This document shows, one piece after another, positions 1 to 53,267 of a DNA stretch of 53,267 nucleotides. Positions within the stretch are counted from its first letter, which is position 1. Each line of letters opens with the position of its first letter. The notes under the pieces were generated by a model that saw nothing but the letters and a program-made list of their open reading frames with translations, was not told the origin of the DNA and searched no databases. The DNA is from a virus. The position numbers and the translations under genes are program-made. The stretch is taken from the IMG/VR virus record IMGVR_UViG_3300043409_000116, positions 1 through 53,267 of that record; one strand, given 5' to 3'.

Positions 1-77
1 GCGAGTTGGTGCATCGTTCTGTCAACATGGTTTTGAAACGCTCCGTTTTTGCTCAAGGCGAAACGCAACAAATTTAA
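1..77 (+). CDS. C-terminal remnant of small late protein (partial)
   Basis: The sequence opens inside a reading frame that stops at 75-77. The visible 24 complete codons are identical to the end of the complete 62-residue gene at 38353-38541, so this is the same gene cut by the sequence boundary. Its function is unknown. In the complete copy it follows the adaptor gene, which suggests a small head-tail protein. The downstream Shine-Dalgarno (AAGGA, 76-80) overlaps the stop codon. Confidence 0.85.
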   Translation, partial: ELVHRSVNMVLKRSVFAQGETQQI

Positions 78-127
78 GGAACTGCTATGGCAAACACTCA
101 GGCGATGTGTACCAGCTTCAAGGGTGA
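1..127. repeat. 127-bp exact direct repeat, first copy
   Basis: The first 127 bases are identical, base for base, to 38465-38591. The first mismatch is base 128 (G here, A at 38592). The repeat spans the 3' end of one gene and the first codons of the next, so it is not a separate element. Inference: an exact repeat of this length at the start of the sequence is what an assembly graph built with 127-mers leaves behind. Confidence 0.95.
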
Positions 128-542
128 GCTGCTGGTGGGACACCACAACTTTGGTACTGGCGTAACCCGCGGGTCAACCGCTGCCGACACCTTCAAGGCT
201 GCGCTGTACCTGGCCTCTGCCACCGTCAACGCAAGCACCACGGCATTCAGCGCAACCAATGAGGTATCAGGCACTGGCTACACATCAGGCGGCGTCACTG
301 TGACCTTTGGCACTGCGCCAAGCACCAGCGGTACAACTGCCTTTGTCACGCCAAGCGCCAGCATTACCTACACGACTGTCACGTTGTCCACAGCGTTTGA
401 TGCGGTCCTGATTTACAACAGCACCCAGAGCAACAAGGCAGTCAGCGTCCACACCTTTGGCAGTCAGACAGTCACTGCCGGGACATTCACGCTGACTATG
501 CCAACTAATGATGCAAGCACTGGCCTGATCAGGCTGGCGTAA
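87..542 (+). CDS. Small probable virion structural protein (copy A)
   Basis: A 151-residue protein rich in Thr, Ser, Ala and Gly with alternating polar and hydrophobic residues, suggesting an all-beta fold. No signal peptide or membrane segment. It sits between the head-tail adaptor/small late gene and the fibre genes, so a head-decoration or tail-tip role is the likeliest inference; I cannot name a family. An AAGGA lies six bases before the ATG. Copy B (38551-39006) differs at only four residues, all in the middle third, showing strong constraint. Confidence 0.8.
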   Translation: MANTQAMCTSFKGELLVGHHNFGTGVTRGSTAADTFKAALYLASATVNASTTAFSATNEVSGTGYTSGGVTVTFGTAPSTSGTTAFVTPSASITYTTVTLSTAFDAVLIYNSTQSNKAVSVHTFGSQTVTAGTFTLTMPTNDASTGLIRLA

Positions 543-555
543 GCAAGGGGGCAGC

Positions 556-1245
556 ATGGCTGCTTATGGGTCAGGCTATTACGGGCTTGGTGTTTATGGC
601 ATAGGCAATGTTGTCATCAGCGGCAACACGGCTACTGGTGATGTTGGTACGCTGCTGGCAGACAGGTCCATCCAGGAGGATGGGACGATTGCCACAGGCA
701 ATGTTGGCACAGTAACGCTCACGTTGTCGGTTGGCATCACAGGCAACCAGGCTACAGGTGCGGTTGACTCGGTAACGCCATCAGCAGCCCTGGCTGTGAC
801 AGGCAATGCGGCAACCCTGGCGGTTGGCAGTGTCAATCACAGCAAGGCGGTTGACGTTAACGGCAACCAGGCTGCTGGTGCGGTTGGTTCTGTTGGTGTT
901 GGTGTGAGCATTTCTGGCAACACGGCAACGGGTGCTGTGCAGACGATTGCCTTTGAAACTTCTAAGGCCATCACGGGTAATGCGGCAACGGGCAATGTTG
1001 GCAGTTTTGGTCACAGCAAGACGATTGAGATAAGCGGGAATGCAGCCACTGGTTCGGTGGGCATTGTCTTTGGATTTGGCTGGGGCGCTATTCCCAACAC
1101 GGCAGAGAGTTACACGGCAATTAGCGACACTGCAGAGACTTGGACCTCGATTGGCAACACGGCAGAAACGTACACGGCGATAAGCGATACAGCAGAGACT
1201 TGGACTGCAATCGCAGATAATTCTGAAACTTGGACACCTGTTTGA
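556..1245 (+). CDS. Repeat-containing probable fibre or head-surface protein (copy A)
   Basis: 229 residues in two parts. Residues ~17-175 carry about seven irregular units of the type G-N-x-A-T-G-x-V-G separated by short Ser/Val-rich spacers, a pattern expected of a beta-solenoid. Residues 179-228 are five consecutive ten-residue repeats containing T-A-E-(S/T)-(Y/W)-T. The N-terminal 100 residues and the C-terminal repeat match copy B (39020-39721), but the repeats between residues ~110 and 165 are reshuffled there. A surface or receptor-contact role is inferred from the repeats and from the position just before the fibre gene. Confidence 0.75.
   Translation: MAAYGSGYYGLGVYGIGNVVISGNTATGDVGTLLADRSIQEDGTIATGNVGTVTLTLSVGITGNQATGAVDSVTPSAALAVTGNAATLAVGSVNHSKAVDVNGNQAAGAVGSVGVGVSISGNTATGAVQTIAFETSKAITGNAATGNVGSFGHSKTIEISGNAATGSVGIVFGFGWGAIPNTAESYTAISDTAETWTSIGNTAETYTAISDTAETWTAIADNSETWTPV
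1090..1239 (+). repeat. Five tandem 30-bp coding repeats
   Basis: Five in-frame 30-base units encode ten-residue repeats in which aromatic Tyr and Trp alternate at position 8. The unit length is a multiple of three, so copy number can change without a frameshift. Copy B holds the same five units at 39566-39715. Confidence 0.85.
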
Positions 1246-1257
1246 TAGGAGCGAAAA

Positions 1258-3357
1258 ATGGCAGATACCACAACAACCAACCTACTGCTGACTAAGCCAG
1301 AGGTTGGAGCCAGCACCGACACCTGGGGTACAAAGGTCAACACTGACCTGGACCTGGTAGACGCACTGTTTGCAGCGGCTGGCACAGGCACCAGCGTGGG
1401 ACTCAATGTCGGCTCTGGCAAGACGTTAACTCTTGCGGGTACAGTCAAGTTTGCTGGTTCTACGTCAGGCACTACGACAGTTGCTGCAACTGCTGTGGCT
1501 GGGACTACGGTGCTTACACTGCCTGCTGCAACTGACACTTTGGTGGGAAAGGCAACGACTGACACGTTGACCAATAAGACGCTGACGGGTGCGGCAATGA
1601 ACGGCACTGTCGGCGCTACGACCCCGGCTGCTGGTTCATTCACCACCCTCGGCGCATCGTCCACGGCTACGCTCAACACGCTTGTCTCAAGCGGTGCAAC
1701 GCTGACAGGCGGGTCAATCAACGGCATGACTGTCGGCGCTACGACTGCGACTACGGGTGCGTTTACTACGGTGACTGCAACTGGGCGGTCAGGCGTAACT
1801 ATGTCGGGACAGACTTCTGCCGTAAGTTTTGGTCAGGTAAGCAGTGACCTAACATATGGATTGATATCATTTAATGGAGCATTTGCGGCAACTACATTAA
1901 CGGGTATCTGGGGAGGTGCAGGTAGTCCAGATATGATAATTGGCGTCCCTACTGGCGGCAGCATATACAGCAGAGTAGCTAATAGCACTGTCACTGTTCT
2001 TTCCTCCACCGGCCTAGCAGTAACCGGGACGCTGAGTGCTACGGGAAATATCTCAGCTACAGCAGGAGGATTTTTTAGCACTAAGGCATCTGGAAATTCT
2101 CCAATACTCGATTTAACGCAAACAGGTGTTTACACTTGGGATTTGATTAATACAGCAACGACTGGATTATTTTCAATTAGGGGAAATACCACTCCATTCT
2201 TATCTATAGCTAGTGCAACAGGTGCAGTAACCATACCCCAAACCCTCGGCGTAACAGGTGTCTCCACGCTCACCGCCGGTGCAATTGTGCAAGGCTTGAC
2301 CGTGGGCCTTGGTGCTGGTGCTGTGTCTACCAACACTGCGGTGGGTGTGAGTGCTTTGGCGGGTGCAAATACAGGTGTTGGTAGAAATACAAGCGTAGGG
2401 TATCAGGCGGGGTATAACAACACTACGGGCAATAAAAATACATTTTTAGGGATGTATACAGGTTTTGAAGTAAGCACTGGCGCAGAAAATACATTTGTTG
2501 GATATGCCACTGGGCCAAATGGAATTGCATCTACAGGTTCATATAACACTGGTTTGGGTTCGCAAGCCCTCTACTCCAACACCTCAGCATCATACAACAC
2601 CGCATTAGGTTATCAAGCTGGGTACACGAATGTCACGGGGGCATTTAATGTTTTTATTGGGGGGTTAGCAGGACAGGGCAGCACAGGTAGCGGGAATACA
2701 TTTATTGGCGGTGGAAATAATAGCGCAGGATACCCCGCTGGCTTTTTTATGACGGGCAACAATAGTGTTGTTATTGGTGGATATGGCGGCAACCAAGATA
2801 GCCTAGACATTCGCACATCAAACAACTACGTTGTGTTAGCTACTGGTAATGGTGATAGACAGATTACGATGGCTGAAGGGCAGACCCTTGCGCTTGACTC
2901 AGCAGTACCAAACTCCGGCACAGGCATCACCTTCCCCGCAACTCAATTCGCATCGTCCAACGCCAACACGCTGGATGACTATGAGGAGGGGATTTGGACG
3001 CCTAGTGTTGGCGGTACGGCTACATACAATAATCAAGCAGGTCACTATACAAAAATAGGTAATTTGGTTAAGTTAAGGTTTGTTATTCATATAAATGTAT
3101 TAGGTACTGGGAGTACAACAACCATTACTGGAGCGCCGTTTACACCAGCCAGTACTGACCCAACTATTGTGGGCGGCGTAGTTTGCTATGCCTCAGGTCT
3201 TGCTGTTGCCGCTTTATCTTTAGGTGTTTATATTGGCCCCAGTACTCCTATCAATTTTTTTACTAGAGATACAAGTAGCACGGGGGCAACAACTCAAAAT
3301 CCCGCAGTTATTGGTAATGGATTTCAGGCTTATTGCGAAATAAGTTATCTAGTTTAA
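1258..3357 (+). CDS. Tail fibre, long form (copy A)
   Basis: 699 residues. Residues 1-60 are an N-terminal tail-attachment-like segment ([10 protein letters not shown], then D-T-W-G and N-V-G-S-G-K) shared with copy B. The middle is Thr/Gly/Ala-rich. Residues ~350-500 hold repeats of the type N-T-x-x-G-x-x-A/S-G, like the left-handed beta-roll heads of trimeric adhesins. The last ~130 residues begin with [11 protein letters not shown] and form a tip domain whose first part matches copy B. The protein should trimerise and contact the host surface. Copy B (39731-40819) has only 362 residues, so the shaft was exchanged. Bases 1830-2880 are AT-richer than the flanks, a sign of transfer. Confidence 0.85.
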
Positions 3358-3407
3358 TTAACTCGGCCATATTAGCCAAGTCGGACACTTAACTTAAAAG
3401 GAAAATC

Positions 3408-3716
3408 ATGTCACTCACCAAAACCACAGCCGTTGACCAAATCACCGTCACTGAGAACGGCATCGTTCTCTATCGTGAGGCTACAAAGATTCTTGAAAAT
3501 GATGTTGAGATTAGCAAGCAATACCATCGTTCAAGCCTCATACCGGGTCAAGACCTGACAGGCGTCCCTGCTAATGTTGTTGGTTATTGCAACATGGCAT
3601 GGACAGCGGATGTGGTTGCGGCGTATCAGGCGGTACAGGCGGCTGCGGCTGCTGAACGTGAAGCACAACGCTTGGCGGCTGAAGCGGCACAACAATCAGC
3701 GGAGCAACCAGCATGA
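3408..3716 (+). CDS. Small protein after the fibre, possible fibre-linked (copy A)
   Basis: 102 residues. The N-terminal ~65 residues (T-K-T-T-A-V-D-Q-I-T-V-T-E-N-G, then Q-Y-H-R) match copy B (40834-41082, 82 aa). The last 30 residues are an Ala/Glu/Gln helix, longer here than in B. Similar small proteins often follow fibre genes and may be assembly factors or tip proteins; I do not recognise a named family. AAAAGGAAAA precedes the ATG. Its TGA overlaps the ATG of the next small gene. Confidence 0.75.
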   Translation: MSLTKTTAVDQITVTENGIVLYREATKILENDVEISKQYHRSSLIPGQDLTGVPANVVGYCNMAWTADVVAAYQAVQAAAAAEREAQRLAAEAAQQSAEQPA

Positions 3717-3868
3717 CCCTAGAACTCGACATCAACGAAATCAACTTTGTCCTCCAGACGCTTGGGCAGTTACCCTCCTCCAGCGGCGTGTGGCCTTTGA
3801 TTGTCAAAATCAAAGAGCAGGCCGAAGCGCAAGTGCAAAAAGCCAATCTGCTTGAGGAACTGAGATGA
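3713..3868 (+). CDS. 51-residue protein found only in copy A
   Basis: The ATG at 3713 overlaps the preceding stop (ATGA), and its own TGA (3866-3868) overlaps the next ATG at 3865, so it is translationally coupled on both sides. The product is acidic and helical with an E-Q-A-E-A-Q-V-Q-K coiled-coil-like stretch near residues 35-45 and no membrane segment. Function unknown. Copy B has no counterpart: there the upstream frame runs straight into the membrane-protein gene, so this is a clean indel between the two relatives. Confidence 0.7.
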   Translation: MTLELDINEINFVLQTLGQLPSSSGVWPLIVKIKEQAEAQVQKANLLEELR

Positions 3869-4032
3869 GCCTTGAAGCACAATTCAGCAGCCATGAGGCC
3901 GTCTGCGCCGAGAGATATGAGCAAATCAACGCACGGCTAAAGCGGCTTGAGGGCATCCTCATCAAGACTGCCGGGGTGCTTATCTTTAGTATGTCTGCCA
4001 TCGTCTATGCCAGCCTCACTTTCCATCGTTGA
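3865..4032 (+). CDS. Small single-pass membrane protein, lysis region (copy A)
   Basis: 55 residues. Residues 1-30 are charged and helical (R-Y-E-Q-I-N-A-R-L-K-R-L-E). Residues ~32-51 form one hydrophobic helix, followed by a short tail. ATG start in an ATGA overlap with the previous gene. It lies four genes upstream of the holin, so a role in lysis timing or as an inner-membrane spanin-like partner is possible but unproven. Copy B (41079-41246) begins with GTG instead of ATG. Confidence 0.7.
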   Translation: MSLEAQFSSHEAVCAERYEQINARLKRLEGILIKTAGVLIFSMSAIVYASLTFHR

Positions 4033-4034
4033 TC

Positions 4035-4181
4035 GTGGACTTCTTCGACGTTTTGTCAAAGGCATGGCCTATATTGCTGGCGATCATCACCTTGATAATC
4101 GTCCTGGCAAAACTCGACTTGCGGGTTGCAGTCCTGGAGGAGAAGGTCAAGCAGCTATTTGAAATGTGGAACAAGAAATGA
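4035..4181 (+). CDS. Small membrane protein, GTG start (copy A)
   Basis: 48 residues: a short amphipathic N-terminus, a strong transmembrane helix at ~11-25 rich in Ile and Leu, then a coiled-coil tail (R-V-A-V-L-E-E-K-V-K-Q-L-F) ending in Lys. The start is GTG, two bases after the previous stop; copy B uses ATG at the same codon (41249). The one-helix-plus-coil shape resembles small accessory holin or spanin-type phage proteins. The stop overlaps the next ATG (ATGA). Confidence 0.7.
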   Translation: MDFFDVLSKAWPILLAIITLIIVLAKLDLRVAVLEEKVKQLFEMWNKK

Positions 4182-4657
4182 TTGACCCGCTAACCGCCTT
4201 TGCAGTGGCGCAGGGTGCAATCAAAGGAGTGCAAGCCGCCATCAAGATGGGCAAGGACATCAACGCTATCTCAGGCGATCTGATGAAGTTCTTCGAGGCC
4301 AAGGATGTAGTTGCAAAGGAAGCGGTAAAAAAGAAACCCAAGGGGTTTGGACAGAGCGATACGGCAGTGGCATTTGAAACGGTGATGCAGCTCAAGCAGT
4401 TGCAGGACGCAGAGGCAGAATTGAAACAGATGCTGATATGGTCAGGTAACGACGATGTGTGGAACGCCATCATGCTGGAGCGCAACCGCATGGTGACAGA
4501 GAGAAAGAAGGCAGAGGCTGAAGCAGCTCACGCCAAGGCGGTGAGAGCAGAAGAGATCAGCGACATTGTTAACTTTGGTTTATGGTCCGCGCTGGTGTCA
4601 TCCATAGTGGGCCTGGTGGCCTGGTTGACTTGGCAGATTGTTGGAGATGGAAGATGA
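4178..4657 (+). CDS. C-tail-anchored phage protein (copy A)
   Basis: 159 residues from the ATG at 4178, chosen over an in-frame GTG at 4166 because ATGA overlap is the rule in this operon. The N-terminal ~35 residues are Ala/Gly-rich (T-A-F-A-V-A-Q-G-A-I-K-G-V). A Lys-rich middle and a long Glu/Ala/Lys helix follow, then a hydrophobic helix near the C-terminus (~129-154). It is probably anchored in the inner membrane with the bulk in the cytoplasm. Proteins of this shape recur in lysis regions of environmental podophages without assigned function. Copy B differs at a single residue (Glu to Ala in the Lys-rich stretch). Confidence 0.75.
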   Translation: MIDPLTAFAVAQGAIKGVQAAIKMGKDINAISGDLMKFFEAKDVVAKEAVKKKPKGFGQSDTAVAFETVMQLKQLQDAEAELKQMLIWSGNDDVWNAIMLERNRMVTERKKAEAEAAHAKAVRAEEISDIVNFGLWSALVSSIVGLVAWLTWQIVGDGR

Positions 4658-4956
4658 ATGACGACAAAGGCGCATTGATTGAGAAGGCTACGTTTGCGAT
4701 ACTGCCGCTGCTGTTTAGCTGCGTTGTGTATCTGATGAGCGCCCTGTCCAACTTGAGCCATGAAGTGACTATCCTCAACAGCAAAATCAGTCTGGTGGTG
4801 ACCAGCGACAACAAGCAAGCCAGCAACAGTGGGGCTGAGTTGGCAAGGGAAAAGCTGCGACAGGACTTGGAAAAAGAGATTCAGAAAAACCGCGATGACA
4901 TCATGCACAACCGACAAGAGATTGCTGTGATCAACACCAAGCTGGAGAAGAAATAA
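4654..4956 (+). CDS. Membrane-anchored coiled-coil protein, candidate i-spanin or holin partner (copy A)
   Basis: 100 residues from ATG 4654 (ATGA overlap with the previous stop). Residues ~14-33 are hydrophobic and the remainder is a highly charged coiled coil ending K-L-E-K-K. One N-terminal transmembrane helix with a long periplasmic coil is the layout of inner-membrane spanins, but no matching lipoprotein partner is visible, so the assignment is tentative. The amino-acid sequence is identical in copy B (41868-42170) although the DNA differs at synonymous sites, showing strong purifying selection. Confidence 0.75.
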   Translation: MNDDKGALIEKATFAILPLLFSCVVYLMSALSNLSHEVTILNSKISLVVTSDNKQASNSGAELAREKLRQDLEKEIQKNRDDIMHNRQEIAVINTKLEKK

Positions 4957-5441
4957 TGGATTGGCTCAAACAAATCGCACCAACGATTGCCACCGCATTA
5001 GGCGGTCCCCTGGCTGGTATGGCGGTAAGCGCCATCTCCAAGGCCATTGGTGTTGACCCCGAAAAGGTTGGTGACCTGATCTCCAGCAACAAGTTAAGCG
5101 CAGACCAGATTGCCCAGGTCAAACTCGCTGAGATTGAACTGCAAAAGCAAGCGCAGGAGCTGGGCCTCAACTTTGAGAAGCTGGAGGTGGAGGACAGGAA
5201 ATCCGCAAGGGATATGCAGTCAGCCACCCGGTCCATGATGCCGCCAATCCTGGCTGCTGCTGTGACCCTGGGATTCTTCAGCATCATGGTGATGATGTTC
5301 TTCCAGAAGATTGACTCCAACAACCCCGCTATCCTGATGATGCTGGGCAGTCTTGGCACAGCTTGGACCGGGATAATTGCCTATTATTTTGGCTCCAGTG
5401 CCGGGAGCCAGGCCAAGACAGATTTACTCTCAAGGAAATAA
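4956..5441 (+). CDS. Holin, 3TM gene-transfer-agent type (copy A)
   Basis: 161 residues matching the layout of the GTA_holin_3TM family: a hydrophobic Gly/Ala-rich N-terminal helix (~8-31), a charged central helix with D-R-K-S-A-R-D at 80-86, then two strong transmembrane segments (~96-116 and ~124-146) and a short basic tail. Such holins open the inner membrane at a set time so that endolysin reaches the cell wall. The ATG shares one base with the previous stop codon. The endolysin lies two small genes downstream. Copy B (42170-42655) carries a few conservative changes. Confidence 0.8.
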   Translation: MDWLKQIAPTIATALGGPLAGMAVSAISKAIGVDPEKVGDLISSNKLSADQIAQVKLAEIELQKQAQELGLNFEKLEVEDRKSARDMQSATRSMMPPILAAAVTLGFFSIMVMMFFQKIDSNNPAILMMLGSLGTAWTGIIAYYFGSSAGSQAKTDLLSRK

Positions 5442-5443
5442 CT

Positions 5444-5590
5444 ATGAAACCAGGACTCTACGCAAACATCAACGCCAAGCAGGAGCGCATCAAAGCTGGC
5501 TCTAAGGAGAAGATGAACAAGGTCGGCAGCAAGGCAGCGCCAAGCGCCAAAGACTTTAAGCAAGCCGCCAAGACTGCAAAGAAGAAATGA
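5444..5590 (+). CDS. Small basic phage protein, K-P-G-L-Y-A-N-I type (copy A)
   Basis: 48 residues, very Lys-rich, with the motif K-P-G-L-Y-A-N-I-N-A-K at the N-terminus followed by G-S-K-E-K-M and K-A-A-P-S-A-K. The same signature occurs in many environmental phages as an uncharacterised small protein. The start at 5444 is chosen for the well-placed AAGGAA at 5432-5437; a longer in-frame extension lacks one. The charge suggests DNA or nucleoprotein contact. The ATG of the next gene overlaps its stop. Confidence 0.75.
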   Translation: MKPGLYANINAKQERIKAGSKEKMNKVGSKAAPSAKDFKQAAKTAKKK

Positions 5591-5874
5591 AGACTCCAGC
5601 CTGGCAGCGCAAGGAAGGTCAAAACCCCAAGGGTGGGTTAAATGCTGCTGGACGCGCAAGCCTCAAGGCGGCTGGGCAAAACATCAAGCCACCCGTCAAG
5701 TCTGGTGACAACCCTCGACGCGCCAGTTTCCTGGCACGAATGGGCAATATGCCTGGCCCCGAGCGCAAGGACGGTGAACCCACCCGGCTGCTGCTGAGTC
5801 TCAATGCCTGGGGTGCCAGCAGCAAGGCAGACGCCAAGGCGAAGGCCAAGGCAATCTCAGCGAGGAACAAATGA
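5587..5874 (+). CDS. Small basic protein, W-Q-R-K-E-G-x-N-P-K-G-G-L type (copy A)
   Basis: 95 residues with A-W-Q-R-K-E-G-Q-N-P-K-G-G-L-N near the N-terminus, R-R-A-S-F-L-A-R-M-G in the middle and L-N-A-W-G-A towards the end. This signature belongs to a conserved phage domain of unknown function (possibly DUF6321; named from memory). Strongly basic and without a membrane segment. It lies between holin and endolysin in a tightly coupled operon (ATGA at both ends). Its role could be structural or DNA-binding; nothing here decides it. Confidence 0.75.
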   Translation: MKTPAWQRKEGQNPKGGLNAAGRASLKAAGQNIKPPVKSGDNPRRASFLARMGNMPGPERKDGEPTRLLLSLNAWGASSKADAKAKAKAISARNK

Positions 5875-6299
5875 CACCGCACTTTTCCCTCGATGAGTTG
5901 ACGCACACTGACCACCGGAAGCTGGACAACACACCCAATGCACAAGAGTTGGCAAACCTGCAGCGCCTGGCTGAGTTTCTGGAGACAGTCAAGACAGCAC
6001 TTGGCGGCAAGCCTGTGATGATCAACTCAGCCTTTCGCTCCAAGGCCGTGAATGACGCTGTAGGCTCCAAGGACAGCAGTCAGCATAGGCAAGGCTTGGC
6101 TGCTGACTTCAAGGTGCCTGGGATGATTCCTGATGCTGTGGTAAGGACGATCATTGCGGCTAACCTGCCGTTTGATCAGATCATCAGAGAATTCTCAGAC
6201 CCAGTGGCTGGTGGTGGCTGGACGCACATCAGCATTGCTGACAAGCCAAGAGGCCAAAGGCTTATCATTGACAAACTAGGCACCCGCCTTTTTGTCTGA
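5871..6299 (+). CDS. Endolysin, M15 family peptidase (copy A)
   Basis: 142 residues of the Peptidase_M15 type, zinc enzymes that cut peptide cross-links of peptidoglycan. Zinc-site residues are visible: S-Q-H-R-Q-G-L-A-A-D at 70-79 gives His72 and Asp79, and W-T-H at 117-119 gives His119. S-A-F-R-S (53-57) is the substrate-binding segment found upstream of the His motif. There is no signal peptide, so it depends on the holin for export. ATGA overlap with the preceding gene. Copy B (43085-43513) keeps all catalytic residues with six substitutions. Confidence 0.9.
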   Translation: MTPHFSLDELTHTDHRKLDNTPNAQELANLQRLAEFLETVKTALGGKPVMINSAFRSKAVNDAVGSKDSSQHRQGLAADFKVPGMIPDAVVRTIIAANLPFDQIIREFSDPVAGGGWTHISIADKPRGQRLIIDKLGTRLFV

Positions 6300-6308
6300 A
6301 AGAACACC

Positions 6309-7787
6309 ATGTTGATGCCCTTAAAGATACCAGCAGGCGTGTACCGCAACGGCACCGAGTACCAGAGCATGGGCAGGTGGTTCAACGCCAACCTGGTGAG
6401 ATGGTTTGAGGGTACGCTCAGACCAGTTGGCGGCTGGCGCAAGAGGTCATCAAGCCAGGTGACAGGCAAGTGCCGGGGAATCATCAACTGGCGGGATGAC
6501 AGTTCAGCGCGATGGATTGTTGCCGGGACAAACACCAAGTTGTTTGTGATGAACCAAACCGGGACACTGAAGGACATCACGCCAACAACCTTCACACCTG
6601 GCAATGCTGATGCCACCCTGCTAACGGGTTACGGCTACAACAACTATGGCAACTATGCTTATGGTGTAGCCAGGCCAGACACTGGAGCCATCATCAACGC
6701 TGCCACCTGGTCAATGGACACCTGGGGACAGTATTGGGTGGGTTGCTGCACCAGCGATGGGCAGTTGCTGGAGTGGCAGCTTGGATTCACAACACCCACG
6801 AAGGCAGTTGCCATTGTCAATGCACCCACAGGCTGCGCGGCGGTGATGACAACCTCTGAGCGTTTTGTGTTTGCTCTTGGTGCCAGCAATAACCCGAGGC
6901 TGGTGGCATGGAGTGACCAGGAGGACAACACCACCTGGACGCCAGCCGCCAACAACCAAGCAGGCAGCTTTGAGTTGACAACTGTCGGCTCAATCGTGGC
7001 GGGGAAGAGGGTGCGTGGCGTCAACCTCATATTCACTGACGTTGATGTCCACACCAGCAGCTACATTGGTCAGCCGTTCGTGTTCTCATTCGAGAAGGCT
7101 GGCTCTGGTTGCGGCTTGATTGGACCCCAGGCTGTAGCGGCAATCGACACTGCCGCCATCTGGATGAGCAGGTCTGGATTCTGGATTTACGATGGCTACG
7201 TCAAGCCACTGCCAAGCGACATTGGTGACTTCGTGTTCAGCAATATGAACTTTGAGCAGGCCAGCAAAGTCTACGCTGTCCACAACAGCAAGTTCGGTGA
7301 AATCTGGTGGTTCTACACCAGTGCAGCATCCACCGAGAATGACTCTTACTGCATCTACAACTACCGCGAGAATCACTGGAGTCTGGGAACATTGTCCAGG
7401 CTGGCTGGTGTTGACAAGGGCGTGTTCAACAGCCCATTGATGGTCAGCTCTGACGGGTTTATTTACGAGCATGAGGTTGGATTTGCGTATGACTCGCAGA
7501 CTATCTTCGCTGAGTCTGGTCCAGTGGAGATTGGCAATGGTGAGCAGATTATGAAGGTTCGGCAGGTGATACCTGACGAGTCTAACCTTGGTGATGTCAG
7601 CATCAGTTTCAGCAGCCGCCTCTATCCCACCGGGACAGAGACTAGCTTTGGACCCTTCACCAGTGCCAACCCGACAGATGCCAGGTTTAGTGGACGCCAG
7701 GTCAAGATGAAGGTGACAGCAGACAGCCTGACTGATTGGCGGGTGGGGGTGATGCGCTTGGATGCAGTGCCAGCCGGGAAGCGGTAA
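6309..7787 (+). CDS. Large tail or neck protein, probable beta-propeller (copy A)
   Basis: 492 residues, rich in Trp, Gly and Thr with recurring beta-strand patterns (for example W-I-V-A-G-T-N-T-K-L-F-V near residue 70 and F-W-I-Y-D-G-Y near 295). The opening P-L-K-I-P-A-G-V-Y-R-N-G-T-E-Y is a signature of conserved virion proteins in environmental podophages. No catalytic motif is apparent. Position after lysis genes and before probable internal virion proteins favours a tail-tube, neck-stabilising or tail-hub role. Copy B is the same length and nearly identical. Confidence 0.75.
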   Translation: MLMPLKIPAGVYRNGTEYQSMGRWFNANLVRWFEGTLRPVGGWRKRSSSQVTGKCRGIINWRDDSSARWIVAGTNTKLFVMNQTGTLKDITPTTFTPGNADATLLTGYGYNNYGNYAYGVARPDTGAIINAATWSMDTWGQYWVGCCTSDGQLLEWQLGFTTPTKAVAIVNAPTGCAAVMTTSERFVFALGASNNPRLVAWSDQEDNTTWTPAANNQAGSFELTTVGSIVAGKRVRGVNLIFTDVDVHTSSYIGQPFVFSFEKAGSGCGLIGPQAVAAIDTAAIWMSRSGFWIYDGYVKPLPSDIGDFVFSNMNFEQASKVYAVHNSKFGEIWWFYTSAASTENDSYCIYNYRENHWSLGTLSRLAGVDKGVFNSPLMVSSDGFIYEHEVGFAYDSQTIFAESGPVEIGNGEQIMKVRQVIPDESNLGDVSISFSSRLYPTGTETSFGPFTSANPTDARFSGRQVKMKVTADSLTDWRVGVMRLDAVPAGKR

Positions 7788-7993
7788 TGAAGGTTCCGAC
7801 TCCACCGCAAAACTACACGCCAGTGGCAGAGGCCCAGCGTAACTTCCTGCTGGAGTCTGCCGACAGGCAAAACCGAAAGATCAATGCGGACATTGAAATC
7901 AGCAACAGCAAGCTGATCTTGACCTCACCGAATGGGAGCAGGTTCTCTGTGGTGGTCAGCAACGCAGGGGCATTGTCGGCAACGGCGCTATGA
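7787..7993 (+). CDS. Small structural protein (copy A)
   Basis: 68 residues from the ATG at 7787, which overlaps the upstream TAA by one base. A Pro-rich opening (K-V-P-T-P-P-Q-N-Y-T-P) is followed by a charged helix and a beta-rich end with L-T-S-P-N-G-S-R-F. Found in the same place in both copies, so it is a real conserved gene. It probably accompanies the large neck/tail protein before it; no family recognised. Confidence 0.7.
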   Translation: MKVPTPPQNYTPVAEAQRNFLLESADRQNRKINADIEISNSKLILTSPNGSRFSVVVSNAGALSATAL

Positions 7994-8349
7994 CAGATAT
8001 TGAGAGATTGAGGCCAGAGATCGAAAAAGCCTTAAAATATTCTTTGAACACTCACACATTTGATGATGTCGCTGAGTTGGTCCAGCAAGCCAAGATGCAA
8101 CTCTGGCCTGGAAAGAGTTCGGTGATTGTGACGGAGATTGTTCTCCACCCACAACAGAAATGCCTAAACTACTTTTTAGCAGCAGGCGAGATGAACGAAT
8201 TAGCAATGATGACGCCAATGATCGAGTCCTGGGGCAAGGGACTTGGATGCACTCGCGTCACACTTGCTGGACGCAAGGGCTGGCAGCGAACATTCCTGGC
8301 GAAGACGGGTTACACACCACAGTGGTGGATTATGAGCAAGGAGCTATAA
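7990..8349 (+). CDS. GNAT-like small protein in tail region (copy A)
   Basis: 119 residues. The pattern W-G-K-G-L-G-C followed by V-T-L-A-G-R-K-G-W and a closing aromatic segment resembles the C-terminal half of the GNAT acyltransferase fold, which recurs in phage structural operons. Whether it binds acetyl-CoA cannot be told: no clear Q/R-x-x-G-x-G/A loop is present. Starts within the previous stop (ATGA). Copy B has three changes around residues 69-73. Confidence 0.65.
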   Translation: MTDIERLRPEIEKALKYSLNTHTFDDVAELVQQAKMQLWPGKSSVIVTEIVLHPQQKCLNYFLAAGEMNELAMMTPMIESWGKGLGCTRVTLAGRKGWQRTFLAKTGYTPQWWIMSKEL

Positions 8350-8350
8350 C

Positions 8351-9649
8351 ATGGCCTATACAGCAGATCAAATTGCAGAAGCAATTCGAGTATCCAAAGA
8401 GCAGGGTTTCAATGAAGCTGACATTCTCAAAGGACTTGCCAGTTATGGCGTCACGGCACAACAGGCGGCTGCTGCTTTAGCACCACCAGTAAGCTACACG
8501 CCTGCTCAAGTTACTCAGGCAATTGCAAGCTCCAGGGCAGCAGGGTTCAGCGATGCTGACATTGCCACTGGACTTGAGCGTTACCGGGTGCCTGTGGCAC
8601 AAACTGCTGGTGCCTTTACGCCAGCAGCAACAACCTATACGCCAGCTCAAGTTACTCAGGCCATTGAAACCTCTAGGGCGCAAGGGTTCAGTGATGCTGA
8701 CATTGGCACAGGACTGCAGCGTTACCTGCCAACTCCTGCCGCTGTCACCACGGCTCTGACGGCTAACCCAAGGCCAGCTACAACCCAAACACCGTTTGCT
8801 CCAATTGTTAGGCCAACTGCGCCAAGGCCGCCAACCTACACCCAGGCAACACCTGCATCGTTCACGCAAACAGCCATTGCCAATACGCCTTACCAAACTG
8901 TCTACACGCCTTCGACAATGCAGCAGGCAACTGACGCGCAGATTCAAGCGGCAATGCAAACCTCAAACCCATATCAATCGCTGATGTCCCTGACGCCACA
9001 GCGCACGATGCCAATGAGCTATGCAGGACCAGCAGGCGTCACACCAGCCAACACCAACCTTGGTGGCTTTGACGCCAGCATCTACAACCCGGCGGCGGCT
9101 ACTGGGCTGCTCACAACACCTAGCGCTGGTGTAGGCGGTGCTGGTGGTGTACCAGGCGGTGCTGAACGTGGAGCTGGCAATACTGCTGATGGTACTGGTC
9201 AAACTGCATATGGAATGCTTGGCAATTTGGCTGGAGAGGCTAATCGAAGAGGGTTTACTGGCCTCGGCGGTTTCTTAGCGTCTGGAATACCAGTTGGCGC
9301 AGAGTACAACAGAAGAAATTTAGACACAGGACTTATGGAAAAAGGAACTGTGACATTAGCTGATTTAGCTGCTCTTAGCAGCTATGGTGGTCAACCCGAA
9401 GGTTTTACAGGCGCAGATACTTTAGGTGGATTTGGACCAGCTACTAGCGGTGGAATGGCTAAAGGCGGTATGGTCAACATGAAACCCCAAATGCATAACC
9501 CACCTGGTCCTGATGATGGCTATGCTGCCCTGGACAACGGCGAGTACGTCATTCGCAAGAGTGCAGTCAAGAAGTACGGCGCAAACATTTTCGAGCAAAT
9601 CAACGCAGGACGAATCCCAGCCCAGCGTCTGAAATCTTTGTTGGAGTAA
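8351..9649 (+). CDS. Probable virion protein with helical repeats at the N-terminus (copy A)
   Basis: 432 residues. Three repeats of ~33 residues begin near residues 3, 49 and 96, each with Y-T-(A/P)-x-Q-(I/V)-x-x-A-I, a central G-F-(N/S)-(E/D)-A-D-I and G-L-x-x-Y. A Pro/Thr/Gln-rich linker follows. The last ~60 residues contain P-G-P-D-D-G-Y-A-A-L-D-N-G-E and I-R-K-S-A-V-K-K-Y-G and are nearly identical in copy B, as is N-T-N-L-G-G-F further upstream. Copy B replaces the N-terminal half by a different repeat family. Likely an internal or tail-associated virion protein with a fixed docking end and an exchangeable front. Confidence 0.7.
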   Translation: MAYTADQIAEAIRVSKEQGFNEADILKGLASYGVTAQQAAAALAPPVSYTPAQVTQAIASSRAAGFSDADIATGLERYRVPVAQTAGAFTPAATTYTPAQVTQAIETSRAQGFSDADIGTGLQRYLPTPAAVTTALTANPRPATTQTPFAPIVRPTAPRPPTYTQATPASFTQTAIANTPYQTVYTPSTMQQATDAQIQAAMQTSNPYQSLMSLTPQRTMPMSYAGPAGVTPANTNLGGFDASIYNPAAATGLLTTPSAGVGGAGGVPGGAERGAGNTADGTGQTAYGMLGNLAGEANRRGFTGLGGFLASGIPVGAEYNRRNLDTGLMEKGTVTLADLAALSSYGGQPEGFTGADTLGGFGPATSGGMAKGGMVNMKPQMHNPPGPDDGYAALDNGEYVIRKSAVKKYGANIFEQINAGRIPAQRLKSLLE

Positions 9650-9653
9650 AAAC

Positions 9654-10805
9654 ATGAGCAAAAGCGGCGGCAGCCAAACCAGCACAACATCAATTGACCC
9701 GCAGATCAAGCAAGCCTACCTGCAGAACTTGCAGCAGGCGCAAGGCGTAGCCTCGGCATTGCCTGTCAGAGAGTTTGCGGGATTCAACCCCATTTACCGC
9801 GCTGGTGAGCAGCAACTGGTGAACACTGGCCTGGCTGGGCGTGGCATTGACACTACCAACATTGCAGCCGAGTACGCCAACCAGGCAGCGCAGTTCCAGC
9901 CGTACTACACGGGCAATGTCAATGCCGGGATGTCCAACCAGTTTGGTGCTGTCGGCTACACGCCAACTGATGTCACATCAGCTCAGGCCAAGATGAGCGA
10001 CATCAGCAACTACATGAACCCCTACACCAGCCAGGTGATCGGCGGCTATGACGCTGCAACCGGGAAATCCACTGGTGTCCTGGGTGACATTGAGGCCGCA
10101 CGGCAGGCGGCTGTGCAGCAGATGGGTGAGGCTGCAACCAGGGCCAAGGCGTATGGCGGCACACGCCAGGGGGTTGCAACAGCCGCCACCAACCAAGCCT
10201 ATGCTGATAAGGCAGCGCAGATGTCAGCGCAGCTCCGACAGCAAGGGTTTGACACCTCTGCCAACCTGATGCAGCAAGACCTAAATCGTGCCCAGCAAGC
10301 TGCTCTGCAGACAGCGCAGCAAGGCACTGGTGCCATGCAGTTTGGCGCTGCTGCAACCAACCAGGCCATGATGCAGAACGCAGCAGCGCAGAACGAGATG
10401 GCACGCTACAACGCATCAATTGCCCAGCAGAGCGATCTTGCCAACCAGCAAGCCTACGCTGCCGCCAATGCACAGCGGCTGGCCGCTGCAGGCCAGCTAG
10501 GTGCCTTTGGGCAGCAGCAACAGAACCTTGGTCTTGGCGGCGCACAGGCCGTGATGGGCGCAGGACAAGCACAGCAGCAATTTACTCAGCAGCAGCTGGA
10601 TGCACTGCGCGGGATTGGCGTTGAGAAATTGGGCATTGCTCAGTCTGGATTGTCAGCATCACTGCCCAACCTTGGTCAGACTGCTACACAACCAACCTAC
10701 AAGAACCCACTGGCGTCAGCGGCTGGCGGTGCTGGATACGGTTACCAATTTGGTGGACCTACTGGGGCGGCTATTGGCGCGTTCTTGGGTTTGCTTAGCA
10801 GCTAA
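9654..10805 (+). CDS. Gln/Ala-rich probable internal virion protein (copy A)
   Basis: 383 residues, mostly long Ala/Gln helices (for example A-A-R-Q-A-A-V-Q-Q-M-G-E and repeated Q-Q-x-L blocks around residues 180-310), ending in a Gly-rich hydrophobic tail. Proteins of this composition in podophages are often ejected with DNA or line the tail channel; that role is inferred from composition and place. Copy B (391 aa) matches throughout except the last ~35 residues, which differ. Confidence 0.7.
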   Translation: MSKSGGSQTSTTSIDPQIKQAYLQNLQQAQGVASALPVREFAGFNPIYRAGEQQLVNTGLAGRGIDTTNIAAEYANQAAQFQPYYTGNVNAGMSNQFGAVGYTPTDVTSAQAKMSDISNYMNPYTSQVIGGYDAATGKSTGVLGDIEAARQAAVQQMGEAATRAKAYGGTRQGVATAATNQAYADKAAQMSAQLRQQGFDTSANLMQQDLNRAQQAALQTAQQGTGAMQFGAAATNQAMMQNAAAQNEMARYNASIAQQSDLANQQAYAAANAQRLAAAGQLGAFGQQQQNLGLGGAQAVMGAGQAQQQFTQQQLDALRGIGVEKLGIAQSGLSASLPNLGQTATQPTYKNPLASAAGGAGYGYQFGGPTGAAIGAFLGLLSS

Positions 10806-10818
10806 CGGAGAATCAATC

Positions 10819-12336
10819 ATGGCTGACTTTAATTTAGAAGGACTGCTGGGCAACGTCTTTGGCGGCGGTGGCGGTAACTACCTGGACGAGTACCTGACGG
10901 AAGATCAAAGGCGAATGATGCAGCGCAACGCAATGCTGGCAGCGTCTGCAGCCTTGCTCAAGGCTGGCGGGGAAAGCACCAGGCGCATAGGCATTGGCGA
11001 GGCACTGGGTGGAGCGTTTGAGGCAGGACAAGCCGGGTACGAGAAAGCGCAGACGGGTGCATTGACCCAGATGGCGCTGAAGCAGAAGTTGAAAGACGCA
11101 GAAACGGAAAGAGCAACCAAACTTGCGTTTAAAAACTTTTTAACCCAACAGGGTGGAGGGGCTGCGCCGCCAGCAGTTGACGCCGCGCCCCCCACGGTTA
11201 CTCAAACAAACCTAAATGCAACGGGGCCGCAAGTGCCTCCTAGCTTGGCAGCGCCAGCACCTAGCAGACAAACTAATCTTTCTCAGAACCAGCTTCAGTT
11301 GTTATCCATGATGGACATGAAAACAGCAATACCTGAGTTAATGAAATCCATGCAACAGCCTAAAACGGCTGGCGATCCATTTAGGGGCGCGGACGGGAAA
11401 ATTTACATCAGAACTGAATATGGTGGAGCTATCCCGTTCACTACAGGAATGGCACCCAAGCCCGTTGGGCAACCGCAAGCAGTGATGATGGACGGCAAGC
11501 CAACTTTAGTGCAAGGGTTTGACGATGGCTCAGAAAAAATACTTTCTGATCGACAGCCCTACGAAGCACTGTCATCAGATATACGGGCTGTAGAATATCT
11601 CAAAGGAGCGCCGCTTGGAGGAACAGGCCAAACAGGAATCCAACAGGTAGGCCAATATCGTCAACAAATTGCGCCGAGAACTGATGTCAGAGTAGGTGGC
11701 CCAATACTAGAGAATGCTGAACAAAAAGGCATGGGCGAATTCAACATAGAAACATTTAAAAACGTAAGCACTGCAGCGGGTTTAGCACAAAAGACTTTGC
11801 CGTCTTTGGATATTCAGTCTCAAATTCTTAACAAAGGATTTACAACTGGTTTTGGTACGGAAGTTCAAAAAGCAGGAGCATCAGTATTGGCTGCGCTAGG
11901 TGTTCCAGAGGCAAATAGATTTGCTACCGACGCGCAAACATTTTTGGCCGCTACTCAGCAAGCTGTGCTACAAAAACAGCTTGAGCAGAAAGGACCGCAA
12001 ACTGAGGCTGACTCTAGACGTGTCACGCAAACCGGCGCTCAGTTAGGCAATACGGTAGACGCCAACCGATTCCTTATTGATGTTGCTAGAGAGCAACTTA
12101 AACGCGATATCGAACGCAAGACATTTTTGGAAAGCTGGTGGAACACAAACAAAACGCTTCGGGGTGCTGATGATGCTTGGTACACAGGCGCTGGCGGTCA
12201 ATCGCTGTTTGATAGACCGGGGCTTAAAAAGTACGTTGCGTCAACAGCGGCAAATCAAATACCAACCGACGCTCCCGTATTGACGCCTGCTCAACAAGCA
12301 GAATTAGACAACCTCCGTAAAAGATTTAAGAGGTAA
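10819..12336 (+). CDS. Probable internal virion protein with conserved N-terminus (copy A)
   Basis: 505 residues from the ATG at 10819, preceded by CGGAG; a longer in-frame extension upstream overlaps the previous gene and is rejected. Residues 1-91 hold N-L-E-G-L-L-G-N-V-F-G-G-G-G-G-N-Y, A-S-A-A-L-L-K-A-G-G-E-S-T-R-R and Q-T-G-A-L-T-Q-M-A-L-K-Q-K-L, and match copy B at most positions. Beyond that the two copies share no evident similarity. The first part looks like a docking module with an Ala-rich helix; the remainder is helical and Gln-rich. A role in the virion or DNA ejection is inferred from position. Confidence 0.7.
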   Translation: MADFNLEGLLGNVFGGGGGNYLDEYLTEDQRRMMQRNAMLAASAALLKAGGESTRRIGIGEALGGAFEAGQAGYEKAQTGALTQMALKQKLKDAETERATKLAFKNFLTQQGGGAAPPAVDAAPPTVTQTNLNATGPQVPPSLAAPAPSRQTNLSQNQLQLLSMMDMKTAIPELMKSMQQPKTAGDPFRGADGKIYIRTEYGGAIPFTTGMAPKPVGQPQAVMMDGKPTLVQGFDDGSEKILSDRQPYEALSSDIRAVEYLKGAPLGGTGQTGIQQVGQYRQQIAPRTDVRVGGPILENAEQKGMGEFNIETFKNVSTAAGLAQKTLPSLDIQSQILNKGFTTGFGTEVQKAGASVLAALGVPEANRFATDAQTFLAATQQAVLQKQLEQKGPQTEADSRRVTQTGAQLGNTVDANRFLIDVAREQLKRDIERKTFLESWWNTNKTLRGADDAWYTGAGGQSLFDRPGLKKYVASTAANQIPTDAPVLTPAQQAELDNLRKRFKR

Positions 12337-12341
12337 AAATA

Positions 12342-14777
12342 ATGGACCCGCTTGAAGAACTAACGGCACTGCGGCGGCTGGCTGAATTGGAGGATATGGC
12401 CTCTGGGCAAACTGTTGCGCCAAGTCTTATGACGCAACTAGGCCGAGGCGCAGCGTCTTTGGCTGACGTTACCCTTGGCAGTTTGATCCCCGGCGCGGTG
12501 CAGTTTGGAGCCTATCCATTAGCCCGAATGGGCCGGTCGCCAGAAGAAGCACAAGCAGCGGCAAAAAGAATTGCCGCGCCTTTTGAACAGCCGTTTGGTA
12601 GGACGTTTGGTGTTACCGAGACTCCTCAGTACCAACAGGAAAGTAGCCGTCAACTGATGGATTTCATTGGGCAAAATTTCCAGAAGGGTGCTAAATTTAT
12701 TTCTGAAAAAACAGGCTTGCCCCAGGCAGACGTTGAAAACATGATCGGCAGCGCCACTATCGCGGCGCCTAAAGTTGCTCAAGCTGCACAGCCCTATGTT
12801 GCGCCGGTCATAGAGCAAGCCGCCATTGGCGCAAGACTACCCTTTGCCGACCGACTCCAAGCAAGAGCAGAAGCGGCTTCGGCAAGAGACTACGCCCGTG
12901 GCCCTCAAATTGATGCTGCAGCTAACGCGCAGCGGCTCAAACTTGCCATTGACCCGTCCAACATTGAGCCGTCAGTATCTTCTAGGCTTTACTCGGGTAT
13001 GGCCGGGCCTCGCGGTCCAGAAGCATTAGCGGCGGCTAACCGTCCTCGCGTAAATGAAATTGCGATAAATGAACTGGGCCTTGACCCGACTACGCCATTG
13101 ACCAGCACCGCCCCATACAAACAAGCGCGTGCTAACTTAGCTGGGCCGTACGAAGAAGTAAAAAAACTTTCTGTATTGACGCCTGATCAAACAACTATTG
13201 CAAACTTAAACGGCATTCGTAAAAACGAAAAAATAATTGGCGGCGAAGGCGTCCTCAAGAAAGTAAACAAATTAGTAGATGATGCCGTAGCTAAAACGCA
13301 ATCTGGATTGACAGGGGCTGAGTTATTAGAAAACGTGCGGACGCTGCGCGCCGACGCTAAAAAGATTTATAACAGCCCAAGTGCTACGCCAAAGCAAACG
13401 TCTGTTGCTGACGCAAATTTAGCCATAGCAACAGAATTAGAGACGATGATCGACTCTAATATTTCCAACCCTAAATTGTTGGGGGAATGGCGCGACGCCC
13501 GTCAAAAGATGGCGCGCACATATGCGTATGAGGGTGTGACTGACTTTAATACCGGCATGATAGACGTAGCTAAACTGGCGCGAATCACATCTAAAGACAA
13601 CGCGCTTACCGGGGATATCGCCGCGCTAGGCAAAATTGCTGGTAACTTCCCTGAGGCGTTTACAACTCAAGCAGCGTCAAAATTTTATGAGCTACCCCGG
13701 GCCACTAGGTCTGGTTTAGCTGGCGGCGCAGGCGCGTTGCTTGGCGCAAGCGTAGCCCCACTCCTTGACCTAACCGGCATAACTGGGTCTATTCTCGGCG
13801 GCGTGGGAGGCGGTTTGTTAGGTGAGTTCGGTGGGAAAATGGCCGCTAACCGCATGGCAAACCCCAACTACCAAGCTGGGCTAAAACTAAGCGACATGCG
13901 TATTCCGGTCAATCAAATGGCGGCAACGGTTGCGCCCATTCCACAGAGCCGCGCTGTTGTGCCGTACCAAGCCCCGGTTGAAGTGCTGCAGCCAGGTGAG
14001 GGTACTTACTTCCCAGATTTTGTCATGCGCCCAGGTGGCCCCGGCCCCCTTACTACTCCCGGCGTTGCGCCTGGGCCTGCCCAGCTAGGACTGTCTCAAG
14101 GCCCGGTCGGTGGTCAAATGGGCGCCCTGCGCATGGAGGACGCCCGTGCTAGAGATTTGAGTATGCAGCAGGGCGCACAAGCTGAACTCCAGCAGGCAGC
14201 GGCGGCGGCTGCAGCACGGCAACCCACAGGCATGGGCGCAGTGTTAGATTTTGACCCCATCACCGGCACGTACAAGGTCGGCGGGGCCGGTGTTAAGGGC
14301 GCGACACCAGAAATCTTCATGGAGAATTTAGGCAAGTCGTTAGCGACCGCCACTGAAAAAGTTGCTGCTGGAAAATTGTTTGACCTGACAGCGGCTGAAA
14401 AAGTAGCTTTTGACAAAACCAAGATAGACCTTGCTACCGCTGCGCCAGAACTTAAAAAGTTGACTAACAAAGACATTGCGTCAAAAATGATGGACCGGCA
14501 ATGGATTGAAGAGACAATTTTAAAAGCCCAACAAAAAGCGCAAGGGTATGATGACCTTGCCGTTCGCGGTGCTACCGATACAATTCGCCGCGAGGCTGCA
14601 AAAGAAAGAGAAAAAATGCAAGCCGGGCTAGACGCGCTAGAAGAGAAGTTGCGTCAAAGCAGGCCAGTGTCTGGCACTGGACAAGGCCCAAAAACTAGGG
14701 CGTTTAGGTCTAGTCAAATGTTGCCGCCAGAGATCACTAACGCGATGGACATGTTAAGCGGTTTACCGCGCCGATAA
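12342..14777 (+). CDS. Large probable virion protein (copy A-specific)
   Basis: 811 residues; the largest gene of this block. Ala-rich helical segments dominate. Residues ~458-500 are a Gly/Ala/Leu hydrophobic stretch (G-A-G-A-L-L-G-A-S and G-G-V-G-G-G-L-L-G) that could insert in a membrane, as expected of a DNA-ejection protein. No lysozyme or protease motif was seen. The equivalent slot in copy B (50371-52572) holds a 733-residue protein with the same general layout but no alignable sequence by eye. Confidence 0.65.
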   Translation: MDPLEELTALRRLAELEDMASGQTVAPSLMTQLGRGAASLADVTLGSLIPGAVQFGAYPLARMGRSPEEAQAAAKRIAAPFEQPFGRTFGVTETPQYQQESSRQLMDFIGQNFQKGAKFISEKTGLPQADVENMIGSATIAAPKVAQAAQPYVAPVIEQAAIGARLPFADRLQARAEAASARDYARGPQIDAAANAQRLKLAIDPSNIEPSVSSRLYSGMAGPRGPEALAAANRPRVNEIAINELGLDPTTPLTSTAPYKQARANLAGPYEEVKKLSVLTPDQTTIANLNGIRKNEKIIGGEGVLKKVNKLVDDAVAKTQSGLTGAELLENVRTLRADAKKIYNSPSATPKQTSVADANLAIATELETMIDSNISNPKLLGEWRDARQKMARTYAYEGVTDFNTGMIDVAKLARITSKDNALTGDIAALGKIAGNFPEAFTTQAASKFYELPRATRSGLAGGAGALLGASVAPLLDLTGITGSILGGVGGGLLGEFGGKMAANRMANPNYQAGLKLSDMRIPVNQMAATVAPIPQSRAVVPYQAPVEVLQPGEGTYFPDFVMRPGGPGPLTTPGVAPGPAQLGLSQGPVGGQMGALRMEDARARDLSMQQGAQAELQQAAAAAAARQPTGMGAVLDFDPITGTYKVGGAGVKGATPEIFMENLGKSLATATEKVAAGKLFDLTAAEKVAFDKTKIDLATAAPELKKLTNKDIASKMMDRQWIEETILKAQQKAQGYDDLAVRGATDTIRREAAKEREKMQAGLDALEEKLRQSRPVSGTGQGPKTRAFRSSQMLPPEITNAMDMLSGLPRR

Positions 14778-14794
14778 CTTTTGAAGGAACCACA

Positions 14795-15109
14795 ATGAGC
14801 AAACTCTCTCGGGACGACAACGGTCAGATCACAATCTTTGGCGCACTTGGCACCACCCAGGTGATGACGGTCACAGCCACCAGCGTGCAGTCCACGGCAG
14901 TGGCAACTGGCGTCACCATACTGCGCCTGGCGAATGGCTCTGCAGCGCACTGCCACTTTGCCATTGGCTCTAACCCTACCGCCAGCATCACAACCTCGCC
15001 AATGCTGCCAGCAAATGCCGTGGAGTACGTGGCCTGCGCCTCTGGTGACAAGGTGGCTGTCATTCGTGGCGCTACTGCCACCGATGTGTCAATCACGCAG
15101 ATTTCGTAG
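14795..15109 (+). CDS. Small beta-rich late protein, last gene of the late operon (copy A)
   Basis: 104 residues, no membrane segment. Thr/Val/Ala strands and the central R-L-A-N-G-S-A-A-H-C-H-F-A-I-G suggest a compact beta sandwich. The gene closes the rightward late operon and its 3' end overlaps the end of the convergent leftward gene by 21 bases (15089-15109). Copy B (52589-52903) is similar along its whole length although the gene before it is replaced, so it is not tied to that variable gene. Confidence 0.75.
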   Translation: MSKLSRDDNGQITIFGALGTTQVMTVTATSVQSTAVATGVTILRLANGSAAHCHFAIGSNPTASITTSPMLPANAVEYVACASGDKVAVIRGATATDVSITQIS

Positions 15110-15247
15110 CCGGTACGCCTCAATGGCGTCCTTGAGGTCGCCGCGCAGTTGCTCAAGCTGGTCCTGCTGCTGCTGGAGCCGCAGGTAAGCCTCAAGTGCG
15201 AACTTGTCCAGAGTCGCCCGGTCCCAAGTGCTAAAGGTAGGCGTCAT
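15089..15247 (-). CDS. Small leftward early protein
   Basis: 52 residues from the ATG at 15247, which overlaps the stop of the preceding gene (ATGA); an in-frame extension to 15319 is rejected because it would lie inside that gene. Charged helical protein with a Gln/Leu coiled coil (L-Q-Q-Q-Q-D-Q-L-E-Q-L). It is the last gene of the leftward early chain and runs 21 bases into the convergent late gene. Function unknown. In copy B the HTH gene instead abuts the late gene directly, and no counterpart is seen. Confidence 0.6.
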   Translation of the reverse strand: MTPTFSTWDRATLDKFALEAYLRLQQQQDQLEQLRGDLKDAIEAYRLRNLRD

Positions 15248-15471
15248 GGGTGTGGGCAATCCTCTGGCACAAACGCCAGGCAGTGGACACCAGCGTACTT
15301 GGTAGCGGTACGCACCCACCTGTCAATGTAAGTATCTGGCATCAAGGCCAGGCTGCGACTGATGGCTGATGGCTGGGCATTGAGCGCAAGAGCCAGCTCA
15401 CTGGCTGTCATGCCATCAGGCGCTGCAGCCAGGGCGTCCCTGATGCGTTTACTCATCACTGTGATTGTCAT
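15244..15471 (-). CDS. Small winged-helix or HTH DNA-binding protein (copy A)
   Basis: 75 residues from the ATG at 15471, preceded by a strong AGGAGG. The segment R-I-R-D-A-L-A-A-A-P-D-G-M-T-A-S-E-L-A and the following S-A-I-S-R-S-L fit a helix-turn-helix of the MarR or winged-helix sort, with T-K-Y-A-G-V as the wing strand. Its ATG overlaps the upstream stop. It could regulate early or late transcription, but no operator can be assigned to it. The homologue at 52900-53127 confirms both the gene and its start. Confidence 0.75.
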   Translation of the reverse strand: MTITVMSKRIRDALAAAPDGMTASELALALNAQPSAISRSLALMPDTYIDRWVRTATKYAGVHCLAFVPEDCPHP

Positions 15472-15956
15472 GCGTTGCGCCTCCTGAGTTGATTTGCTGC
15501 CCATGCAGCGCCTTGATCGAAAGTGTCTAAGGATGTTCCTTTACTATCCTTAACATACTCCCAATCCTTATCCGTCAGCCCCTGCCACGGGCGCTGTGCT
15601 GCAAAGTGGTCAGCCAACTCCCGCGCCCGGTGCTTGTTGATGCCCTCGCGGACTAGGGTAGCCACTATCATGTCACGCCACTGGGTTGGCTCTGGCTGTG
15701 CTACTGGCACTGGCAATGCCTTCGTATCCCCGCAGTCTTTGTAATGACACGCATCACCATCTTGACAGGGGCATCGCGGGTCTTTTCCGACGCATGGCTC
15801 GGCTTGCTGCTCCTGCTCTATCTCTTGCCCAAGCCGCGCCAATTCGTGCATAGCGTGTTCACGCTCCAGTGCTTCGCGCAAAATGGTAATGGCTTTGTTG
15901 GGTTTGCCGTATTGCAACGCCTCCAGCGCCTGCTGCATGGTTTCTCTGTTAGTCAT
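15468..15956 (-). CDS. Cys-rich early phage protein
   Basis: 162 residues from ATG 15956 (TGATG junction with the gene before). The N-terminus has an A-L-E-A-L-Q-Y-G-K-P helix signature. A Cys cluster near residues 56-75 (C-V-G-K-D-P-R-C-P-C-Q-D-G-D-A-C-H-Y-K) suggests metal binding. The C-terminal third contains P-W-Q-G-L-T-D-K-D-W, a short motif that ends many unrelated small phage proteins. Function unknown. The partial gene at 53124-53267 occupies the same position and carries the related W-V-G-L-T-E-E-D. Confidence 0.7.
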   Translation of the reverse strand: MTNRETMQQALEALQYGKPNKAITILREALEREHAMHELARLGQEIEQEQQAEPCVGKDPRCPCQDGDACHYKDCGDTKALPVPVAQPEPTQWRDMIVATLVREGINKHRARELADHFAAQRPWQGLTDKDWEYVKDSKGTSLDTFDQGAAWAANQLRRRNA

Positions 15957-16309
15957 CACATCCCCTCGTCGGCCAGTGCTTCGGCCAAGATTAATAAAAA
16001 CAGCGAGTGCGTCAGCCCGTTGCATCGCAGTACCTCAAGCAACTCATTCTCGCTTGAGGCAAAAATCGTAAACCCAAAATGAGGGAGGTTAACTCCCTTG
16101 TGATCAATTGTTTTGGGCTGCTTTGACATCTCCCGCAGCGCCGTGCTGATCGGGCCGTACTGGAGATGCGCGTCATTGGGGTGGATGCGGTAATAGCGCA
16201 TATCGTCAACCAAAACAAGTTGTCCGGTTGCTTGCCACGAGTCTCCTGAGTCCACCCATTTCGTTTGTATCCTCGCCCCTCTCGCGGCAGCGTGTAGTAG
16301 TCGGCTCAT
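15956..16309 (-). CDS. Hypothetical early protein
   Basis: 117 residues, mixed alpha/beta, no membrane segment and no recognisable motif. The ATG overlaps the upstream stop (ATGA) and its own stop overlaps the next ATG (TGATG), placing it firmly in the coupled leftward operon. It may be host-directed, as many unique early phage proteins are; the sequence does not show more. Confidence 0.65.
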   Translation of the reverse strand: MSRLLHAAARGARIQTKWVDSGDSWQATGQLVLVDDMRYYRIHPNDAHLQYGPISTALREMSKQPKTIDHKGVNLPHFGFTIFASSENELLEVLRCNGLTHSLFLLILAEALADEGM

Positions 16310-16524
16310 GTGTTTCCCCTTGCTCTGATGGCGGCGGCAAAATGCAGTCGTGACGGGTAACGCACATGGCTTTCACACAGCTTTGCACATTCTTCGCGCT
16401 CGGCAGCAGCGACAAGGTTGGCAAAGGCTTCAAGGTAGTGGATAAACTTCTTTCTGTCCTTGCCCATGCCGTAATACGACAGACCGGAGGCGTCTGCCAT
16501 GAGGATAATTTCATCTTTGGTCAT
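16306..16524 (-). CDS. Small early protein, A-A-E-R-E-E-C type
   Basis: 72 residues. N-terminal acidic helix, then F-A-N-L-V-A-A-A-E-R-E-E-C-A-K-L-C and a closing A-A-A-I-R-A-R-G. This ending is a familiar signature of short uncharacterised proteins in phages of Proteobacteria. AAGGAG lies just upstream of the ATG. Coupled downstream by ATGA and overlapping the upstream gene by 14 bases. Confidence 0.75.
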   Translation of the reverse strand: MTKDEIILMADASGLSYYGMGKDRKKFIHYLEAFANLVAAAEREECAKLCESHVRYPSRLHFAAAIRARGNT

Positions 16525-16666
16525 TCAGTATCTCCTTCTCAAGCACTGCCACCGCAGCGTCAATCTGCCCAAACAAATAGTCGGGCAGCGTTGCCCTATG
16601 GATAGACATTGCGCTCTCAATCGCTGAGAGAAGCTTGAGTAAATTCAACATTTCTTGCTTAGTCAT
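16511..16666 (-). CDS. 51-residue early protein
   Basis: Read by eye from the ATG at 16666 to the TGA at 16511-16513. The sequence includes S-A-I-E-S-A-M-S-I-H-R-A-T-L-P-D-Y-L and A-V-A-V-L-E-K-E-I-L, a pattern shared by short helical phage proteins. Its ATG overlaps the stop of the gene before (ATGA) and its end overlaps the next gene, so coupling supports it. Function unknown. Confidence 0.65.
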   Translation of the reverse strand: MTKQEMLNLLKLLSAIESAMSIHRATLPDYLFGQIDAAVAVLEKEILNDQR

Positions 16667-16785
16667 AGCATTCCCCACAAGTAACCCGCCAGCCCTGCAA
16701 CGCCAACCAGGGCAAACAGCGCCAGGATGCAGGTGGCAATCAGGTGCATCCAGTTCGCCAATTCATAGTCTTCGTTGTCGTTCAC
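16663..16785 (-). CDS. 40-residue single-pass membrane protein, GTG start
   Basis: Begins with GTG at 16785 in a GTGA overlap with the upstream stop. The N-terminus is acidic (N-D-N-E-D-Y-E), then ~25 hydrophobic residues with Gly and Ala form one transmembrane helix up to the C-terminus. Early phage membrane peptides of this size often act on host membrane processes or superinfection, but that is only a general expectation. Stop overlaps the next ATG. Confidence 0.55.
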   Translation of the reverse strand: MNDNEDYELANWMHLIATCILALFALVGVAGLAGYLWGML

Positions 16786-16991
16786 AATGTCACCTTCCGA
16801 GTTTTGAATCCTCGGTGCGTGTAGCACTGCACCGACCCGTCTGCCAGCAGCTTCCAGGCTGCGTTCTCACCGCACATCTTTTGAATCTTTTCCTCTGCTG
16901 TGTCCACCCTGGCGTCATGCTCAGAGGGACCGTCCAGCAGGTAAGCTGCCGACATGACCAAGGCCACCAGCCCTGCCGCCAGCCAGTTCAT
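16782..16991 (-). CDS. Small exported or membrane-anchored protein
   Basis: 69 residues. The first ~19 residues are hydrophobic with an Ala-rich end, fitting an uncleaved anchor or signal peptide; no lipobox Cys follows. Two Cys in the remainder (about 40 and 56) could form a disulphide outside the cytoplasm. GGGAGG precedes the ATG, which overlaps the upstream stop. It might modify the envelope or block a second phage; this is inference from topology alone. Confidence 0.6.
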   Translation of the reverse strand: MNWLAAGLVALVMSAAYLLDGPSEHDARVDTAEEKIQKMCGENAAWKLLADGSVQCYTHRGFKTRKVTL

Positions 16992-17176
16992 GGTTGCCTC
17001 CCAAACTTGAGCAGCTCCAGCCGTTCCCGGCTGGTGCGTAGGGTGCAGTAGCGTTGGTGGATGCGCTCCAGCATCTTCACGCGCTTGTGCACCAGCTTCT
17101 CCTCCTCCAACATAGCCAGCAGTTGCTCCTCGCTGTACTCGTTAGCTTCCTGATGAAATTTTCTCCAGCTCTTCAA
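16988..17176 (-). CDS. Small charged helical early protein
   Basis: 62 residues if translation starts at the TTG at 17176, which has a GAGAAGAGAA stretch before it. That start overlaps the upstream gene by 35 bases, so a later ATG giving about 41 residues is possible. Highly charged, with E-E-E-K and R-E-R-L-E-L-L-K. Its stop overlaps the next ATG. No family recognised. Confidence 0.5.
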   Translation of the reverse strand: MKSWRKFHQEANEYSEEQLLAMLEEEKLVHKRVKMLERIHQRYCTLRTSRERLELLKFGRQP

Positions 17177-17312
17177 TTCTCTTCTCCAGTTCGGCGATGT
17201 GGGCCACCACCTTGTTGTAGACCCGAGACGCGCTGTTGTGCGTCCGGGTGCGGATGATGAGTTCAGCCTGCGCTGCCCTCAGTCTTGCCTTCAGTTGTGT
17301 GAGTCGGGTCAC
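17142..17312 (-). CDS. 56-residue coiled-coil early protein, GTG start
   Basis: Begins with GTG at 17312 in a GTGA overlap with the stop of the helicase gene and ends with TAA at 17142-17144. Arg/Leu-rich helix followed by a clear heptad pattern (I-A-E-L-E-K-R-I-E-E-L-E-K-I). No catalytic motif. It could be a helicase partner, given the coupling, but that is a guess. Confidence 0.55.
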   Translation of the reverse strand: MTRLTQLKARLRAAQAELIIRTRTHNSASRVYNKVVAHIAELEKRIEELEKISSGS

Positions 17313-18610
17313 TTTAACGCCTCCAGTGCGATGTCAGAAATGGCGCGTTTGTCATGGAGCGCCGCCCATATCTTTTCGTCAACCGTTTTGTTTGCCACCA
17401 TGACGTAGCACCACACGTCATGCCGCTGGCCGCTGCGGTGCAGGCGCCCGATGGTCTGCTCGTAGAGTTCCAGCGACCAGGGCAGCGACAAGAAGATGAT
17501 CTTGCTGCCGCCGTGTTGCAGGTTAAGGCCGTGCCCGGCAGACTTAGGATGGGCCAGCAGCAGTTCGACCTTGCCAGCGTTCCAGCGTTCGATGGCGTCT
17601 GGCGCGTCCAGCGTCACGGCGCGAGGGTAGCGGCGCTTGAGTTCGGCCAGCTCCTCCCGGTAGGTGTAGGCGATGATGGTGTTGGCGTGTTGGTTCTCGG
17701 CCAGCAGGTCGTCTAGGGCGTCGAACTTGGTCGAGTCGAACCAGACGGTCGAGTCGCCGTACACGAACCCAGACGCCATCTGTTGCAGTTTGGCCGTGAC
17801 TACGCCAGCGTTGACGGCCACCGCCTGGGCGTTGGGGAACTGCGCCACAAACTCCTTCTTCATCTGGTCGTAGGGCTGGCGGTTGACTAGGTCGAACCGC
17901 ACCGGCACAGTGTGCAGCGGGGGCAGCTTGTCCTTGTACTCGCCCGGCTCCAGCACGAACGTGGCTGGCTTGATCCGCGCCATGACCTGCTCCAGTGCGC
18001 CTGGGCGCGGCTCCCACTGGTTGAAGTCTTTGTTGACCAGGAAGAAGTACTGCTGCTGGAACGCGCCCTTGCTGCGGCCCAGCAGCGCCTGATCGACGAT
18101 CTTGCACTGGCCGAACACGTCTTCTAGGCCGTTGCTGGTGAAACTGCCGGTCAGACCCCAACGGGTACGCACCTCGGTGATGACCTTGTTGAAAGCCTTA
18201 AATCTGGCGCCAGAGGGGTTCTTCAGCCGGGTCAACTCGTCGAACACGACGGCGTCAAAGCCCCACCATCTGCTCCAATGGTCGGCCAACCATTGCAGGT
18301 TGTCGTAGTTGGTCACCACAATCTCAGCGTCTGACCCATCAATCGCAGCCAGCCGCTGCTTGGGCGTTCCGACCGCCACCGCTAGGCTGCGGTGCACGGC
18401 CCACAGCTTGGCCTCGGTCGGCCAGACGCTGACGGCCACACGCAGCGGCGCCACCACCAGGAACCGGCCCACAAGACACTTGCTGATAAGTTCGTCCATA
18501 GCCGTCAGGGCGATGGCGGTCTTGCCTGCGCCGACCGGGGCGAGGATCATGGCCCGGTCGTTCTCATACAGGAAGTCAACTGCCTGTTCTTGGTAGGGTC
18601 GTAAATTCAT
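17309..18610 (-). CDS. SNF2-type superfamily II helicase
   Basis: 433 residues from the ATG at 18610, with GGAG upstream; a nine-residue extension is possible but lacks a good ribosome site. Motif I is A-P-V-G-A-G-K-T at 24-31, motif II D-E-L-T at 124-127, and motif VI Q-T-I-G-R-L-H-R-S-G-Q-R at 385-396 with its arginines. This is the usual phage SNF2/DEAD-like ATPase that moves on duplex DNA or remodels forks. It overlaps the end of the VRR-NUC gene by 35 bases; the nuclease-helicase pair is a recurrent phage replication/recombination unit. Single-copy in the window. Confidence 0.9.
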   Translation of the reverse strand: MNLRPYQEQAVDFLYENDRAMILAPVGAGKTAIALTAMDELISKCLVGRFLVVAPLRVAVSVWPTEAKLWAVHRSLAVAVGTPKQRLAAIDGSDAEIVVTNYDNLQWLADHWSRWWGFDAVVFDELTRLKNPSGARFKAFNKVITEVRTRWGLTGSFTSNGLEDVFGQCKIVDQALLGRSKGAFQQQYFFLVNKDFNQWEPRPGALEQVMARIKPATFVLEPGEYKDKLPPLHTVPVRFDLVNRQPYDQMKKEFVAQFPNAQAVAVNAGVVTAKLQQMASGFVYGDSTVWFDSTKFDALDDLLAENQHANTIIAYTYREELAELKRRYPRAVTLDAPDAIERWNAGKVELLLAHPKSAGHGLNLQHGGSKIIFLSLPWSLELYEQTIGRLHRSGQRHDVWCYVMVANKTVDEKIWAALHDKRAISDIALEALK

Positions 18611-18851
18611 CCACCTGCTCCTTTGTCCACAGCACACAGTACCGTTGGTTCAGCCGCGCCATGTCGGCGGCAAAGACTTTCTGTAGCGCGGACAGCCGAC
18701 CGCCGAGGGTCTTGACTTCCACGAACCACACCACGCCGCCGGGCAGCACCACGATGCGGTCGGCTGCGCCGCCGTGGCCGCGCCACTTATAGGCTACACC
18801 GCCCAGCGCCTTAACGCGCTTGACGAGGTAGGCTTCGATGTGTTTTTCCAT
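18576..18851 (-). CDS. VRR-NUC domain nuclease
   Basis: 91 residues, the typical size for a stand-alone VRR-NUC protein. Catalytic PD-(D/E)xK residues are visible: Glu6 in the first helix, Asp31 in A-A-D-R-I-V-V, and Glu45-Val-Lys47 in W-F-V-E-V-K; Q57 follows. These nucleases cut branched DNA such as Holliday-like junctions or flaps. It is the first gene of the leftward early operon, 34-100 bases from the divergent control region, and overlaps the helicase gene. Confidence 0.9.
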   Translation of the reverse strand: MEKHIEAYLVKRVKALGGVAYKWRGHGGAADRIVVLPGGVVWFVEVKTLGGRLSALQKVFAADMARLNQRYCVLWTKEQVDEFTTLPRTGS

Positions 18852-18885
18852 GCACCAAACTTTAACACAGAAAAAAAGTTTGTGC
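18852..18885. promoter_or_regulatory. Inverted repeat in the divergent early control region
   Basis: GCACCAAACTTT (18852-18863) and AAAGTTTGTGC (18875-18885) are inverted copies with one extra C in the left arm. The spacer is 11 bases and A-rich. The right arm contains the -35 hexamer proposed for the rightward promoter, and the left arm abuts the first codon of the leftward gene. A dimeric repressor bound here could close both early operons; the binding protein is unknown. Confidence 0.6.
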
Positions 18886-18909
18886 AGCTTTATTTTTATG
18901 TGCTATGAT
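18880..18909 (+). promoter_or_regulatory. Rightward early promoter, extended -10
   Basis: TTGTGC (18880-18885), an 18-base spacer and TATGAT (18904-18909), preceded by TG at 18901-18902 as in extended -10 promoters. Translation starts about 40 bases downstream at 18949. Fits host sigma-70 RNA polymerase, consistent with the absence of a phage polymerase gene. Confidence 0.6.
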
Positions 18910-18921
18910 GGCATCACCCAA
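18893..18921 (-). promoter_or_regulatory. Possible leftward early promoter
   Basis: On the minus strand, TTGGGT (18921-18916), 17 bases, then TAAAAA (18898-18893). The match to consensus is moderate. It would start transcripts about 35 bases before the VRR-NUC start codon, with the inverted repeat in the leader. Confidence 0.4.
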
Positions 18922-18948
18922 TTCCGGGTAACAACGAAAGTAGAGTCC

Positions 18949-19239
18949 ATGAAGATCAAAGCCACAGTCCACCTCCACTTTATAAAACACTCGTGGGAAC
19001 GTGAGGGCAAGTTCCAAGTGTTTTATTGCCAGCTTGACGACTCTGAGTACCGTACTTACGTCGGCGAGCAAGAAGTCGAGATTGAAATCCCAGACGACTA
19101 CGACCCACGCGCACAACAAGTCGCTGCGCTGGAAAAGCAAAAGCAGAAAGTTATGGCCGACTACCACAAGTCTGTGATGGAAATCAACGACCGCATCAGC
19201 AAACTGCAAGCCCTGGAGTACGACAATGCAGCACAGTAA
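18949..19239 (+). CDS. Small acidic protein, first gene of the replication operon
   Basis: 96 residues from the ATG at 18949; an in-frame extension to 18838 would begin inside the divergent gene and is rejected. The N-terminal half is beta-rich (A-T-V-H-L-H-F, then E-V-E-I-E-I-P-D-D-Y-D-P), the C-terminal half a coiled coil. No family recognised. Directly upstream of the DUF2800-type nuclease, which starts inside its last codons, so a partner or regulator of replication is plausible. Confidence 0.65.
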   Translation: MKIKATVHLHFIKHSWEREGKFQVFYCQLDDSEYRTYVGEQEVEIEIPDDYDPRAQQVAALEKQKQKVMADYHKSVMEINDRISKLQALEYDNAAQ

Positions 19240-20350
19240 GATTGTCGGCGGCTCGACCGCCAAGCGGGTCATGCACTGCCCCGCAAGTGTGGCCCTGGTG
19301 GCGCAGATGCCGCCACAGGCTGAGAACAAGTTCATGGCCGATGGTACGGCCCTGCACTCTGCCGTTGACCTGTTGGTGAACGACGGCGACGCCAGCGCCT
19401 ACAGCCTGCTGGGCAAGACCTTCAACGGCGTCACGCTGGATGAAGACCACTGCGAGAAACTTAAGACGGCGCTGGCGCTGCTTGACGAGATCGACCCGCT
19501 GGAGCAGATGAACTTCAACACGGAACAGCGGGTTGGCTTTGGCGACCTGCTGCCGGGCGTGTTTGGCTCGACCGACCTGATTGGCCGCATTGGCCCAAGA
19601 GCCATCGTGCTGGACTGGAAGTTCGGAGATGGCGTGATTGTGACCGCCGAGGAGAACGAACAACTCATGTTCTACGCTGCTGCTGCTATGCGGACGCCTG
19701 AGTCATCCTGGGCGTTTGAGGGTGCGACCGAGGTGGAGTGCGTCATCATCCAACCCCCGGCGGTGCGGCGGTGGGTGACCACGCCCGAGCGTATTCGGAC
19801 GTTCGAACGTGATCTGGTGCAGGCCGTCAAGCAGTCGGCCCTGCCTGACGCGCAGCTGTCGGTGGGTGACCACTGCCGGTTCTGCCCGGCCAAGCCCATC
19901 TGCCCACAGATGACAGGCGCTGCCGACCGGGCGCTGGCGACTACGCTGGACAACCTCGACAAGAACCTGATTAGCGACTACCTCAAGAACGCCGACCTGC
20001 TGGAGACTTGGATCACCAGCCTGCGTGAGTTGGCCCTGTCAATGCTGGAGTCGGGTGCTAGACTGCCCGATTACAAGCTGGTTGCCAAAAGGGCAATCAG
20101 ACAATGGACTGACGAGGACAAGGCCAAGGTCGCCCTGTTCGCGTTGGGCCTTGAAGAATCTGAAGTGATGGAGACATCCATACTGTCACCGGCCAAGGCT
20201 GAAAAGGCGCTCAAAAAGCGCAAGATCGCTTTGCCGACTGATTTGGTTGTTGCCGTCAGTTCGGGTAGTACCCTGGCAAGCGCGGATGACCCGCGCCCCG
20301 AGGTGCTTTTGCTGGGCAAACAACTTGCCCGTCTTTCTAAACTAAGTTAA
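19226..20350 (+). CDS. DUF2800-type PD-(D/E)xK nuclease
   Basis: 374 residues. The RecB-like core shows A-D-G-T-A-L-H at 38-44, Glu100, Asp117 in G-S-T-D-L-I-G, Asp130-Trp-Lys132 and Gln146. A Cys set, C18 plus C217, C220 and C226 in C-R-F-C-P-A-K-P-I-C, fits the iron-sulphur clasp of Cas4/AddB-like exonucleases. Phage members act in recombination or end processing and commonly sit beside a family A polymerase, as here. The start overlaps the previous gene by 14 bases. Confidence 0.85.
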   Translation: MQHSKIVGGSTAKRVMHCPASVALVAQMPPQAENKFMADGTALHSAVDLLVNDGDASAYSLLGKTFNGVTLDEDHCEKLKTALALLDEIDPLEQMNFNTEQRVGFGDLLPGVFGSTDLIGRIGPRAIVLDWKFGDGVIVTAEENEQLMFYAAAAMRTPESSWAFEGATEVECVIIQPPAVRRWVTTPERIRTFERDLVQAVKQSALPDAQLSVGDHCRFCPAKPICPQMTGAADRALATTLDNLDKNLISDYLKNADLLETWITSLRELALSMLESGARLPDYKLVAKRAIRQWTDEDKAKVALFALGLEESEVMETSILSPAKAEKALKKRKIALPTDLVVAVSSGSTLASADDPRPEVLLLGKQLARLSKLS

Positions 20351-20358
20351 GGTAAAAA

Positions 20359-20979
20359 ATGTCTAATCTCTCAGTGTTCTCCAAGGCTGGTCTGCCAGCT
20401 ATTAGTACTCTCTCCTCCGCTCTCAAGAGCATCAGCGCAAGCGCAGGCCCGGTGGGTGTCGTTATCCTTAAAATGGATAAGGGCGGTCATTGGGTCTTCG
20501 GCGCAGACCAGACCGAGGTCGAGGACGACTCGACCTGGGCCGTCAATCCTTTCTCCTTTGTCCACGGCTTTATCGCCTGGGGCGACGGTGAAGTGCTTGG
20601 CGAGAAGATGGTCGCGGTCAGCCAGCCGCTGCCCGAGATCGACGAGCCGCCACCCGGCGCCAAGAAAGGCTGGGAGCAGCAGATCGGCATGAGCCTCAAG
20701 TGCTTGACCGGCGACGATGCTGGCATGGAAGCGCGGTTTACGACCACTTCGGTGGGCGGCAAGCGCGGCGTCCAGACCATCGCCGCTGCGCTGGCCGAGC
20801 AGGTTGACGTTGATCAGACGAGGCCAGTGCCGGTGGTCCGGCTGAAGAAGGACCATTACCAGCACAAGTCCTACGGCAAAATCTACACGCCAATCTTTGA
20901 GATTGTCGAGTGGATCAGTATGGAAGGTGAGCCAGAGGCGCCGCCAGCCGGGCGCCGTCGTCGCGTAGCGGCAGCGTAA
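20359..20979 (+). CDS. Probable single-stranded DNA-binding protein
   Basis: 206 residues. Beta-rich middle with several aromatic residues (H-W-V-F-G, F-S-F-V-H-G-F-I-A-W-G, K-S-Y-G-K-I-Y-T-P-I-F-E) and a short Pro/Glu then Arg-rich tail. No named family is certain. It lies between the DUF2800 nuclease and the polymerase, the position usually held by a phage ssDNA-binding or annealing protein. The tail ends in R-R-R-R-V rather than the acidic tip of classic SSBs, which counts against a standard SSB. GGTAAAAA is a weak ribosome site. Confidence 0.6.
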   Translation: MSNLSVFSKAGLPAISTLSSALKSISASAGPVGVVILKMDKGGHWVFGADQTEVEDDSTWAVNPFSFVHGFIAWGDGEVLGEKMVAVSQPLPEIDEPPPGAKKGWEQQIGMSLKCLTGDDAGMEARFTTTSVGGKRGVQTIAAALAEQVDVDQTRPVPVVRLKKDHYQHKSYGKIYTPIFEIVEWISMEGEPEAPPAGRRRRVAAA

Positions 20980-20990
20980 GCCGTTTTCTG

Positions 20991-22892
20991 ATGCCCATTC
21001 GCAAGAGTGGGCATTGGAAAATGATCTGGCTTGATTTTGAAACCCGCTCCCACTGTGACCTAAAGAGTCGCGGCGTCTACAACTACGCGCAAGACCTCAC
21101 GACCGAGGTGCTGTGTATGTCCTACGCCGTCGATGATGGTGAGGTGCAGACGTGGACGGCAGGCCCACTACCTGACTTCACCGGCCACCGCATCATGGCG
21201 CACAACGCTGCCTTTGAGCGGTTGATCTGCTGGTACGTCTTGCAGGTCAACATCCCGTTGGAGTCTTTCTACTGCACCGCCGCGCAGGCCCGTGCCAACT
21301 GCGCGCCAGGGTCGCTGGAGGACGTGGGCCGGTTCATGGGCGCGTCCATGAAGAAGGACCACCGGGGCGCTGCCCTCATCCGCAAGATGTGCGTCCCGCC
21401 CTTCCAAGAGTCGGCTGAGCTGACCGCCGAGATGATCCAGTATTGCGAACAAGACGTTCGCGCCATGAGGGCCATCAGCCAGGCCATGCGCCCCCTGTCC
21501 GAGGAGGAGCTGGCCGACTACCACGTCAACGAGCGCATCAACGACCGGGGCGTCCTGGTCGATGTGCCGCTCTGCCGCGCAGCGGTGTCCTACGCCGCCA
21601 CAGAGGCCGCTGAGATCGCCGAGATCGTCAAGGAGGTGTCCAAGGGTGAGCTGACCTCGGTGCGCTCGCCTAAGATGCGCCAGTGGGTCTGGGACCGTGT
21701 CGGCCCCGAGGCCCGTGCCCTGATGACCAAGGACGACAAGGTCAGCATCGACAAGACCGTGAGAGCCAACCTGCTTAACTGTGACGGAGTACCGCCAGAT
21801 GTCCAAGAAATCATCCAGTGCGCCGACGACCTCTGGGCCTCTTCCGTTGCTAAATTCGGACGCTTGGCGAGCCTTGCAGATCAAGAAGATGACCGAGTAC
21901 GAGGCGCGTTTGTCTTTGCTGGAGGTTCAGCTACAGGTCGGGCCTCAAGTTATGGGGCGCAAGTCCACAATTTCACTCGGGAGTGCGCTGAGAGTCCTCA
22001 AGATGTTAGGGATGCAATCGTCCGAGGCCACCAGATTGTTCCCAAGTACGGACGACGAATCACCGACGTACTGCGGGGGATGCTACGGCCCTCACTGATC
22101 CCGGCCAAGGGCCAGCAGTTCGTCGTTGCCGACTGGTCATCCATTGAGGCTAGGGTCAACCCTTGGTTGTCTGGTACGGGTCAGGCCAAGCTAGACGTGT
22201 TCACCTCGGGCCTCGACCCGTACATTGTCAACGCTGCTGCCACGTTCAACTGCGACTATGCGGCGGTTGTCCCCGCCCAGCGTCAGATCGGCAAGGTGCA
22301 GGAGTTGGCCTGCGGGTTCGCTGGTGGGATCGGCGCCTTCGCCGCGATGGGCCGGGTCTATCGGGTTGACCTGCCCGAGTCGGATGCGAGGCGCATGGTG
22401 GACGCTTGGCGCCGCGCCAATCAGTGGGCCGTGGGCTTCTGGCAAGCGCTTGAGCAGCAGTACACCAGGGCCATGCGGAACAAGGGGCAGGAGTTCACCG
22501 CCGGGCGGGTAACGTACCTGTTTGACGGGCGGCATCTCTGGTATTCTTTGCCTTCGGGCCGAGTGCTTTGCTACCCGTTTGCCCGGCTGGAGGACGACGG
22601 CATCAGCTATGCCAAGTCAGCTTGGAAGCCTGCCCAGGACGCCACCGAGTGGCCCCGCGCCCGGCTGTGGCGCGGTCTGGCTTGCGAGAACGTCACTCAG
22701 GCGGTTGCCAATGACCTGCTGCGCTACGCGCTGCGGCAGCTTGATGGTGTGGTGCTGCACGTCCACGACGAGATCGTCGTTGAGGGCGGTTCAGAAGATG
22801 AAGTGCGTAGGGTGATGACCACGCCGCCAGCTTGGGCCACTGGCCTGCCGTTGGCAGTTGGAATCAAATCGATGCCGCGATACGGCAAATAA
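20991..22892 (+). CDS. Family A DNA polymerase with 3'-5' exonuclease domain
   Basis: 633 residues from 20991; an alternative ATG at 21021 gives the tighter opening M-I-W-L-D-F-E-T. Exonuclease: Asp15 and Glu17 in L-D-F-E-T, H-N-A-A-F-E at 71-76 and Asp155 in C-E-Q-D-V. Polymerase: motif A A-D-W-S-S-I-E at 380-386 (Asp381), motif B with Arg431 and Lys435, motif C H-V-H-D-E at 590-594 (Asp593). All key residues are intact, so it should be a proofreading replicase. It is shorter than bacterial Pol I and lacks the 5'-3' exonuclease domain, as usual in phages. Confidence 0.95.
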   Translation: MPIRKSGHWKMIWLDFETRSHCDLKSRGVYNYAQDLTTEVLCMSYAVDDGEVQTWTAGPLPDFTGHRIMAHNAAFERLICWYVLQVNIPLESFYCTAAQARANCAPGSLEDVGRFMGASMKKDHRGAALIRKMCVPPFQESAELTAEMIQYCEQDVRAMRAISQAMRPLSEEELADYHVNERINDRGVLVDVPLCRAAVSYAATEAAEIAEIVKEVSKGELTSVRSPKMRQWVWDRVGPEARALMTKDDKVSIDKTVRANLLNCDGVPPDVQEIIQCADDLWASSVAKFGRLASLADQEDDRVRGAFVFAGGSATGRASSYGAQVHNFTRECAESPQDVRDAIVRGHQIVPKYGRRITDVLRGMLRPSLIPAKGQQFVVADWSSIEARVNPWLSGTGQAKLDVFTSGLDPYIVNAAATFNCDYAAVVPAQRQIGKVQELACGFAGGIGAFAAMGRVYRVDLPESDARRMVDAWRRANQWAVGFWQALEQQYTRAMRNKGQEFTAGRVTYLFDGRHLWYSLPSGRVLCYPFARLEDDGISYAKSAWKPAQDATEWPRARLWRGLACENVTQAVANDLLRYALRQLDGVVLHVHDEIVVEGGSEDEVRRVMTTPPAWATGLPLAVGIKSMPRYGK

Positions 22893-22917
22893 AAACGCCG
22901 CCCGGTCAGGGGCGGCG
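22891..22917 (-). terminator. Hairpin with leftward terminator shape before the primase
   Basis: CGCCGCCC (22896-22903) and GGGCGGCG (22910-22917) form an 8-bp stem with a six-base loop. On the minus strand the stem is followed by TTTTT (22895-22891), the form of an intrinsic terminator for leftward transcription. On the plus strand it lies between the polymerase stop and the AAAGGAGG of the next gene, where it could also affect translation. Confidence 0.5.
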
Positions 22918-22930
22918 CAAAGGAGGCAAC

Positions 22931-25207
22931 GTGCAATTTTTAGAGTTTATCACGGCTCTCGCGCCCGTGGGCGAGACAATGCTGTTTGTGCGCCAAAAAC
23001 CACAGATGCGTGGCGGCGAGATGCAGTTCCATCTTGACGGGGCCGTCAAGGCCACTTGGCCGTCGTACTTGCCCTCGCACGGCGTTCGTGCTGGCGAGGC
23101 GTGGTATGGCAACACCGCCTCGTTCATTCTCGACCGCTTTGAAGATGGCCGGGTGTCAGCCAGCGCGGCCAATTGTGAGTACTGCGCCGTCATGGTGCTG
23201 GACGACATTGGTTCCAAGAGCAAGACCCCGCCGCTGCCGCCGACGTGGATCATGGAAACCTCGGCAGGCAACTTCCAGTACGGCTACGTCTTCAGCGAAC
23301 AGCCGCCCAAGGGCGAGTTCGCCGCCGCCATCAAGGCCATCGCCGCTGCGGGTTACACCGATTCCGGCGCCTGCAACCCCGTCCGCAACTTTCGACTGCC
23401 GGGGTCGGTCAACCTCAAGCCGGACAAGGCCAAGTTTGCTTCTGCTTTAGTCGAGTTCCACCCCGAGCGCGAGTTCGTACTGGCCGACATCTGCGCCGCC
23501 CTGGACGTGGAGCCTGGCCCGGCTGAGTCTGGTGGCCCCCGCCCGATTCGTATGGCCGACGACGGTGCCGATGATGTGCTGGCGTGGCTCTCTGGCCAGG
23601 GTCTGCTGCTCTCGCGCCCGAATGCCGAGGGCTGGGCCGGTGTGGTCTGCCCCAACAGCGCGGAGCATACCGACGGCAATCCCGAGGGCCGCTACATGCC
23701 GCTGAACCGGGCCTACTGCTGTATGCATGGCCACTGCGTCGATCTGGACAGCAACACCTTTATGACGTGGGTCGCCGACCAGGGCGGTCCCCGTCACGCC
23801 CCCGGCCTGCGCGACGACCTGATGGCTGCGCGTCTGGAGCTGGCCTTGGCCAAGCTCAGACCCAGCACCGAGTTCCCCGACGCCGCCGCCGAGGTCATCG
23901 CCGAGGTCGAACGCAAAGAATTAGGCCGGGTCGAGAAGTCGGGTTGGTATTCCCGCTTCGCATACCTCCAAGACGATGAGGCTTTCTTTGATATGCAGGA
24001 CCGCCGTGAGCTGTCCCGCAACACCTTCAACGCCTTGTTTCGCCACATCAAGTGCGTCTCCATCCACTCCACCGGCAAGGCACCCCGCCGAGTCGAGGCC
24101 AGCGTCTGCTATGACGAGAACCGCCAGGCGGCTGGCGCCCGGTCCTTGGTCGGCGTCACCTACGCTGCGGGTGAGCCGGTGCTGGTCACCAGGGACGGGC
24201 TGGTGTACGGCAACCGCTGGCGCAACTCGCGCCCGGCGCCTGTGGCTTGTGACGTGAGCCGCTGGCTGCGTCACGCCGAGCGGATGCTGCCGATTGAGTT
24301 CGAGCGTGAGCATCTTCTGAACGTGTTGGCCCATAAAATTCAATACCCCGGCCACAAAATCAACCACGCCGTCCTATTGGGTGGCAAGCCAGGCTCCGGC
24401 AAGGACAGCCTCTTCGCCCCCTTTTTCTGGGCCATTGGCGGCGCCGCCAAGCTGAACTGCGCCGTCGTCAAGAATGATGACCTCACGTCGCAGTGGGGCT
24501 ACGGGCTAGAGTGCGAGGTTATGGAGATCGCCGAGCTACGCCAGGCCGAGGCCAGGGACCGCCGGGCGTTGGAGAACCACCTCAAGCCCATCATCGCCGC
24601 CCCGCCCGAGTACCTGCCCGTCAACAGGAAGGGCTTGCACCCATACATGGCCCTGAACCGAGTGCTAGTGGTCGCCTTCTCGAATGAGCGCGTGGCGATC
24701 AGCTTGCCCTCGGACGACCGCCGATGGTTCGTCGCGTGGGCCGAGGCCGGGCGCCTGCCGGAGAGTGAGGCCGTCGCCTTGTGGAACTGGTATCACCACC
24801 GGGGCGGCTTTGCAGGCGTGGCGGCGTGGCTGACTGCGCGTGATGTATCCGCTTTTAACCCGTCGGCCCCGCCGCCCATGACCGAGGCCAAGGCCATTTT
24901 GGTCGAGGCCGGTATGTCAACCGCCGAGTCGGTGCTGGTCGAGATGCTCCGCGACCGCCGGGGGCCGTTCGCGGCTGGCGTGATCGGGTCGCCCTTCCAC
25001 GTCATCTGCGACCGGGTGCAGGGGTCGGGCGCAGCCCCGCCCGGCATTAAAATCGTCCAGGGCGCCCTCTTCCATGCCCTGCGTGAGGCCGGTTGGCTAG
25101 ATATGGGGCTAGTACACTCCCGCGAGTTCAACGCTAAAAAACACGTCTTCGTGGCGCCCGAGATGGTCAACATGACCCGGTCGGAGATGCGTCGCGCCGT
25201 GGCATGA
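22931..25207 (+). CDS. Primase-helicase, SF3-like (D5 type)
   Basis: 758 residues from the GTG at 22931, chosen for the strong AAAGGAGG four bases before it; upstream in-frame codons overlap the polymerase. Residues ~1-230 resemble RepB-like primase domains (V-M-V-L-D-D-I-G, then C-N-P-V-R-N-F-R-L-P-G). C240, H246, C263, C264, H266 and C269 form a probable zinc site. The C-terminal half is a helicase: Walker A G-G-K-P-G-S-G-K-D at 484-492, then I-A-E-L-R and V-A-F-S-N and D-D-R-R-W. The protein would prime and unwind for the polymerase before it. Confidence 0.85.
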   Translation: MQFLEFITALAPVGETMLFVRQKPQMRGGEMQFHLDGAVKATWPSYLPSHGVRAGEAWYGNTASFILDRFEDGRVSASAANCEYCAVMVLDDIGSKSKTPPLPPTWIMETSAGNFQYGYVFSEQPPKGEFAAAIKAIAAAGYTDSGACNPVRNFRLPGSVNLKPDKAKFASALVEFHPEREFVLADICAALDVEPGPAESGGPRPIRMADDGADDVLAWLSGQGLLLSRPNAEGWAGVVCPNSAEHTDGNPEGRYMPLNRAYCCMHGHCVDLDSNTFMTWVADQGGPRHAPGLRDDLMAARLELALAKLRPSTEFPDAAAEVIAEVERKELGRVEKSGWYSRFAYLQDDEAFFDMQDRRELSRNTFNALFRHIKCVSIHSTGKAPRRVEASVCYDENRQAAGARSLVGVTYAAGEPVLVTRDGLVYGNRWRNSRPAPVACDVSRWLRHAERMLPIEFEREHLLNVLAHKIQYPGHKINHAVLLGGKPGSGKDSLFAPFFWAIGGAAKLNCAVVKNDDLTSQWGYGLECEVMEIAELRQAEARDRRALENHLKPIIAAPPEYLPVNRKGLHPYMALNRVLVVAFSNERVAISLPSDDRRWFVAWAEAGRLPESEAVALWNWYHHRGGFAGVAAWLTARDVSAFNPSAPPPMTEAKAILVEAGMSTAESVLVEMLRDRRGPFAAGVIGSPFHVICDRVQGSGAAPPGIKIVQGALFHALREAGWLDMGLVHSREFNAKKHVFVAPEMVNMTRSEMRRAVA

Positions 25208-25226
25208 AAAAAGCCCCTCGCGGGGC
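25207..25226 (-). terminator. Intrinsic terminator of the leftward accessory operon
   Basis: Stem GCCCC/GGGGC with loop TCGC (25213-25226); on the minus strand it is followed by six T (25212-25207). It sits at the end of the leftward cluster and touches the stop codon of the convergent primase gene. No T-tract follows on the plus strand, so rightward transcripts are probably not stopped. Confidence 0.75.
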
Positions 25227-25283
25227 CTATAGGTTGAAGAGCACCGCTATCAGCGCGGCGAGCAGCGCGGCCGCTAAGAGCAT
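25227..25283 (-). CDS. Candidate 18-residue hydrophobic peptide
   Basis: From an ATG at 25283 inside the end of the preceding gene to a TAG directly at the terminator. It contains A-A-A-L-L-A-A-L-I-A-V-L-F and would span a membrane once. The upstream GGGGG is a weak ribosome site. Very short, so chance is a real possibility; its place between the last gene and the terminator is suggestive. Confidence 0.3.
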   Translation of the reverse strand: MLLAAALLAALIAVLFNL

Positions 25284-25492
25284 GGGCGCCCCCAGGCGTC
25301 GGCTAGGGCCGTGAAGGTGACGCCCGGCCCGGCTGGCTGGCCGAACAGGCCCGGCCCTCGCCGGATGCGCCCCCAGGCGTCGAGCCGGTTAAGGTTGACT
25401 AGGTCGCCGCGCTTGACCGCGCCGTACACTTGATCGCGAGTCCAGCCGTCGGCCAGCAGTTCCTGCATGGTCTTAGGGTCGGTCAGGCGCAT
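25274..25492 (-). CDS. Small accessory protein, possible HTH
   Basis: 72 residues. The N-terminal half (T-M-Q-E-L-L-A-D-G-W-T-R-D-Q-V-Y-G-A-V-K-R-G-D-L) looks like a helix-turn-helix in which a recognition helix is followed by a short wing; the rest is Gly/Pro-rich. GGAGG is well placed before the ATG, which lies ten bases inside the end of the preceding gene. A regulator of the cluster is possible. Confidence 0.6.
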   Translation of the reverse strand: MRLTDPKTMQELLADGWTRDQVYGAVKRGDLVNLNRLDAWGRIRRGPGLFGQPAGPGVTFTALADAWGRPCS

Positions 25493-25659
25493 AGTCCCTC
25501 CGCATAGGCCAGGGCGTCGGCCTTCAGGGTGAAGAGCCGCGCCGGGCCTACTAGCTGGCCGGAGTCGTCGTCGCGCAGCAGGACGCGCCAGCGCCCGTCG
25601 TCGGTCTGCATGACCTCGCTGGTGATCATAAACTCGACGTTGAAAAATTCAATCCTCAT
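25483..25659 (-). CDS. 58-residue accessory protein
   Basis: Read by eye from the ATG at 25659 to the TGA at 25483-25485. Beta-rich start (R-I-E-F-F-N-V-E-F-M-I), then D-D-G-R-W-R-V-L-L-R-D-D-D-S-G and a closing helix A-D-A-L-A-Y-A-E-G. Shapes like this are common in small phage proteins that display a curved sheet. GGAGG precedes the ATG. Overlaps both neighbours by about ten bases. Confidence 0.6.
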   Translation of the reverse strand: MRIEFFNVEFMITSEVMQTDDGRWRVLLRDDDSGQLVGPARLFTLKADALAYAEGLCA

Positions 25660-25972
25660 AGCAGACCTCCATGCTATCTTCGCCCTCGGGCAGGGTCAGG
25701 CGGTCGCTGAGTGAATCGTAGAACCCGGCCAGGGTATTGTCGAGGCCGTATGGTGACCCTTGCAGTCTGGGCCAGCGGCCAGAATTCAAGGCGTAGTACT
25801 GCGCGACATAGTCGGCGGTGCTAACCGCGCCGTCGGTAGGGTACAGGCGCCGCTCCGGCCCCTTTGATTTGACCGGCTTGTGCTTGCCGGTCAGTTTGAG
25901 AATGTCACTTAGGAATGAGTGCCGGTCATCGCGCACGACATACCGGGCGCGGTTGAGGGTGATGGTTTTCAT
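25649..25972 (-). CDS. Accessory protein of unknown function
   Basis: 107 residues, mixed charge, no membrane segment. The N-terminal strand K-T-I-T-L-N-R-A-R-Y-V-V is followed by a basic patch (G-K-H-K-P-V-K-S-K) and an acidic C-terminus. Its ATG overlaps the preceding stop (ATGA). Not recognised. Confidence 0.65.
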   Translation of the reverse strand: MKTITLNRARYVVRDDRHSFLSDILKLTGKHKPVKSKGPERRLYPTDGAVSTADYVAQYYALNSGRWPRLQGSPYGLDNTLAGFYDSLSDRLTLPEGEDSMEVCYED

Positions 25973-26181
25973 TGTGTGTTCTCCAAAAAATAGTTAGGGT
26001 GACGGCCAGTGATAACGATATCCTCATGCTGCCAAGCGCGGTCGATGAACGCGCGCGCGGCGTCGGGCGGCGCTGATTTGTAGACGTACCGTTTCTGATC
26101 GTGCCAGATATCCACGGTCCCGCGCTGGTGCGCGTCGGTGTAACCGGGCGCCCCCGCCCGGTAAGTGATGATGTGTTTCAT
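25969..26181 (-). CDS. Accessory protein of unknown function
   Basis: 70 residues from the ATG at 26181, preceded by GGAGGAAG; an in-frame extension to 26244 is Arg-rich, lies inside the neighbouring gene and is rejected. His- and Asp-containing, with a W-H-D-Q-K-R-Y-V-Y centre. Coupled on both sides by ATGA overlaps. Function unknown. Confidence 0.65.
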   Translation of the reverse strand: MKHIITYRAGAPGYTDAHQRGTVDIWHDQKRYVYKSAPPDAARAFIDRAWQHEDIVITGRHPNYFLENTQ

Positions 26182-26486
26182 GCTTCCTCCACACTGAAAT
26201 ATTGAGCGATAACGTCGGCGTCGATGCCTGAGTCTTCGCACCACGCTAGGGCTTCAGTCGGGGTCATGGCCTGAATGCCGTGGCCGCCAGACATACCATT
26301 ACTCCCGCATGGTCGCGACCAGCGACTGTATGCGCCGCCCGTGCCTTGGACAAAAAATGCCCCTTTAGGGGTGCGATATAAGTCTGTATCCTCAAAATGG
26401 AAGTCGCCTCGATGGCTGTGGACGTGGCTGCCGATGCGCGTGGCGGTGTCGGTGTTGTAGATTTTGCCGTTGATAATTTTCTTCAT
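26178..26486 (-). CDS. Conserved protein, K-K-I-I-N-G-K-x-Y-N/D-T type
   Basis: 102 residues. The opening K-K-I-I-N-G-K-I-Y-N-T-D-T-A and the central L-Y-R-T-P-K-G-A-F-F match a family of small bacterial, plasmid and phage proteins of unknown function; the C-terminal acidic helix (T-P-T-E-A-L-A-W-C-E) is also typical. Proteins of this kind often sit in mobile-element accessory regions near anti-restriction genes. That association is from general knowledge; nothing here proves activity. Confidence 0.7.
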   Translation of the reverse strand: MKKIINGKIYNTDTATRIGSHVHSHRGDFHFEDTDLYRTPKGAFFVQGTGGAYSRWSRPCGSNGMSGGHGIQAMTPTEALAWCEDSGIDADVIAQYFSVEEA

Positions 26487-26549
26487 AGTGTACTTTCTAG
26501 GTTATTGGCATGAGTGCCCATGAGCGGTCGAGCGGCCGCTCATAGTCCA

Positions 26550-26639
26550 TCACGGCATGAGCACGTCAAAATAGTGTAGGGCGCCAGCCAGTAACCACGC
26601 CAGCATGAGCAGGGCCAGCATGAGGGTAGCGGCCCTCAT
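26550..26639 (-). CDS. Candidate 29-residue membrane peptide
   Basis: From the ATG at 26639, which overlaps the stop of the upstream gene (ATGA), to the TGA at 26550-26552. After M-R-A-A come ~18 hydrophobic residues (L-M-L-A-L-L-M-L-A-W-L-L-A-G-A-L) and a short tail. A longer Arg-rich frame through this region is out of step with the neighbouring gene and is rejected. The coupling favours translation, though the size leaves doubt. Confidence 0.4.
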   Translation of the reverse strand: MRAATLMLALLMLAWLLAGALHYFDVLMP

Positions 26640-26968
26640 GCCCGTTCGGCGATATCGCCCCAGCAGCCGATCCGATAAGACGAGCCGTAGCGCACCAGCG
26701 TCGGCGTGTAGGTATCGCCAGCGTTGAGGTACAGGCACTCGCCGCGCCGAGTAGTAAACCCTTCCACGCCGTGAAACCCGCCGAGCGCGTTTAAACACTC
26801 CATGCGGATATCTTGCGTCGTCGGCGCGTGGTAGCACTCGGCCAGCCGCGCAGCGCCTACGGGCGTTCGCAGTAGCTGCTCGCGTGACATTTTCAGTAGC
26901 GCCTTGGCCTGGGCGGCGTCGGCGCCGAATAGTTGGCGCAGTGCGCGGGTTGATGGTGAGCGGATCAT
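26636..26968 (-). CDS. Accessory protein of unknown function
   Basis: 110 residues from the ATG at 26968 in an ATGA overlap, with GGAGATAA upstream. Helical first half with a basic patch, then a beta-rich second half containing G-E-C-L-Y-L-N-A-G-D-T-Y and S-S-Y-R-I-G-C-W-G. No catalytic motif recognised. Part of the leftward coupled chain. Confidence 0.65.
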   Translation of the reverse strand: MIRSPSTRALRQLFGADAAQAKALLKMSREQLLRTPVGAARLAECYHAPTTQDIRMECLNALGGFHGVEGFTTRRGECLYLNAGDTYTPTLVRYGSSYRIGCWGDIAERA

Positions 26969-27234
26969 GCTGTTATCTCCATTTTGCTTAACCACACGCG
27001 AATTTCACGCATATCTGCTTGGCTAACAGTCCATTCGTCTACGCCGCCGTATAACCATAAGCCGCCCGTGTGATCTAAAATTGTGCTGACGTTATAACGG
27101 GAGATAAATTGTCCATGCGGAGTATGCTGATAGCGTGGATCATAGAATTCGATCATAGGTTCGTCATGGTTAGTCAGGCAATCGTCGCGCCCGTAGGCGC
27201 CGCCCGTGGGGATTATTTTGGTATTGAATCGCAT
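26965..27234 (-). CDS. Conserved small phage protein
   Basis: 89 residues. R-F-N-T-K-I-I-P-T-G-G-A-Y-G and E-F-Y-D-P-R-Y near the N-terminus, then V-S-T-I-L-D-H-T-G-G-L-W-L-Y-G-G. This combination recurs in small accessory proteins of phages and plasmids in Proteobacteria, without a known role. No signal peptide. GC content is lower than the genes on either side. Confidence 0.65.
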   Translation of the reverse strand: MRFNTKIIPTGGAYGRDDCLTNHDEPMIEFYDPRYQHTPHGQFISRYNVSTILDHTGGLWLYGGVDEWTVSQADMREIRVWLSKMEITA

Positions 27235-27245
27235 GGTGTTAGTCC

Positions 27246-27569
27246 TTAAAAACTTGAAACGTAGACAATCAAACCGGCAGACGTGATGCCGACCACTGAG
27301 GTGCGATCCTCAAGGTATTGCATGGCGACCGGGATAGCATCCTCTTTTTCGTCGTCGTTCAATTCGACGCCGTGGCTCTCAAGTATCTCTACGGGCGTCG
27401 ATTCAGCATAGTCGCAACATAGGCCGATAACGTCGAGTTCGTAATCTGGCTGCGCGTCTTCCAGATAGTCGAACAGCAGGCCGAGCGCCTCATAGCTGAA
27501 CTGGTCTTGACGCCCGGCGGCGCGGAAGGCGTCGCGGAACTGGCTGGCGTGGCTGATAGTCTGTTTCAT
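27246..27569 (-). CDS. Conserved accessory protein, F-S-Y-E-x-L-x-x-L-F-D-Y-L type
   Basis: 107 residues with F-S-Y-E-A-L-G-L-L-F-D-Y-L-E followed by E-L-D-V-I-G-L-C-C-D-Y, and a closing V-V-G-I-T-S-A-G-L-I-V-Y. This signature is widespread among small phage and mobile-element proteins. Very acidic, which is a common property of anti-restriction and DNA-mimic proteins, but acidity alone does not establish that. ATGA overlap with the upstream gene. Confidence 0.7.
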   Translation of the reverse strand: MKQTISHASQFRDAFRAAGRQDQFSYEALGLLFDYLEDAQPDYELDVIGLCCDYAESTPVEILESHGVELNDDEKEDAIPVAMQYLEDRTSVVGITSAGLIVYVSSF

Positions 27570-27763
27570 GCTGACACTCCCACAATCGGCGCCATATCGG
27601 TGCAGATGCAGAGCACGCGCCGAAAGCGCGGCGCGTCTGGTAGTGTGATGGCCTCAAGATTGCGGCCGGAGTGAGTGAAACTCTCCACGCGCATCGGCGC
27701 GCCATGCACTTGGATGATCTGGCCGATTTTGTATGCGGCTTTAGGGATAAACGCGAATGTCAT
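27566..27763 (-). CDS. Small beta-rich accessory protein
   Basis: 65 residues, with Y-K-I-G-Q-I-I-Q-V-H-G-A-P-M-R-V suggesting a small barrel. A second segment carries two Cys (V-L-C-I-C-T-D). First gene after the gap that follows the SprT gene, so it may have its own control at 27764-27837. Function unknown. Confidence 0.65.
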   Translation of the reverse strand: MTFAFIPKAAYKIGQIIQVHGAPMRVESFTHSGRNLEAITLPDAPRFRRVLCICTDMAPIVGVSA

Positions 27764-27785
27764 ATCGTGTACCTTACTTTATTGC

Positions 27786-27823
27786 CGGGACAATTCCCGC
27801 CACTGCCCATATTTACATGGGCA
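27786..27823. promoter_or_regulatory. Two adjacent palindromes between accessory genes
   Basis: CGGGA-CAAT-TCCCG (27786-27799) and TGCCCAT-ATTTAC-ATGGGCA (27804-27823) lie in the 74-base gap between the SprT gene and the next leftward gene. No T-tract follows, so they look like operators or leader hairpins rather than a terminator. TGCCCA is also the core of the tandem repeats at 28741-28767. Confidence 0.5.
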
Positions 27824-27837
27824 ATAGCTGGCACTGT

Positions 27838-28407
27838 TTAAACGCTCTGCATCTCGCCATGATCTGGGCAGTGAGGCGCGCCCATATCGTTTAGCCACTT
27901 GCCAGCTACGCGCACTGTGTAGCCACACTCCCGGCATACACACTTCAACATTCTGGTGCTTTGCTTTTTCTGCGCGTTTGCGGGGACTAGATCAGCATGA
28001 GGATACGCGCCGAGCCGAGCCAGCACTGGTGAGGCCCACGCAGTGAACTGTGGCCCGGCTACAGTAGCCGTCATCTTGCCAGTGAGGCCAATGGCAAGGG
28101 CAGTACGTTTAAACGCTTTGCCGTGGCCGTCATTCGGGTGTGATGCGTGAATCATCTCATGCGCCAAAATGTCTAGCACTCGGGCGCTTTCGCTGATTGT
28201 GGGCGAGATGAAAATTTCGGCGTGTTTGTCAGCACTGGCACGGGCTGACCAACATTCGCCGATTCTGCGATTCTTGCTTGCCAATGCTGATTTTGAGGGA
28301 AAGCCGCATGAGGCGCGCACTTGCAAGGGTAGGTCAACGCCACACTGTTTAAACAGTGCGCGCAGTTCAATGGTAGCTTGAGAGAGCCAGTTTTCGCGGG
28401 TTTGCAT
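27838..28407 (-). CDS. SprT-like zinc metalloprotease
   Basis: 189 residues. The zinc-protease motif A-H-E-M-I-H is at 82-87 (His83, Glu84, His87), with His95 in G-H-G-K-A-F as probable third ligand. A C-terminal zinc ribbon is formed by Cys156, Cys158 or Cys161, and Cys180/His183. SprT/Spartan-type proteins cut proteins bound to DNA. In a phage this could clear DNA-protein crosslinks or degrade a DNA-bound host factor; both are inference. First gene of the leftward accessory operon, with an inverted repeat just upstream. Confidence 0.85.
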   Translation of the reverse strand: MQTRENWLSQATIELRALFKQCGVDLPLQVRASCGFPSKSALASKNRRIGECWSARASADKHAEIFISPTISESARVLDILAHEMIHASHPNDGHGKAFKRTALAIGLTGKMTATVAGPQFTAWASPVLARLGAYPHADLVPANAQKKQSTRMLKCVCRECGYTVRVAGKWLNDMGAPHCPDHGEMQSV

Positions 28408-28429
28408 GGTGTACTGTCCTTTACTGTAT

Positions 28430-28460
28430 TGTGAGAGGGCGAGAATTCGACCCTCTCACA
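28430..28460. promoter_or_regulatory. Perfect 10-bp inverted repeat upstream of the SprT gene
   Basis: TGTGAGAGGG (28430-28439) and CCCTCTCACA (28451-28460) are exact inverted copies around an 11-base spacer containing GAATTC. It begins 23 bases before the SprT start codon on the minus strand, where it could be an operator or a leader hairpin. Confidence 0.65.
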
Positions 28461-28635
28461 TAGTAAGCATAATAGATTCGTGCCAGCACATGGGCGCGTG
28501 CGCTAAGTGCTTGATTCGTAACAATATTTAGCACACTAGGGGAAACCCTAATAGATTGTGTGTCAGCGTGGGTGACGTGTGGGTGTCGTTGTGGGTGATG
28601 GTGCAAAGGGGCGCGCGCCTCTCAAAATGCCCTCT

Positions 28636-28653
28636 GTGTGTCATGTGTGTCAT
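28636..28653 (+). repeat. Tandem 9-mer GTGTGTCAT, two copies
   Basis: Two exact adjacent copies in the GT-rich part of the control region. The unit is nine bases, the same length as the CTGCCCACA repeats ~90 bases further on. Confidence 0.6.
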
Positions 28654-28740
28654 CATTTTACTAAGTCTAATATATAGATATATATATGTATAGTAGGGCG
28701 CAGATCGCGGGAGTTGGCGCGACTACGAAGTGTAAAATAA

Positions 28741-28767
28741 CTGCCCACACTGCCCACACTGCCCACA
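28741..28767 (+). repeat. Three tandem 9-mers CTGCCCACA before terS
   Basis: Exact copies at 28741-28749, 28750-28758 and 28759-28767, ending 12 bases before the terminase small subunit ATG. Tandem sites in this place could bind TerS (a pac-like site) or a transcription regulator. A related pair precedes terL. Confidence 0.8.
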
Positions 28768-28779
28768 AATGGAGATGAT

Positions 28780-29205
28780 ATGGCCGGAACGAAAAAGAAA
28801 CGCTCGGACCTAGAGCTGCTTGATGCGATTGACCCTGAATTGATCACGGGCATGCTAGAGCACGGCAAAAGCATAGCGGATGTTTGTCTTGCCCTGGGCA
28901 TCAGCAAGCGGGCCTTGGACATTTGGATAGACCAAACGGGATTCAGTGACGCTATACTACGTGCGCGCGTGCGCGCCGCTGATATGATGGCTTGCGAGAC
29001 GTTGACGATAGCGGACAACATACCGGATGACAATCCTTCCCGGCCACTGCACCGCATCCGTACACGCCAGTGGCTAGCCGAGCGATGGGATCCAAAGCTC
29101 TACGGCACCAAGCAAACCGAAGTGAGCATTAACATCGGCAGCCTGCGCCTGGATGCACTACGGCAAATCGAAGTGAGCACTAACTTAGATGCTGACACTG
29201 TATAG
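28780..29205 (+). CDS. terS: Terminase small subunit
   Basis: 141 residues. An HTH-like segment with S-I-A-D-V-C-L-A-L-G-I-S-K-R-A-L-D-I-W (31-49) binds DNA; a central helix (A-R-V-R-A-A-D-M-M-A) and R-I-R-T-R-Q-W-L-A-E-R-W-D-P-K-L-Y-G follow, a pattern typical of phage TerS. It would recognise the packaging site and load TerL. GGAG precedes the ATG. terL lies 98 bases downstream, the usual order. Confidence 0.85.
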   Translation: MAGTKKKRSDLELLDAIDPELITGMLEHGKSIADVCLALGISKRALDIWIDQTGFSDAILRARVRAADMMACETLTIADNIPDDNPSRPLHRIRTRQWLAERWDPKLYGTKQTEVSINIGSLRLDALRQIEVSTNLDADTV

Positions 29206-29213
29206 ACATACAG

Positions 29214-29240
29214 CCCCCCCCTTGACAAAAACCTGGGGGG
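29214..29240 (+). promoter_or_regulatory. C-run/G-run hairpin with a consensus -35 in its loop, before terL
   Basis: Eight C (29214-29221) and six G (29235-29240) can pair around TTGACAAAAACCT. TTGACA (29222-29227) is a perfect sigma-70 -35 sequence; the best -10 is TAAACT at 29243-29248, with a short 15-base spacer, so promoter function is doubtful. Confidence 0.4.
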
Positions 29241-29270
29241 TGTAAACTGCAGCACCAAACACCTACCAAA

Positions 29271-29288
29271 CTGCCCACATTGACCACA
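29271..29288 (+). repeat. CTGCCCACA plus degenerate copy before terL
   Basis: CTGCCCACA (29271-29279) is followed directly by TTGACCACA (29280-29288), seven of nine bases alike. The pair lies 15 bases before the terL ATG, repeating the arrangement seen before terS. Confidence 0.65.
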
Positions 29289-29303
29289 AAAATTTTTTAA
29301 AAA

Positions 29304-30710
29304 ATGAGTGAAAATCCGTTTGTTGCTTTTGCACAACTCTACCGAAACAACCCAGTGCTGTTTGTCAAGGAGGTGCTTGGTGTTAAGCCTGACCCCTGGC
29401 AGGAGGAGTTCTTGGGGCACATTGCGGCAAACAACCGCCGCATCAGCGTTCGGTCCGGGCATGGCGTAGGGAAGAGTACGGCAGCGTCCTGGGCAATCAT
29501 CTGGTACCTGCTGTTGCGGTTTCCCGTCAAGATTGTGGTCACAGCACCTACCAGCAGCCAACTCTACGATGCCCTGTTCGCTGAGTTGAAACGCTGGGTG
29601 AAGGCGCTACCGCCGACACTGCAGGAGCAACTGGAGGTGAAGCAGGACCGGATTGAGGTGAAGGAGGCTCCCACTGAAGCCTTTGTCAGCGCCAGGACAT
29701 CACGCGCAGAGCAGCCAGAGGCATTGCAGGGGGTACACAGTGAGAATGTGATGCTGGTGGCTGACGAGGCCAGCGGTATCCCCGAGCAGGTATTTGAGGC
29801 TGCAGCGGGAAGTATGTCGGGCCACAAGGCTGTAACTTTGTTACTAGGTAACCCGGTACGCAGCAGCGGTTTCTTCTTTGACACCCACAACCGCCTCAAG
29901 GATGATTGGGTGACCATGAAGGTGAGCTGCGCCGACAGCCCCAGGGTGAGTGAAGCCTACATGGATGAGATGAAGAGCAGGTACGGCGAGGAGTCCAACG
30001 CCTACCGGATACGGGTGCTGGGAGACTTTCCGAGGAGCGATGACGATACGGTGATTCCTATGGAATTGCTTGAGGCTGCTACCAACCGAGATGTGGCGGT
30101 CAGCCCCATTGCCCAAGTGGTGTGGGGGTTGGACGTTGCGAGGTTTGGCAGTGACAGAAGCGCACTGTGCAAGCGCCAGGGGAATGCCATCATTGAGCCA
30201 GTGAAGACTTGGAAGAACCTGGACCTAATGCAACTCACTGGTGCGGTGATGGCAGAGTACCAGGCACTGCCACCAAGCCAGCGTCCCCATGAGATCATGG
30301 TGGACAGCATTGGCTTGGGGGCTGGGGTGGTGGACAGGCTGCGTGAATTAAAGTTACCAGCGATTGGCATCAATGTGGCAGAATCCCCGGCATTGGGGAG
30401 TACCTACAGGAATCTGAAGGCTGAACTGTGGCACAAGGCCAAGGCTTGGCTGGAGAAGCGAGACTGCGTTATTCCCAAGGATGAGAGTTTGATTGCCGAG
30501 TTAGCCACAGTGCGGTACTTTTTTACTTCCAGCGGCAAGATTCAGATTGAGGGCAAGGACGAGATTCGCAAGCGTGGCCTGGCGTCACCAGACAAGGCTG
30601 ATGCATTCTGCTTGACCTTTGCCAGCGATGCCGGGACAGCGATGTATGGCAGCTTTGGCGGCAGCAAGTGGGGTCAGGGGCTTAAACGTAACTTAACGAG
30701 GGCAGCATGA
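29304..30710 (+). CDS. terL: Terminase large subunit
   Basis: 468 residues. ATPase: Walker A G-H-G-V-G-K-S-T at 52-59 and Walker B V-M-L-V-A-D-E at 149-155 (Glu155). RNase H-like nuclease: Asp277 in G-L-D-V-A-R, Asp333 in V-D-S-I-G, and Asp429/Asp432 in S-P-D-K-A-D-A-F. All expected residues are present, so it should drive DNA into proheads and cut concatemers. The leader is AT-rich with little Shine-Dalgarno character. The stop overlaps the next gene (ATGA). Confidence 0.95.
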   Translation: MSENPFVAFAQLYRNNPVLFVKEVLGVKPDPWQEEFLGHIAANNRRISVRSGHGVGKSTAASWAIIWYLLLRFPVKIVVTAPTSSQLYDALFAELKRWVKALPPTLQEQLEVKQDRIEVKEAPTEAFVSARTSRAEQPEALQGVHSENVMLVADEASGIPEQVFEAAAGSMSGHKAVTLLLGNPVRSSGFFFDTHNRLKDDWVTMKVSCADSPRVSEAYMDEMKSRYGEESNAYRIRVLGDFPRSDDDTVIPMELLEAATNRDVAVSPIAQVVWGLDVARFGSDRSALCKRQGNAIIEPVKTWKNLDLMQLTGAVMAEYQALPPSQRPHEIMVDSIGLGAGVVDRLRELKLPAIGINVAESPALGSTYRNLKAELWHKAKAWLEKRDCVIPKDESLIAELATVRYFFTSSGKIQIEGKDEIRKRGLASPDKADAFCLTFASDAGTAMYGSFGGSKWGQGLKRNLTRAA

Positions 30711-30865
30711 AACTTACAGACGCGACAAAGAAAATTGCAAAGGTCATGGGCGAGTACAAGGACAAGAAGCTGATGAGCAGCTCCGGTCAGAAGGTGAAGA
30801 CCCGTGACCAGGCCGTGGCAATTGCTATGTCCGAGGCGCAGAAGATGAAGAAGGGCATGAAATGA
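30707..30865 (+). CDS. Small Lys-rich phage protein (DUF6496-like)
   Basis: 52 residues with K-V-M-G-E-Y-K-D-K-K-L-M-S-S-S-G-Q-K-V and R-D-Q-A-V-A-I-A-M-S-E-A. The ending matches the small basic proteins I recall under DUF6496, common near phage packaging genes. Likely DNA-associated by charge. Coupled by ATGA to both terL and the next gene. Confidence 0.7.
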   Translation: MKLTDATKKIAKVMGEYKDKKLMSSSGQKVKTRDQAVAIAMSEAQKMKKGMK

Positions 30866-31293
30866 GAACCATACCCAAAGAGATGAAACACGCCGTGATG
30901 ATTATCATGGGCGGCAAAGAGCCTGGCGACAGTTGTCCAGAGGCAACTCAGGATGTGACGTTGAACTTGAAGAACCGCGACAAGGCCATCAGCAAGGCGG
31001 CATACGGTCCCGAGAATCCCAAGCTGCCCAACACCGAGTTCTGGATGCGTAAGGCAGAGAAGTGGGACGTGGCCATTAAAGATGCAAAGATGAGCAGATG
31101 CGGTAACTGTTCTGCGTTTAACCAGGATGAGGAGATGCTGGAGTGCATTGCCGAGGGTATTGGCAATGATGATGTAGTTGAGGCTGGTGATCTAGGGTAC
31201 TGCGAGATATTCGACTTCAAGTGCGCGTCAAGCAGAAGTTGCGATGCCTGGATTGTTGAAGACGAGGAAGTGGACACCGAGCTGGAAGAATGA
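30862..31293 (+). CDS. Conserved Cys-rich phage protein
   Basis: 143 residues. The middle holds Y-G-P-E-N-P-K-L-P-N-T-E-F-W; the C-terminal half has R-C-G-N-C-S-A-F, a later Cys in L-E-C-I, G-D-L-G-Y-C, F-D-F-K-C-A-S-S-R-S-C-D-A-W. The set of spaced Cys suggests a bound metal or cluster. The pattern recurs next to terminase and portal genes of environmental podophages; role unknown. Confidence 0.75.
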   Translation: MRTIPKEMKHAVMIIMGGKEPGDSCPEATQDVTLNLKNRDKAISKAAYGPENPKLPNTEFWMRKAEKWDVAIKDAKMSRCGNCSAFNQDEEMLECIAEGIGNDDVVEAGDLGYCEIFDFKCASSRSCDAWIVEDEEVDTELEE

Positions 31294-31976
31294 ACCCTCC
31301 CATTGTCATCAGCACCGTCCACGGCAGGGGTTTACCCGTGTTACTTGAGAGCATCAAGCAGTATGCGCCTGATGTCCAGGTGTATCTCAAGGGTCCAGAG
31401 CGAGTGATTGAGGGCTACAACTGCACACTGGTGTTTGGTGAGGCCACCAACTTTGGTGATGATTACAACGCCGTGATCAGCAGGGCATTGAGTGACGGGC
31501 ATGGGGCGGTGGTGATTGCCAATGATGATATTGTGCTGACGCCCAGCAGTTACCGGGTGCTGCTGGATGATGTGGAAATCTGCAAGGAGCTGAACCAGAA
31601 CCCTGGCCTGGTGGCATCCAGGTCCGATGCCGTGAGGCCAATCCAGAATGTCAGGTTTAGCGATGGCGAGAAACTCAATGGCATGAAGTTCAGCCATGAG
31701 TCATTTGTCAAGCAGTTGCCTGTGCTGAGTCCAATATTCGCCTGGATGTCTGCAGAGGCATTTGAGGATTGTCAGTTCCCGCCTATCAATTACTTCAGCG
31801 ATGACGTTATCTGCATTGACTTGGCGAAGAAGGGCTACAGGCATTTTCTGAGTGCCAGTTATGTGCATCACATTGGCAGCAGCACCATAGGACGAGATGC
31901 ACAACAACTGACGCTGGCGGCTAAACCTTGGATTGAGCAACATCGTCCAAACTACGCAAAAGAATGGTTTCAATGA
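31290..31976 (+). CDS. Glycosyltransferase-like protein, GT-A type
   Basis: 228 residues. V-V-I-A-N-D-D-I at 74-81 contains the acidic pair that binds metal and sugar nucleotide in GT-A enzymes; F-S-D-D-V at 169-173 and Y-V-H-H-I-G-S at 191-197 resemble later catalytic and metal-binding parts. No membrane segment. It may decorate virion proteins or host polysaccharide. It sits with a methyltransferase between terminase and portal; the two genes overlap, so they probably act together. Confidence 0.75.
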   Translation: MNPPIVISTVHGRGLPVLLESIKQYAPDVQVYLKGPERVIEGYNCTLVFGEATNFGDDYNAVISRALSDGHGAVVIANDDIVLTPSSYRVLLDDVEICKELNQNPGLVASRSDAVRPIQNVRFSDGEKLNGMKFSHESFVKQLPVLSPIFAWMSAEAFEDCQFPPINYFSDDVICIDLAKKGYRHFLSASYVHHIGSSTIGRDAQQLTLAAKPWIEQHRPNYAKEWFQ

Positions 31977-32491
31977 GCCACCAGGCGCAATCAGATTTTG
32001 TGAGTAGAGTGAAAGCGCGATACCCTGAGATGTTTACAGGGACTCGGGTGCTGGAGGTAGGTTCCTTGAACATTAACGGCAGCGTCCGACAGTTTTTTGA
32101 TAATTCAACAGAGTATGTTGGGTGTGATTTGGGTGAGGGTCCAGGCGTTGACTTGGTTTGCTTGGCGCATGAGCTGCCGTTTGCTGATGGTTATTTTGAT
32201 GTGGCGATTAGCTGCGAGTGCTTTGAGCATGATAGGCACTGGCAGAAGACATTTCAGAAGATGATTGATTTGGTGCGTGATGGTGGCCTGGTTTTGTTCA
32301 GTTGCGCCACCACCGGGCGGCATGAGCATGGCACCACCCGCACCTCACCAGCCGATGCGCCATTCACAAATGATTATTATCGGAACCTTGAAAGTTGGCA
32401 CTTTATGCCAATGGTCAAAAAAATGGTTCAATTTGAGTTTAGCGAAAATCAATCCCCAAGAGATTTGTACTTTTGGGGTATCAAGGAATGA
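31973..32491 (+). CDS. SAM-dependent methyltransferase, class I
   Basis: 172 residues from the ATG at 31973 (ATGA overlap with the glycosyltransferase). Motif I V-L-E-V-G-S at 26-31, the acidic end of strand 2 at Asp52 in V-G-C-D-L-G, then F-D-V-A-I-S-C-E-C-F-E-H and D-G-G-L-V-L-F-S as in Methyltransf_11. No DNA-methyltransferase motif (D/N-P-P-Y) is seen, so sugar or small-molecule O-methylation fits better than DNA methylation. Its bases are AT-richer than those of the portal gene after it. Confidence 0.8.
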   Translation: MSHQAQSDFVSRVKARYPEMFTGTRVLEVGSLNINGSVRQFFDNSTEYVGCDLGEGPGVDLVCLAHELPFADGYFDVAISCECFEHDRHWQKTFQKMIDLVRDGGLVLFSCATTGRHEHGTTRTSPADAPFTNDYYRNLESWHFMPMVKKMVQFEFSENQSPRDLYFWGIKE

Positions 32492-34560
32492 GCATGGAAA
32501 CTTTGAACACTGACACCCAGGCCGTAGAGGTCATGGACCTGGATGAATTGCAGGGCATCATCAGCATGGAGTTGACAGATGCCATCAGCTACATTGACAC
32601 CGACCTGAGTCCCATCCGTGCCAAGGGCACCGAGTATTACAGGGGTGATTTGTTCGGCAGCGAGGAAGATGGGCGCAGCCAGGTGGTGGCAATGGAGGTG
32701 CGCGATACCGTATCAGCCATGATGCCCAGCCTGATGCGGATATTCTTCAGCACCGAGAACACCGTTGAGTTTGTGCCCACGGGTCCAGAGGACGTTGCCA
32801 ATGCACAGCAGGCTACTGATTACTGCAACTTCATCTTCAACAGCGACAACAACGGTTTCCTGACCACCTACGCCACCTTTAAGGATTCACTGGTGCGGAA
32901 GTGCGGCATTATGAAGTGCTGGTGGGAGGAGGATGAGACTGTTCGCATCGAGGAATACTCTGGCCTCGATGACCAGACGCTGCAGATACTGATGCAGGAG
33001 CAGGATGGGGTGATGGTGATGAACACCTACCCCGACCAGATGATGGGTCAGCTGCACGATGTCCAGATCAAGCGGAAGATCAAGGGTGGACGGGTGCGAA
33101 TTATGTCGGTGCCGCCCGAGGAATTGCTGCTGGACCGTAGGGCCAGGTCATTTGATGACAGCGCCATCATTGCCCACCGCCAGATGGCGACTGTGGCGCA
33201 ACTGATTGAGTTGGGCTACGACGAGGACGAGGTGCGGGAGAACATCACCAGCAGCGACCTGGACACCAACGAGGAGTTCCTGGCGCGTCAGCCCATGAGC
33301 AGCTTTGGTGTTTCTGTTGAGAGTGCCAACCCGATGATGGAGCGAGTGCTGTACGTTGAGGCGTACCTGCGAGTGGACTACGACAAGGACGGGATTCCCG
33401 AGTTGCGGAAGGTCTGCTGCATTGGCAGCGGCTACAAGATTCTGAGGAACCTGCCAGCGTCCTACATTCCGTTTGTTGATTTTCCCTGCGACCCTGAGCC
33501 TCACACAAGCCCACTTGAGGCAATGTCAATATTTGACATTACCCACGACCTGCAGGAGATCAAGAGCGAGATTCTCAGGAACACGCTGGACTCCCTGGCG
33601 CAGAGCATCCACCCAAGGACTGCAATTGTTGAGGGCCAGGTCAACATTGACGATGTGCTGAACAACGAGACAGGCGCAATTATCAGGATGAGGGCACCCG
33701 GCATGGTTCAGCCGTTCTCCACACCATTTGTGGGCCAGGCCGCATTCCCAATGCTGGACTACATTGACCAGATTCGTGAGGACCGCACTGGCATGAGCAA
33801 GGCGGCTATGGGGTTGAATGCTGATGCCCTGCAGTCCAGCACCAAGGCGGCGGTGGCAGCAACTATCTCAGCCAGCCAGGGCCGCATTGAGTTGATCAGC
33901 AGGCTCATGGCAGAGGGCATGAAGAAACTGTTCAAGAGCATTTTGTTCTTGGTGACCACCCACCAGGACAAGGCTCGCATGGTGCGCTTGCGGAATGAGT
34001 TTGTGCAGATTGACCCTCGGGCCTGGGACGCTGCGATGGACTGCTCAATCAACATTGGCCTGGGCAATGGCGACACCAACGAGCGCATTGCGGCTCTGAT
34101 GCAGATTGCAGCCAAGCAACAGGAGGCCATCACCCAACTGGGTCCAGTGAATCCCTTGGTGACACCAGCCCAGTTCAGCAGCACGTTAAGAAAAATTGTG
34201 GAGTTAAGCGGTTTCCGCGACCCCAGCCAATTCTTCAACCAGATACCCGCCGACTACCAGCCGCCACAGCCACCAGCACCCAAGCCAACACCAGAGGAGG
34301 TGCTGGCGCAAGTGCAGGCGCAGAGCATCCAGGCCGACATCCAGAAGAAGGCAGCAGAGCTTGAGTTAAGCCGCCAGAAGATGATGATGGACGATGACTT
34401 TGCCAGGGACAAGATGTACCAGGAGATGGCTCTGAAGAAATACGAGCTGGAGTTGAAGTACAACACCCAGATCAACACGGCAGAAATCACGGCAGCGCAG
34501 AATGTTGACCGTGAAATGATCAAACAACAGATGCAACAACAACGAGGACCATTTCAATGA
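32488..34560 (+). CDS. Portal protein
   Basis: 690 residues from the ATG at 32488 (ATGA overlap). Opens with an acidic helix, then Y-Y-R-G-D-L-F-G and V-R-D-T-V-S-A-M-M-P-S-L-M-R-I-F-F; central beta-rich region; C-terminal Gln/Lys coiled coil, all as in large podophage portals related to P22 gp1. Twelve copies would form the ring for DNA entry and tail attachment. Followed by a small gene and the scaffold. Confidence 0.9.
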   Translation: MSMETLNTDTQAVEVMDLDELQGIISMELTDAISYIDTDLSPIRAKGTEYYRGDLFGSEEDGRSQVVAMEVRDTVSAMMPSLMRIFFSTENTVEFVPTGPEDVANAQQATDYCNFIFNSDNNGFLTTYATFKDSLVRKCGIMKCWWEEDETVRIEEYSGLDDQTLQILMQEQDGVMVMNTYPDQMMGQLHDVQIKRKIKGGRVRIMSVPPEELLLDRRARSFDDSAIIAHRQMATVAQLIELGYDEDEVRENITSSDLDTNEEFLARQPMSSFGVSVESANPMMERVLYVEAYLRVDYDKDGIPELRKVCCIGSGYKILRNLPASYIPFVDFPCDPEPHTSPLEAMSIFDITHDLQEIKSEILRNTLDSLAQSIHPRTAIVEGQVNIDDVLNNETGAIIRMRAPGMVQPFSTPFVGQAAFPMLDYIDQIREDRTGMSKAAMGLNADALQSSTKAAVAATISASQGRIELISRLMAEGMKKLFKSILFLVTTHQDKARMVRLRNEFVQIDPRAWDAAMDCSINIGLGNGDTNERIAALMQIAAKQQEAITQLGPVNPLVTPAQFSSTLRKIVELSGFRDPSQFFNQIPADYQPPQPPAPKPTPEEVLAQVQAQSIQADIQKKAAELELSRQKMMMDDDFARDKMYQEMALKKYELELKYNTQINTAEITAAQNVDREMIKQQMQQQRGPFQ

Positions 34561-34823
34561 CCGAAGAGGACGTTATCCGTAAAGGAAACAAGTCAGAGCT
34601 ACTGCTCCAAGACGAAGTTTTCACCAATGCTTTGCAGCAGCTCCAGGATATGCAGATTTACAAGTGGAAGACAAGCCTTCCCGATGAAACTGTAAAGCGT
34701 GAACAGGCGTGGCTGATGATTCAAGTCATTGACAACCTGCGAACTGAGTTGAAGAAGATGGTGGATAACGGCTGGATTGAGCGCAAGAAAATTGAGCGTT
34801 CCGGAAAATTGAAAGGGGTCTAA
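34557..34823 (+). CDS. Small head-module protein
   Basis: 88 residues, largely helical (N-A-L-Q-Q-L-Q-D-M-Q-I, then K-R-E-Q-A-W-L-M-I-Q-V-I-D-N-L-R) with a basic C-terminus. It starts in the portal stop (ATGA) and ends just before the scaffold. Similar small proteins of unknown function occupy this slot in related phages; a portal- or scaffold-binding role is inferred. Confidence 0.75.
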   Translation: MTEEDVIRKGNKSELLLQDEVFTNALQQLQDMQIYKWKTSLPDETVKREQAWLMIQVIDNLRTELKKMVDNGWIERKKIERSGKLKGV

Positions 34824-34824
34824 C

Positions 34825-35769
34825 ATGGAAAATTTAAATATTGCTAACGCAGCAACTGCTATCAACGCGATGTTGCCACCTGATGAGGGTGGGGACCAGC
34901 AGGACGTTGAGATGCAGGATGAGTTGACGCAAGTTGACTCAGCGGCTCCAGAGGAGGAATTGCAAGACTCCGATGGGGAACAGTCTGATGAGGTTGAGGC
35001 CGAGGAGGAGGAGGACAAGCCACCTTCGTTCACCGTCAAAGTTGACGGCAAGAATGTTGAGGTCACGCTTGAAGAACTCCAAAAGGGCTACAGCCGAGAG
35101 GCAGACTACACCCGCAAGACTCAGCAAGTGTCCGAGGAACGAAGAGCGTTCCAGGCAGAGGCTGAACTTGTGAGGACGGAGCGCCAACAGTATTCCCAGT
35201 TGCTGGGTTCACTCCAGGCGCAACTTCAGCAAAACGCTGCACCACAGATTGACTTGGATCGTCTTTACAACGAAGACCCAATCGAATGGGTGCGGCAAAA
35301 GGAACTTGCAAGAGATGCCGAGAAAGTAAACGCAGCTATTCAGTCTGAACAGCAGCGACTCTCTCACATCCAGGCGCAAGAGCAATATCAGTCTATGCAG
35401 GCACACCTTGCACAACAACAAGATGCCATGCTCAAAGCCATTCCCGAGTGGGCTAACCCCGACAAGGCGAAGGCTGAAAAGACGTTGCTGATTGAGTGGG
35501 GGCAGAAGCTAGGCTTTTCCTCTGACGAGCTGAAGAATATTTTTGACCACAGGGCTGTCGTTGCGCTGCGTAAGGCGGCGCTGTACGACCAGATGATGAC
35601 CAAAAGAGGCAACATCAGGCCAGCGGTTAACAATGGGCCTAAACCCGCCAAGCCAGGTGCAGCGGGGAGAATGGACAACACAACTGATTCAAGAAGGTCG
35701 CAACAAAGACTTGCTAAAACTGGTCGCGTCAACGATGCGGCTTCCGCAATTGAACATCTTTTGAGGTAA
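34825..35769 (+). CDS. Scaffolding protein
   Basis: 314 residues. Acidic N-terminal third (E-E-E-E-D-K), then F-T-V-K-V-D-G-K-N-V-E-V-T-L-E-E-L-Q-K-G-Y and D-Y-T-R-K-T, the familiar segment of phage scaffold proteins. A long Gln/Glu coiled coil follows, with a basic C-terminus expected to bind capsid protein. Directly upstream of the major capsid gene. It should shape the prohead and be lost or cleaved before packaging. Confidence 0.85.
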   Translation: MENLNIANAATAINAMLPPDEGGDQQDVEMQDELTQVDSAAPEEELQDSDGEQSDEVEAEEEEDKPPSFTVKVDGKNVEVTLEELQKGYSREADYTRKTQQVSEERRAFQAEAELVRTERQQYSQLLGSLQAQLQQNAAPQIDLDRLYNEDPIEWVRQKELARDAEKVNAAIQSEQQRLSHIQAQEQYQSMQAHLAQQQDAMLKAIPEWANPDKAKAEKTLLIEWGQKLGFSSDELKNIFDHRAVVALRKAALYDQMMTKRGNIRPAVNNGPKPAKPGAAGRMDNTTDSRRSQQRLAKTGRVNDAASAIEHLLR

Positions 35770-35774
35770 TCAAA

Positions 35775-36737
35775 ATGGCTATCGTAACTAACACTTTCAC
35801 GACATTTGCCGCCAAAGGCATTCGTGAAAATCTTGCAAATATTATCTACAACATCTCACCAGAGGAGACACCGTTCCAATCCAACATTGGAAAAGACAGC
35901 GTGCAAAACACGCTATATGAATGGCAAACGGACTCATTACAGGCAGCTCAAACTAATGCTCAGCTTGAAGGGGACGATATTGGAACCTACGACCCTGTTA
36001 CCGCAACGGTGCGGATGCAGAACTATGTGCAGATCAGCCGCAAAACGGTTGTGCTGTCAGCCACTGAGGAGATTGTCAACAAGGCTGGACGTAAGTCTGA
36101 GCTTGCTTATCAGTTGGCAAAGAAGGGCGCTGAGTTGAAGCGTGATATGGAATTGGTGATGGTGCAAAGCCAGGTTGCAAGCGCAGGTAGCACCAGTGCC
36201 GCACGAACTACCGGATCTGTCTTGGCTTTCATCAAGACCAACACTGATGTTGGCGCATCTGGAGCTGACCCGTCCTACACAACGCTGCCAAACAGCTTGC
36301 GTACCGATGGCACTGTTCGGGCCTTCACTGAAACCATTCTCAAAAATGTAATTCAAAAGACCTGGACCTCTGGCGGTACACCGAAAATCCTGATGACGGG
36401 TCCGGTGAACAAGCAGCGCGTAAGCGGATTTGCAGGTATTGCTGCAACCCGCTACAACATCGAAGGTGGCGCTAAACCCGCTACCATCGTTGGCGCTGCT
36501 GATGTCTACGTCAGCGACTTTGGCAATGTGACAGTGGTGGCGAACAGGTTCCAGCGTGAGCGCGATGCGCTAGTGCTGGACCCCGAGTACGCATCAGTTG
36601 CGTACTTGCGTCCTTTCCAGCAGATTGAGCTGGCGAAGACGGGTGACGCTGAGAAGCGTCTGTTGATTGTTGAATATGGCCTCAAGATCACCAGTGAGAA
36701 TGCTCACGGTCTTGCTGCTGATTTGACAACGTCCTAA
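35775..36737 (+). CDS. Major capsid protein, SU10-like
   Basis: 320 residues with P-E-E-T-P-F-Q-S near residue 30, the central I-S-R-K-T-V-V-L-S-A-T-E-E and a beta-rich second half (T-V-V-A-N-R-F-Q-R). This is the SU10_MHP group of the HK97 fold. A start at 35775 follows a short spacer after the scaffold stop, with AGGTAA upstream. No protease gene is evident, so maturation cleavage is uncertain. A strong hairpin begins eight bases after its stop codon. Confidence 0.9.
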   Translation: MAIVTNTFTTFAAKGIRENLANIIYNISPEETPFQSNIGKDSVQNTLYEWQTDSLQAAQTNAQLEGDDIGTYDPVTATVRMQNYVQISRKTVVLSATEEIVNKAGRKSELAYQLAKKGAELKRDMELVMVQSQVASAGSTSAARTTGSVLAFIKTNTDVGASGADPSYTTLPNSLRTDGTVRAFTETILKNVIQKTWTSGGTPKILMTGPVNKQRVSGFAGIAATRYNIEGGAKPATIVGAADVYVSDFGNVTVVANRFQRERDALVLDPEYASVAYLRPFQQIELAKTGDAEKRLLIVEYGLKITSENAHGLAADLTTS

Positions 36738-36744
36738 AAGGAGG

Positions 36745-36770
36745 GGTGGGCCAGGGCAACCTGGTCCACC
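36745..36770 (+). ncRNA. 11-bp hairpin with GCAA tetraloop after the capsid gene
   Basis: Bases 36745-36755 pair perfectly with 36760-36770 (one G-U in RNA), closing a GCAA loop, a GNRA tetraloop. The T-tract is missing, so it is not a clear terminator. It may protect the 3' end of capsid mRNA, partly stop transcription, or bring the AGGAGG at 36739-36744 nearer to the ATG at 36779. Confidence 0.6.
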
Positions 36771-36778
36771 TTAAAAAG

Positions 36779-37093
36779 ATGGAAACACGAATCTTTGACA
36801 GAAACGATGCCACAGGCATCACTAGGCTCTGGCACTACGACCCAGAGACTGACGAGGCGACTATTGAGACTCAGCAGGATGTCACCAATATTGTGGAAGA
36901 AAACAAAAATCTGTTCAACGCCACCGATAACAAGGCGAACTGGACAGGCGAGTGGCACTGGGTGGCAAAAATTCCACTGAACATCTACTACGAGCTGCAG
37001 GCCAGCGGCAAGATCACAGATCAAGCCTACATGAAACGCTGGCTTAATGACCCCAACAACCGATTCTTCAGAACAAGGCCAGGAAAAGTATGA
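36779..37093 (+). CDS. Small conserved protein after the capsid gene
   Basis: 104 residues from the ATG at 36779. An upstream GTG (36746) lies inside the hairpin and is rejected. Near the start: T-G-I-T-R-L-W-H-Y-D-P-E-T-D, then T-Q-Q-D-V-T-N-I-V-E-E-N-K. This family is recurrent between capsid and adaptor genes in environmental podophages and has no known function. Its C-terminal half contains an R-W-L-N-D-P-N-N-R-F-F-R-T segment. Confidence 0.75.
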   Translation: METRIFDRNDATGITRLWHYDPETDEATIETQQDVTNIVEENKNLFNATDNKANWTGEWHWVAKIPLNIYYELQASGKITDQAYMKRWLNDPNNRFFRTRPGKV

Positions 37094-37725
37094 CAATCAT
37101 TGCGGTTTGCACTCCAGCGCGGGATATGGTTCACACCCAGTACGCCTATTGCCTGGTGAACATGGTGGCCTATCACGCCTGCAACACCGATGACCGCATC
37201 GACCTCAAAATCATGCAAGGTACGCTGATACAGAACCAGAGGGCAGAGCTGGCGCTGGACGCTATGCGAGGTGGCTGCACCCACATCCTGTTCATTGACA
37301 GCGACATGACCTTCCCACAGGACATGATTCAGCGGCTGCTGGCGCATGACCTTGACATTGTGGCAACCAACTGCGCCAGGCGCCGGATGCCAACAGGCCC
37401 AACTGCCAAGATTGGCAACAGGCTGGTGTACAGCACGATGGAGGACCACGGGCTGCAGGAGGTGGACACCATTGGCATGGGCGTCATGCTGATCAAGGCA
37501 GACGTATTCCGCAAGATGTCCGAGCCTTGGTTTGAGACTCCCTGGCGCAATGACAAGCGCGGCTATGTCGGCGAGGATGTCTTCTTCTGCCTCAAGGCCA
37601 AGGAAATTGGGTATAAAATCTACATCGACCACGATGTCTCCCGAGAGATAGGCCACATTGGAACCTTTGAATTTCGGCACGAGCATACATGGGTGGTCAA
37701 GGATTTGCAGGACCAGGAGGCGTAA
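37090..37725 (+). CDS. Second glycosyltransferase, GT-A type
   Basis: 211 residues. F-I-D-S-D-M at 68-73 holds the D-x-D for metal and sugar nucleotide; G-E-D at 161-163 and I-G-H at 187-189 match later catalytic and metal-binding elements of GT2-like enzymes. No membrane helix, so it is cytoplasmic. Not alike in sequence to the one at 31290. Inside the head module, it may glycosylate virion proteins; the substrate is not shown by the sequence. ATGA overlap with the previous gene. Confidence 0.8.
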   Translation: MTIIAVCTPARDMVHTQYAYCLVNMVAYHACNTDDRIDLKIMQGTLIQNQRAELALDAMRGGCTHILFIDSDMTFPQDMIQRLLAHDLDIVATNCARRRMPTGPTAKIGNRLVYSTMEDHGLQEVDTIGMGVMLIKADVFRKMSEPWFETPWRNDKRGYVGEDVFFCLKAKEIGYKIYIDHDVSREIGHIGTFEFRHEHTWVVKDLQDQEA

Positions 37726-38349
37726 ATGGCTCTCACGACCTACACCGAACTGAAGTCATCAGTTGCTGATTGGCTCAATCGTTCTGACCTCACAGCGGCA
37801 ATTGCCGACTTCATCAGTCTCGCCGAGGCTCAGATGGAGCGCGTCCTACGCACCCGGCAGATGATTGTTCGCTCTAATGCATCCTTCAATGTTGCGTTTG
37901 GGGCAACGCCTTCCGACTTCCTAGAGGTCAGGACATTCAAGCTCTCAGGCACCAACCCGCCGACTCCATTGACATTCTTGACTATTGACGAAATGGACCA
38001 GGAGTCCACCAGGCTCAGTTCCAGTGGCAGGCCAAGATTCTTCACTGTGGTGGGAGGTCAATTTAGGCTTGCTCCGACACCCGACACCAATTACGCAACC
38101 GAGTTGACCTACTACGCAAAGTTGAGCAAGTTGTCTAGCTCTGTCGCTTCCAACTTCATCTTGGAATCTAGCCCAGACGCCTACCTCTACGGCAGCTTGC
38201 TGCAGGCCGCACCCTACTTGCAGGACGATGCCAGAATCCCTGTCTGGGCTGGGCTGTACGAGCGTGCCTTGACCGACTTGCAGGTGGCTGATGACCGTGC
38301 ATCCACCTCTGGTGGCAAACTGTTGACTCGCGCAAGAACCTTGGGGTAA
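37726..38349 (+). CDS. Head-tail adaptor protein, SU10 type
   Basis: 207 residues, with T-Y-T-E-L-K-S-S-V-A-D-W-L-N-R near the start, A-E-A-Q-M-E-R in the first helix and a C-terminal helix pair. These features and length fit the adaptor family found behind SU10-like capsid proteins. Twelve copies would attach below the portal. The ATG follows the TAA of the glycosyltransferase directly. Confidence 0.8.
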   Translation: MALTTYTELKSSVADWLNRSDLTAAIADFISLAEAQMERVLRTRQMIVRSNASFNVAFGATPSDFLEVRTFKLSGTNPPTPLTFLTIDEMDQESTRLSSSGRPRFFTVVGGQFRLAPTPDTNYATELTYYAKLSKLSSSVASNFILESSPDAYLYGSLLQAAPYLQDDARIPVWAGLYERALTDLQVADDRASTSGGKLLTRARTLG

Positions 38350-38352
38350 TCA

Positions 38353-38541
38353 ATGATTGTGACCACGACAAAAGGCGAGATGGATGACTCCTTGCTGGAC
38401 AAGCGCGAGGGGTCTGTGGACACCAGCAATGAATCAACCAACTGGGTTGAGTATTGGCATGAGGGCGAGTTGGTGCATCGTTCTGTCAACATGGTTTTGA
38501 AACGCTCCGTTTTTGCTCAAGGCGAAACGCAACAAATTTAA
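38353..38541 (+). CDS. Small protein after the adaptor (complete copy)
   Basis: 62 residues, beginning with a short strand (I-V-T-T-T-K-G-E-M) and continuing with W-V-E-Y-W-H-E-G-E. No membrane segment. It is the complete version of the frame cut at the left edge of the window. Likely part of the head-tail connector group by position; no family recognised. Confidence 0.7.
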   Translation: MIVTTTKGEMDDSLLDKREGSVDTSNESTNWVEYWHEGELVHRSVNMVLKRSVFAQGETQQI

Positions 38542-38591
38542 GGAACTGCTATGGCAAACACTCAGGCGATGTGTACCAGCTTCAAGGGTGA
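38465..38591. repeat. 127-bp exact direct repeat, second copy
   Basis: Identical to bases 1-127. It overlaps the end of the 62-residue gene and the start of the next gene, and it is the point at which the second, diverged pass of the late region begins. Confidence 0.95.
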
Positions 38592-39006
38592 ACTGCTGGT
38601 GGGACACCACAACTTTGGTACTGGGGTAACCCGAGGTTCAACCGCTGCCGACACCTTCAAGGCTGCGCTGTACCTGGCCTCTGCCACCGTCAACGCAAGC
38701 ACCACCGCATTCAGCGCAACCAATGAGGTGTCAGGCACTGGCTACACCACAGGCGGCGTCACTGTAACCTTTGGCACTGCGCCAAGCACCAGCGGCACGA
38801 CTGCCTTTGTCACGCCCAGCGCCAGCATTGCATTCACCTCTGTCACGTTGTCCACAGCGTTTGATGCGGTCCTGATTTACAACAGCACCCAATCAAACAA
38901 GGCAGTCAGCGTCCACACCTTTGGCAGTCAGACAGTCACTGCCGGGACATTCACGCTGACCATGCCAACAAATGATGCAAGCACTGGCCTGATCAGGCTG
39001 GCGTAA
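38551..39006 (+). CDS. Small probable virion structural protein (copy B)
   Basis: 151 residues; differs from the copy at 87-542 at four positions, all conservative or small (for example Tyr to Phe). Many synonymous base changes separate the genes after the first 41 bases. Thr/Ser/Gly-rich beta protein of the head-tail region; same uncertain assignment as in copy A. Confidence 0.8.
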   Translation: MANTQAMCTSFKGELLVGHHNFGTGVTRGSTAADTFKAALYLASATVNASTTAFSATNEVSGTGYTTGGVTVTFGTAPSTSGTTAFVTPSASIAFTSVTLSTAFDAVLIYNSTQSNKAVSVHTFGSQTVTAGTFTLTMPTNDASTGLIRLA

Positions 39007-39019
39007 GCAAGGGGGCAGC

Positions 39020-39721
39020 ATGGCTGCTTATGGGTCAGGCTACTACGGGCTTGGTGTTTATGGCATAGGCAATGTTGTCATCAGCGGCAACACGGCTACT
39101 GGTGATGTTGGTACGCTGCTGGCTGACAGGTCCATCCAGGAGGATGGGACCATTGCCACTGGCAATGTTGGCACAGTAACGCTCACGTTGTCGGTTGGCA
39201 TCACAGGCAACCAGGCTACAGGTGCGGTTGACTCGGTAACGCCATCAGCAGCCCTGGCTGTGACAGGCAATGCAGCAACCCTAGCGGTTGGCAGTGTTGA
39301 TCACAGCAAGGCGGTTGACGTTAACGGCAACCAGGCTGCTGGTGCGGCTGGTTCTGTTGGTGTTGGTGTGAACAGGGCTTTGACAGGCAACACGGCAACA
39401 GGTGCTGTGCAGACGATGCCTTCTGAAGTCCTGGTGTTCCAGGCCATCACGGGTAACGGCGCAACGGGCAGTGTTGGCAGTGTGGGTCACAGCAAGGCGG
39501 CGGCGATCAGCGGGAATGCAGCCACTGGTTCGGTGGGCATCGTCTTTGGATTTGGCTGGGGTGCTATCCCCAACACGGCAGAGAGTTACACGGCAATTAG
39601 CGACACTGCAGAGACTTGGACCTCGATTGGCAACACGGCAGAAACGTACACGGCGATTAGCGATACAGCAGAGACTTGGACTGCAATCGCAGATAATTCT
39701 GAAACTTGGACACCTGTATAG
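39020..39721 (+). CDS. Repeat-containing probable fibre or head-surface protein (copy B)
   Basis: 233 residues. The G-N-x-A-T-G-x-V-G units and the five terminal ten-residue repeats (39566-39715) are kept. Between residues ~105 and 170 the spacers differ: N-R-A-L-T-G-N replaces S-I-S-G-N, and P-S-E-V-L-V-F-Q-A-I-T-G-N-G replaces the equivalent in copy A, giving four extra residues. Variation limited to spacers in a repeat protein suggests surface exposure. Confidence 0.75.
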   Translation: MAAYGSGYYGLGVYGIGNVVISGNTATGDVGTLLADRSIQEDGTIATGNVGTVTLTLSVGITGNQATGAVDSVTPSAALAVTGNAATLAVGSVDHSKAVDVNGNQAAGAAGSVGVGVNRALTGNTATGAVQTMPSEVLVFQAITGNGATGSVGSVGHSKAAAISGNAATGSVGIVFGFGWGAIPNTAESYTAISDTAETWTSIGNTAETYTAISDTAETWTAIADNSETWTPV

Positions 39722-39730
39722 GAGCTAAAA

Positions 39731-40819
39731 ATGGCAGATACCACGACGACCAACCTACTGCTGACTAAGCCAGAGGTTGGAGCCTCAACTGACACGTGGG
39801 GTACAAAGATAAATACGGATTTGGGGTTGGTTGACTCAGTGTTTGATGCGGGTGGCACAGGCACCAGCGTGGGACTCAATGTCGGCTCTGGCAAGACTCT
39901 GGCAGTCACCGGGACGCTGACCAGCACAGGCACCACCAACCTGACATCACCAGCAGTCACCACGGGACTCACCACGCCATCAGCAACCTTTGCCCTGGTC
40001 AACACCACGGCAACCACCGTCAACCTGGCTGGCGCTGCTACCGCTCTAAATGTTGGTGCTGCCACTGGTACTCTCACTGTTGCCAACACCACCCTGGCGG
40101 CGAAGGCCATCACAGCCAGCACAACCTTGGGCGTGACAGGAGCAACCACACTGTCAGCGGCACTGACCTACGGCGGGGTTACGCTGACCAATGCCGTGAC
40201 AGGCACAGGCAAGATGGTGCTGGACACCACCCCTACCTTAGTCACCCCGGCACTCGGTGCAGCCACAGGCACAAGCCTTGCACTTACGGGCACATTAAGC
40301 GGCGGCACAAGCGGCACAGCGTACAGCTTCTCAGGCAGTGCGCCAGCGACCAGCTTGACATTGGATAGCAGCGGTAACTTGCTGGTGGGGGTTGCCACTG
40401 CAAACGCAAACGGCGGTGTGTTGCAACTGAAAAGCGGGATTACATTCCCCGCCACTGCGGTTGCTGCGACAGACGCCAACACGCTGGATGATTATGAGGA
40501 GGGGACTTGGACTGCAACGGTTGTTGCTGGTGGAACTTTTTCTAGCTTAACTGAAGGTCGTTACACAAAAATTGGCAGACAAGTTTTTGTCATGTTAACT
40601 CCCACCACAACAGCGATTACAGGGCAAATAGAGTTTTCTGGTTTGCCTTTTGCAGCATCAGGCGCAAGGTCTGCATTAGTAACTGCCGCCTCCCCTCCAA
40701 CTGGTGTTATATATGCCCCTCTTTTTGTGGATTCAAGCAGTATTTATATCAATGTTACCGGAACTTATGCGGGTAGTTCGGTATCCACATATTTTGCCGC
40801 AGTTTATCAAACATCTTAA
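39731..40819 (+). CDS. Tail fibre, short form (copy B)
   Basis: 362 residues. The N-terminal ~60 residues match copy A almost exactly, then the shaft differs and lacks the adhesin-like head repeats. Near residue 240 the tip domain starts with [10 protein letters not shown] as in copy A, but the remaining ~110 residues are only distantly alike. This is a typical fibre: conserved virion-attachment end, exchanged shaft and tip. Host range probably differs between the two relatives. Confidence 0.85.
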
Positions 40820-40833
40820 TTAAGGAAATTATC

Positions 40834-41082
40834 ATGCCACTTACGAAAACTACAGTCATTGACCAAATTACAGTAACCGAAGATGGTTCTATCTTTTATC
40901 GTCAGGCTACAAAAATTTTTGAAAATGATGTTGAGATTAGCAAGCAATACCACCGCAACAGCCTCACACCGGGGCAAGACCTGACAGGCGTCCCTGCCAA
41001 TGTCGTGGCAATCTGCAATGCGGCATGGACAGCGGATGTGGTTGCAGCATATCAAGCAGCACAACTTGAAAGCCAGTCGTGA
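40834..41082 (+). CDS. Small protein after the fibre (copy B)
   Basis: 82 residues; the first ~65 match copy A (T-K-T-T-V-I-D-Q-I-T-V-T-E-D-G). The Ala/Glu-rich tail is 20 residues shorter. Its TGA overlaps the GTG start of the next gene, because the 51-residue gene seen in copy A is absent. Confidence 0.75.
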   Translation: MPLTKTTVIDQITVTEDGSIFYRQATKIFENDVEISKQYHRNSLTPGQDLTGVPANVVAICNAAWTADVVAAYQAAQLESQS

Positions 41083-41246
41083 GCCTTGAAGCACAATTCA
41101 GCAGCCATGAAGCCGTCTGTGCTGAAAGGTACGACCAGATCAACGCACGGCTCAAGCGGTTGGAGGGCATCCTCATTAAGACTGCTGGGGTGCTTATCTT
41201 TTCCATGTCGGCTATTGTCTATGCAAGCCTCACACTGCATCGTTGA
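41079..41246 (+). CDS. Small single-pass membrane protein (copy B), GTG start
   Basis: 55 residues, nearly the same as 3865-4032 but beginning with GTG in a GTGA overlap. One hydrophobic helix at ~32-51 after a charged N-terminus. The weaker start codon may compensate for the direct coupling to the fibre-linked gene, or it is neutral. Confidence 0.7.
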   Translation: MSLEAQFSSHEAVCAERYDQINARLKRLEGILIKTAGVLIFSMSAIVYASLTLHR

Positions 41247-41248
41247 TT

Positions 41249-41395
41249 ATGGATTTCTTCGACATCCTGTCGAAAGCATGGCCTATATTGCTGGCGATCA
41301 TCACTTTGATAATCGTCCTGGCAAAACTCGACTTGCGGGTGGCAGTGTTAGAGGAGAAGATCAAAACGCTGTTTGAAATGTGGAACAAGAAATGA
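41249..41395 (+). CDS. Small membrane protein (copy B), ATG start
   Basis: 48 residues; ATG where copy A has GTG. Transmembrane helix at ~11-25 and a coiled-coil tail with two changes (K-I-K-T for K-V-K-Q). The stop overlaps the next ATG. Confidence 0.7.
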   Translation: MDFFDILSKAWPILLAIITLIIVLAKLDLRVAVLEEKIKTLFEMWNKK

Positions 41396-41871
41396 TTGAC
41401 CCGCTAACCGCTTTCGCAGTGGCGCAGGGAGCAATCAAAGGCGTCCAGGCGGCAATCAAGATGGGCAAGGACATCAACGCCATCAGCGGCGACTTGATGA
41501 AGTTTTTTGAGGCCAAGGATGTTGTAGCAAAAGCGGCAGTGAAAAAGAAACCCAAGGGGTTTGGGCAGAGCGATACAGCGGTGGCATTTGAGACAGTGAT
41601 GCAGTTGAAACAACTTCAAGATGCAGAGGCAGAGCTAAAGCAGATGCTGATCTGGTCAGGTAACGATGATGTCTGGAACGCCATCATGCTGGAGCGCAAC
41701 AGGATGGTGACAGAGCGAAAGAAGGCAGAGGCTGAAGCAGCTCACGCCAAGGCGGTGAGGGCAGAAGAGATTAGCGACATTGTGAATTTTGGTTTATGGT
41801 CCGCGCTGGTGTCGTCCATAGTTGGCCTGGTGGCCTGGTTGACTTGGCAGATTGTTGGAGATGGAAGATGA
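41392..41871 (+). CDS. C-tail-anchored phage protein (copy B)
   Basis: 159 residues from the ATG in the ATGA overlap. One amino-acid change from copy A while the DNA carries many silent changes, so the protein is under strong purifying selection. Hydrophobic segment near residues 129-154. Confidence 0.75.
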   Translation: MIDPLTAFAVAQGAIKGVQAAIKMGKDINAISGDLMKFFEAKDVVAKAAVKKKPKGFGQSDTAVAFETVMQLKQLQDAEAELKQMLIWSGNDDVWNAIMLERNRMVTERKKAEAEAAHAKAVRAEEISDIVNFGLWSALVSSIVGLVAWLTWQIVGDGR

Positions 41872-42170
41872 ATGACGACAAAGGCGCTTTAATCGAAAAG
41901 GCTACGTTTGCGATACTGCCGCTGCTGTTCTCCTGCGTTGTGTATCTGATGAGCGCCCTGTCCAACTTGAGCCATGAGGTGACCATCCTCAACAGCAAGA
42001 TCAGTCTGGTGGTGACCAGCGACAACAAGCAAGCCAGCAACAGTGGGGCTGAACTCGCAAGGGAAAAGCTGCGTCAGGACTTGGAAAAAGAGATTCAGAA
42101 AAACCGCGACGACATCATGCACAACCGACAAGAGATTGCCGTGATTAACACCAAGCTGGAGAAGAAATAA
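41868..42170 (+). CDS. Membrane-anchored coiled-coil protein (copy B)
   Basis: 100 residues, identical in amino-acid sequence to 4654-4956 with silent base changes. N-terminal membrane helix and long charged coil; candidate inner-membrane spanin or holin partner. Confidence 0.75.
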   Translation: MNDDKGALIEKATFAILPLLFSCVVYLMSALSNLSHEVTILNSKISLVVTSDNKQASNSGAELAREKLRQDLEKEIQKNRDDIMHNRQEIAVINTKLEKK

Positions 42171-42655
42171 TGGATTGGCTTAAACAGATTGCACCGACTA
42201 TCGCCACAGCAATGGGTGGCCCTTTGGCTGGCATGGCGGTGTCTGCCATCAGCAAGGCCATTGGCGTGGACCCCGAGAAGGTGGGCGACTTGATCAGCAG
42301 CAACAAGCTCACTGCCGACCAAATCGCAATGGTCAAGCTGGCTGAGATTGAGTTGCAAAAGCAAGCGCAGGAGCTTGGTCTCAATTTTGAGAAGCTGGAG
42401 GTCGAGGACCGCAAGAGCGCAAGAGATATGCAGTCAGCAACCAGGTCCATGATGCCGCCCATCCTGGCTGCTGCTGTGACCCTAGGATTCTTCACCATCA
42501 TGGTGATGATGTTCTTCAACAAGATTGACAGCGCCAACCCGGCTATCCTGATGATGCTGGGCAGTTTAGGCACAGCTTGGACCGGAATAATCGCCTATTA
42601 TTTTGGCAGTTCTGCTGGAAGCCAAGCAAAGACAGATTTACTCTCAAGGAAATAA
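42170..42655 (+). CDS. Holin, 3TM gene-transfer-agent type (copy B)
   Basis: 161 residues; differs from copy A at a handful of positions such as Leu15 to Met, Ser48 to Thr, Gln54 to Met, Ser109 to Thr and Gln117 to Asn. The D-R-K-S-A-R segment and both strong membrane helices are unchanged. Confidence 0.8.
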   Translation: MDWLKQIAPTIATAMGGPLAGMAVSAISKAIGVDPEKVGDLISSNKLTADQIAMVKLAEIELQKQAQELGLNFEKLEVEDRKSARDMQSATRSMMPPILAAAVTLGFFTIMVMMFFNKIDSANPAILMMLGSLGTAWTGIIAYYFGSSAGSQAKTDLLSRK

Positions 42656-42657
42656 CC

Positions 42658-42804
42658 ATGAAACCTGGACTTTATGCCAACATCAACGCCAAGCAAGCAC
42701 GTATCGCCGCTGGCTCCAAGGAAAAAATGAACAAGGTCGGCAGCAAGGCAGCGCCTAGCGCCAAGGACTTTAAGCAAGCCGCCAAGACAGCCAAGAAGAA
42801 ATGA
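42658..42804 (+). CDS. Small basic phage protein, K-P-G-L-Y-A-N-I type (copy B)
   Basis: 48 residues, with changes only near residues 13-17 (A-R-I-A for E-R-I-K). AAGGAA ribosome site kept ahead of the ATG. Confidence 0.75.
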   Translation: MKPGLYANINAKQARIAAGSKEKMNKVGSKAAPSAKDFKQAAKTAKKK

Positions 42805-43088
42805 AGACTCCAGCCTGGCAGCGCAAGGAAGGACAGAACCCCAAGGGCGGGTTAAATGCTGCTGGACGGGCAAGCCTCAAGGCGGCTGGGCAAAACATCA
42901 AGCCACCCGTCAAGTCTGGTGACAACCCTCGACGCGCCAGCTTCCTGGCACGAATGGGCGGCAACGATGGGCCAGAGTACAAGGACGGTAAACCCACCCG
43001 GCTGCTGCTGAGTCTCAACGCCTGGGGTGCCAGCAGTAAGGCAGACGCCAAGATGAAGGCCAAGGCCATCTCAGCGAGAAACAAATGA
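42801..43088 (+). CDS. Small basic protein, W-Q-R-K-E-G type (copy B)
   Basis: 95 residues. Differences from copy A cluster around residues 54-62 (G-N-D-G-P-E-Y for N-M-P-G-P-E-R) and near the end. Signature segments are unchanged. Confidence 0.75.
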   Translation: MKTPAWQRKEGQNPKGGLNAAGRASLKAAGQNIKPPVKSGDNPRRASFLARMGGNDGPEYKDGKPTRLLLSLNAWGASSKADAKMKAKAISARNK

Positions 43089-43513
43089 CACCGCACTTTT
43101 CCCTCGATGAGTTGACGCACACCGACCACCGAAAGCTGGACAACACACCCAATGCTGCTGAGTTGGCAAACCTTCAGCGCCTGGCTGAGTTTCTGGAGAC
43201 AGTCAAAACAGCACTTGGCGGCAAGCCTGTGATGATTTCGAGTGCCTTCCGCAGTAAGGCCGTAAATGACGCTGTGGGCAGCAAAGACAGCAGTCAGCAT
43301 AGGCAAGGCTTGGCTGCTGACTTCCGAGTGCCTGGGATGGTTCCTGACGCTGTGGTGAGGGCAATCATTGCGGCTAACCTGCCGTTTGACCAGATCATCA
43401 GAGAATTCTCAGACCCAGTGGCTGGTGGTGGCTGGACGCACATCAGCATTGCTGACAAGCCAAGAGGCCAAAGGCTTATTATCGACAAGTTAGGCGTTCG
43501 CCTTTTTGTCTGA
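43085..43513 (+). CDS. Endolysin, M15 family peptidase (copy B)
   Basis: 142 residues; His72, Asp79 and His119 retained. Six substitutions relative to copy A, for example Asn52 to Ser in front of the S-A-F-R-S segment. Same place after the two basic proteins; same expected action on peptidoglycan cross-links. Confidence 0.9.
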   Translation: MTPHFSLDELTHTDHRKLDNTPNAAELANLQRLAEFLETVKTALGGKPVMISSAFRSKAVNDAVGSKDSSQHRQGLAADFRVPGMVPDAVVRAIIAANLPFDQIIREFSDPVAGGGWTHISIADKPRGQRLIIDKLGVRLFV

Positions 43514-43522
43514 AAGAACACT

Positions 43523-45001
43523 ATGTTGATGCCCCTCAAAATCCCAGCAGGCGTTTTTCGTAACGGCACCGAGTACCAATCGATGGGCAGGTGGTTCAAC
43601 GCCAACTTGGTGAGATGGTTTGAGGGTACGCTTAGACCTGTTGGCGGCTGGCGCAAGAGGTCATCTAGCCAGGTGACAGGCAAGTGCCGGGGAATCATCA
43701 ACTGGCGGGATGACAGTTCAGCGCGATGGATTGTTGCTGGGACAAACACAAAGTTGTTTGTGATGGACCAGACGGGAACCCTCAAGGACATCACGCCAAC
43801 AACCTTCACCACTGGCAATGCTGATGCCACTCTGCTGACGGGTTACGGCTACAACAACTACGGCAACTTTGCTTATGGCGTAGCCAGGCCCGACACTGGC
43901 GCTATCACACCAGCAGCCACCTGGTCAATGGACACCTGGGGCGAGTACTGGGTGGGCTGCTGCACAAGCGATGGGCAACTGTTGGAATGGCAACTTGGAT
44001 TTACAACACCCACCAAGGCCGTTGCGTTAGTCAATGCACCCACCAGTTGCGCTGCGGTGATGACAACCTCTGAGCGTTTTGTCTTTGCTCTTGGCGCTAG
44101 TGGCAACCCTCGCCTGGTGGCATGGTCAGACCAGGAGGACAACACCACCTGGACGCCAGCCAGCAACAATCAGGCAGGCAGCTTTGAGTTGACCACTGTC
44201 GGCTCTATCGTAGCTGGCAAGCGGGTGCGCGGCGTCAACCTGATATTCACTGACGTTGATGTCCACACCTCAAGCTACATTGGTCAGCCGTTTGTGTTCA
44301 GCTTTGAGAAGGCTGGCTCTGGCTGCGGCTTGATTGGACCCCAGGCTGTAGCGGCAATTGACACTGCCGCCATCTGGATGAGCAGGTCAGGCTTCTGGAT
44401 TTACGATGGCTACGTCAAGCCACTGCCAAGCGACATTGGCGACTTCGTGTTCAGCAACATGAACTTTGAGCAAGCCAGCAAGGTGTATGCGGTCCACAAC
44501 AGCAAGTTTGGGGAAATCTGGTGGTTCTACACCAGTGCAGCCAGTACCGAGAATGACAGTTACTGTATATACAACTACCGGGAAAACCACTGGAGCCTGG
44601 GAACATTGTCCAGGCTGGCGGGTGTTGACAAGGGCGTCTTTAACTCGCCCCTGATGGTCAGCTCTGATGGGTTCATCTACGAGCATGAGGTGGGCTTTGC
44701 CTACGACAGCCAAACCATCTTCGCTGAGTCTGGTCCAGTGGAGATTGGCAATGGTGAGCAGATCATGCAGGTCCGGCAGGTGATACCTGACGAGTCCAAC
44801 CTGGGTGATGTCAGCATCAGCTTTAGCAGCCGCCTCTATCCAACGGGGACAGAGACTAGCTTTGGCCCATTCACCAGTGCCAACCCGACTGACGCCAGGT
44901 TCTCAGGACGCCAGGTCAAGATGAAGGTGACAGCAGACAGCCTGACCGATTGGCGGGTGGGGGTGATGCGTCTGGATGCAGTGCCAGCCGGGAAGCGGTA
45001 A
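43523..45001 (+). CDS. Large tail or neck protein (copy B)
   Basis: 492 residues, exactly the length of copy A, with scattered substitutions concentrated in residues ~75-175 and almost none in the C-terminal half. The conserved half is therefore likelier to contact other virion proteins. Confidence 0.75.
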   Translation: MLMPLKIPAGVFRNGTEYQSMGRWFNANLVRWFEGTLRPVGGWRKRSSSQVTGKCRGIINWRDDSSARWIVAGTNTKLFVMDQTGTLKDITPTTFTTGNADATLLTGYGYNNYGNFAYGVARPDTGAITPAATWSMDTWGEYWVGCCTSDGQLLEWQLGFTTPTKAVALVNAPTSCAAVMTTSERFVFALGASGNPRLVAWSDQEDNTTWTPASNNQAGSFELTTVGSIVAGKRVRGVNLIFTDVDVHTSSYIGQPFVFSFEKAGSGCGLIGPQAVAAIDTAAIWMSRSGFWIYDGYVKPLPSDIGDFVFSNMNFEQASKVYAVHNSKFGEIWWFYTSAASTENDSYCIYNYRENHWSLGTLSRLAGVDKGVFNSPLMVSSDGFIYEHEVGFAYDSQTIFAESGPVEIGNGEQIMQVRQVIPDESNLGDVSISFSSRLYPTGTETSFGPFTSANPTDARFSGRQVKMKVTADSLTDWRVGVMRLDAVPAGKR

Positions 45002-45207
45002 TGAAGGTTCCGACTCCACCGCAAACCTACACGCCAGTGGCAGAGGCCCAGCGTAACTTCCTGCTGGAGTCTGCCGATAGGCAAAACCGCAAGATCAATG
45101 CTGACGTTGAGATTGCCTCAAGCAAGCTAATCTTGACATCACCCAATGGAAGCAGGTTCTCTGTGGTGGTCAGCAACGCAGGGGCATTGTCGGCAACGGC
45201 GCTATGA
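45001..45207 (+). CDS. Small structural protein (copy B)
   Basis: 68 residues with few changes (Asn9 to Thr, I-S-N to A-S-S near residue 38). The ATG overlaps the preceding TAA by one base as in copy A. Confidence 0.7.
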   Translation: MKVPTPPQTYTPVAEAQRNFLLESADRQNRKINADVEIASSKLILTSPNGSRFSVVVSNAGALSATAL

Positions 45208-45563
45208 CAGATATTGAAAGACTAAGGCCAGAGATAGAAAAAGCCTTAAAATATTCGTTGAACACTCACACATTTGATGATGTTGCTGAGTTGGTCCAGC
45301 AAGCCAAGATGCAACTCTGGCCTGGAAAGAGTTCGGTGATTGTGACGGAGATCGTTCTCCACCCACAACAGAAATGCCTCAACTATTTTTTAGCAGCAGG
45401 CGAGATGGACGAACTAGAACTGATGACGCCAATGATTGAGTCCTGGGGCAAGGGACTTGGATGCACTCGCGTCACATTAGCTGGGCGCAAGGGATGGCAG
45501 CGTACATTCCTGGCGAAGACGGGTTACACGCCACAGTGGTGGATTATGAGCAAGGAGCTATAA
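45204..45563 (+). CDS. GNAT-like small protein (copy B)
   Basis: 119 residues; identical to copy A but for three residues around 69-73 (D-E-L-E-L for N-E-L-A-M). The G-R-K-G-W segment is unchanged. The next gene starts directly after its TAA. Confidence 0.65.
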   Translation: MTDIERLRPEIEKALKYSLNTHTFDDVAELVQQAKMQLWPGKSSVIVTEIVLHPQQKCLNYFLAAGEMDELELMTPMIESWGKGLGCTRVTLAGRKGWQRTFLAKTGYTPQWWIMSKEL

Positions 45564-47843
45564 ATGGCAACAATAAACGATGCAGTACGGCAGATGTACC
45601 TGACGCAAACTGGCAGGGAAGCTGACCCTGGCGGCTTGGAGTACTTTGTCAATCGTTTTGGTTCAGACATTGACCCAGAGGAGTTGGCTATTTTTCGGCA
45701 GATGGCGGCGGCTGAAGTTGCGGGACACGAAGCACGACAAGCCGCAGCCGCTGCACAACAGGCCGCTGTTGTAAATCAATTGACAGCGCAACTGACCGCC
45801 GCAGGAATTTCGGCTGCTGACTTTTTTGCGTTAGGAGGACAGTTGCCTGCCGGAATTGGGGCCACTATCGGCACTACTACTGGAACTGGCACTACGGCTG
45901 GAACTGGTACTACGGCTACAGGCGCTACCACTAACCTTACAGGTACAGGCACTACGGGTACAGGCACTACGGGTACAACTACTGCTAAAACAGGGGCTAC
46001 CACTGGCCTTTTAGGCACCGGAACCACCACAGGTACTACAGGTACAGGCGCCACCACTAACCTTATAAACACAGGCACCACTGGAACTGGCACCACTGGT
46101 ACTACTACTGGAACTGGTACTACTACTGGAACTGCTACTACTACTGGAACTGGTACTACGGCTGCTACCGCTGAAGCCGCACAACAGGCAGCAGCACAAC
46201 AGGCAGCAGCACAGCAAGCAGCAGCACAGCAAGCAGCAGCACAACAGGCAGCAGCACAACAGGCAGCAGCAGAAGCAGCAAGAGTCTTAGCCGCACAACA
46301 GGCCGCAGCCGCTACTGGTAATACAGGTATGGCTGGAACTGGCACTACGGGTACAGGCACTACGGGTACAACTACTGCTACAACAGGGGCTACTGCAACG
46401 GGGATGTCCATTGCACAAGCGTATCAGCAAGTATTAGGCAGGGCGCCATCTGCATCTGAAATCGCCTACTGGACAACTCAATATGGTAACAGCGTTGATG
46501 CAACAGAACTATCCAACTTTAACGTAGCGGCTCAACCAGAATTGACTGCAAGAACAACTACTGCTGGTACAGCTACAGCAGGAACTGGCGCTACTGCTGG
46601 GACAACTGGAATGTCCATTACACAAGCCTATCAACAGGTATTGGGTAGGACGCCAAACGCTCAAGAGATTGCCTACTGGACAACTCAGTTTGGGGACAGC
46701 GTTGATGCAAAGGAACTATCCACCTTTAGTGTGGCGGCTCAACCAGAACGGGCGGCAGTGCCCACAACGAATAACGCTGTTCGGCAGATGTATCTGTCAG
46801 TGCTGGGCCGTGAGCCTGATGCTGCTGGGTTAAAGTATTTCTCTGACCGTTTTGGGGCTGACGTTGACGCATCTGAACTAGGCATTTTTCGCGGAATGTC
46901 AACGCAAGAGTTAGCCGCCAATGCTGTTAGGAACGCTGGCACTACAGCAGGCTCTACCGCTGGTGCAATCAACAGGCCAACAACACCAACGCAAGTTACA
47001 GGCAGTCAGCTTGCACCAGCTCAAGTGACTAACACCGCTATCACAGGGACGCCATTCACGAACCTCTACCAGCCAGCAACTTACCAGCAAAATGCACCTA
47101 CGTTGGCAAGCATCCAAAGTGCAGCGCAGTCGGCTAACCCTTACCAATCGCTGATGGCAATGTCACCGCAGCGCACACTGTCACCATCCTATGCCGCCCA
47201 GGCTGGACAGACAGCCGCCAACACCAACCTTGGTGGCTTTAACCCAGCCATCTACAACCCGGCGGCGGCAGCGCCACTGACGGGTCTTTTGGCTGCTGGT
47301 AGTGATGGTAGTGGTGGTAGCAACGCTGGTGATGCGCGTGGGCCGGGGACTGGTAACACGGGCGATGGTCAAACATTTTACGGCGGGCTTGCTAATTTGG
47401 CTGGAGAGGCTAATCGAGCAGGGTTTACTGGACTTGGTGGGTTTTTAGCGTCTGGACTACCTGTAGGTGCGGCGTATAAAGGTGGTACGCTGACTGCTGC
47501 AGATATAGCTGCGTTAACAGGAAAAGTTGACACAGGTTCATCAGTGTCGCTTGGTAATCAAGGCTACGGCGGTGGTTCTGATGCGCCGGGTGCAAACGCT
47601 GATGGATATGGAGGTGGTGATGCTGGTTTTGGCGGTGGCAGTCAAGCGTTTGCCAAAGGCGGCAAGGTAAACATGGCCCCGCAGATGAACAATCCACCTG
47701 GCCCTGATGATGGCTATGCTGCCCTGGACAACGGCGAGTTTGTCATTCGCAAGAGTGCAGTGAAGAAATACGGCGCAAACATTTTCGAGCAAATCAACGC
47801 AGGCAGGATTCCCGCCAAGCGTTTGAAATCTCTGTTGGAGTAA
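45564..47843 (+). CDS. DUF4214-repeat virion protein with low-complexity linkers (copy B)
   Basis: 759 residues. Four DUF4214-like units start near residues 4, 280, 349 and 400, each with A-(V/Y)-x-Q-x-Y/V, L-G-R-x-P, Y-(F/W) and D-x-x-E-L. Units 1 and 4 contain D-P/D-A-G-L and pair with each other; units 2 and 3 pair too. Between them lie Gly/Thr/Ala tracts and a Gln-Ala-Ala run. The last ~130 residues match copy A, ending in the same L-K-S-L-L-E. DUF4214 modules occur in bacterial surface and glycan-linked proteins; an adhesion or surface role is inferred. Confidence 0.7.
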   Translation: MATINDAVRQMYLTQTGREADPGGLEYFVNRFGSDIDPEELAIFRQMAAAEVAGHEARQAAAAAQQAAVVNQLTAQLTAAGISAADFFALGGQLPAGIGATIGTTTGTGTTAGTGTTATGATTNLTGTGTTGTGTTGTTTAKTGATTGLLGTGTTTGTTGTGATTNLINTGTTGTGTTGTTTGTGTTTGTATTTGTGTTAATAEAAQQAAAQQAAAQQAAAQQAAAQQAAAQQAAAEAARVLAAQQAAAATGNTGMAGTGTTGTGTTGTTTATTGATATGMSIAQAYQQVLGRAPSASEIAYWTTQYGNSVDATELSNFNVAAQPELTARTTTAGTATAGTGATAGTTGMSITQAYQQVLGRTPNAQEIAYWTTQFGDSVDAKELSTFSVAAQPERAAVPTTNNAVRQMYLSVLGREPDAAGLKYFSDRFGADVDASELGIFRGMSTQELAANAVRNAGTTAGSTAGAINRPTTPTQVTGSQLAPAQVTNTAITGTPFTNLYQPATYQQNAPTLASIQSAAQSANPYQSLMAMSPQRTLSPSYAAQAGQTAANTNLGGFNPAIYNPAAAAPLTGLLAAGSDGSGGSNAGDARGPGTGNTGDGQTFYGGLANLAGEANRAGFTGLGGFLASGLPVGAAYKGGTLTAADIAALTGKVDTGSSVSLGNQGYGGGSDAPGANADGYGGGDAGFGGGSQAFAKGGKVNMAPQMNNPPGPDDGYAALDNGEFVIRKSAVKKYGANIFEQINAGRIPAKRLKSLLE
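45880..46395 (+). repeat. Low-complexity in-frame repeats (G-T-G-T-T and A-Q-Q-A-A)
   Basis: GGTACAGGCACTACG-like units of 12 and 15 bases fill ~45880-46160 and ~46330-46395. Between them, ~46170-46310 repeats a 15-base unit encoding A-Q-Q-A-A. Unit lengths are multiples of three, so slippage would change the length but not the frame. Confidence 0.75.
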
Positions 47844-47847
47844 CACC

Positions 47848-49023
47848 ATGAGCAAAAGCGGCAGCAGCCAAACCAGCACAACATCAATTGACCCGCAGAT
47901 CAAGCAAGCCTACCTGCAGAACTTGCAGCAGGCGCAGGGTGTGGCCTCGGCATTACCCGTCAGGGAGTTTGCTGATTTCAATCCTGTCTACAGGGCTGGT
48001 GAACAGCAGTTGGTAAACACTGGTCTAGCAGGCCGGGGCATTGACACTACCAACATTGCAGCCGAGTACGCCAACCAAGCGGCTCAATTCCAGCCCTACT
48101 ACACGGGCGGCGTCAATGCCGGGATGTCCAACCAGTTTGGTGCTGTGGGCTACACGCCCACCGCTGCTACTGCTGCACAGGCGCAGATGTCAAACATCAG
48201 CAACTACATGAACCCCTACATCAGCGATGTTATTGGTGGGTATAACGCTACGACCGGGAAATCCACTGGTGTGCTGGGTGACATTGAATCCGCACGGCAG
48301 GCGGCTGTGCAGCAGATGGGTGAGGCTGCAACCAGGGCCAAGGCATTTGGTGGTACACGCCAGGGTGTAGCAACAGCAGCCACCAACCAAGCCTATGCCG
48401 ACAAGGTGGCGCAGATGTCAGCGCAGCTCAGACAGCAGGGCTTTGACACCAGCTCCAACTTGATGCAGCAGGATTTGAACCGCACCCAGCAGGCCAACCT
48501 GCAAACGGCAGCGCAGGGCACTGGAGCGGCTCAATACGGCGCAGGCGCCATCAACGCTGCAATGGGCGGCAACGCAGCAGCCATGAACGAAATGCAACGC
48601 TATAACGCAAGCCTGGCCCAGCAGAGCGACCTTGCCAACCAGCAAGCCTACGCTGCCGCCAATGCACAGCGGCTGGCTGCTGCAGGCCAGCTAGGTGCCT
48701 TTGGGCAGCAGCAGCAGAACCTTGGCATGAGTGGCGCACAGGCCGTGATGGGCGCAGGACAAGCGCAGCAGCAATTCACGCAACAGCAGCTGGATGCACT
48801 GCGCGGGATTGGCGTGGAGAAGCTGGGCATTGCTCAGTCTGGATTGTCAGCATCATTGCCAAACCTTGGTCAGACTGCTACACAACCAACCTACAAGAAC
48901 CCTGTGTCGTCTTTATTTGGCGGTGCCTTGGGTGGTTACCAGCTTGGTGCTTTACCAGGCATGACAGCAATTGGCGGTCCAATGGGTGCTGGCATTGGTG
49001 CATTGCTTGGCCTGCTAGGTTAA
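47848..49023 (+). CDS. Gln/Ala-rich probable internal virion protein (copy B)
   Basis: 391 residues; aligned with copy A over the first ~350, with changes mainly at Ala/Gln/Ser positions. The C-terminal ~35 residues differ: a longer Gly-rich hydrophobic end that contains G-G-Y-Q-L-G-A-L-P-G-M. A variable hydrophobic end fits a partner or membrane-contact function. Confidence 0.7.
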   Translation: MSKSGSSQTSTTSIDPQIKQAYLQNLQQAQGVASALPVREFADFNPVYRAGEQQLVNTGLAGRGIDTTNIAAEYANQAAQFQPYYTGGVNAGMSNQFGAVGYTPTAATAAQAQMSNISNYMNPYISDVIGGYNATTGKSTGVLGDIESARQAAVQQMGEAATRAKAFGGTRQGVATAATNQAYADKVAQMSAQLRQQGFDTSSNLMQQDLNRTQQANLQTAAQGTGAAQYGAGAINAAMGGNAAAMNEMQRYNASLAQQSDLANQQAYAAANAQRLAAAGQLGAFGQQQQNLGMSGAQAVMGAGQAQQQFTQQQLDALRGIGVEKLGIAQSGLSASLPNLGQTATQPTYKNPVSSLFGGALGGYQLGALPGMTAIGGPMGAGIGALLGLLG

Positions 49024-49036
49024 CGGAGAATCAATC

Positions 49037-50368
49037 ATGGCTGACTTTAATTTAGAAGGGTTGCTGGGCAACGTCTTTGGAGGTGGTGGCGGTAACTACC
49101 TGGACGAGTACCTGACACCAGAGCAGAAAGCTGCTATGCAGCGCAACGCAATGCTGGCAGCGTCAGCAGCCTTGCTCAAGGCTGGTGGGGAAAGCACCCG
49201 GCGCATTGGCATTGGTGAGGCACTAGGTTCAGCGTTTGAGGCAGGTCAAGCCGGGTACGAGAAAGCGCAGACGGGTGCATTGACCCAGATGGCGTTGAAG
49301 CAGAAGCTAGGTGAGGCAGCAAACTTGAAAAAGATGCGTGACCTGATTCCAACTTTATTTTCACAAGCACCTGCAACTGCTGCTGTTCCAACAACTGACC
49401 CAGGGGTGACATTTGGATATGCTCCTGATAGCACAGCAGCAACTCAACCAAAACCAACTATAAATTTGGAGTCATTGAGACAGCTTGCTGCTTTGTCACC
49501 AGACCCACTAGCAACATTAACCAGTATTTCAGATTTGATTCCCAAAATGAGAACGGCAGGTTTTATGGGAGTCTCTGGCTCTCAAGATAACCCATTTGCA
49601 ATCTATGTTAATGATGAGACACTTCCAAACACTGTTAGGAACATTGCAAGACAGTATGCCTCTAGTTATTCATCTGGTGTGCTTGACCAAGCAAAAGTAG
49701 ATGACAGGATTAAATCTCTTGGAGAGATGGCACAACGCGCTTTAACTAGTAAATCAGCAGCAGACGCTCTTGAGGAACAAAGAACAATGATGAATAATTT
49801 ACGTTTACAGGGACTAGAAAATTCACAGCAAGGTAGAGCATTAACAGCACAAATTGCTCAAGGAAATCTAGATTTGAGGAGAGCTCAATTAGCGGCAGAG
49901 CCTCCAAAATATAGCTACATTCAAAGGCAAGAAATTGACCAAATTCGTGACGAGAAAAAAGCAGCCGAAAAAGCTCAAAACTCAGCTGACTTAGCTGCTA
50001 GAGCAGCTCCATTACTTGAAAGAGCATATGGTAGTGCATTAGAGGCTGGAGTAAAAGGTCTTGCAGGTCTTGTATTCCCCAGCACAGATGCTAAAGATGC
50101 AAATGACAAATTAGTACAAATAAATCAACAACTAGCATTAATGACGCCAAAATTTGGTGGTCCTACATCTGATGCAGATGCCAAAAGATATGACACTGCT
50201 GTGGGTGACTTAGCAAACCCAAGAAAATCAATTGAATCTAAAAAAGATGCCTTGAAAACTATTCAAGAGTTAGCGGCAAAACAAAGTGCTTTTGCAACGC
50301 AAAAAGAAAACTATTTTGATGAGAAGAAAACCCTTAAAGGATTTACACCAAATCCATTTGGAAACTAA
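49037..50368 (+). CDS. Probable internal virion protein with conserved N-terminus (copy B)
   Basis: 443 residues. Residues 1-91 match copy A closely (changes at 28-33 and 65). From residue 92 onward the sequence is unrelated by eye, with helices such as A-A-E-K-A-Q-N-S-A-D-L-A-A-R, and the DNA becomes AT-richer. The boundary is sharp, near 49310, which suggests recombination inside the gene. Confidence 0.7.
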   Translation: MADFNLEGLLGNVFGGGGGNYLDEYLTPEQKAAMQRNAMLAASAALLKAGGESTRRIGIGEALGSAFEAGQAGYEKAQTGALTQMALKQKLGEAANLKKMRDLIPTLFSQAPATAAVPTTDPGVTFGYAPDSTAATQPKPTINLESLRQLAALSPDPLATLTSISDLIPKMRTAGFMGVSGSQDNPFAIYVNDETLPNTVRNIARQYASSYSSGVLDQAKVDDRIKSLGEMAQRALTSKSAADALEEQRTMMNNLRLQGLENSQQGRALTAQIAQGNLDLRRAQLAAEPPKYSYIQRQEIDQIRDEKKAAEKAQNSADLAARAAPLLERAYGSALEAGVKGLAGLVFPSTDAKDANDKLVQINQQLALMTPKFGGPTSDADAKRYDTAVGDLANPRKSIESKKDALKTIQELAAKQSAFATQKENYFDEKKTLKGFTPNPFGN

Positions 50369-50370
50369 TC

Positions 50371-52572
50371 ATGGCAACTAAAGAACCCACGCTAAAAGAC
50401 ATCACTTTGTTGGCTCTAAATCCATCTTTAGCTTCAAAGTTTGATGAGGTTTATGGGCCTGGAGCAGCAAATCAAGTTCTTAGCAGTCAAGCTAAAACTA
50501 ATTTGATGACAGAAACCCGTCTGTTGCAACCAGCACGGGCATCTTCCGCAAGCAATTATGCAGGCGCTGTTGCTAGGGGGTTAGTCGGTCCCGCTGCGGG
50601 TGCAGCAATGGGTGCTGCTGGTGGACCCGTTGGGATGTTAGCGGGACAGTTAGCACTTCCTGCGTCTGATGCTTTAACCAATTTGATAAATATAGCACTT
50701 GCTGGAACTGAAAAACTGACAGACGCAAGAATGCCGCGCATGATGTCAACATCAGAAGGGCTGCAAAATCTGTTAACTGCAATGGGAGTTCCACAAGCAG
50801 AAACGCCAATGCAACGGGCGGTCCAATCAGGAGCAGGTACATTGGGTGGAGTAACTGCCAGCATTCCAGGTTTAACACGCATGGCAACAACAGCCGTGAC
50901 CCCAATGGGCAGAGCTTTGTCAGCGCAGGCGGCACAACAGCCTGCAGGTCAGTTAGCTGTAGCTGCACCAGCCGGGGCTGCTGGTCAATTGACTGCTGAA
51001 TTGTCTAAACCCTATCTTGGCGATGTAGGGTCTACGGTTGCTGGTATGGGGTCAGGTATCTTTGTTGGTGGATTAGGAATGCCAAAGCAACAACGACCAC
51101 CAGCCCAAATGTCTCAAGCAGACATGAGGGCGGCGGCTGTTGCACAAAAAGCCAAAGACCTTGGATTCACTGGAGATTTGTCATTAACGCCTGGTCAAGC
51201 TGGAACGAATAAAACAGCTCAACTTTTTGAGGCGGTTGCATCTACGTTGCCAGGGTCCGCTGGACAATTTAGAAAGAAATATGCAAAGCAATCAGATTAT
51301 GCAGAAGCTCTTATCAATCAAATTTCAAATCTGTTTGGTGGTATGCCAAAAGAGCCAGACGTTGCATTTTCATCTAGCGCACAAGCAATTAAAAACGCAA
51401 CGTATAGAAACAAAGAATCAATTGGGAGCAAAATCAGAAATGTTGCATCTCAATCAGATATTGATTTGATGCAGACTCCAGACTTTCAAAATCAGATTTT
51501 GGCTGCTAGAAAAAAATTGCAGTCTTTGCCGCCAATTATGCGTAAAGAAGAATTATTTCAGCAATTTGAAGAATTTTATTTTGGCAAACCAAATGATGAT
51601 TTACTAGGAAAAATCAAAGAGACAATGAAAGATACGGGCATGAGCCCTACCAATGCCAATTACAAAAAGACAGAAGCACAAGTTCGCCAGGCTCTTATAG
51701 ACTCTGGAATTCCAGAGTTTGAATACTTTGGTTATCAGCAAAAAGGATTGCTGCCTGGAGCAGACTATCAAGACCAACGTGTTCTGTTTAGTAAGTTGGC
51801 CTATGCCAATAGGGGTACAAAAATTGGAGAGGCTTTTAAAACTTTAGAAAATGCTTTGGATAACGCTAGAGATCAAGGTTTTATAAAAGATGGCATGATA
51901 GATCAAGTTGCAGAATTAAAAAGACTAAGGGCGTCTTATGGTCAGGCAAAGGAATTGAATGAGAGATTGGAGGTTGCTGGTGACAAAACAGCAGTGAATT
52001 ACATCTCCAACAATCAAGACAACATCGCAAATCTAGTTATTCCTTTGATGACAGCAGAGGAAAAACTTGCCTTGACTCAAGGGATATTGGCAGACATAAA
52101 GCTAAAGTCTCAAAACAACGCTGGTGACTTAGACATTACAAAGTTTGGCAAAGCTGTGATACAAACAAATGAGAGAACTCCATCTACATTTGGAAATATC
52201 CTAGGACAAGAGCAGGCAACAAACTTAGTCAATCTTGCTGATATTGCACAATCAGCATTGAAATCTAAAGTCCCAACATCAGCGACTGCTGAACGATCAA
52301 ACATGATTAATTTGTTGACATCAACACCAGCAAAAATTGGTGCTGCAATGGCAAGCGGAACAGCATTGACAGGAGAGCCTATTCTTGGTACTGCCCTGGC
52401 TCTTGGAACACCTGCCTTGGCGTCAAAGATGTATTTGTCACCAACAGTACAAAATTTATACGACAGGTTGCGTATCAGAGACCCATTGTTAAATTACATG
52501 GCAAACCCGCTAGACCCAATGAGTCAGTATATGCAAACTCCAGGTCTTTTGTATTCAGACTACGGCAATTAA
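50371..52572 (+). CDS. Large probable virion protein (copy B-specific)
   Basis: 733 residues. Residues ~70-110 are Gly/Ala/Leu-rich and hydrophobic; the rest is helical and charged, without catalytic motifs I recognise. It occupies the place of the 811-residue protein of copy A but has no alignable sequence by eye and is visibly AT-richer than the surrounding genes. It starts two bases after the previous stop. Same suggested role: virion or ejection protein. Confidence 0.65.
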   Translation: MATKEPTLKDITLLALNPSLASKFDEVYGPGAANQVLSSQAKTNLMTETRLLQPARASSASNYAGAVARGLVGPAAGAAMGAAGGPVGMLAGQLALPASDALTNLINIALAGTEKLTDARMPRMMSTSEGLQNLLTAMGVPQAETPMQRAVQSGAGTLGGVTASIPGLTRMATTAVTPMGRALSAQAAQQPAGQLAVAAPAGAAGQLTAELSKPYLGDVGSTVAGMGSGIFVGGLGMPKQQRPPAQMSQADMRAAAVAQKAKDLGFTGDLSLTPGQAGTNKTAQLFEAVASTLPGSAGQFRKKYAKQSDYAEALINQISNLFGGMPKEPDVAFSSSAQAIKNATYRNKESIGSKIRNVASQSDIDLMQTPDFQNQILAARKKLQSLPPIMRKEELFQQFEEFYFGKPNDDLLGKIKETMKDTGMSPTNANYKKTEAQVRQALIDSGIPEFEYFGYQQKGLLPGADYQDQRVLFSKLAYANRGTKIGEAFKTLENALDNARDQGFIKDGMIDQVAELKRLRASYGQAKELNERLEVAGDKTAVNYISNNQDNIANLVIPLMTAEEKLALTQGILADIKLKSQNNAGDLDITKFGKAVIQTNERTPSTFGNILGQEQATNLVNLADIAQSALKSKVPTSATAERSNMINLLTSTPAKIGAAMASGTALTGEPILGTALALGTPALASKMYLSPTVQNLYDRLRIRDPLLNYMANPLDPMSQYMQTPGLLYSDYGN

Positions 52573-52588
52573 CTTTAGGAGCATCACA

Positions 52589-52903
52589 ATGAGCAAGCTA
52601 TTTCGGGACGACAACGGGCAACTGACCACCTTTGGCGCACTTGGCACCACCCAGGTAATGACGGTGAGCGCCACCAGCGTACAGTCCACGGCAGTAGGTG
52701 CTGGCGTCACCATGCTGCGCCTGGCAAACGGTGGAGGGGCGCACTGCCACTTTGCCATTGGCGCCAACCCCACCGCCAGCCTGACCACCTCACCCATGCT
52801 GGGGACAAATACCATCGAGTATGTGGCCTGCGCTGGTGGTGACAAGGTGGCTGTGATTCGGGGCGGTACTGCCACCGATGTGTCAATCACGCAGATCAGC
52901 TAG
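52589..52903 (+). CDS. Small beta-rich late protein (copy B)
   Basis: 104 residues, like 14795-15109 along its whole length with scattered changes (for example R-L-A-N-G-G-G-A-H-C-H-F). Returns to the GC-rich composition of the core genes right after the AT-rich gene before it. Its last bases overlap the convergent leftward gene. Confidence 0.75.
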   Translation: MSKLFRDDNGQLTTFGALGTTQVMTVSATSVQSTAVGAGVTMLRLANGGGAHCHFAIGANPTASLTTSPMLGTNTIEYVACAGGDKVAVIRGGTATDVSITQIS

Positions 52904-53127
52904 GGATAAGGGCAATCATCTGGCACAAACGCCAGGCAGTGGACACCAGCGTACTTGGTCCTGGTCTTGATCCAGCGGTCAATGTAGGTGTCAGGCATCA
53001 ACGCCAAGCTGCGGCTGATTTGCGAGTTAGGCACGCTGAGAGCAATTGCCAGCTCACTGGCGGTCATGCCGTCTGGAGCCAGAGCCAGGGTGTCTCGGAT
53101 GCGTTTTGAGAGTACTGTGATTGTCAT
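52900..53127 (-). CDS. Small winged-helix or HTH protein (copy B)
   Basis: 75 residues from the ATG at 53127; homologous to 15244-15471 and sharing M-T-I-T-V at the start, which confirms the start in both. The recognition-helix region differs somewhat (S-V-P-N-S-Q-I-S-R-S-L). It meets the late gene directly; the 52-residue gene of copy A is missing. Confidence 0.75.
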   Translation of the reverse strand: MTITVLSKRIRDTLALAPDGMTASELAIALSVPNSQISRSLALMPDTYIDRWIKTRTKYAGVHCLAFVPDDCPYP

Positions 53128-53267
53128 TTGTTGCGCTCTTTTAAAATGGACTCCGCGCTCATTGCGGCTTGAAATTTGGTTAGGCAAGACTGATTGATTG
53201 CTGGAATGTCTTCTTCCGTCAGCCCTACCCACGAACGCTGTGGCGGCTCGGTGTAAAGGGCAAAAGC
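53124..53267 (-). CDS. C-terminal part of an early protein (partial, cut by window end)
   Basis: 48 codons from the right edge to the TGA at 53124-53126, which overlaps the ATG of the HTH gene (ATGA). It contains W-V-G-L-T-E-E-D-I, the short ending motif of many phage early proteins, and lies where copy A has the Cys-rich 162-residue gene with W-Q-G-L-T-D-K-D. The rest is unlike, so this may be a different gene that shares only the motif. Confidence 0.7.
   Translation of the reverse strand, partial: AFALYTEPPQRSWVGLTEEDIPAINQSCLTKFQAAMSAESILKERNK

Follow-up and report, generated by a model that had tools for sequence, protein, structure and literature searches.

Is the 127-base exact repeat that opens this viral record a feature of a phage genome, or a product of its assembly? 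The record (53,267 bases; hereafter the window, meaning the whole stretch of DNA that was analysed) encodes a terminase, portal, major head protein, family A DNA polymerase and helicase, and no tRNA was found in it. A megablast search with the window against 50,697 phage records gave no match. In IMG/VR, 57 loci encode a relative of the window's major head protein, many of them at >90% identity. The head protein gene of several relatives, namely G021 (L073:11977-12225 and 12681-12909), L055, L038, L040 and L046, contains one or two group I introns (Rfam RF00028, 76-92 bits), inserted after the equivalents of window positions ~36109 and ~36511; no group I intron interrupts the head gene of the window itself (35775-36737).

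The repeat begins at the first base of the contig

Self-comparison of the window bore out the original prediction that bases 1-127 equal bases 38465-38591, since the match contained zero mismatches and base 128 (G) differed from base 38592 (A). No other exact match between distant parts of the window is as long, the runners-up measuring 113, 89, 89 and 80 bases. An exact run of 127 was seen at just one of the 1148 window positions having a run of at least 31 bases to a distant copy, and that position is base 1. The first passage of the 127 bases (1-127, plus strand) forms the physical start of the contig; the second (38465-38591, plus strand) lies one turn, or 38,464 bases, further on, and is left by the other branch. 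A repeat that begins at a contig end and has the length of a usual maximal k is what an overlap at a branch node of a de Bruijn graph looks like.

That 127 is a usual maximal k, as had been claimed in the original prediction, agrees with the COBRA paper (PMC10914622), where the metaSPAdes runs listed go up to k = 127, a record of general practice rather than of this record's metadata. According to the same source, metaSPAdes and MEGAHIT contigs that are broken at graph repeats retain end sequences of length maxK (PMC10914622). Like the contig-end overlaps used by COBRA, the window's repeat is an exact match at a contig end, has the length of the largest k and stands at a branch between near-identical populations; it differs from them (PMC10914622) in that it joins the contig's own start to its own interior, as would happen if the path went round a circle and left on another strain's branch. 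No partner contig was matched in IMG/VR when either the first 127 bases or a stretch of 127 bases close to, but not at, the contig end was used for an exact scan; both scans may omit records near the window's own.

Two diverged copies of the tail/lysis module

Both passages lead into the same tail/lysis module. Copy A (1-15480, plus strand), recognised by its ORFs and assigned to a putative strain A, is homologous to 38465-53136, with main blocks at 79-94% DNA identity. Copy B (38465-53267, plus strand), recognised by its homology to copy A and assigned to a putative second strain, is cut by the contig end. Bases 1-1424 match 38465-39897 at 93.5% DNA identity, and collinear blocks pair 3866-8355 with 41080-45568 (89.8%), 9458-11088 with 47652-49306 (85.2%) and 15254-15480 with 52910-53136 (79%). 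One short block, at 72%, falls below the range of the main blocks. The protein identities between the copies extend from 99% down to 24%, and some genes are replaced or strongly altered. Such genes (24-54% protein identity) occupy 8351-9649 versus 45564-47843 and 12342-14777 versus 50371-52572, with neighbours at up to 97-99%. As read from these alignments, there is strong mosaicism within the tail module between the two strain alleles. A 759-aa gene of copy B with a Pfam DUF4214 match contains several internal short repeats (45870-46748), and its 432-aa counterpart in copy A shows one such pair.

When the last 131 bases of the window (53137-53267) were aligned with copy A as DNA, the score was no better than that of shuffles. 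In translation, on the minus strand, they retain homology to the part of A just past 15480 (tblastx piece QRSWVGLTEEDIPAINQS against QRPWQGLTDKDWEYVKDS), and this homology extends to the contig's final bases (QRSWVGLTEED versus QRPWQGLTDKD). Since copy B is collinear with A in translation to the last bases of the contig, the "duplicate" is bounded on the right by nothing more than the end of the contig.

The ORFs are intact in both copies, and both copies stand on one contig, which is what would be seen in a true duplication, that is, in a single phage genome of at least 53 kb with two diverged tail modules flanking the replication and head genes. A true duplication, however, leaves unexplained why a copy starts at base 1 of the contig and why the match is exactly 127 bases long.

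Gene content per genome turn

Between the two copies lies the single-copy part (15481-38464), which encodes the helicase, family A DNA polymerase, a primase-like protein, terminase, portal and major head protein, markers that are present once per turn in relatives. Of the tail, helicase, polymerase, terminase, portal and head markers, those that can be recognised in relatives are found there once in every 34-39 kb. G021 (36,146 bases), the closest of the long relatives, begins at window-equivalent position 5418 and goes round to 4214 by way of the tail, helicase, polymerase, terminase and head genes, so that it spans almost one full turn, and each marker occurs in it once. It is collinear straight through the junction at 38465, matching window 36512-40375 at 92.2%. 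The ends of the relatives' contigs are scattered over the map, as expected if the genomes assemble as circles, whether they are circularly permuted or have collapsed terminal repeats. That the relatives hold one module per 34-39 kb turn counts against a true duplication in the window, and an old duplication is contradicted by it.

The same signature in related records

For comparison, 14 long related IMG/VR phage records were assembled from fetched stretches and each was compared with itself. A contig-end self-match of exactly 127 bases, with the first mismatch at base 128, was found in G001 (3300007735_000683; 36,708 bases, distance 34,820), G015 (3300042375_000012; 35,239 bases, distance 34,952) and G022 (3300025732_000083; 43,033 bases, distance 39,661). 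As in the window, diverged homologous sequence follows base 127 in all three. The four 127-mers come from different genes and their sequences are unrelated. Were the repeat biological, its sequence or its place would be kept; as only the length is kept across the four records, they have no biological element in common. This recurrence is likewise left unexplained by a true duplication. In G014 and G017 the match at the other contig end is 126 bases long. Within the set, 8 distinct contig ends had an exact 127-base match to another place, compared with 34 of 20,000 random internal starts.

Two further records over-run their genomes. G007 (3300011335_000256; 55,456 bases) has 9,576 identical bases beyond one turn of 34,441 and then diverges, and G019 (3300034068_000046) over-runs by 2.8 kb at 97% before it diverges. 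The contigs G001, G007, G015, G019 and G022 are thus like the window in making one 34-40 kb turn followed by a diverged second passage, and the exact 127-base overlap is common to the window, G001, G015 and G022. The second-turn run of the window (14.8 kb) is longer than those of G001, G015, G019 and G022, whereas G007 over-runs by ~21 kb, of which the first 9.6 kb are identical. The G007 record (L062-L064) passes ~1.6 times round a 34.4-kb circle, and its length is not the length of a genome.

One record, G016 (L065-L067; 52,042 bases), was checked as a possible true relative of >50 kb. Over its first 34,969 bases it follows the G015 phage for one turn, at 99.6-99.9%, and the remainder (34969-52042) is tail-like and then consists of unmatched DNA of higher G+C with a 1784-aa ORF without a Pfam match. 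Because one G015 turn is followed by an exit into tail-like and unmatched DNA, G016 is probably one more contig that is over-run or chimeric.

Copies A and B are not sisters in two of four genes

The relationship of the two copies was assessed with maximum-likelihood trees for four genes and the AU test of A+B as one clade. The A+B clade was rejected for gene 6309, a 492-aa structural gene (p-AU 0.017), and for gene 4956 (p-AU 0.008); for two shorter genes, g87 (p 0.15) and g5871 (p 0.44), the AU test gave no rejection. The distance between A and B is about that of either copy to single-copy alleles from other samples. Paralogues would be sister to each other or would both be present in relatives; the relatives have one copy per turn, and sisterhood was rejected for two of the four genes. 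On the evidence of these trees, A and B are strain alleles, whose closest relatives lie elsewhere for two of the four genes.

Since the A+B clade was rejected for two genes, a duplication inside the window's lineage is unlikely. Taken with the evidence given above, we consider a true duplication very improbable, and would give equally little weight to a real phage of ~53 kb or longer that has two diverged whole tail/lysis modules and is able to switch or mix them.

A real molecule made of two related prophages lying side by side, or of a concatemer formed by two co-infecting phages, would also place the single-copy genes between two alleles, and in principle a replicating concatemer of mixed origin can be imagined. 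However, no host DNA was recognised in the window, the search for tRNAs in it was negative, and a non-exhaustive look noticed no integrase; the exact length of 127 and its recurrence would also go unexplained. Such a molecule is hardly to be expected here.

The least credible explanation, which we all but dismiss, is a biological direct terminal repeat of 127 bp in a linear phage genome of T7-like style: short end repeats are known in some phage genomes, where they measure one to a few hundred bases, but here the second copy is internal, at 38465, with 14.7 kb of diverged homologous sequence after it, the contig end carries no exact repeat where a terminal repeat would place the same sequence at both physical ends, and the comparison across records refutes it, as 127-mers that differ in sequence and gene mark no fixed terminus.

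Discussion

From the exact length of 127, the return of this signature in related records, the single tail module in each turn of the relatives and the non-sister position of A and B in two genes we conclude, with little doubt, that the record is in this respect an assembly artefact: a phage genome of ~38.5 kb is traversed once and, at a node of k=127, is continued by ~14.8 kb from a second strain. Much the same had been proposed in the original prediction, by which the contig starts at a branch node in a strain-mixed graph and passes it again after one genome length; the recurrence, the single tail module per turn in relatives and the trees of two of the four genes support it. Its further claim, that the repeat is neither a biological direct terminal repeat nor proof of a larger genome, is supported by the unrelated 127-mers in related records and by the single-module relatives on a circular 34-39 kb map.

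The repeat would correspond to one vertex in an assembly graph of the de Bruijn type with k = 127, both the assembler and k being inferred. The sample would have contained two strains of a single phage, each with a genome of ~38 kb that is assembled as a circle. They would share at least 127 bases before 38592 and then diverge, and the shared stretch may reach upstream of 38465. The contig would start with the edge that leaves the vertex along strain A, so that its first 127 bases would be the vertex itself and only the last 127 bases of the shared stretch would be visible there. The path would then run 38,464 bases round the circle, re-enter the vertex and exit into strain B until no further extension was possible. 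The single-copy part (15481-38464) may belong to strain A, to strain B or to a mixture, for which reason the ~38.46-kb circle may not close exactly.

The 127-base repeat is a technical artefact of an ordinary kind and not a biological one. With this reading the size of the phage genome is corrected from 53 kb to ~38 kb, the tail genes that seemed "duplicated" become strain alleles, and the contig is unsuitable for reading copy number or gene content. Such records can be tested for cheaply, by looking for a contig end that matches the same contig exactly over maxK bases one turn off and then diverges; among these related phages the test flags several more over-run viral records, listed with lengths greater than one turn.

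Follow-up and report, generated by a model that had tools for sequence, protein, structure and literature searches.

A candidate iteron replication origin ahead of terS in a freshwater phage and its proposed primase-helicase initiator

Short repeats stand in front of both terminase genes of an uncultured phage, but which protein reads them, and for what purpose? The stretch of DNA analysed here, called the window (53,267 nucleotides of IMG/VR record IMGVR_UViG_3300043409_000116), encodes portal, TerS, TerL and DNA polymerase, and an earlier note had offered three roles for its repeats: a TerS recognition site, a replication origin or an autoregulatory operator. From a comparison of about 250 loci collected by TerL, TerS and primase scans, we find the origin well supported, the TerS site contradicted and the operator secondary. 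At a probability of roughly 0.82, positions 28557-28767 form an iteron replication origin that the C-terminal winged helix of a primase-helicase would bind; residues 760-762 would recognise the variable bases, after which an AT-rich stretch would open and priming follow (Table 1). The records came from queries with a terminase or the primase, and the counts given below are therefore contrasts, not a census.

The three exact tandem copies of CTGCCCACA that the earlier note described before terS are indeed present, and the unit reads TGTGGGCAG on the minus strand. This triple occurs in none of 200 dinucleotide-preserving shuffles of the window. Across the whole window, single copies with at most one mismatch occur about as often as chance predicts (30 observed, 25 expected), and further exact ones lie at 19900 and 43273. 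The triple belongs to a larger array, as its right arm; the note had overlooked the left arm. Four forward 9-mers are followed by a forward tandem pair, an AT-rich stretch and the three inverted 9-mers. A single consensus places eight site starts within 250 bp at the array and two at the next best position of the window, and in 100 shuffles its maximum was 1-4 sites per 250 bp. A 48-bp interval from 28648 reaches 81% AT, the maximum of the window. The array was defined with a consensus taken from relatives; automatic repeat finding in the window gave GC-rich noise. GC skew along the window, which gene direction confounds, makes no clean turn at 28.6 kb.

Table 1. Features of the window that bear on the proposed origin and its initiator.
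Feature	Coordinates	Strand	Remarks
Family A DNA polymerase	20991-22892	+	replication module shared with primase-helicase
Primase-helicase, proposed initiator	22832-25207	+	RepB_primase and DUF5906 matches; P-loop GGKPGSGKD
Primase-helicase residues 640-791, proposed origin-binding domain	24749-25204	+	C-terminal region; predicted winged helix
Codons 760-762 (L-V-H), proposed specificity residues	25109-25117	+	end of S2, start of wing
107-aa gene	25649-25972	-	only gene commonly lying between primase and array
SprT-like protein gene	27838-28407	-	divergent, left of origin
Iteron L1, TGTGTGTCA	28557-28565	+	consensus search; like position and orientation in relatives
Iteron L2, CGTGGGTGA, degenerate	28567-28575	+	consensus search
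Iteron L3, TGTGGGTGT	28578-28586	+	consensus search
Iteron L4, TGTGGGTGA	28590-28598	+	consensus search
Iteron pair L5-L6, TGTGTGTCA TGTGTGTCA in tandem	28635-28652	+	second copy from 28644; element recurs in arrays of relatives
AT-rich stretch, likely unwinding element	28653-28700		75% AT; base composition
Right arm, inverted iterons TGTGGGCAG x3	28741-28767	-	reported repeat; CTGCCCACA on + at 28741-28749, 28750-28758 and 28759-28767
terS, Sf6-type small terminase subunit	28780-29205	+	unlikely repeat reader
terL-side CTGCCCACA TTGACCACA	29271-29288	-	CTGCCCACA at 29271-29279, TTGACCACA at 29280-29288; kept across A-class loci
terL	29304-30710	+	

Phages with 86-96% similar TerS carry the array in the same place, mostly built of TGTAGTCAA throughout instead of TGTGGGCAG. 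Loci selected by primase show the same anatomy 0.2-4 kb downstream of that gene, and in the window the array lies about 3.3 kb downstream (3') of it, so that the two are usually not directly adjacent. Of 77 loci with the primase, 57 have a tandem pair; among these 57, more forward sites lie upstream in 51 and inverted sites downstream in 56; the 48 bp after the pair have a median AT content of 75%, against 43% for the locus. Other repeats occur nearby in some relatives. Long GC-rich tandem repeats of the CTGGCTGG or GGCGGTCG type lie between iterons and terminase genes in L154, L167, L178 and others. To the right of the iterons of L209, about 2.9-3.3 kb after the primase, there are palindromic repeats AAGTTAGTG-NN-CACTAACTT, seen also in L205, L211 and L203, and the more distant L253 (MW202483.1) has many GTTTACATAAAC palindromes before its terminase genes, at about 10200-10700.

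What does the array travel with? Primase-associated arrays exist beside close terminases (90-99% similar), distant ones (about 30%) and unrelated ones alike. That of L163 lies 218 bp past the primase, next to an unrelated terminase-like gene. Phages with 95% identical TerL but without the primase are also without the array. The array tracks the primase across terminases and is absent from these primase-less phages, and therefore belongs to the replication module. Primase-less phages with 82-96% similar TerL have three to four TTATCCACA-type boxes directly after terS, and none of the 11 near-full records sampled with a shared terminase and canonical TTATCCACA boxes at that place has the primase. 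These DnaA boxes seem to take the place of the array and to form an alternative origin, of the host-DnaA kind, close to that locus. Three TTATCCACA boxes between terS and terL, in some cases with TTATGCACA, were seen in L118, L128, L107, L137, L079 and L056, none of which has the primase.

The proposed initiator combines primase and SF3-type helicase features, matching DUF5906 (E 6.6e-8), a PHROG DNA primase family (5e-19) and, weakly and under the Pfam cut-off, RepB_primase (E 8e-4). We propose that its C-terminal region is a winged-helix origin-binding domain: residues 640-791 are modelled at pLDDT 83 in the order helix-strand-helix-helix-strand-wing-strand, with residues 760-762 at the junction of strand S2 and the wing. 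Among solved structures this model matches winged helices of a generic kind, with low scores (best Z 6.8; best Foldseek E 0.08). The solved domain of P4 alpha is not among the fold matches listed, and searching PDB sequences with a profile of the C-terminus gave insignificant matches only. The full-length model has pLDDT 37, and no reading rests on it.

By analogy with P4 alpha (PMC4234260) and PICI replicons (PMC6092414), the primase-helicase would bind the 9-mers of both arms through its C-terminal winged helix, residues 760-762 reading their variable bases. It may then load on and melt the AT-rich stretch between the arms and prime replication for the phage family A polymerase, whereupon the origin would fire. 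A point against this is that the window's arms differ (TGTGTGTCA and TGTGGGTGA as opposed to TGTGGGCAG), which would oblige a single protein to recognise a relaxed consensus.

The arrays themselves point to those residues. The sequence class changes across a whole array together (TGTAGTCAA, TGTG[GT]G[CT].., TGTGGACAA or TGTAGGCAA). Class labels, taken from the arrays, were in place before any look at the C-terminus, but the wider correspondence described below was drawn after viewing the data. Among the 791 columns of the primase, only the contiguous positions 760, 761 and 762 separate class A perfectly from classes C and G, reading RLT in 17 distinct class A sequences and L[VI]H in 24 of class C/G. 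On a tree of residues 1-735, which leaves the C-terminus out, there are at least five changes of class, of which supported branches force four. Four supported pairs are independent; residue 762 follows class in each of them and residues 767 and 777 in three, but four pairs cannot give a significant sign test. L184 and L188 form a natural swap: colinear and 91-94% identical in DNA over about 10 kb, they do not align within the 231-bp array. Their alignment is otherwise broken by an insertion of 200 bp (about +1.0 kb) and by substitutions that cluster around codons 760-762. In the terminal part of the primase gene, these codons are the only ones to stand out against L090. The comparison of loci shows the wing and the iterons evolving as one unit, and the covariation of residues 760-762 with site class suggests that initiator specificity matches iteron sequence.

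Across the family, a wing motif G-x-x-x-S-R goes with site type. T762 occurs with TGTAGT in 16 of 16 cases and K762 with TGTGGA in 14 of 20; H762 goes with TGTGGG or TGTGTG, and A762 mostly with TGTAGG or TGTGGG (TGT[AG]GG). Since A762 has more than one site type and K762 is unclean, the correspondence is not one-to-one; judged from these pairings, it is a tendency with exceptions, no strict code. Automatic calling is blurred in some K762 and A762 loci by another repeat on the right, the palindromic AAGTTAGTG..CACTAACTT. Of the A762 records fetched after the correspondence was drawn, L250 has TGT[AG]GGC sites, as expected, and L251 has TGT[AT]AGC sites, partly as expected. No array was found in L252, added at the same stage, whose record extends only about 1.9 kb past the primase. 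We lean, by a narrow measure, towards a broader view in which a few wing residues, mainly 760-762, set the 9-bp iteron and some nine sites have repeatedly been rewritten together, escaping origin-directed attack, incompatibility or satellites.

Could the position of the array directly before terS mean that TerS reads it? In many phages the packaging site lies directly before terS, and the repeats would then mark packaging initiation (pac or cos). We consider this hardly credible: the window and L083 have the same TerS residues 1-79, with the helix-turn-helix among them, although the L083 array belongs to the TTGACTACA class, and L184 and L188 carry different arrays beside 93.6% identical TerS. 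The arrays next to unrelated terminases, and their absence beside a 95% identical TerL where the primase is missing, argue in the same direction, and TerS was rejected as the repeat reader. The sites might instead be DnaA boxes in modified form, for host DnaA or a phage DnaA-like protein to bind, given that the 9-mers look like such boxes (TTGACCACA and CTGCCCACA; TTGTCCACA in the K762 class), that TTATCCACA clusters sit close to this position in primase-less relatives and that L253 has an ORF near its primase (7083-7379) annotated as a DnaA helix-turn-helix. A host protein, however, would not change specificity along with a phage primase; the region holds a single TTWTNCACA, at 29327, and no box cluster, and no DnaA-like gene is found among the window genes scanned, which makes this explanation very improbable.

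An operator for a repressor or activator of the divergent left and right transcripts would suit an array of short repeated sites, typical of operators, between divergently oriented genes. It is nonetheless unlikely as the main role: the class follows the primase wing, no convincing promoter was found, and the 107-aa gene, a candidate reader that we rejected, shows no covariation with class and is missing from L163. Initiators can also autoregulate, and operator function may therefore be an added role. The covariation itself might arise solely from co-travel on recombining blocks, since the region recombines heavily and A-class C-termini share a longer haplotype over residues 767-785. This, too, seems improbable: L184 and L091 combine an A-type flanking haplotype with LVH and a G-class array, so that columns outside 760-762 fail there, and in L184 and L188 the two changed sites, the codons and the array, are 2.8 kb apart with mostly conserved colinear sequence between them. 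An origin read by the primase wing remains our preferred explanation.

Two other elements that the earlier note had tied to the repeats find no support as parts of the same system. Before terL it had reported one further CTGCCCACA with a degenerate partner, and both exist, the partner being TTGACCACA. This copy does not follow array class, however. All 29 A-class loci counted retain CTGCCCACA there, which rules it out as a class-specific iteron and makes it a different element or a relic; it is not evidently the same element as the array iterons. Likewise, the palindrome TGCCCATATTTACATGGGCA at 27804-27823 is real, but no other locus searched has one like it, and we dropped it as part of the system; no terminator-like match was found at it. 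Between terS and terL, at 29217-29240, lies a hairpin of a C-run and a G-run (CCCCCC...GGGGGG), whose G-run side recurs in close relatives.

The assembly calls for one caveat. Positions 1-15500 of the window recur at 38465-53136 with about 72-95% identity, both copies match one region of a 36-kb relative (G001), and the contig ends carry different tail-fibre-like genes (8351-9649 and 45564-47843). Probably this is a chimeric run-on assembly, in which the contig passes round a circular map and on into a sibling strain. The origin region is single-copy in the window. Dense tandem repeats of 15-18 bp were also seen at 45870-46384, within a 759-aa tail-fibre-like gene.

With the proposed reading, a large uncultured group of freshwater phages would gain an assigned origin and initiator, and a PICI-like origin organisation would be placed in full tailed phages, although our literature check was narrow and these phages may have been described earlier. 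Near-isogenic natural pairs such as L184 and L188 may allow a switch of replication specificity to be traced to few residues, and the co-change of an initiator with the specificity of a multi-site origin becomes directly testable.

How does this system compare with known ones? As in the pri-rep-ori replicons of PICIs and SaPIs, two iteron sets flank an AT-rich region in the window and most primase-bearing relatives, and as in PICIs and P4 the origin lies 3' of the initiator gene. This layout was stated to be unique among known bacterial replicons for PICIs, which sometimes also encode terS (PMC6092414). PICIs, however, are satellites that parasitise a helper phage and lack most structural genes, whereas the window phages are tailed and encode portal, polymerase and both terminase subunits, which rules out a PICI identity for the window; and unlike in PICIs, iteron classes in this group change repeatedly with three residues. 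The P4 alpha primase is of the Toprim type (PMC4234260), whereas the window protein has a RepB_primase-like match; P4 has ori and crr, where one cluster, of 9-bp sites of another sequence, was found in the window; and we found no sequence similarity between the window initiator and a solved origin-binding domain. DnaA-box origins likewise use 9-bp sites of similar look, and primase-less sister phages have TTATCCACA clusters near the locus, but the window sites depart from the consensus of such boxes and track a protein of the phage. In PLE, the satellite of ICP1, variants of the RepA initiator and of the origin covary, repeated swapping of specificity was inferred, and the co-change is probably driven by origin-directed nuclease attack (PMC8263062); such attack is a possible driver in the window group by analogy. 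RepA is a RepA_N-type initiator with semi-palindromic iterons of about 30 bp, in contrast to the 9-bp sites here, and PLE specificity changes by module or domain swaps or iteron restructuring, in contrast to a few wing residues. In conclusion, the freshwater tailed phages of this group are best read as carrying an iteron origin of the P4-alpha/PICI kind, whose initiator would be a primase-helicase.
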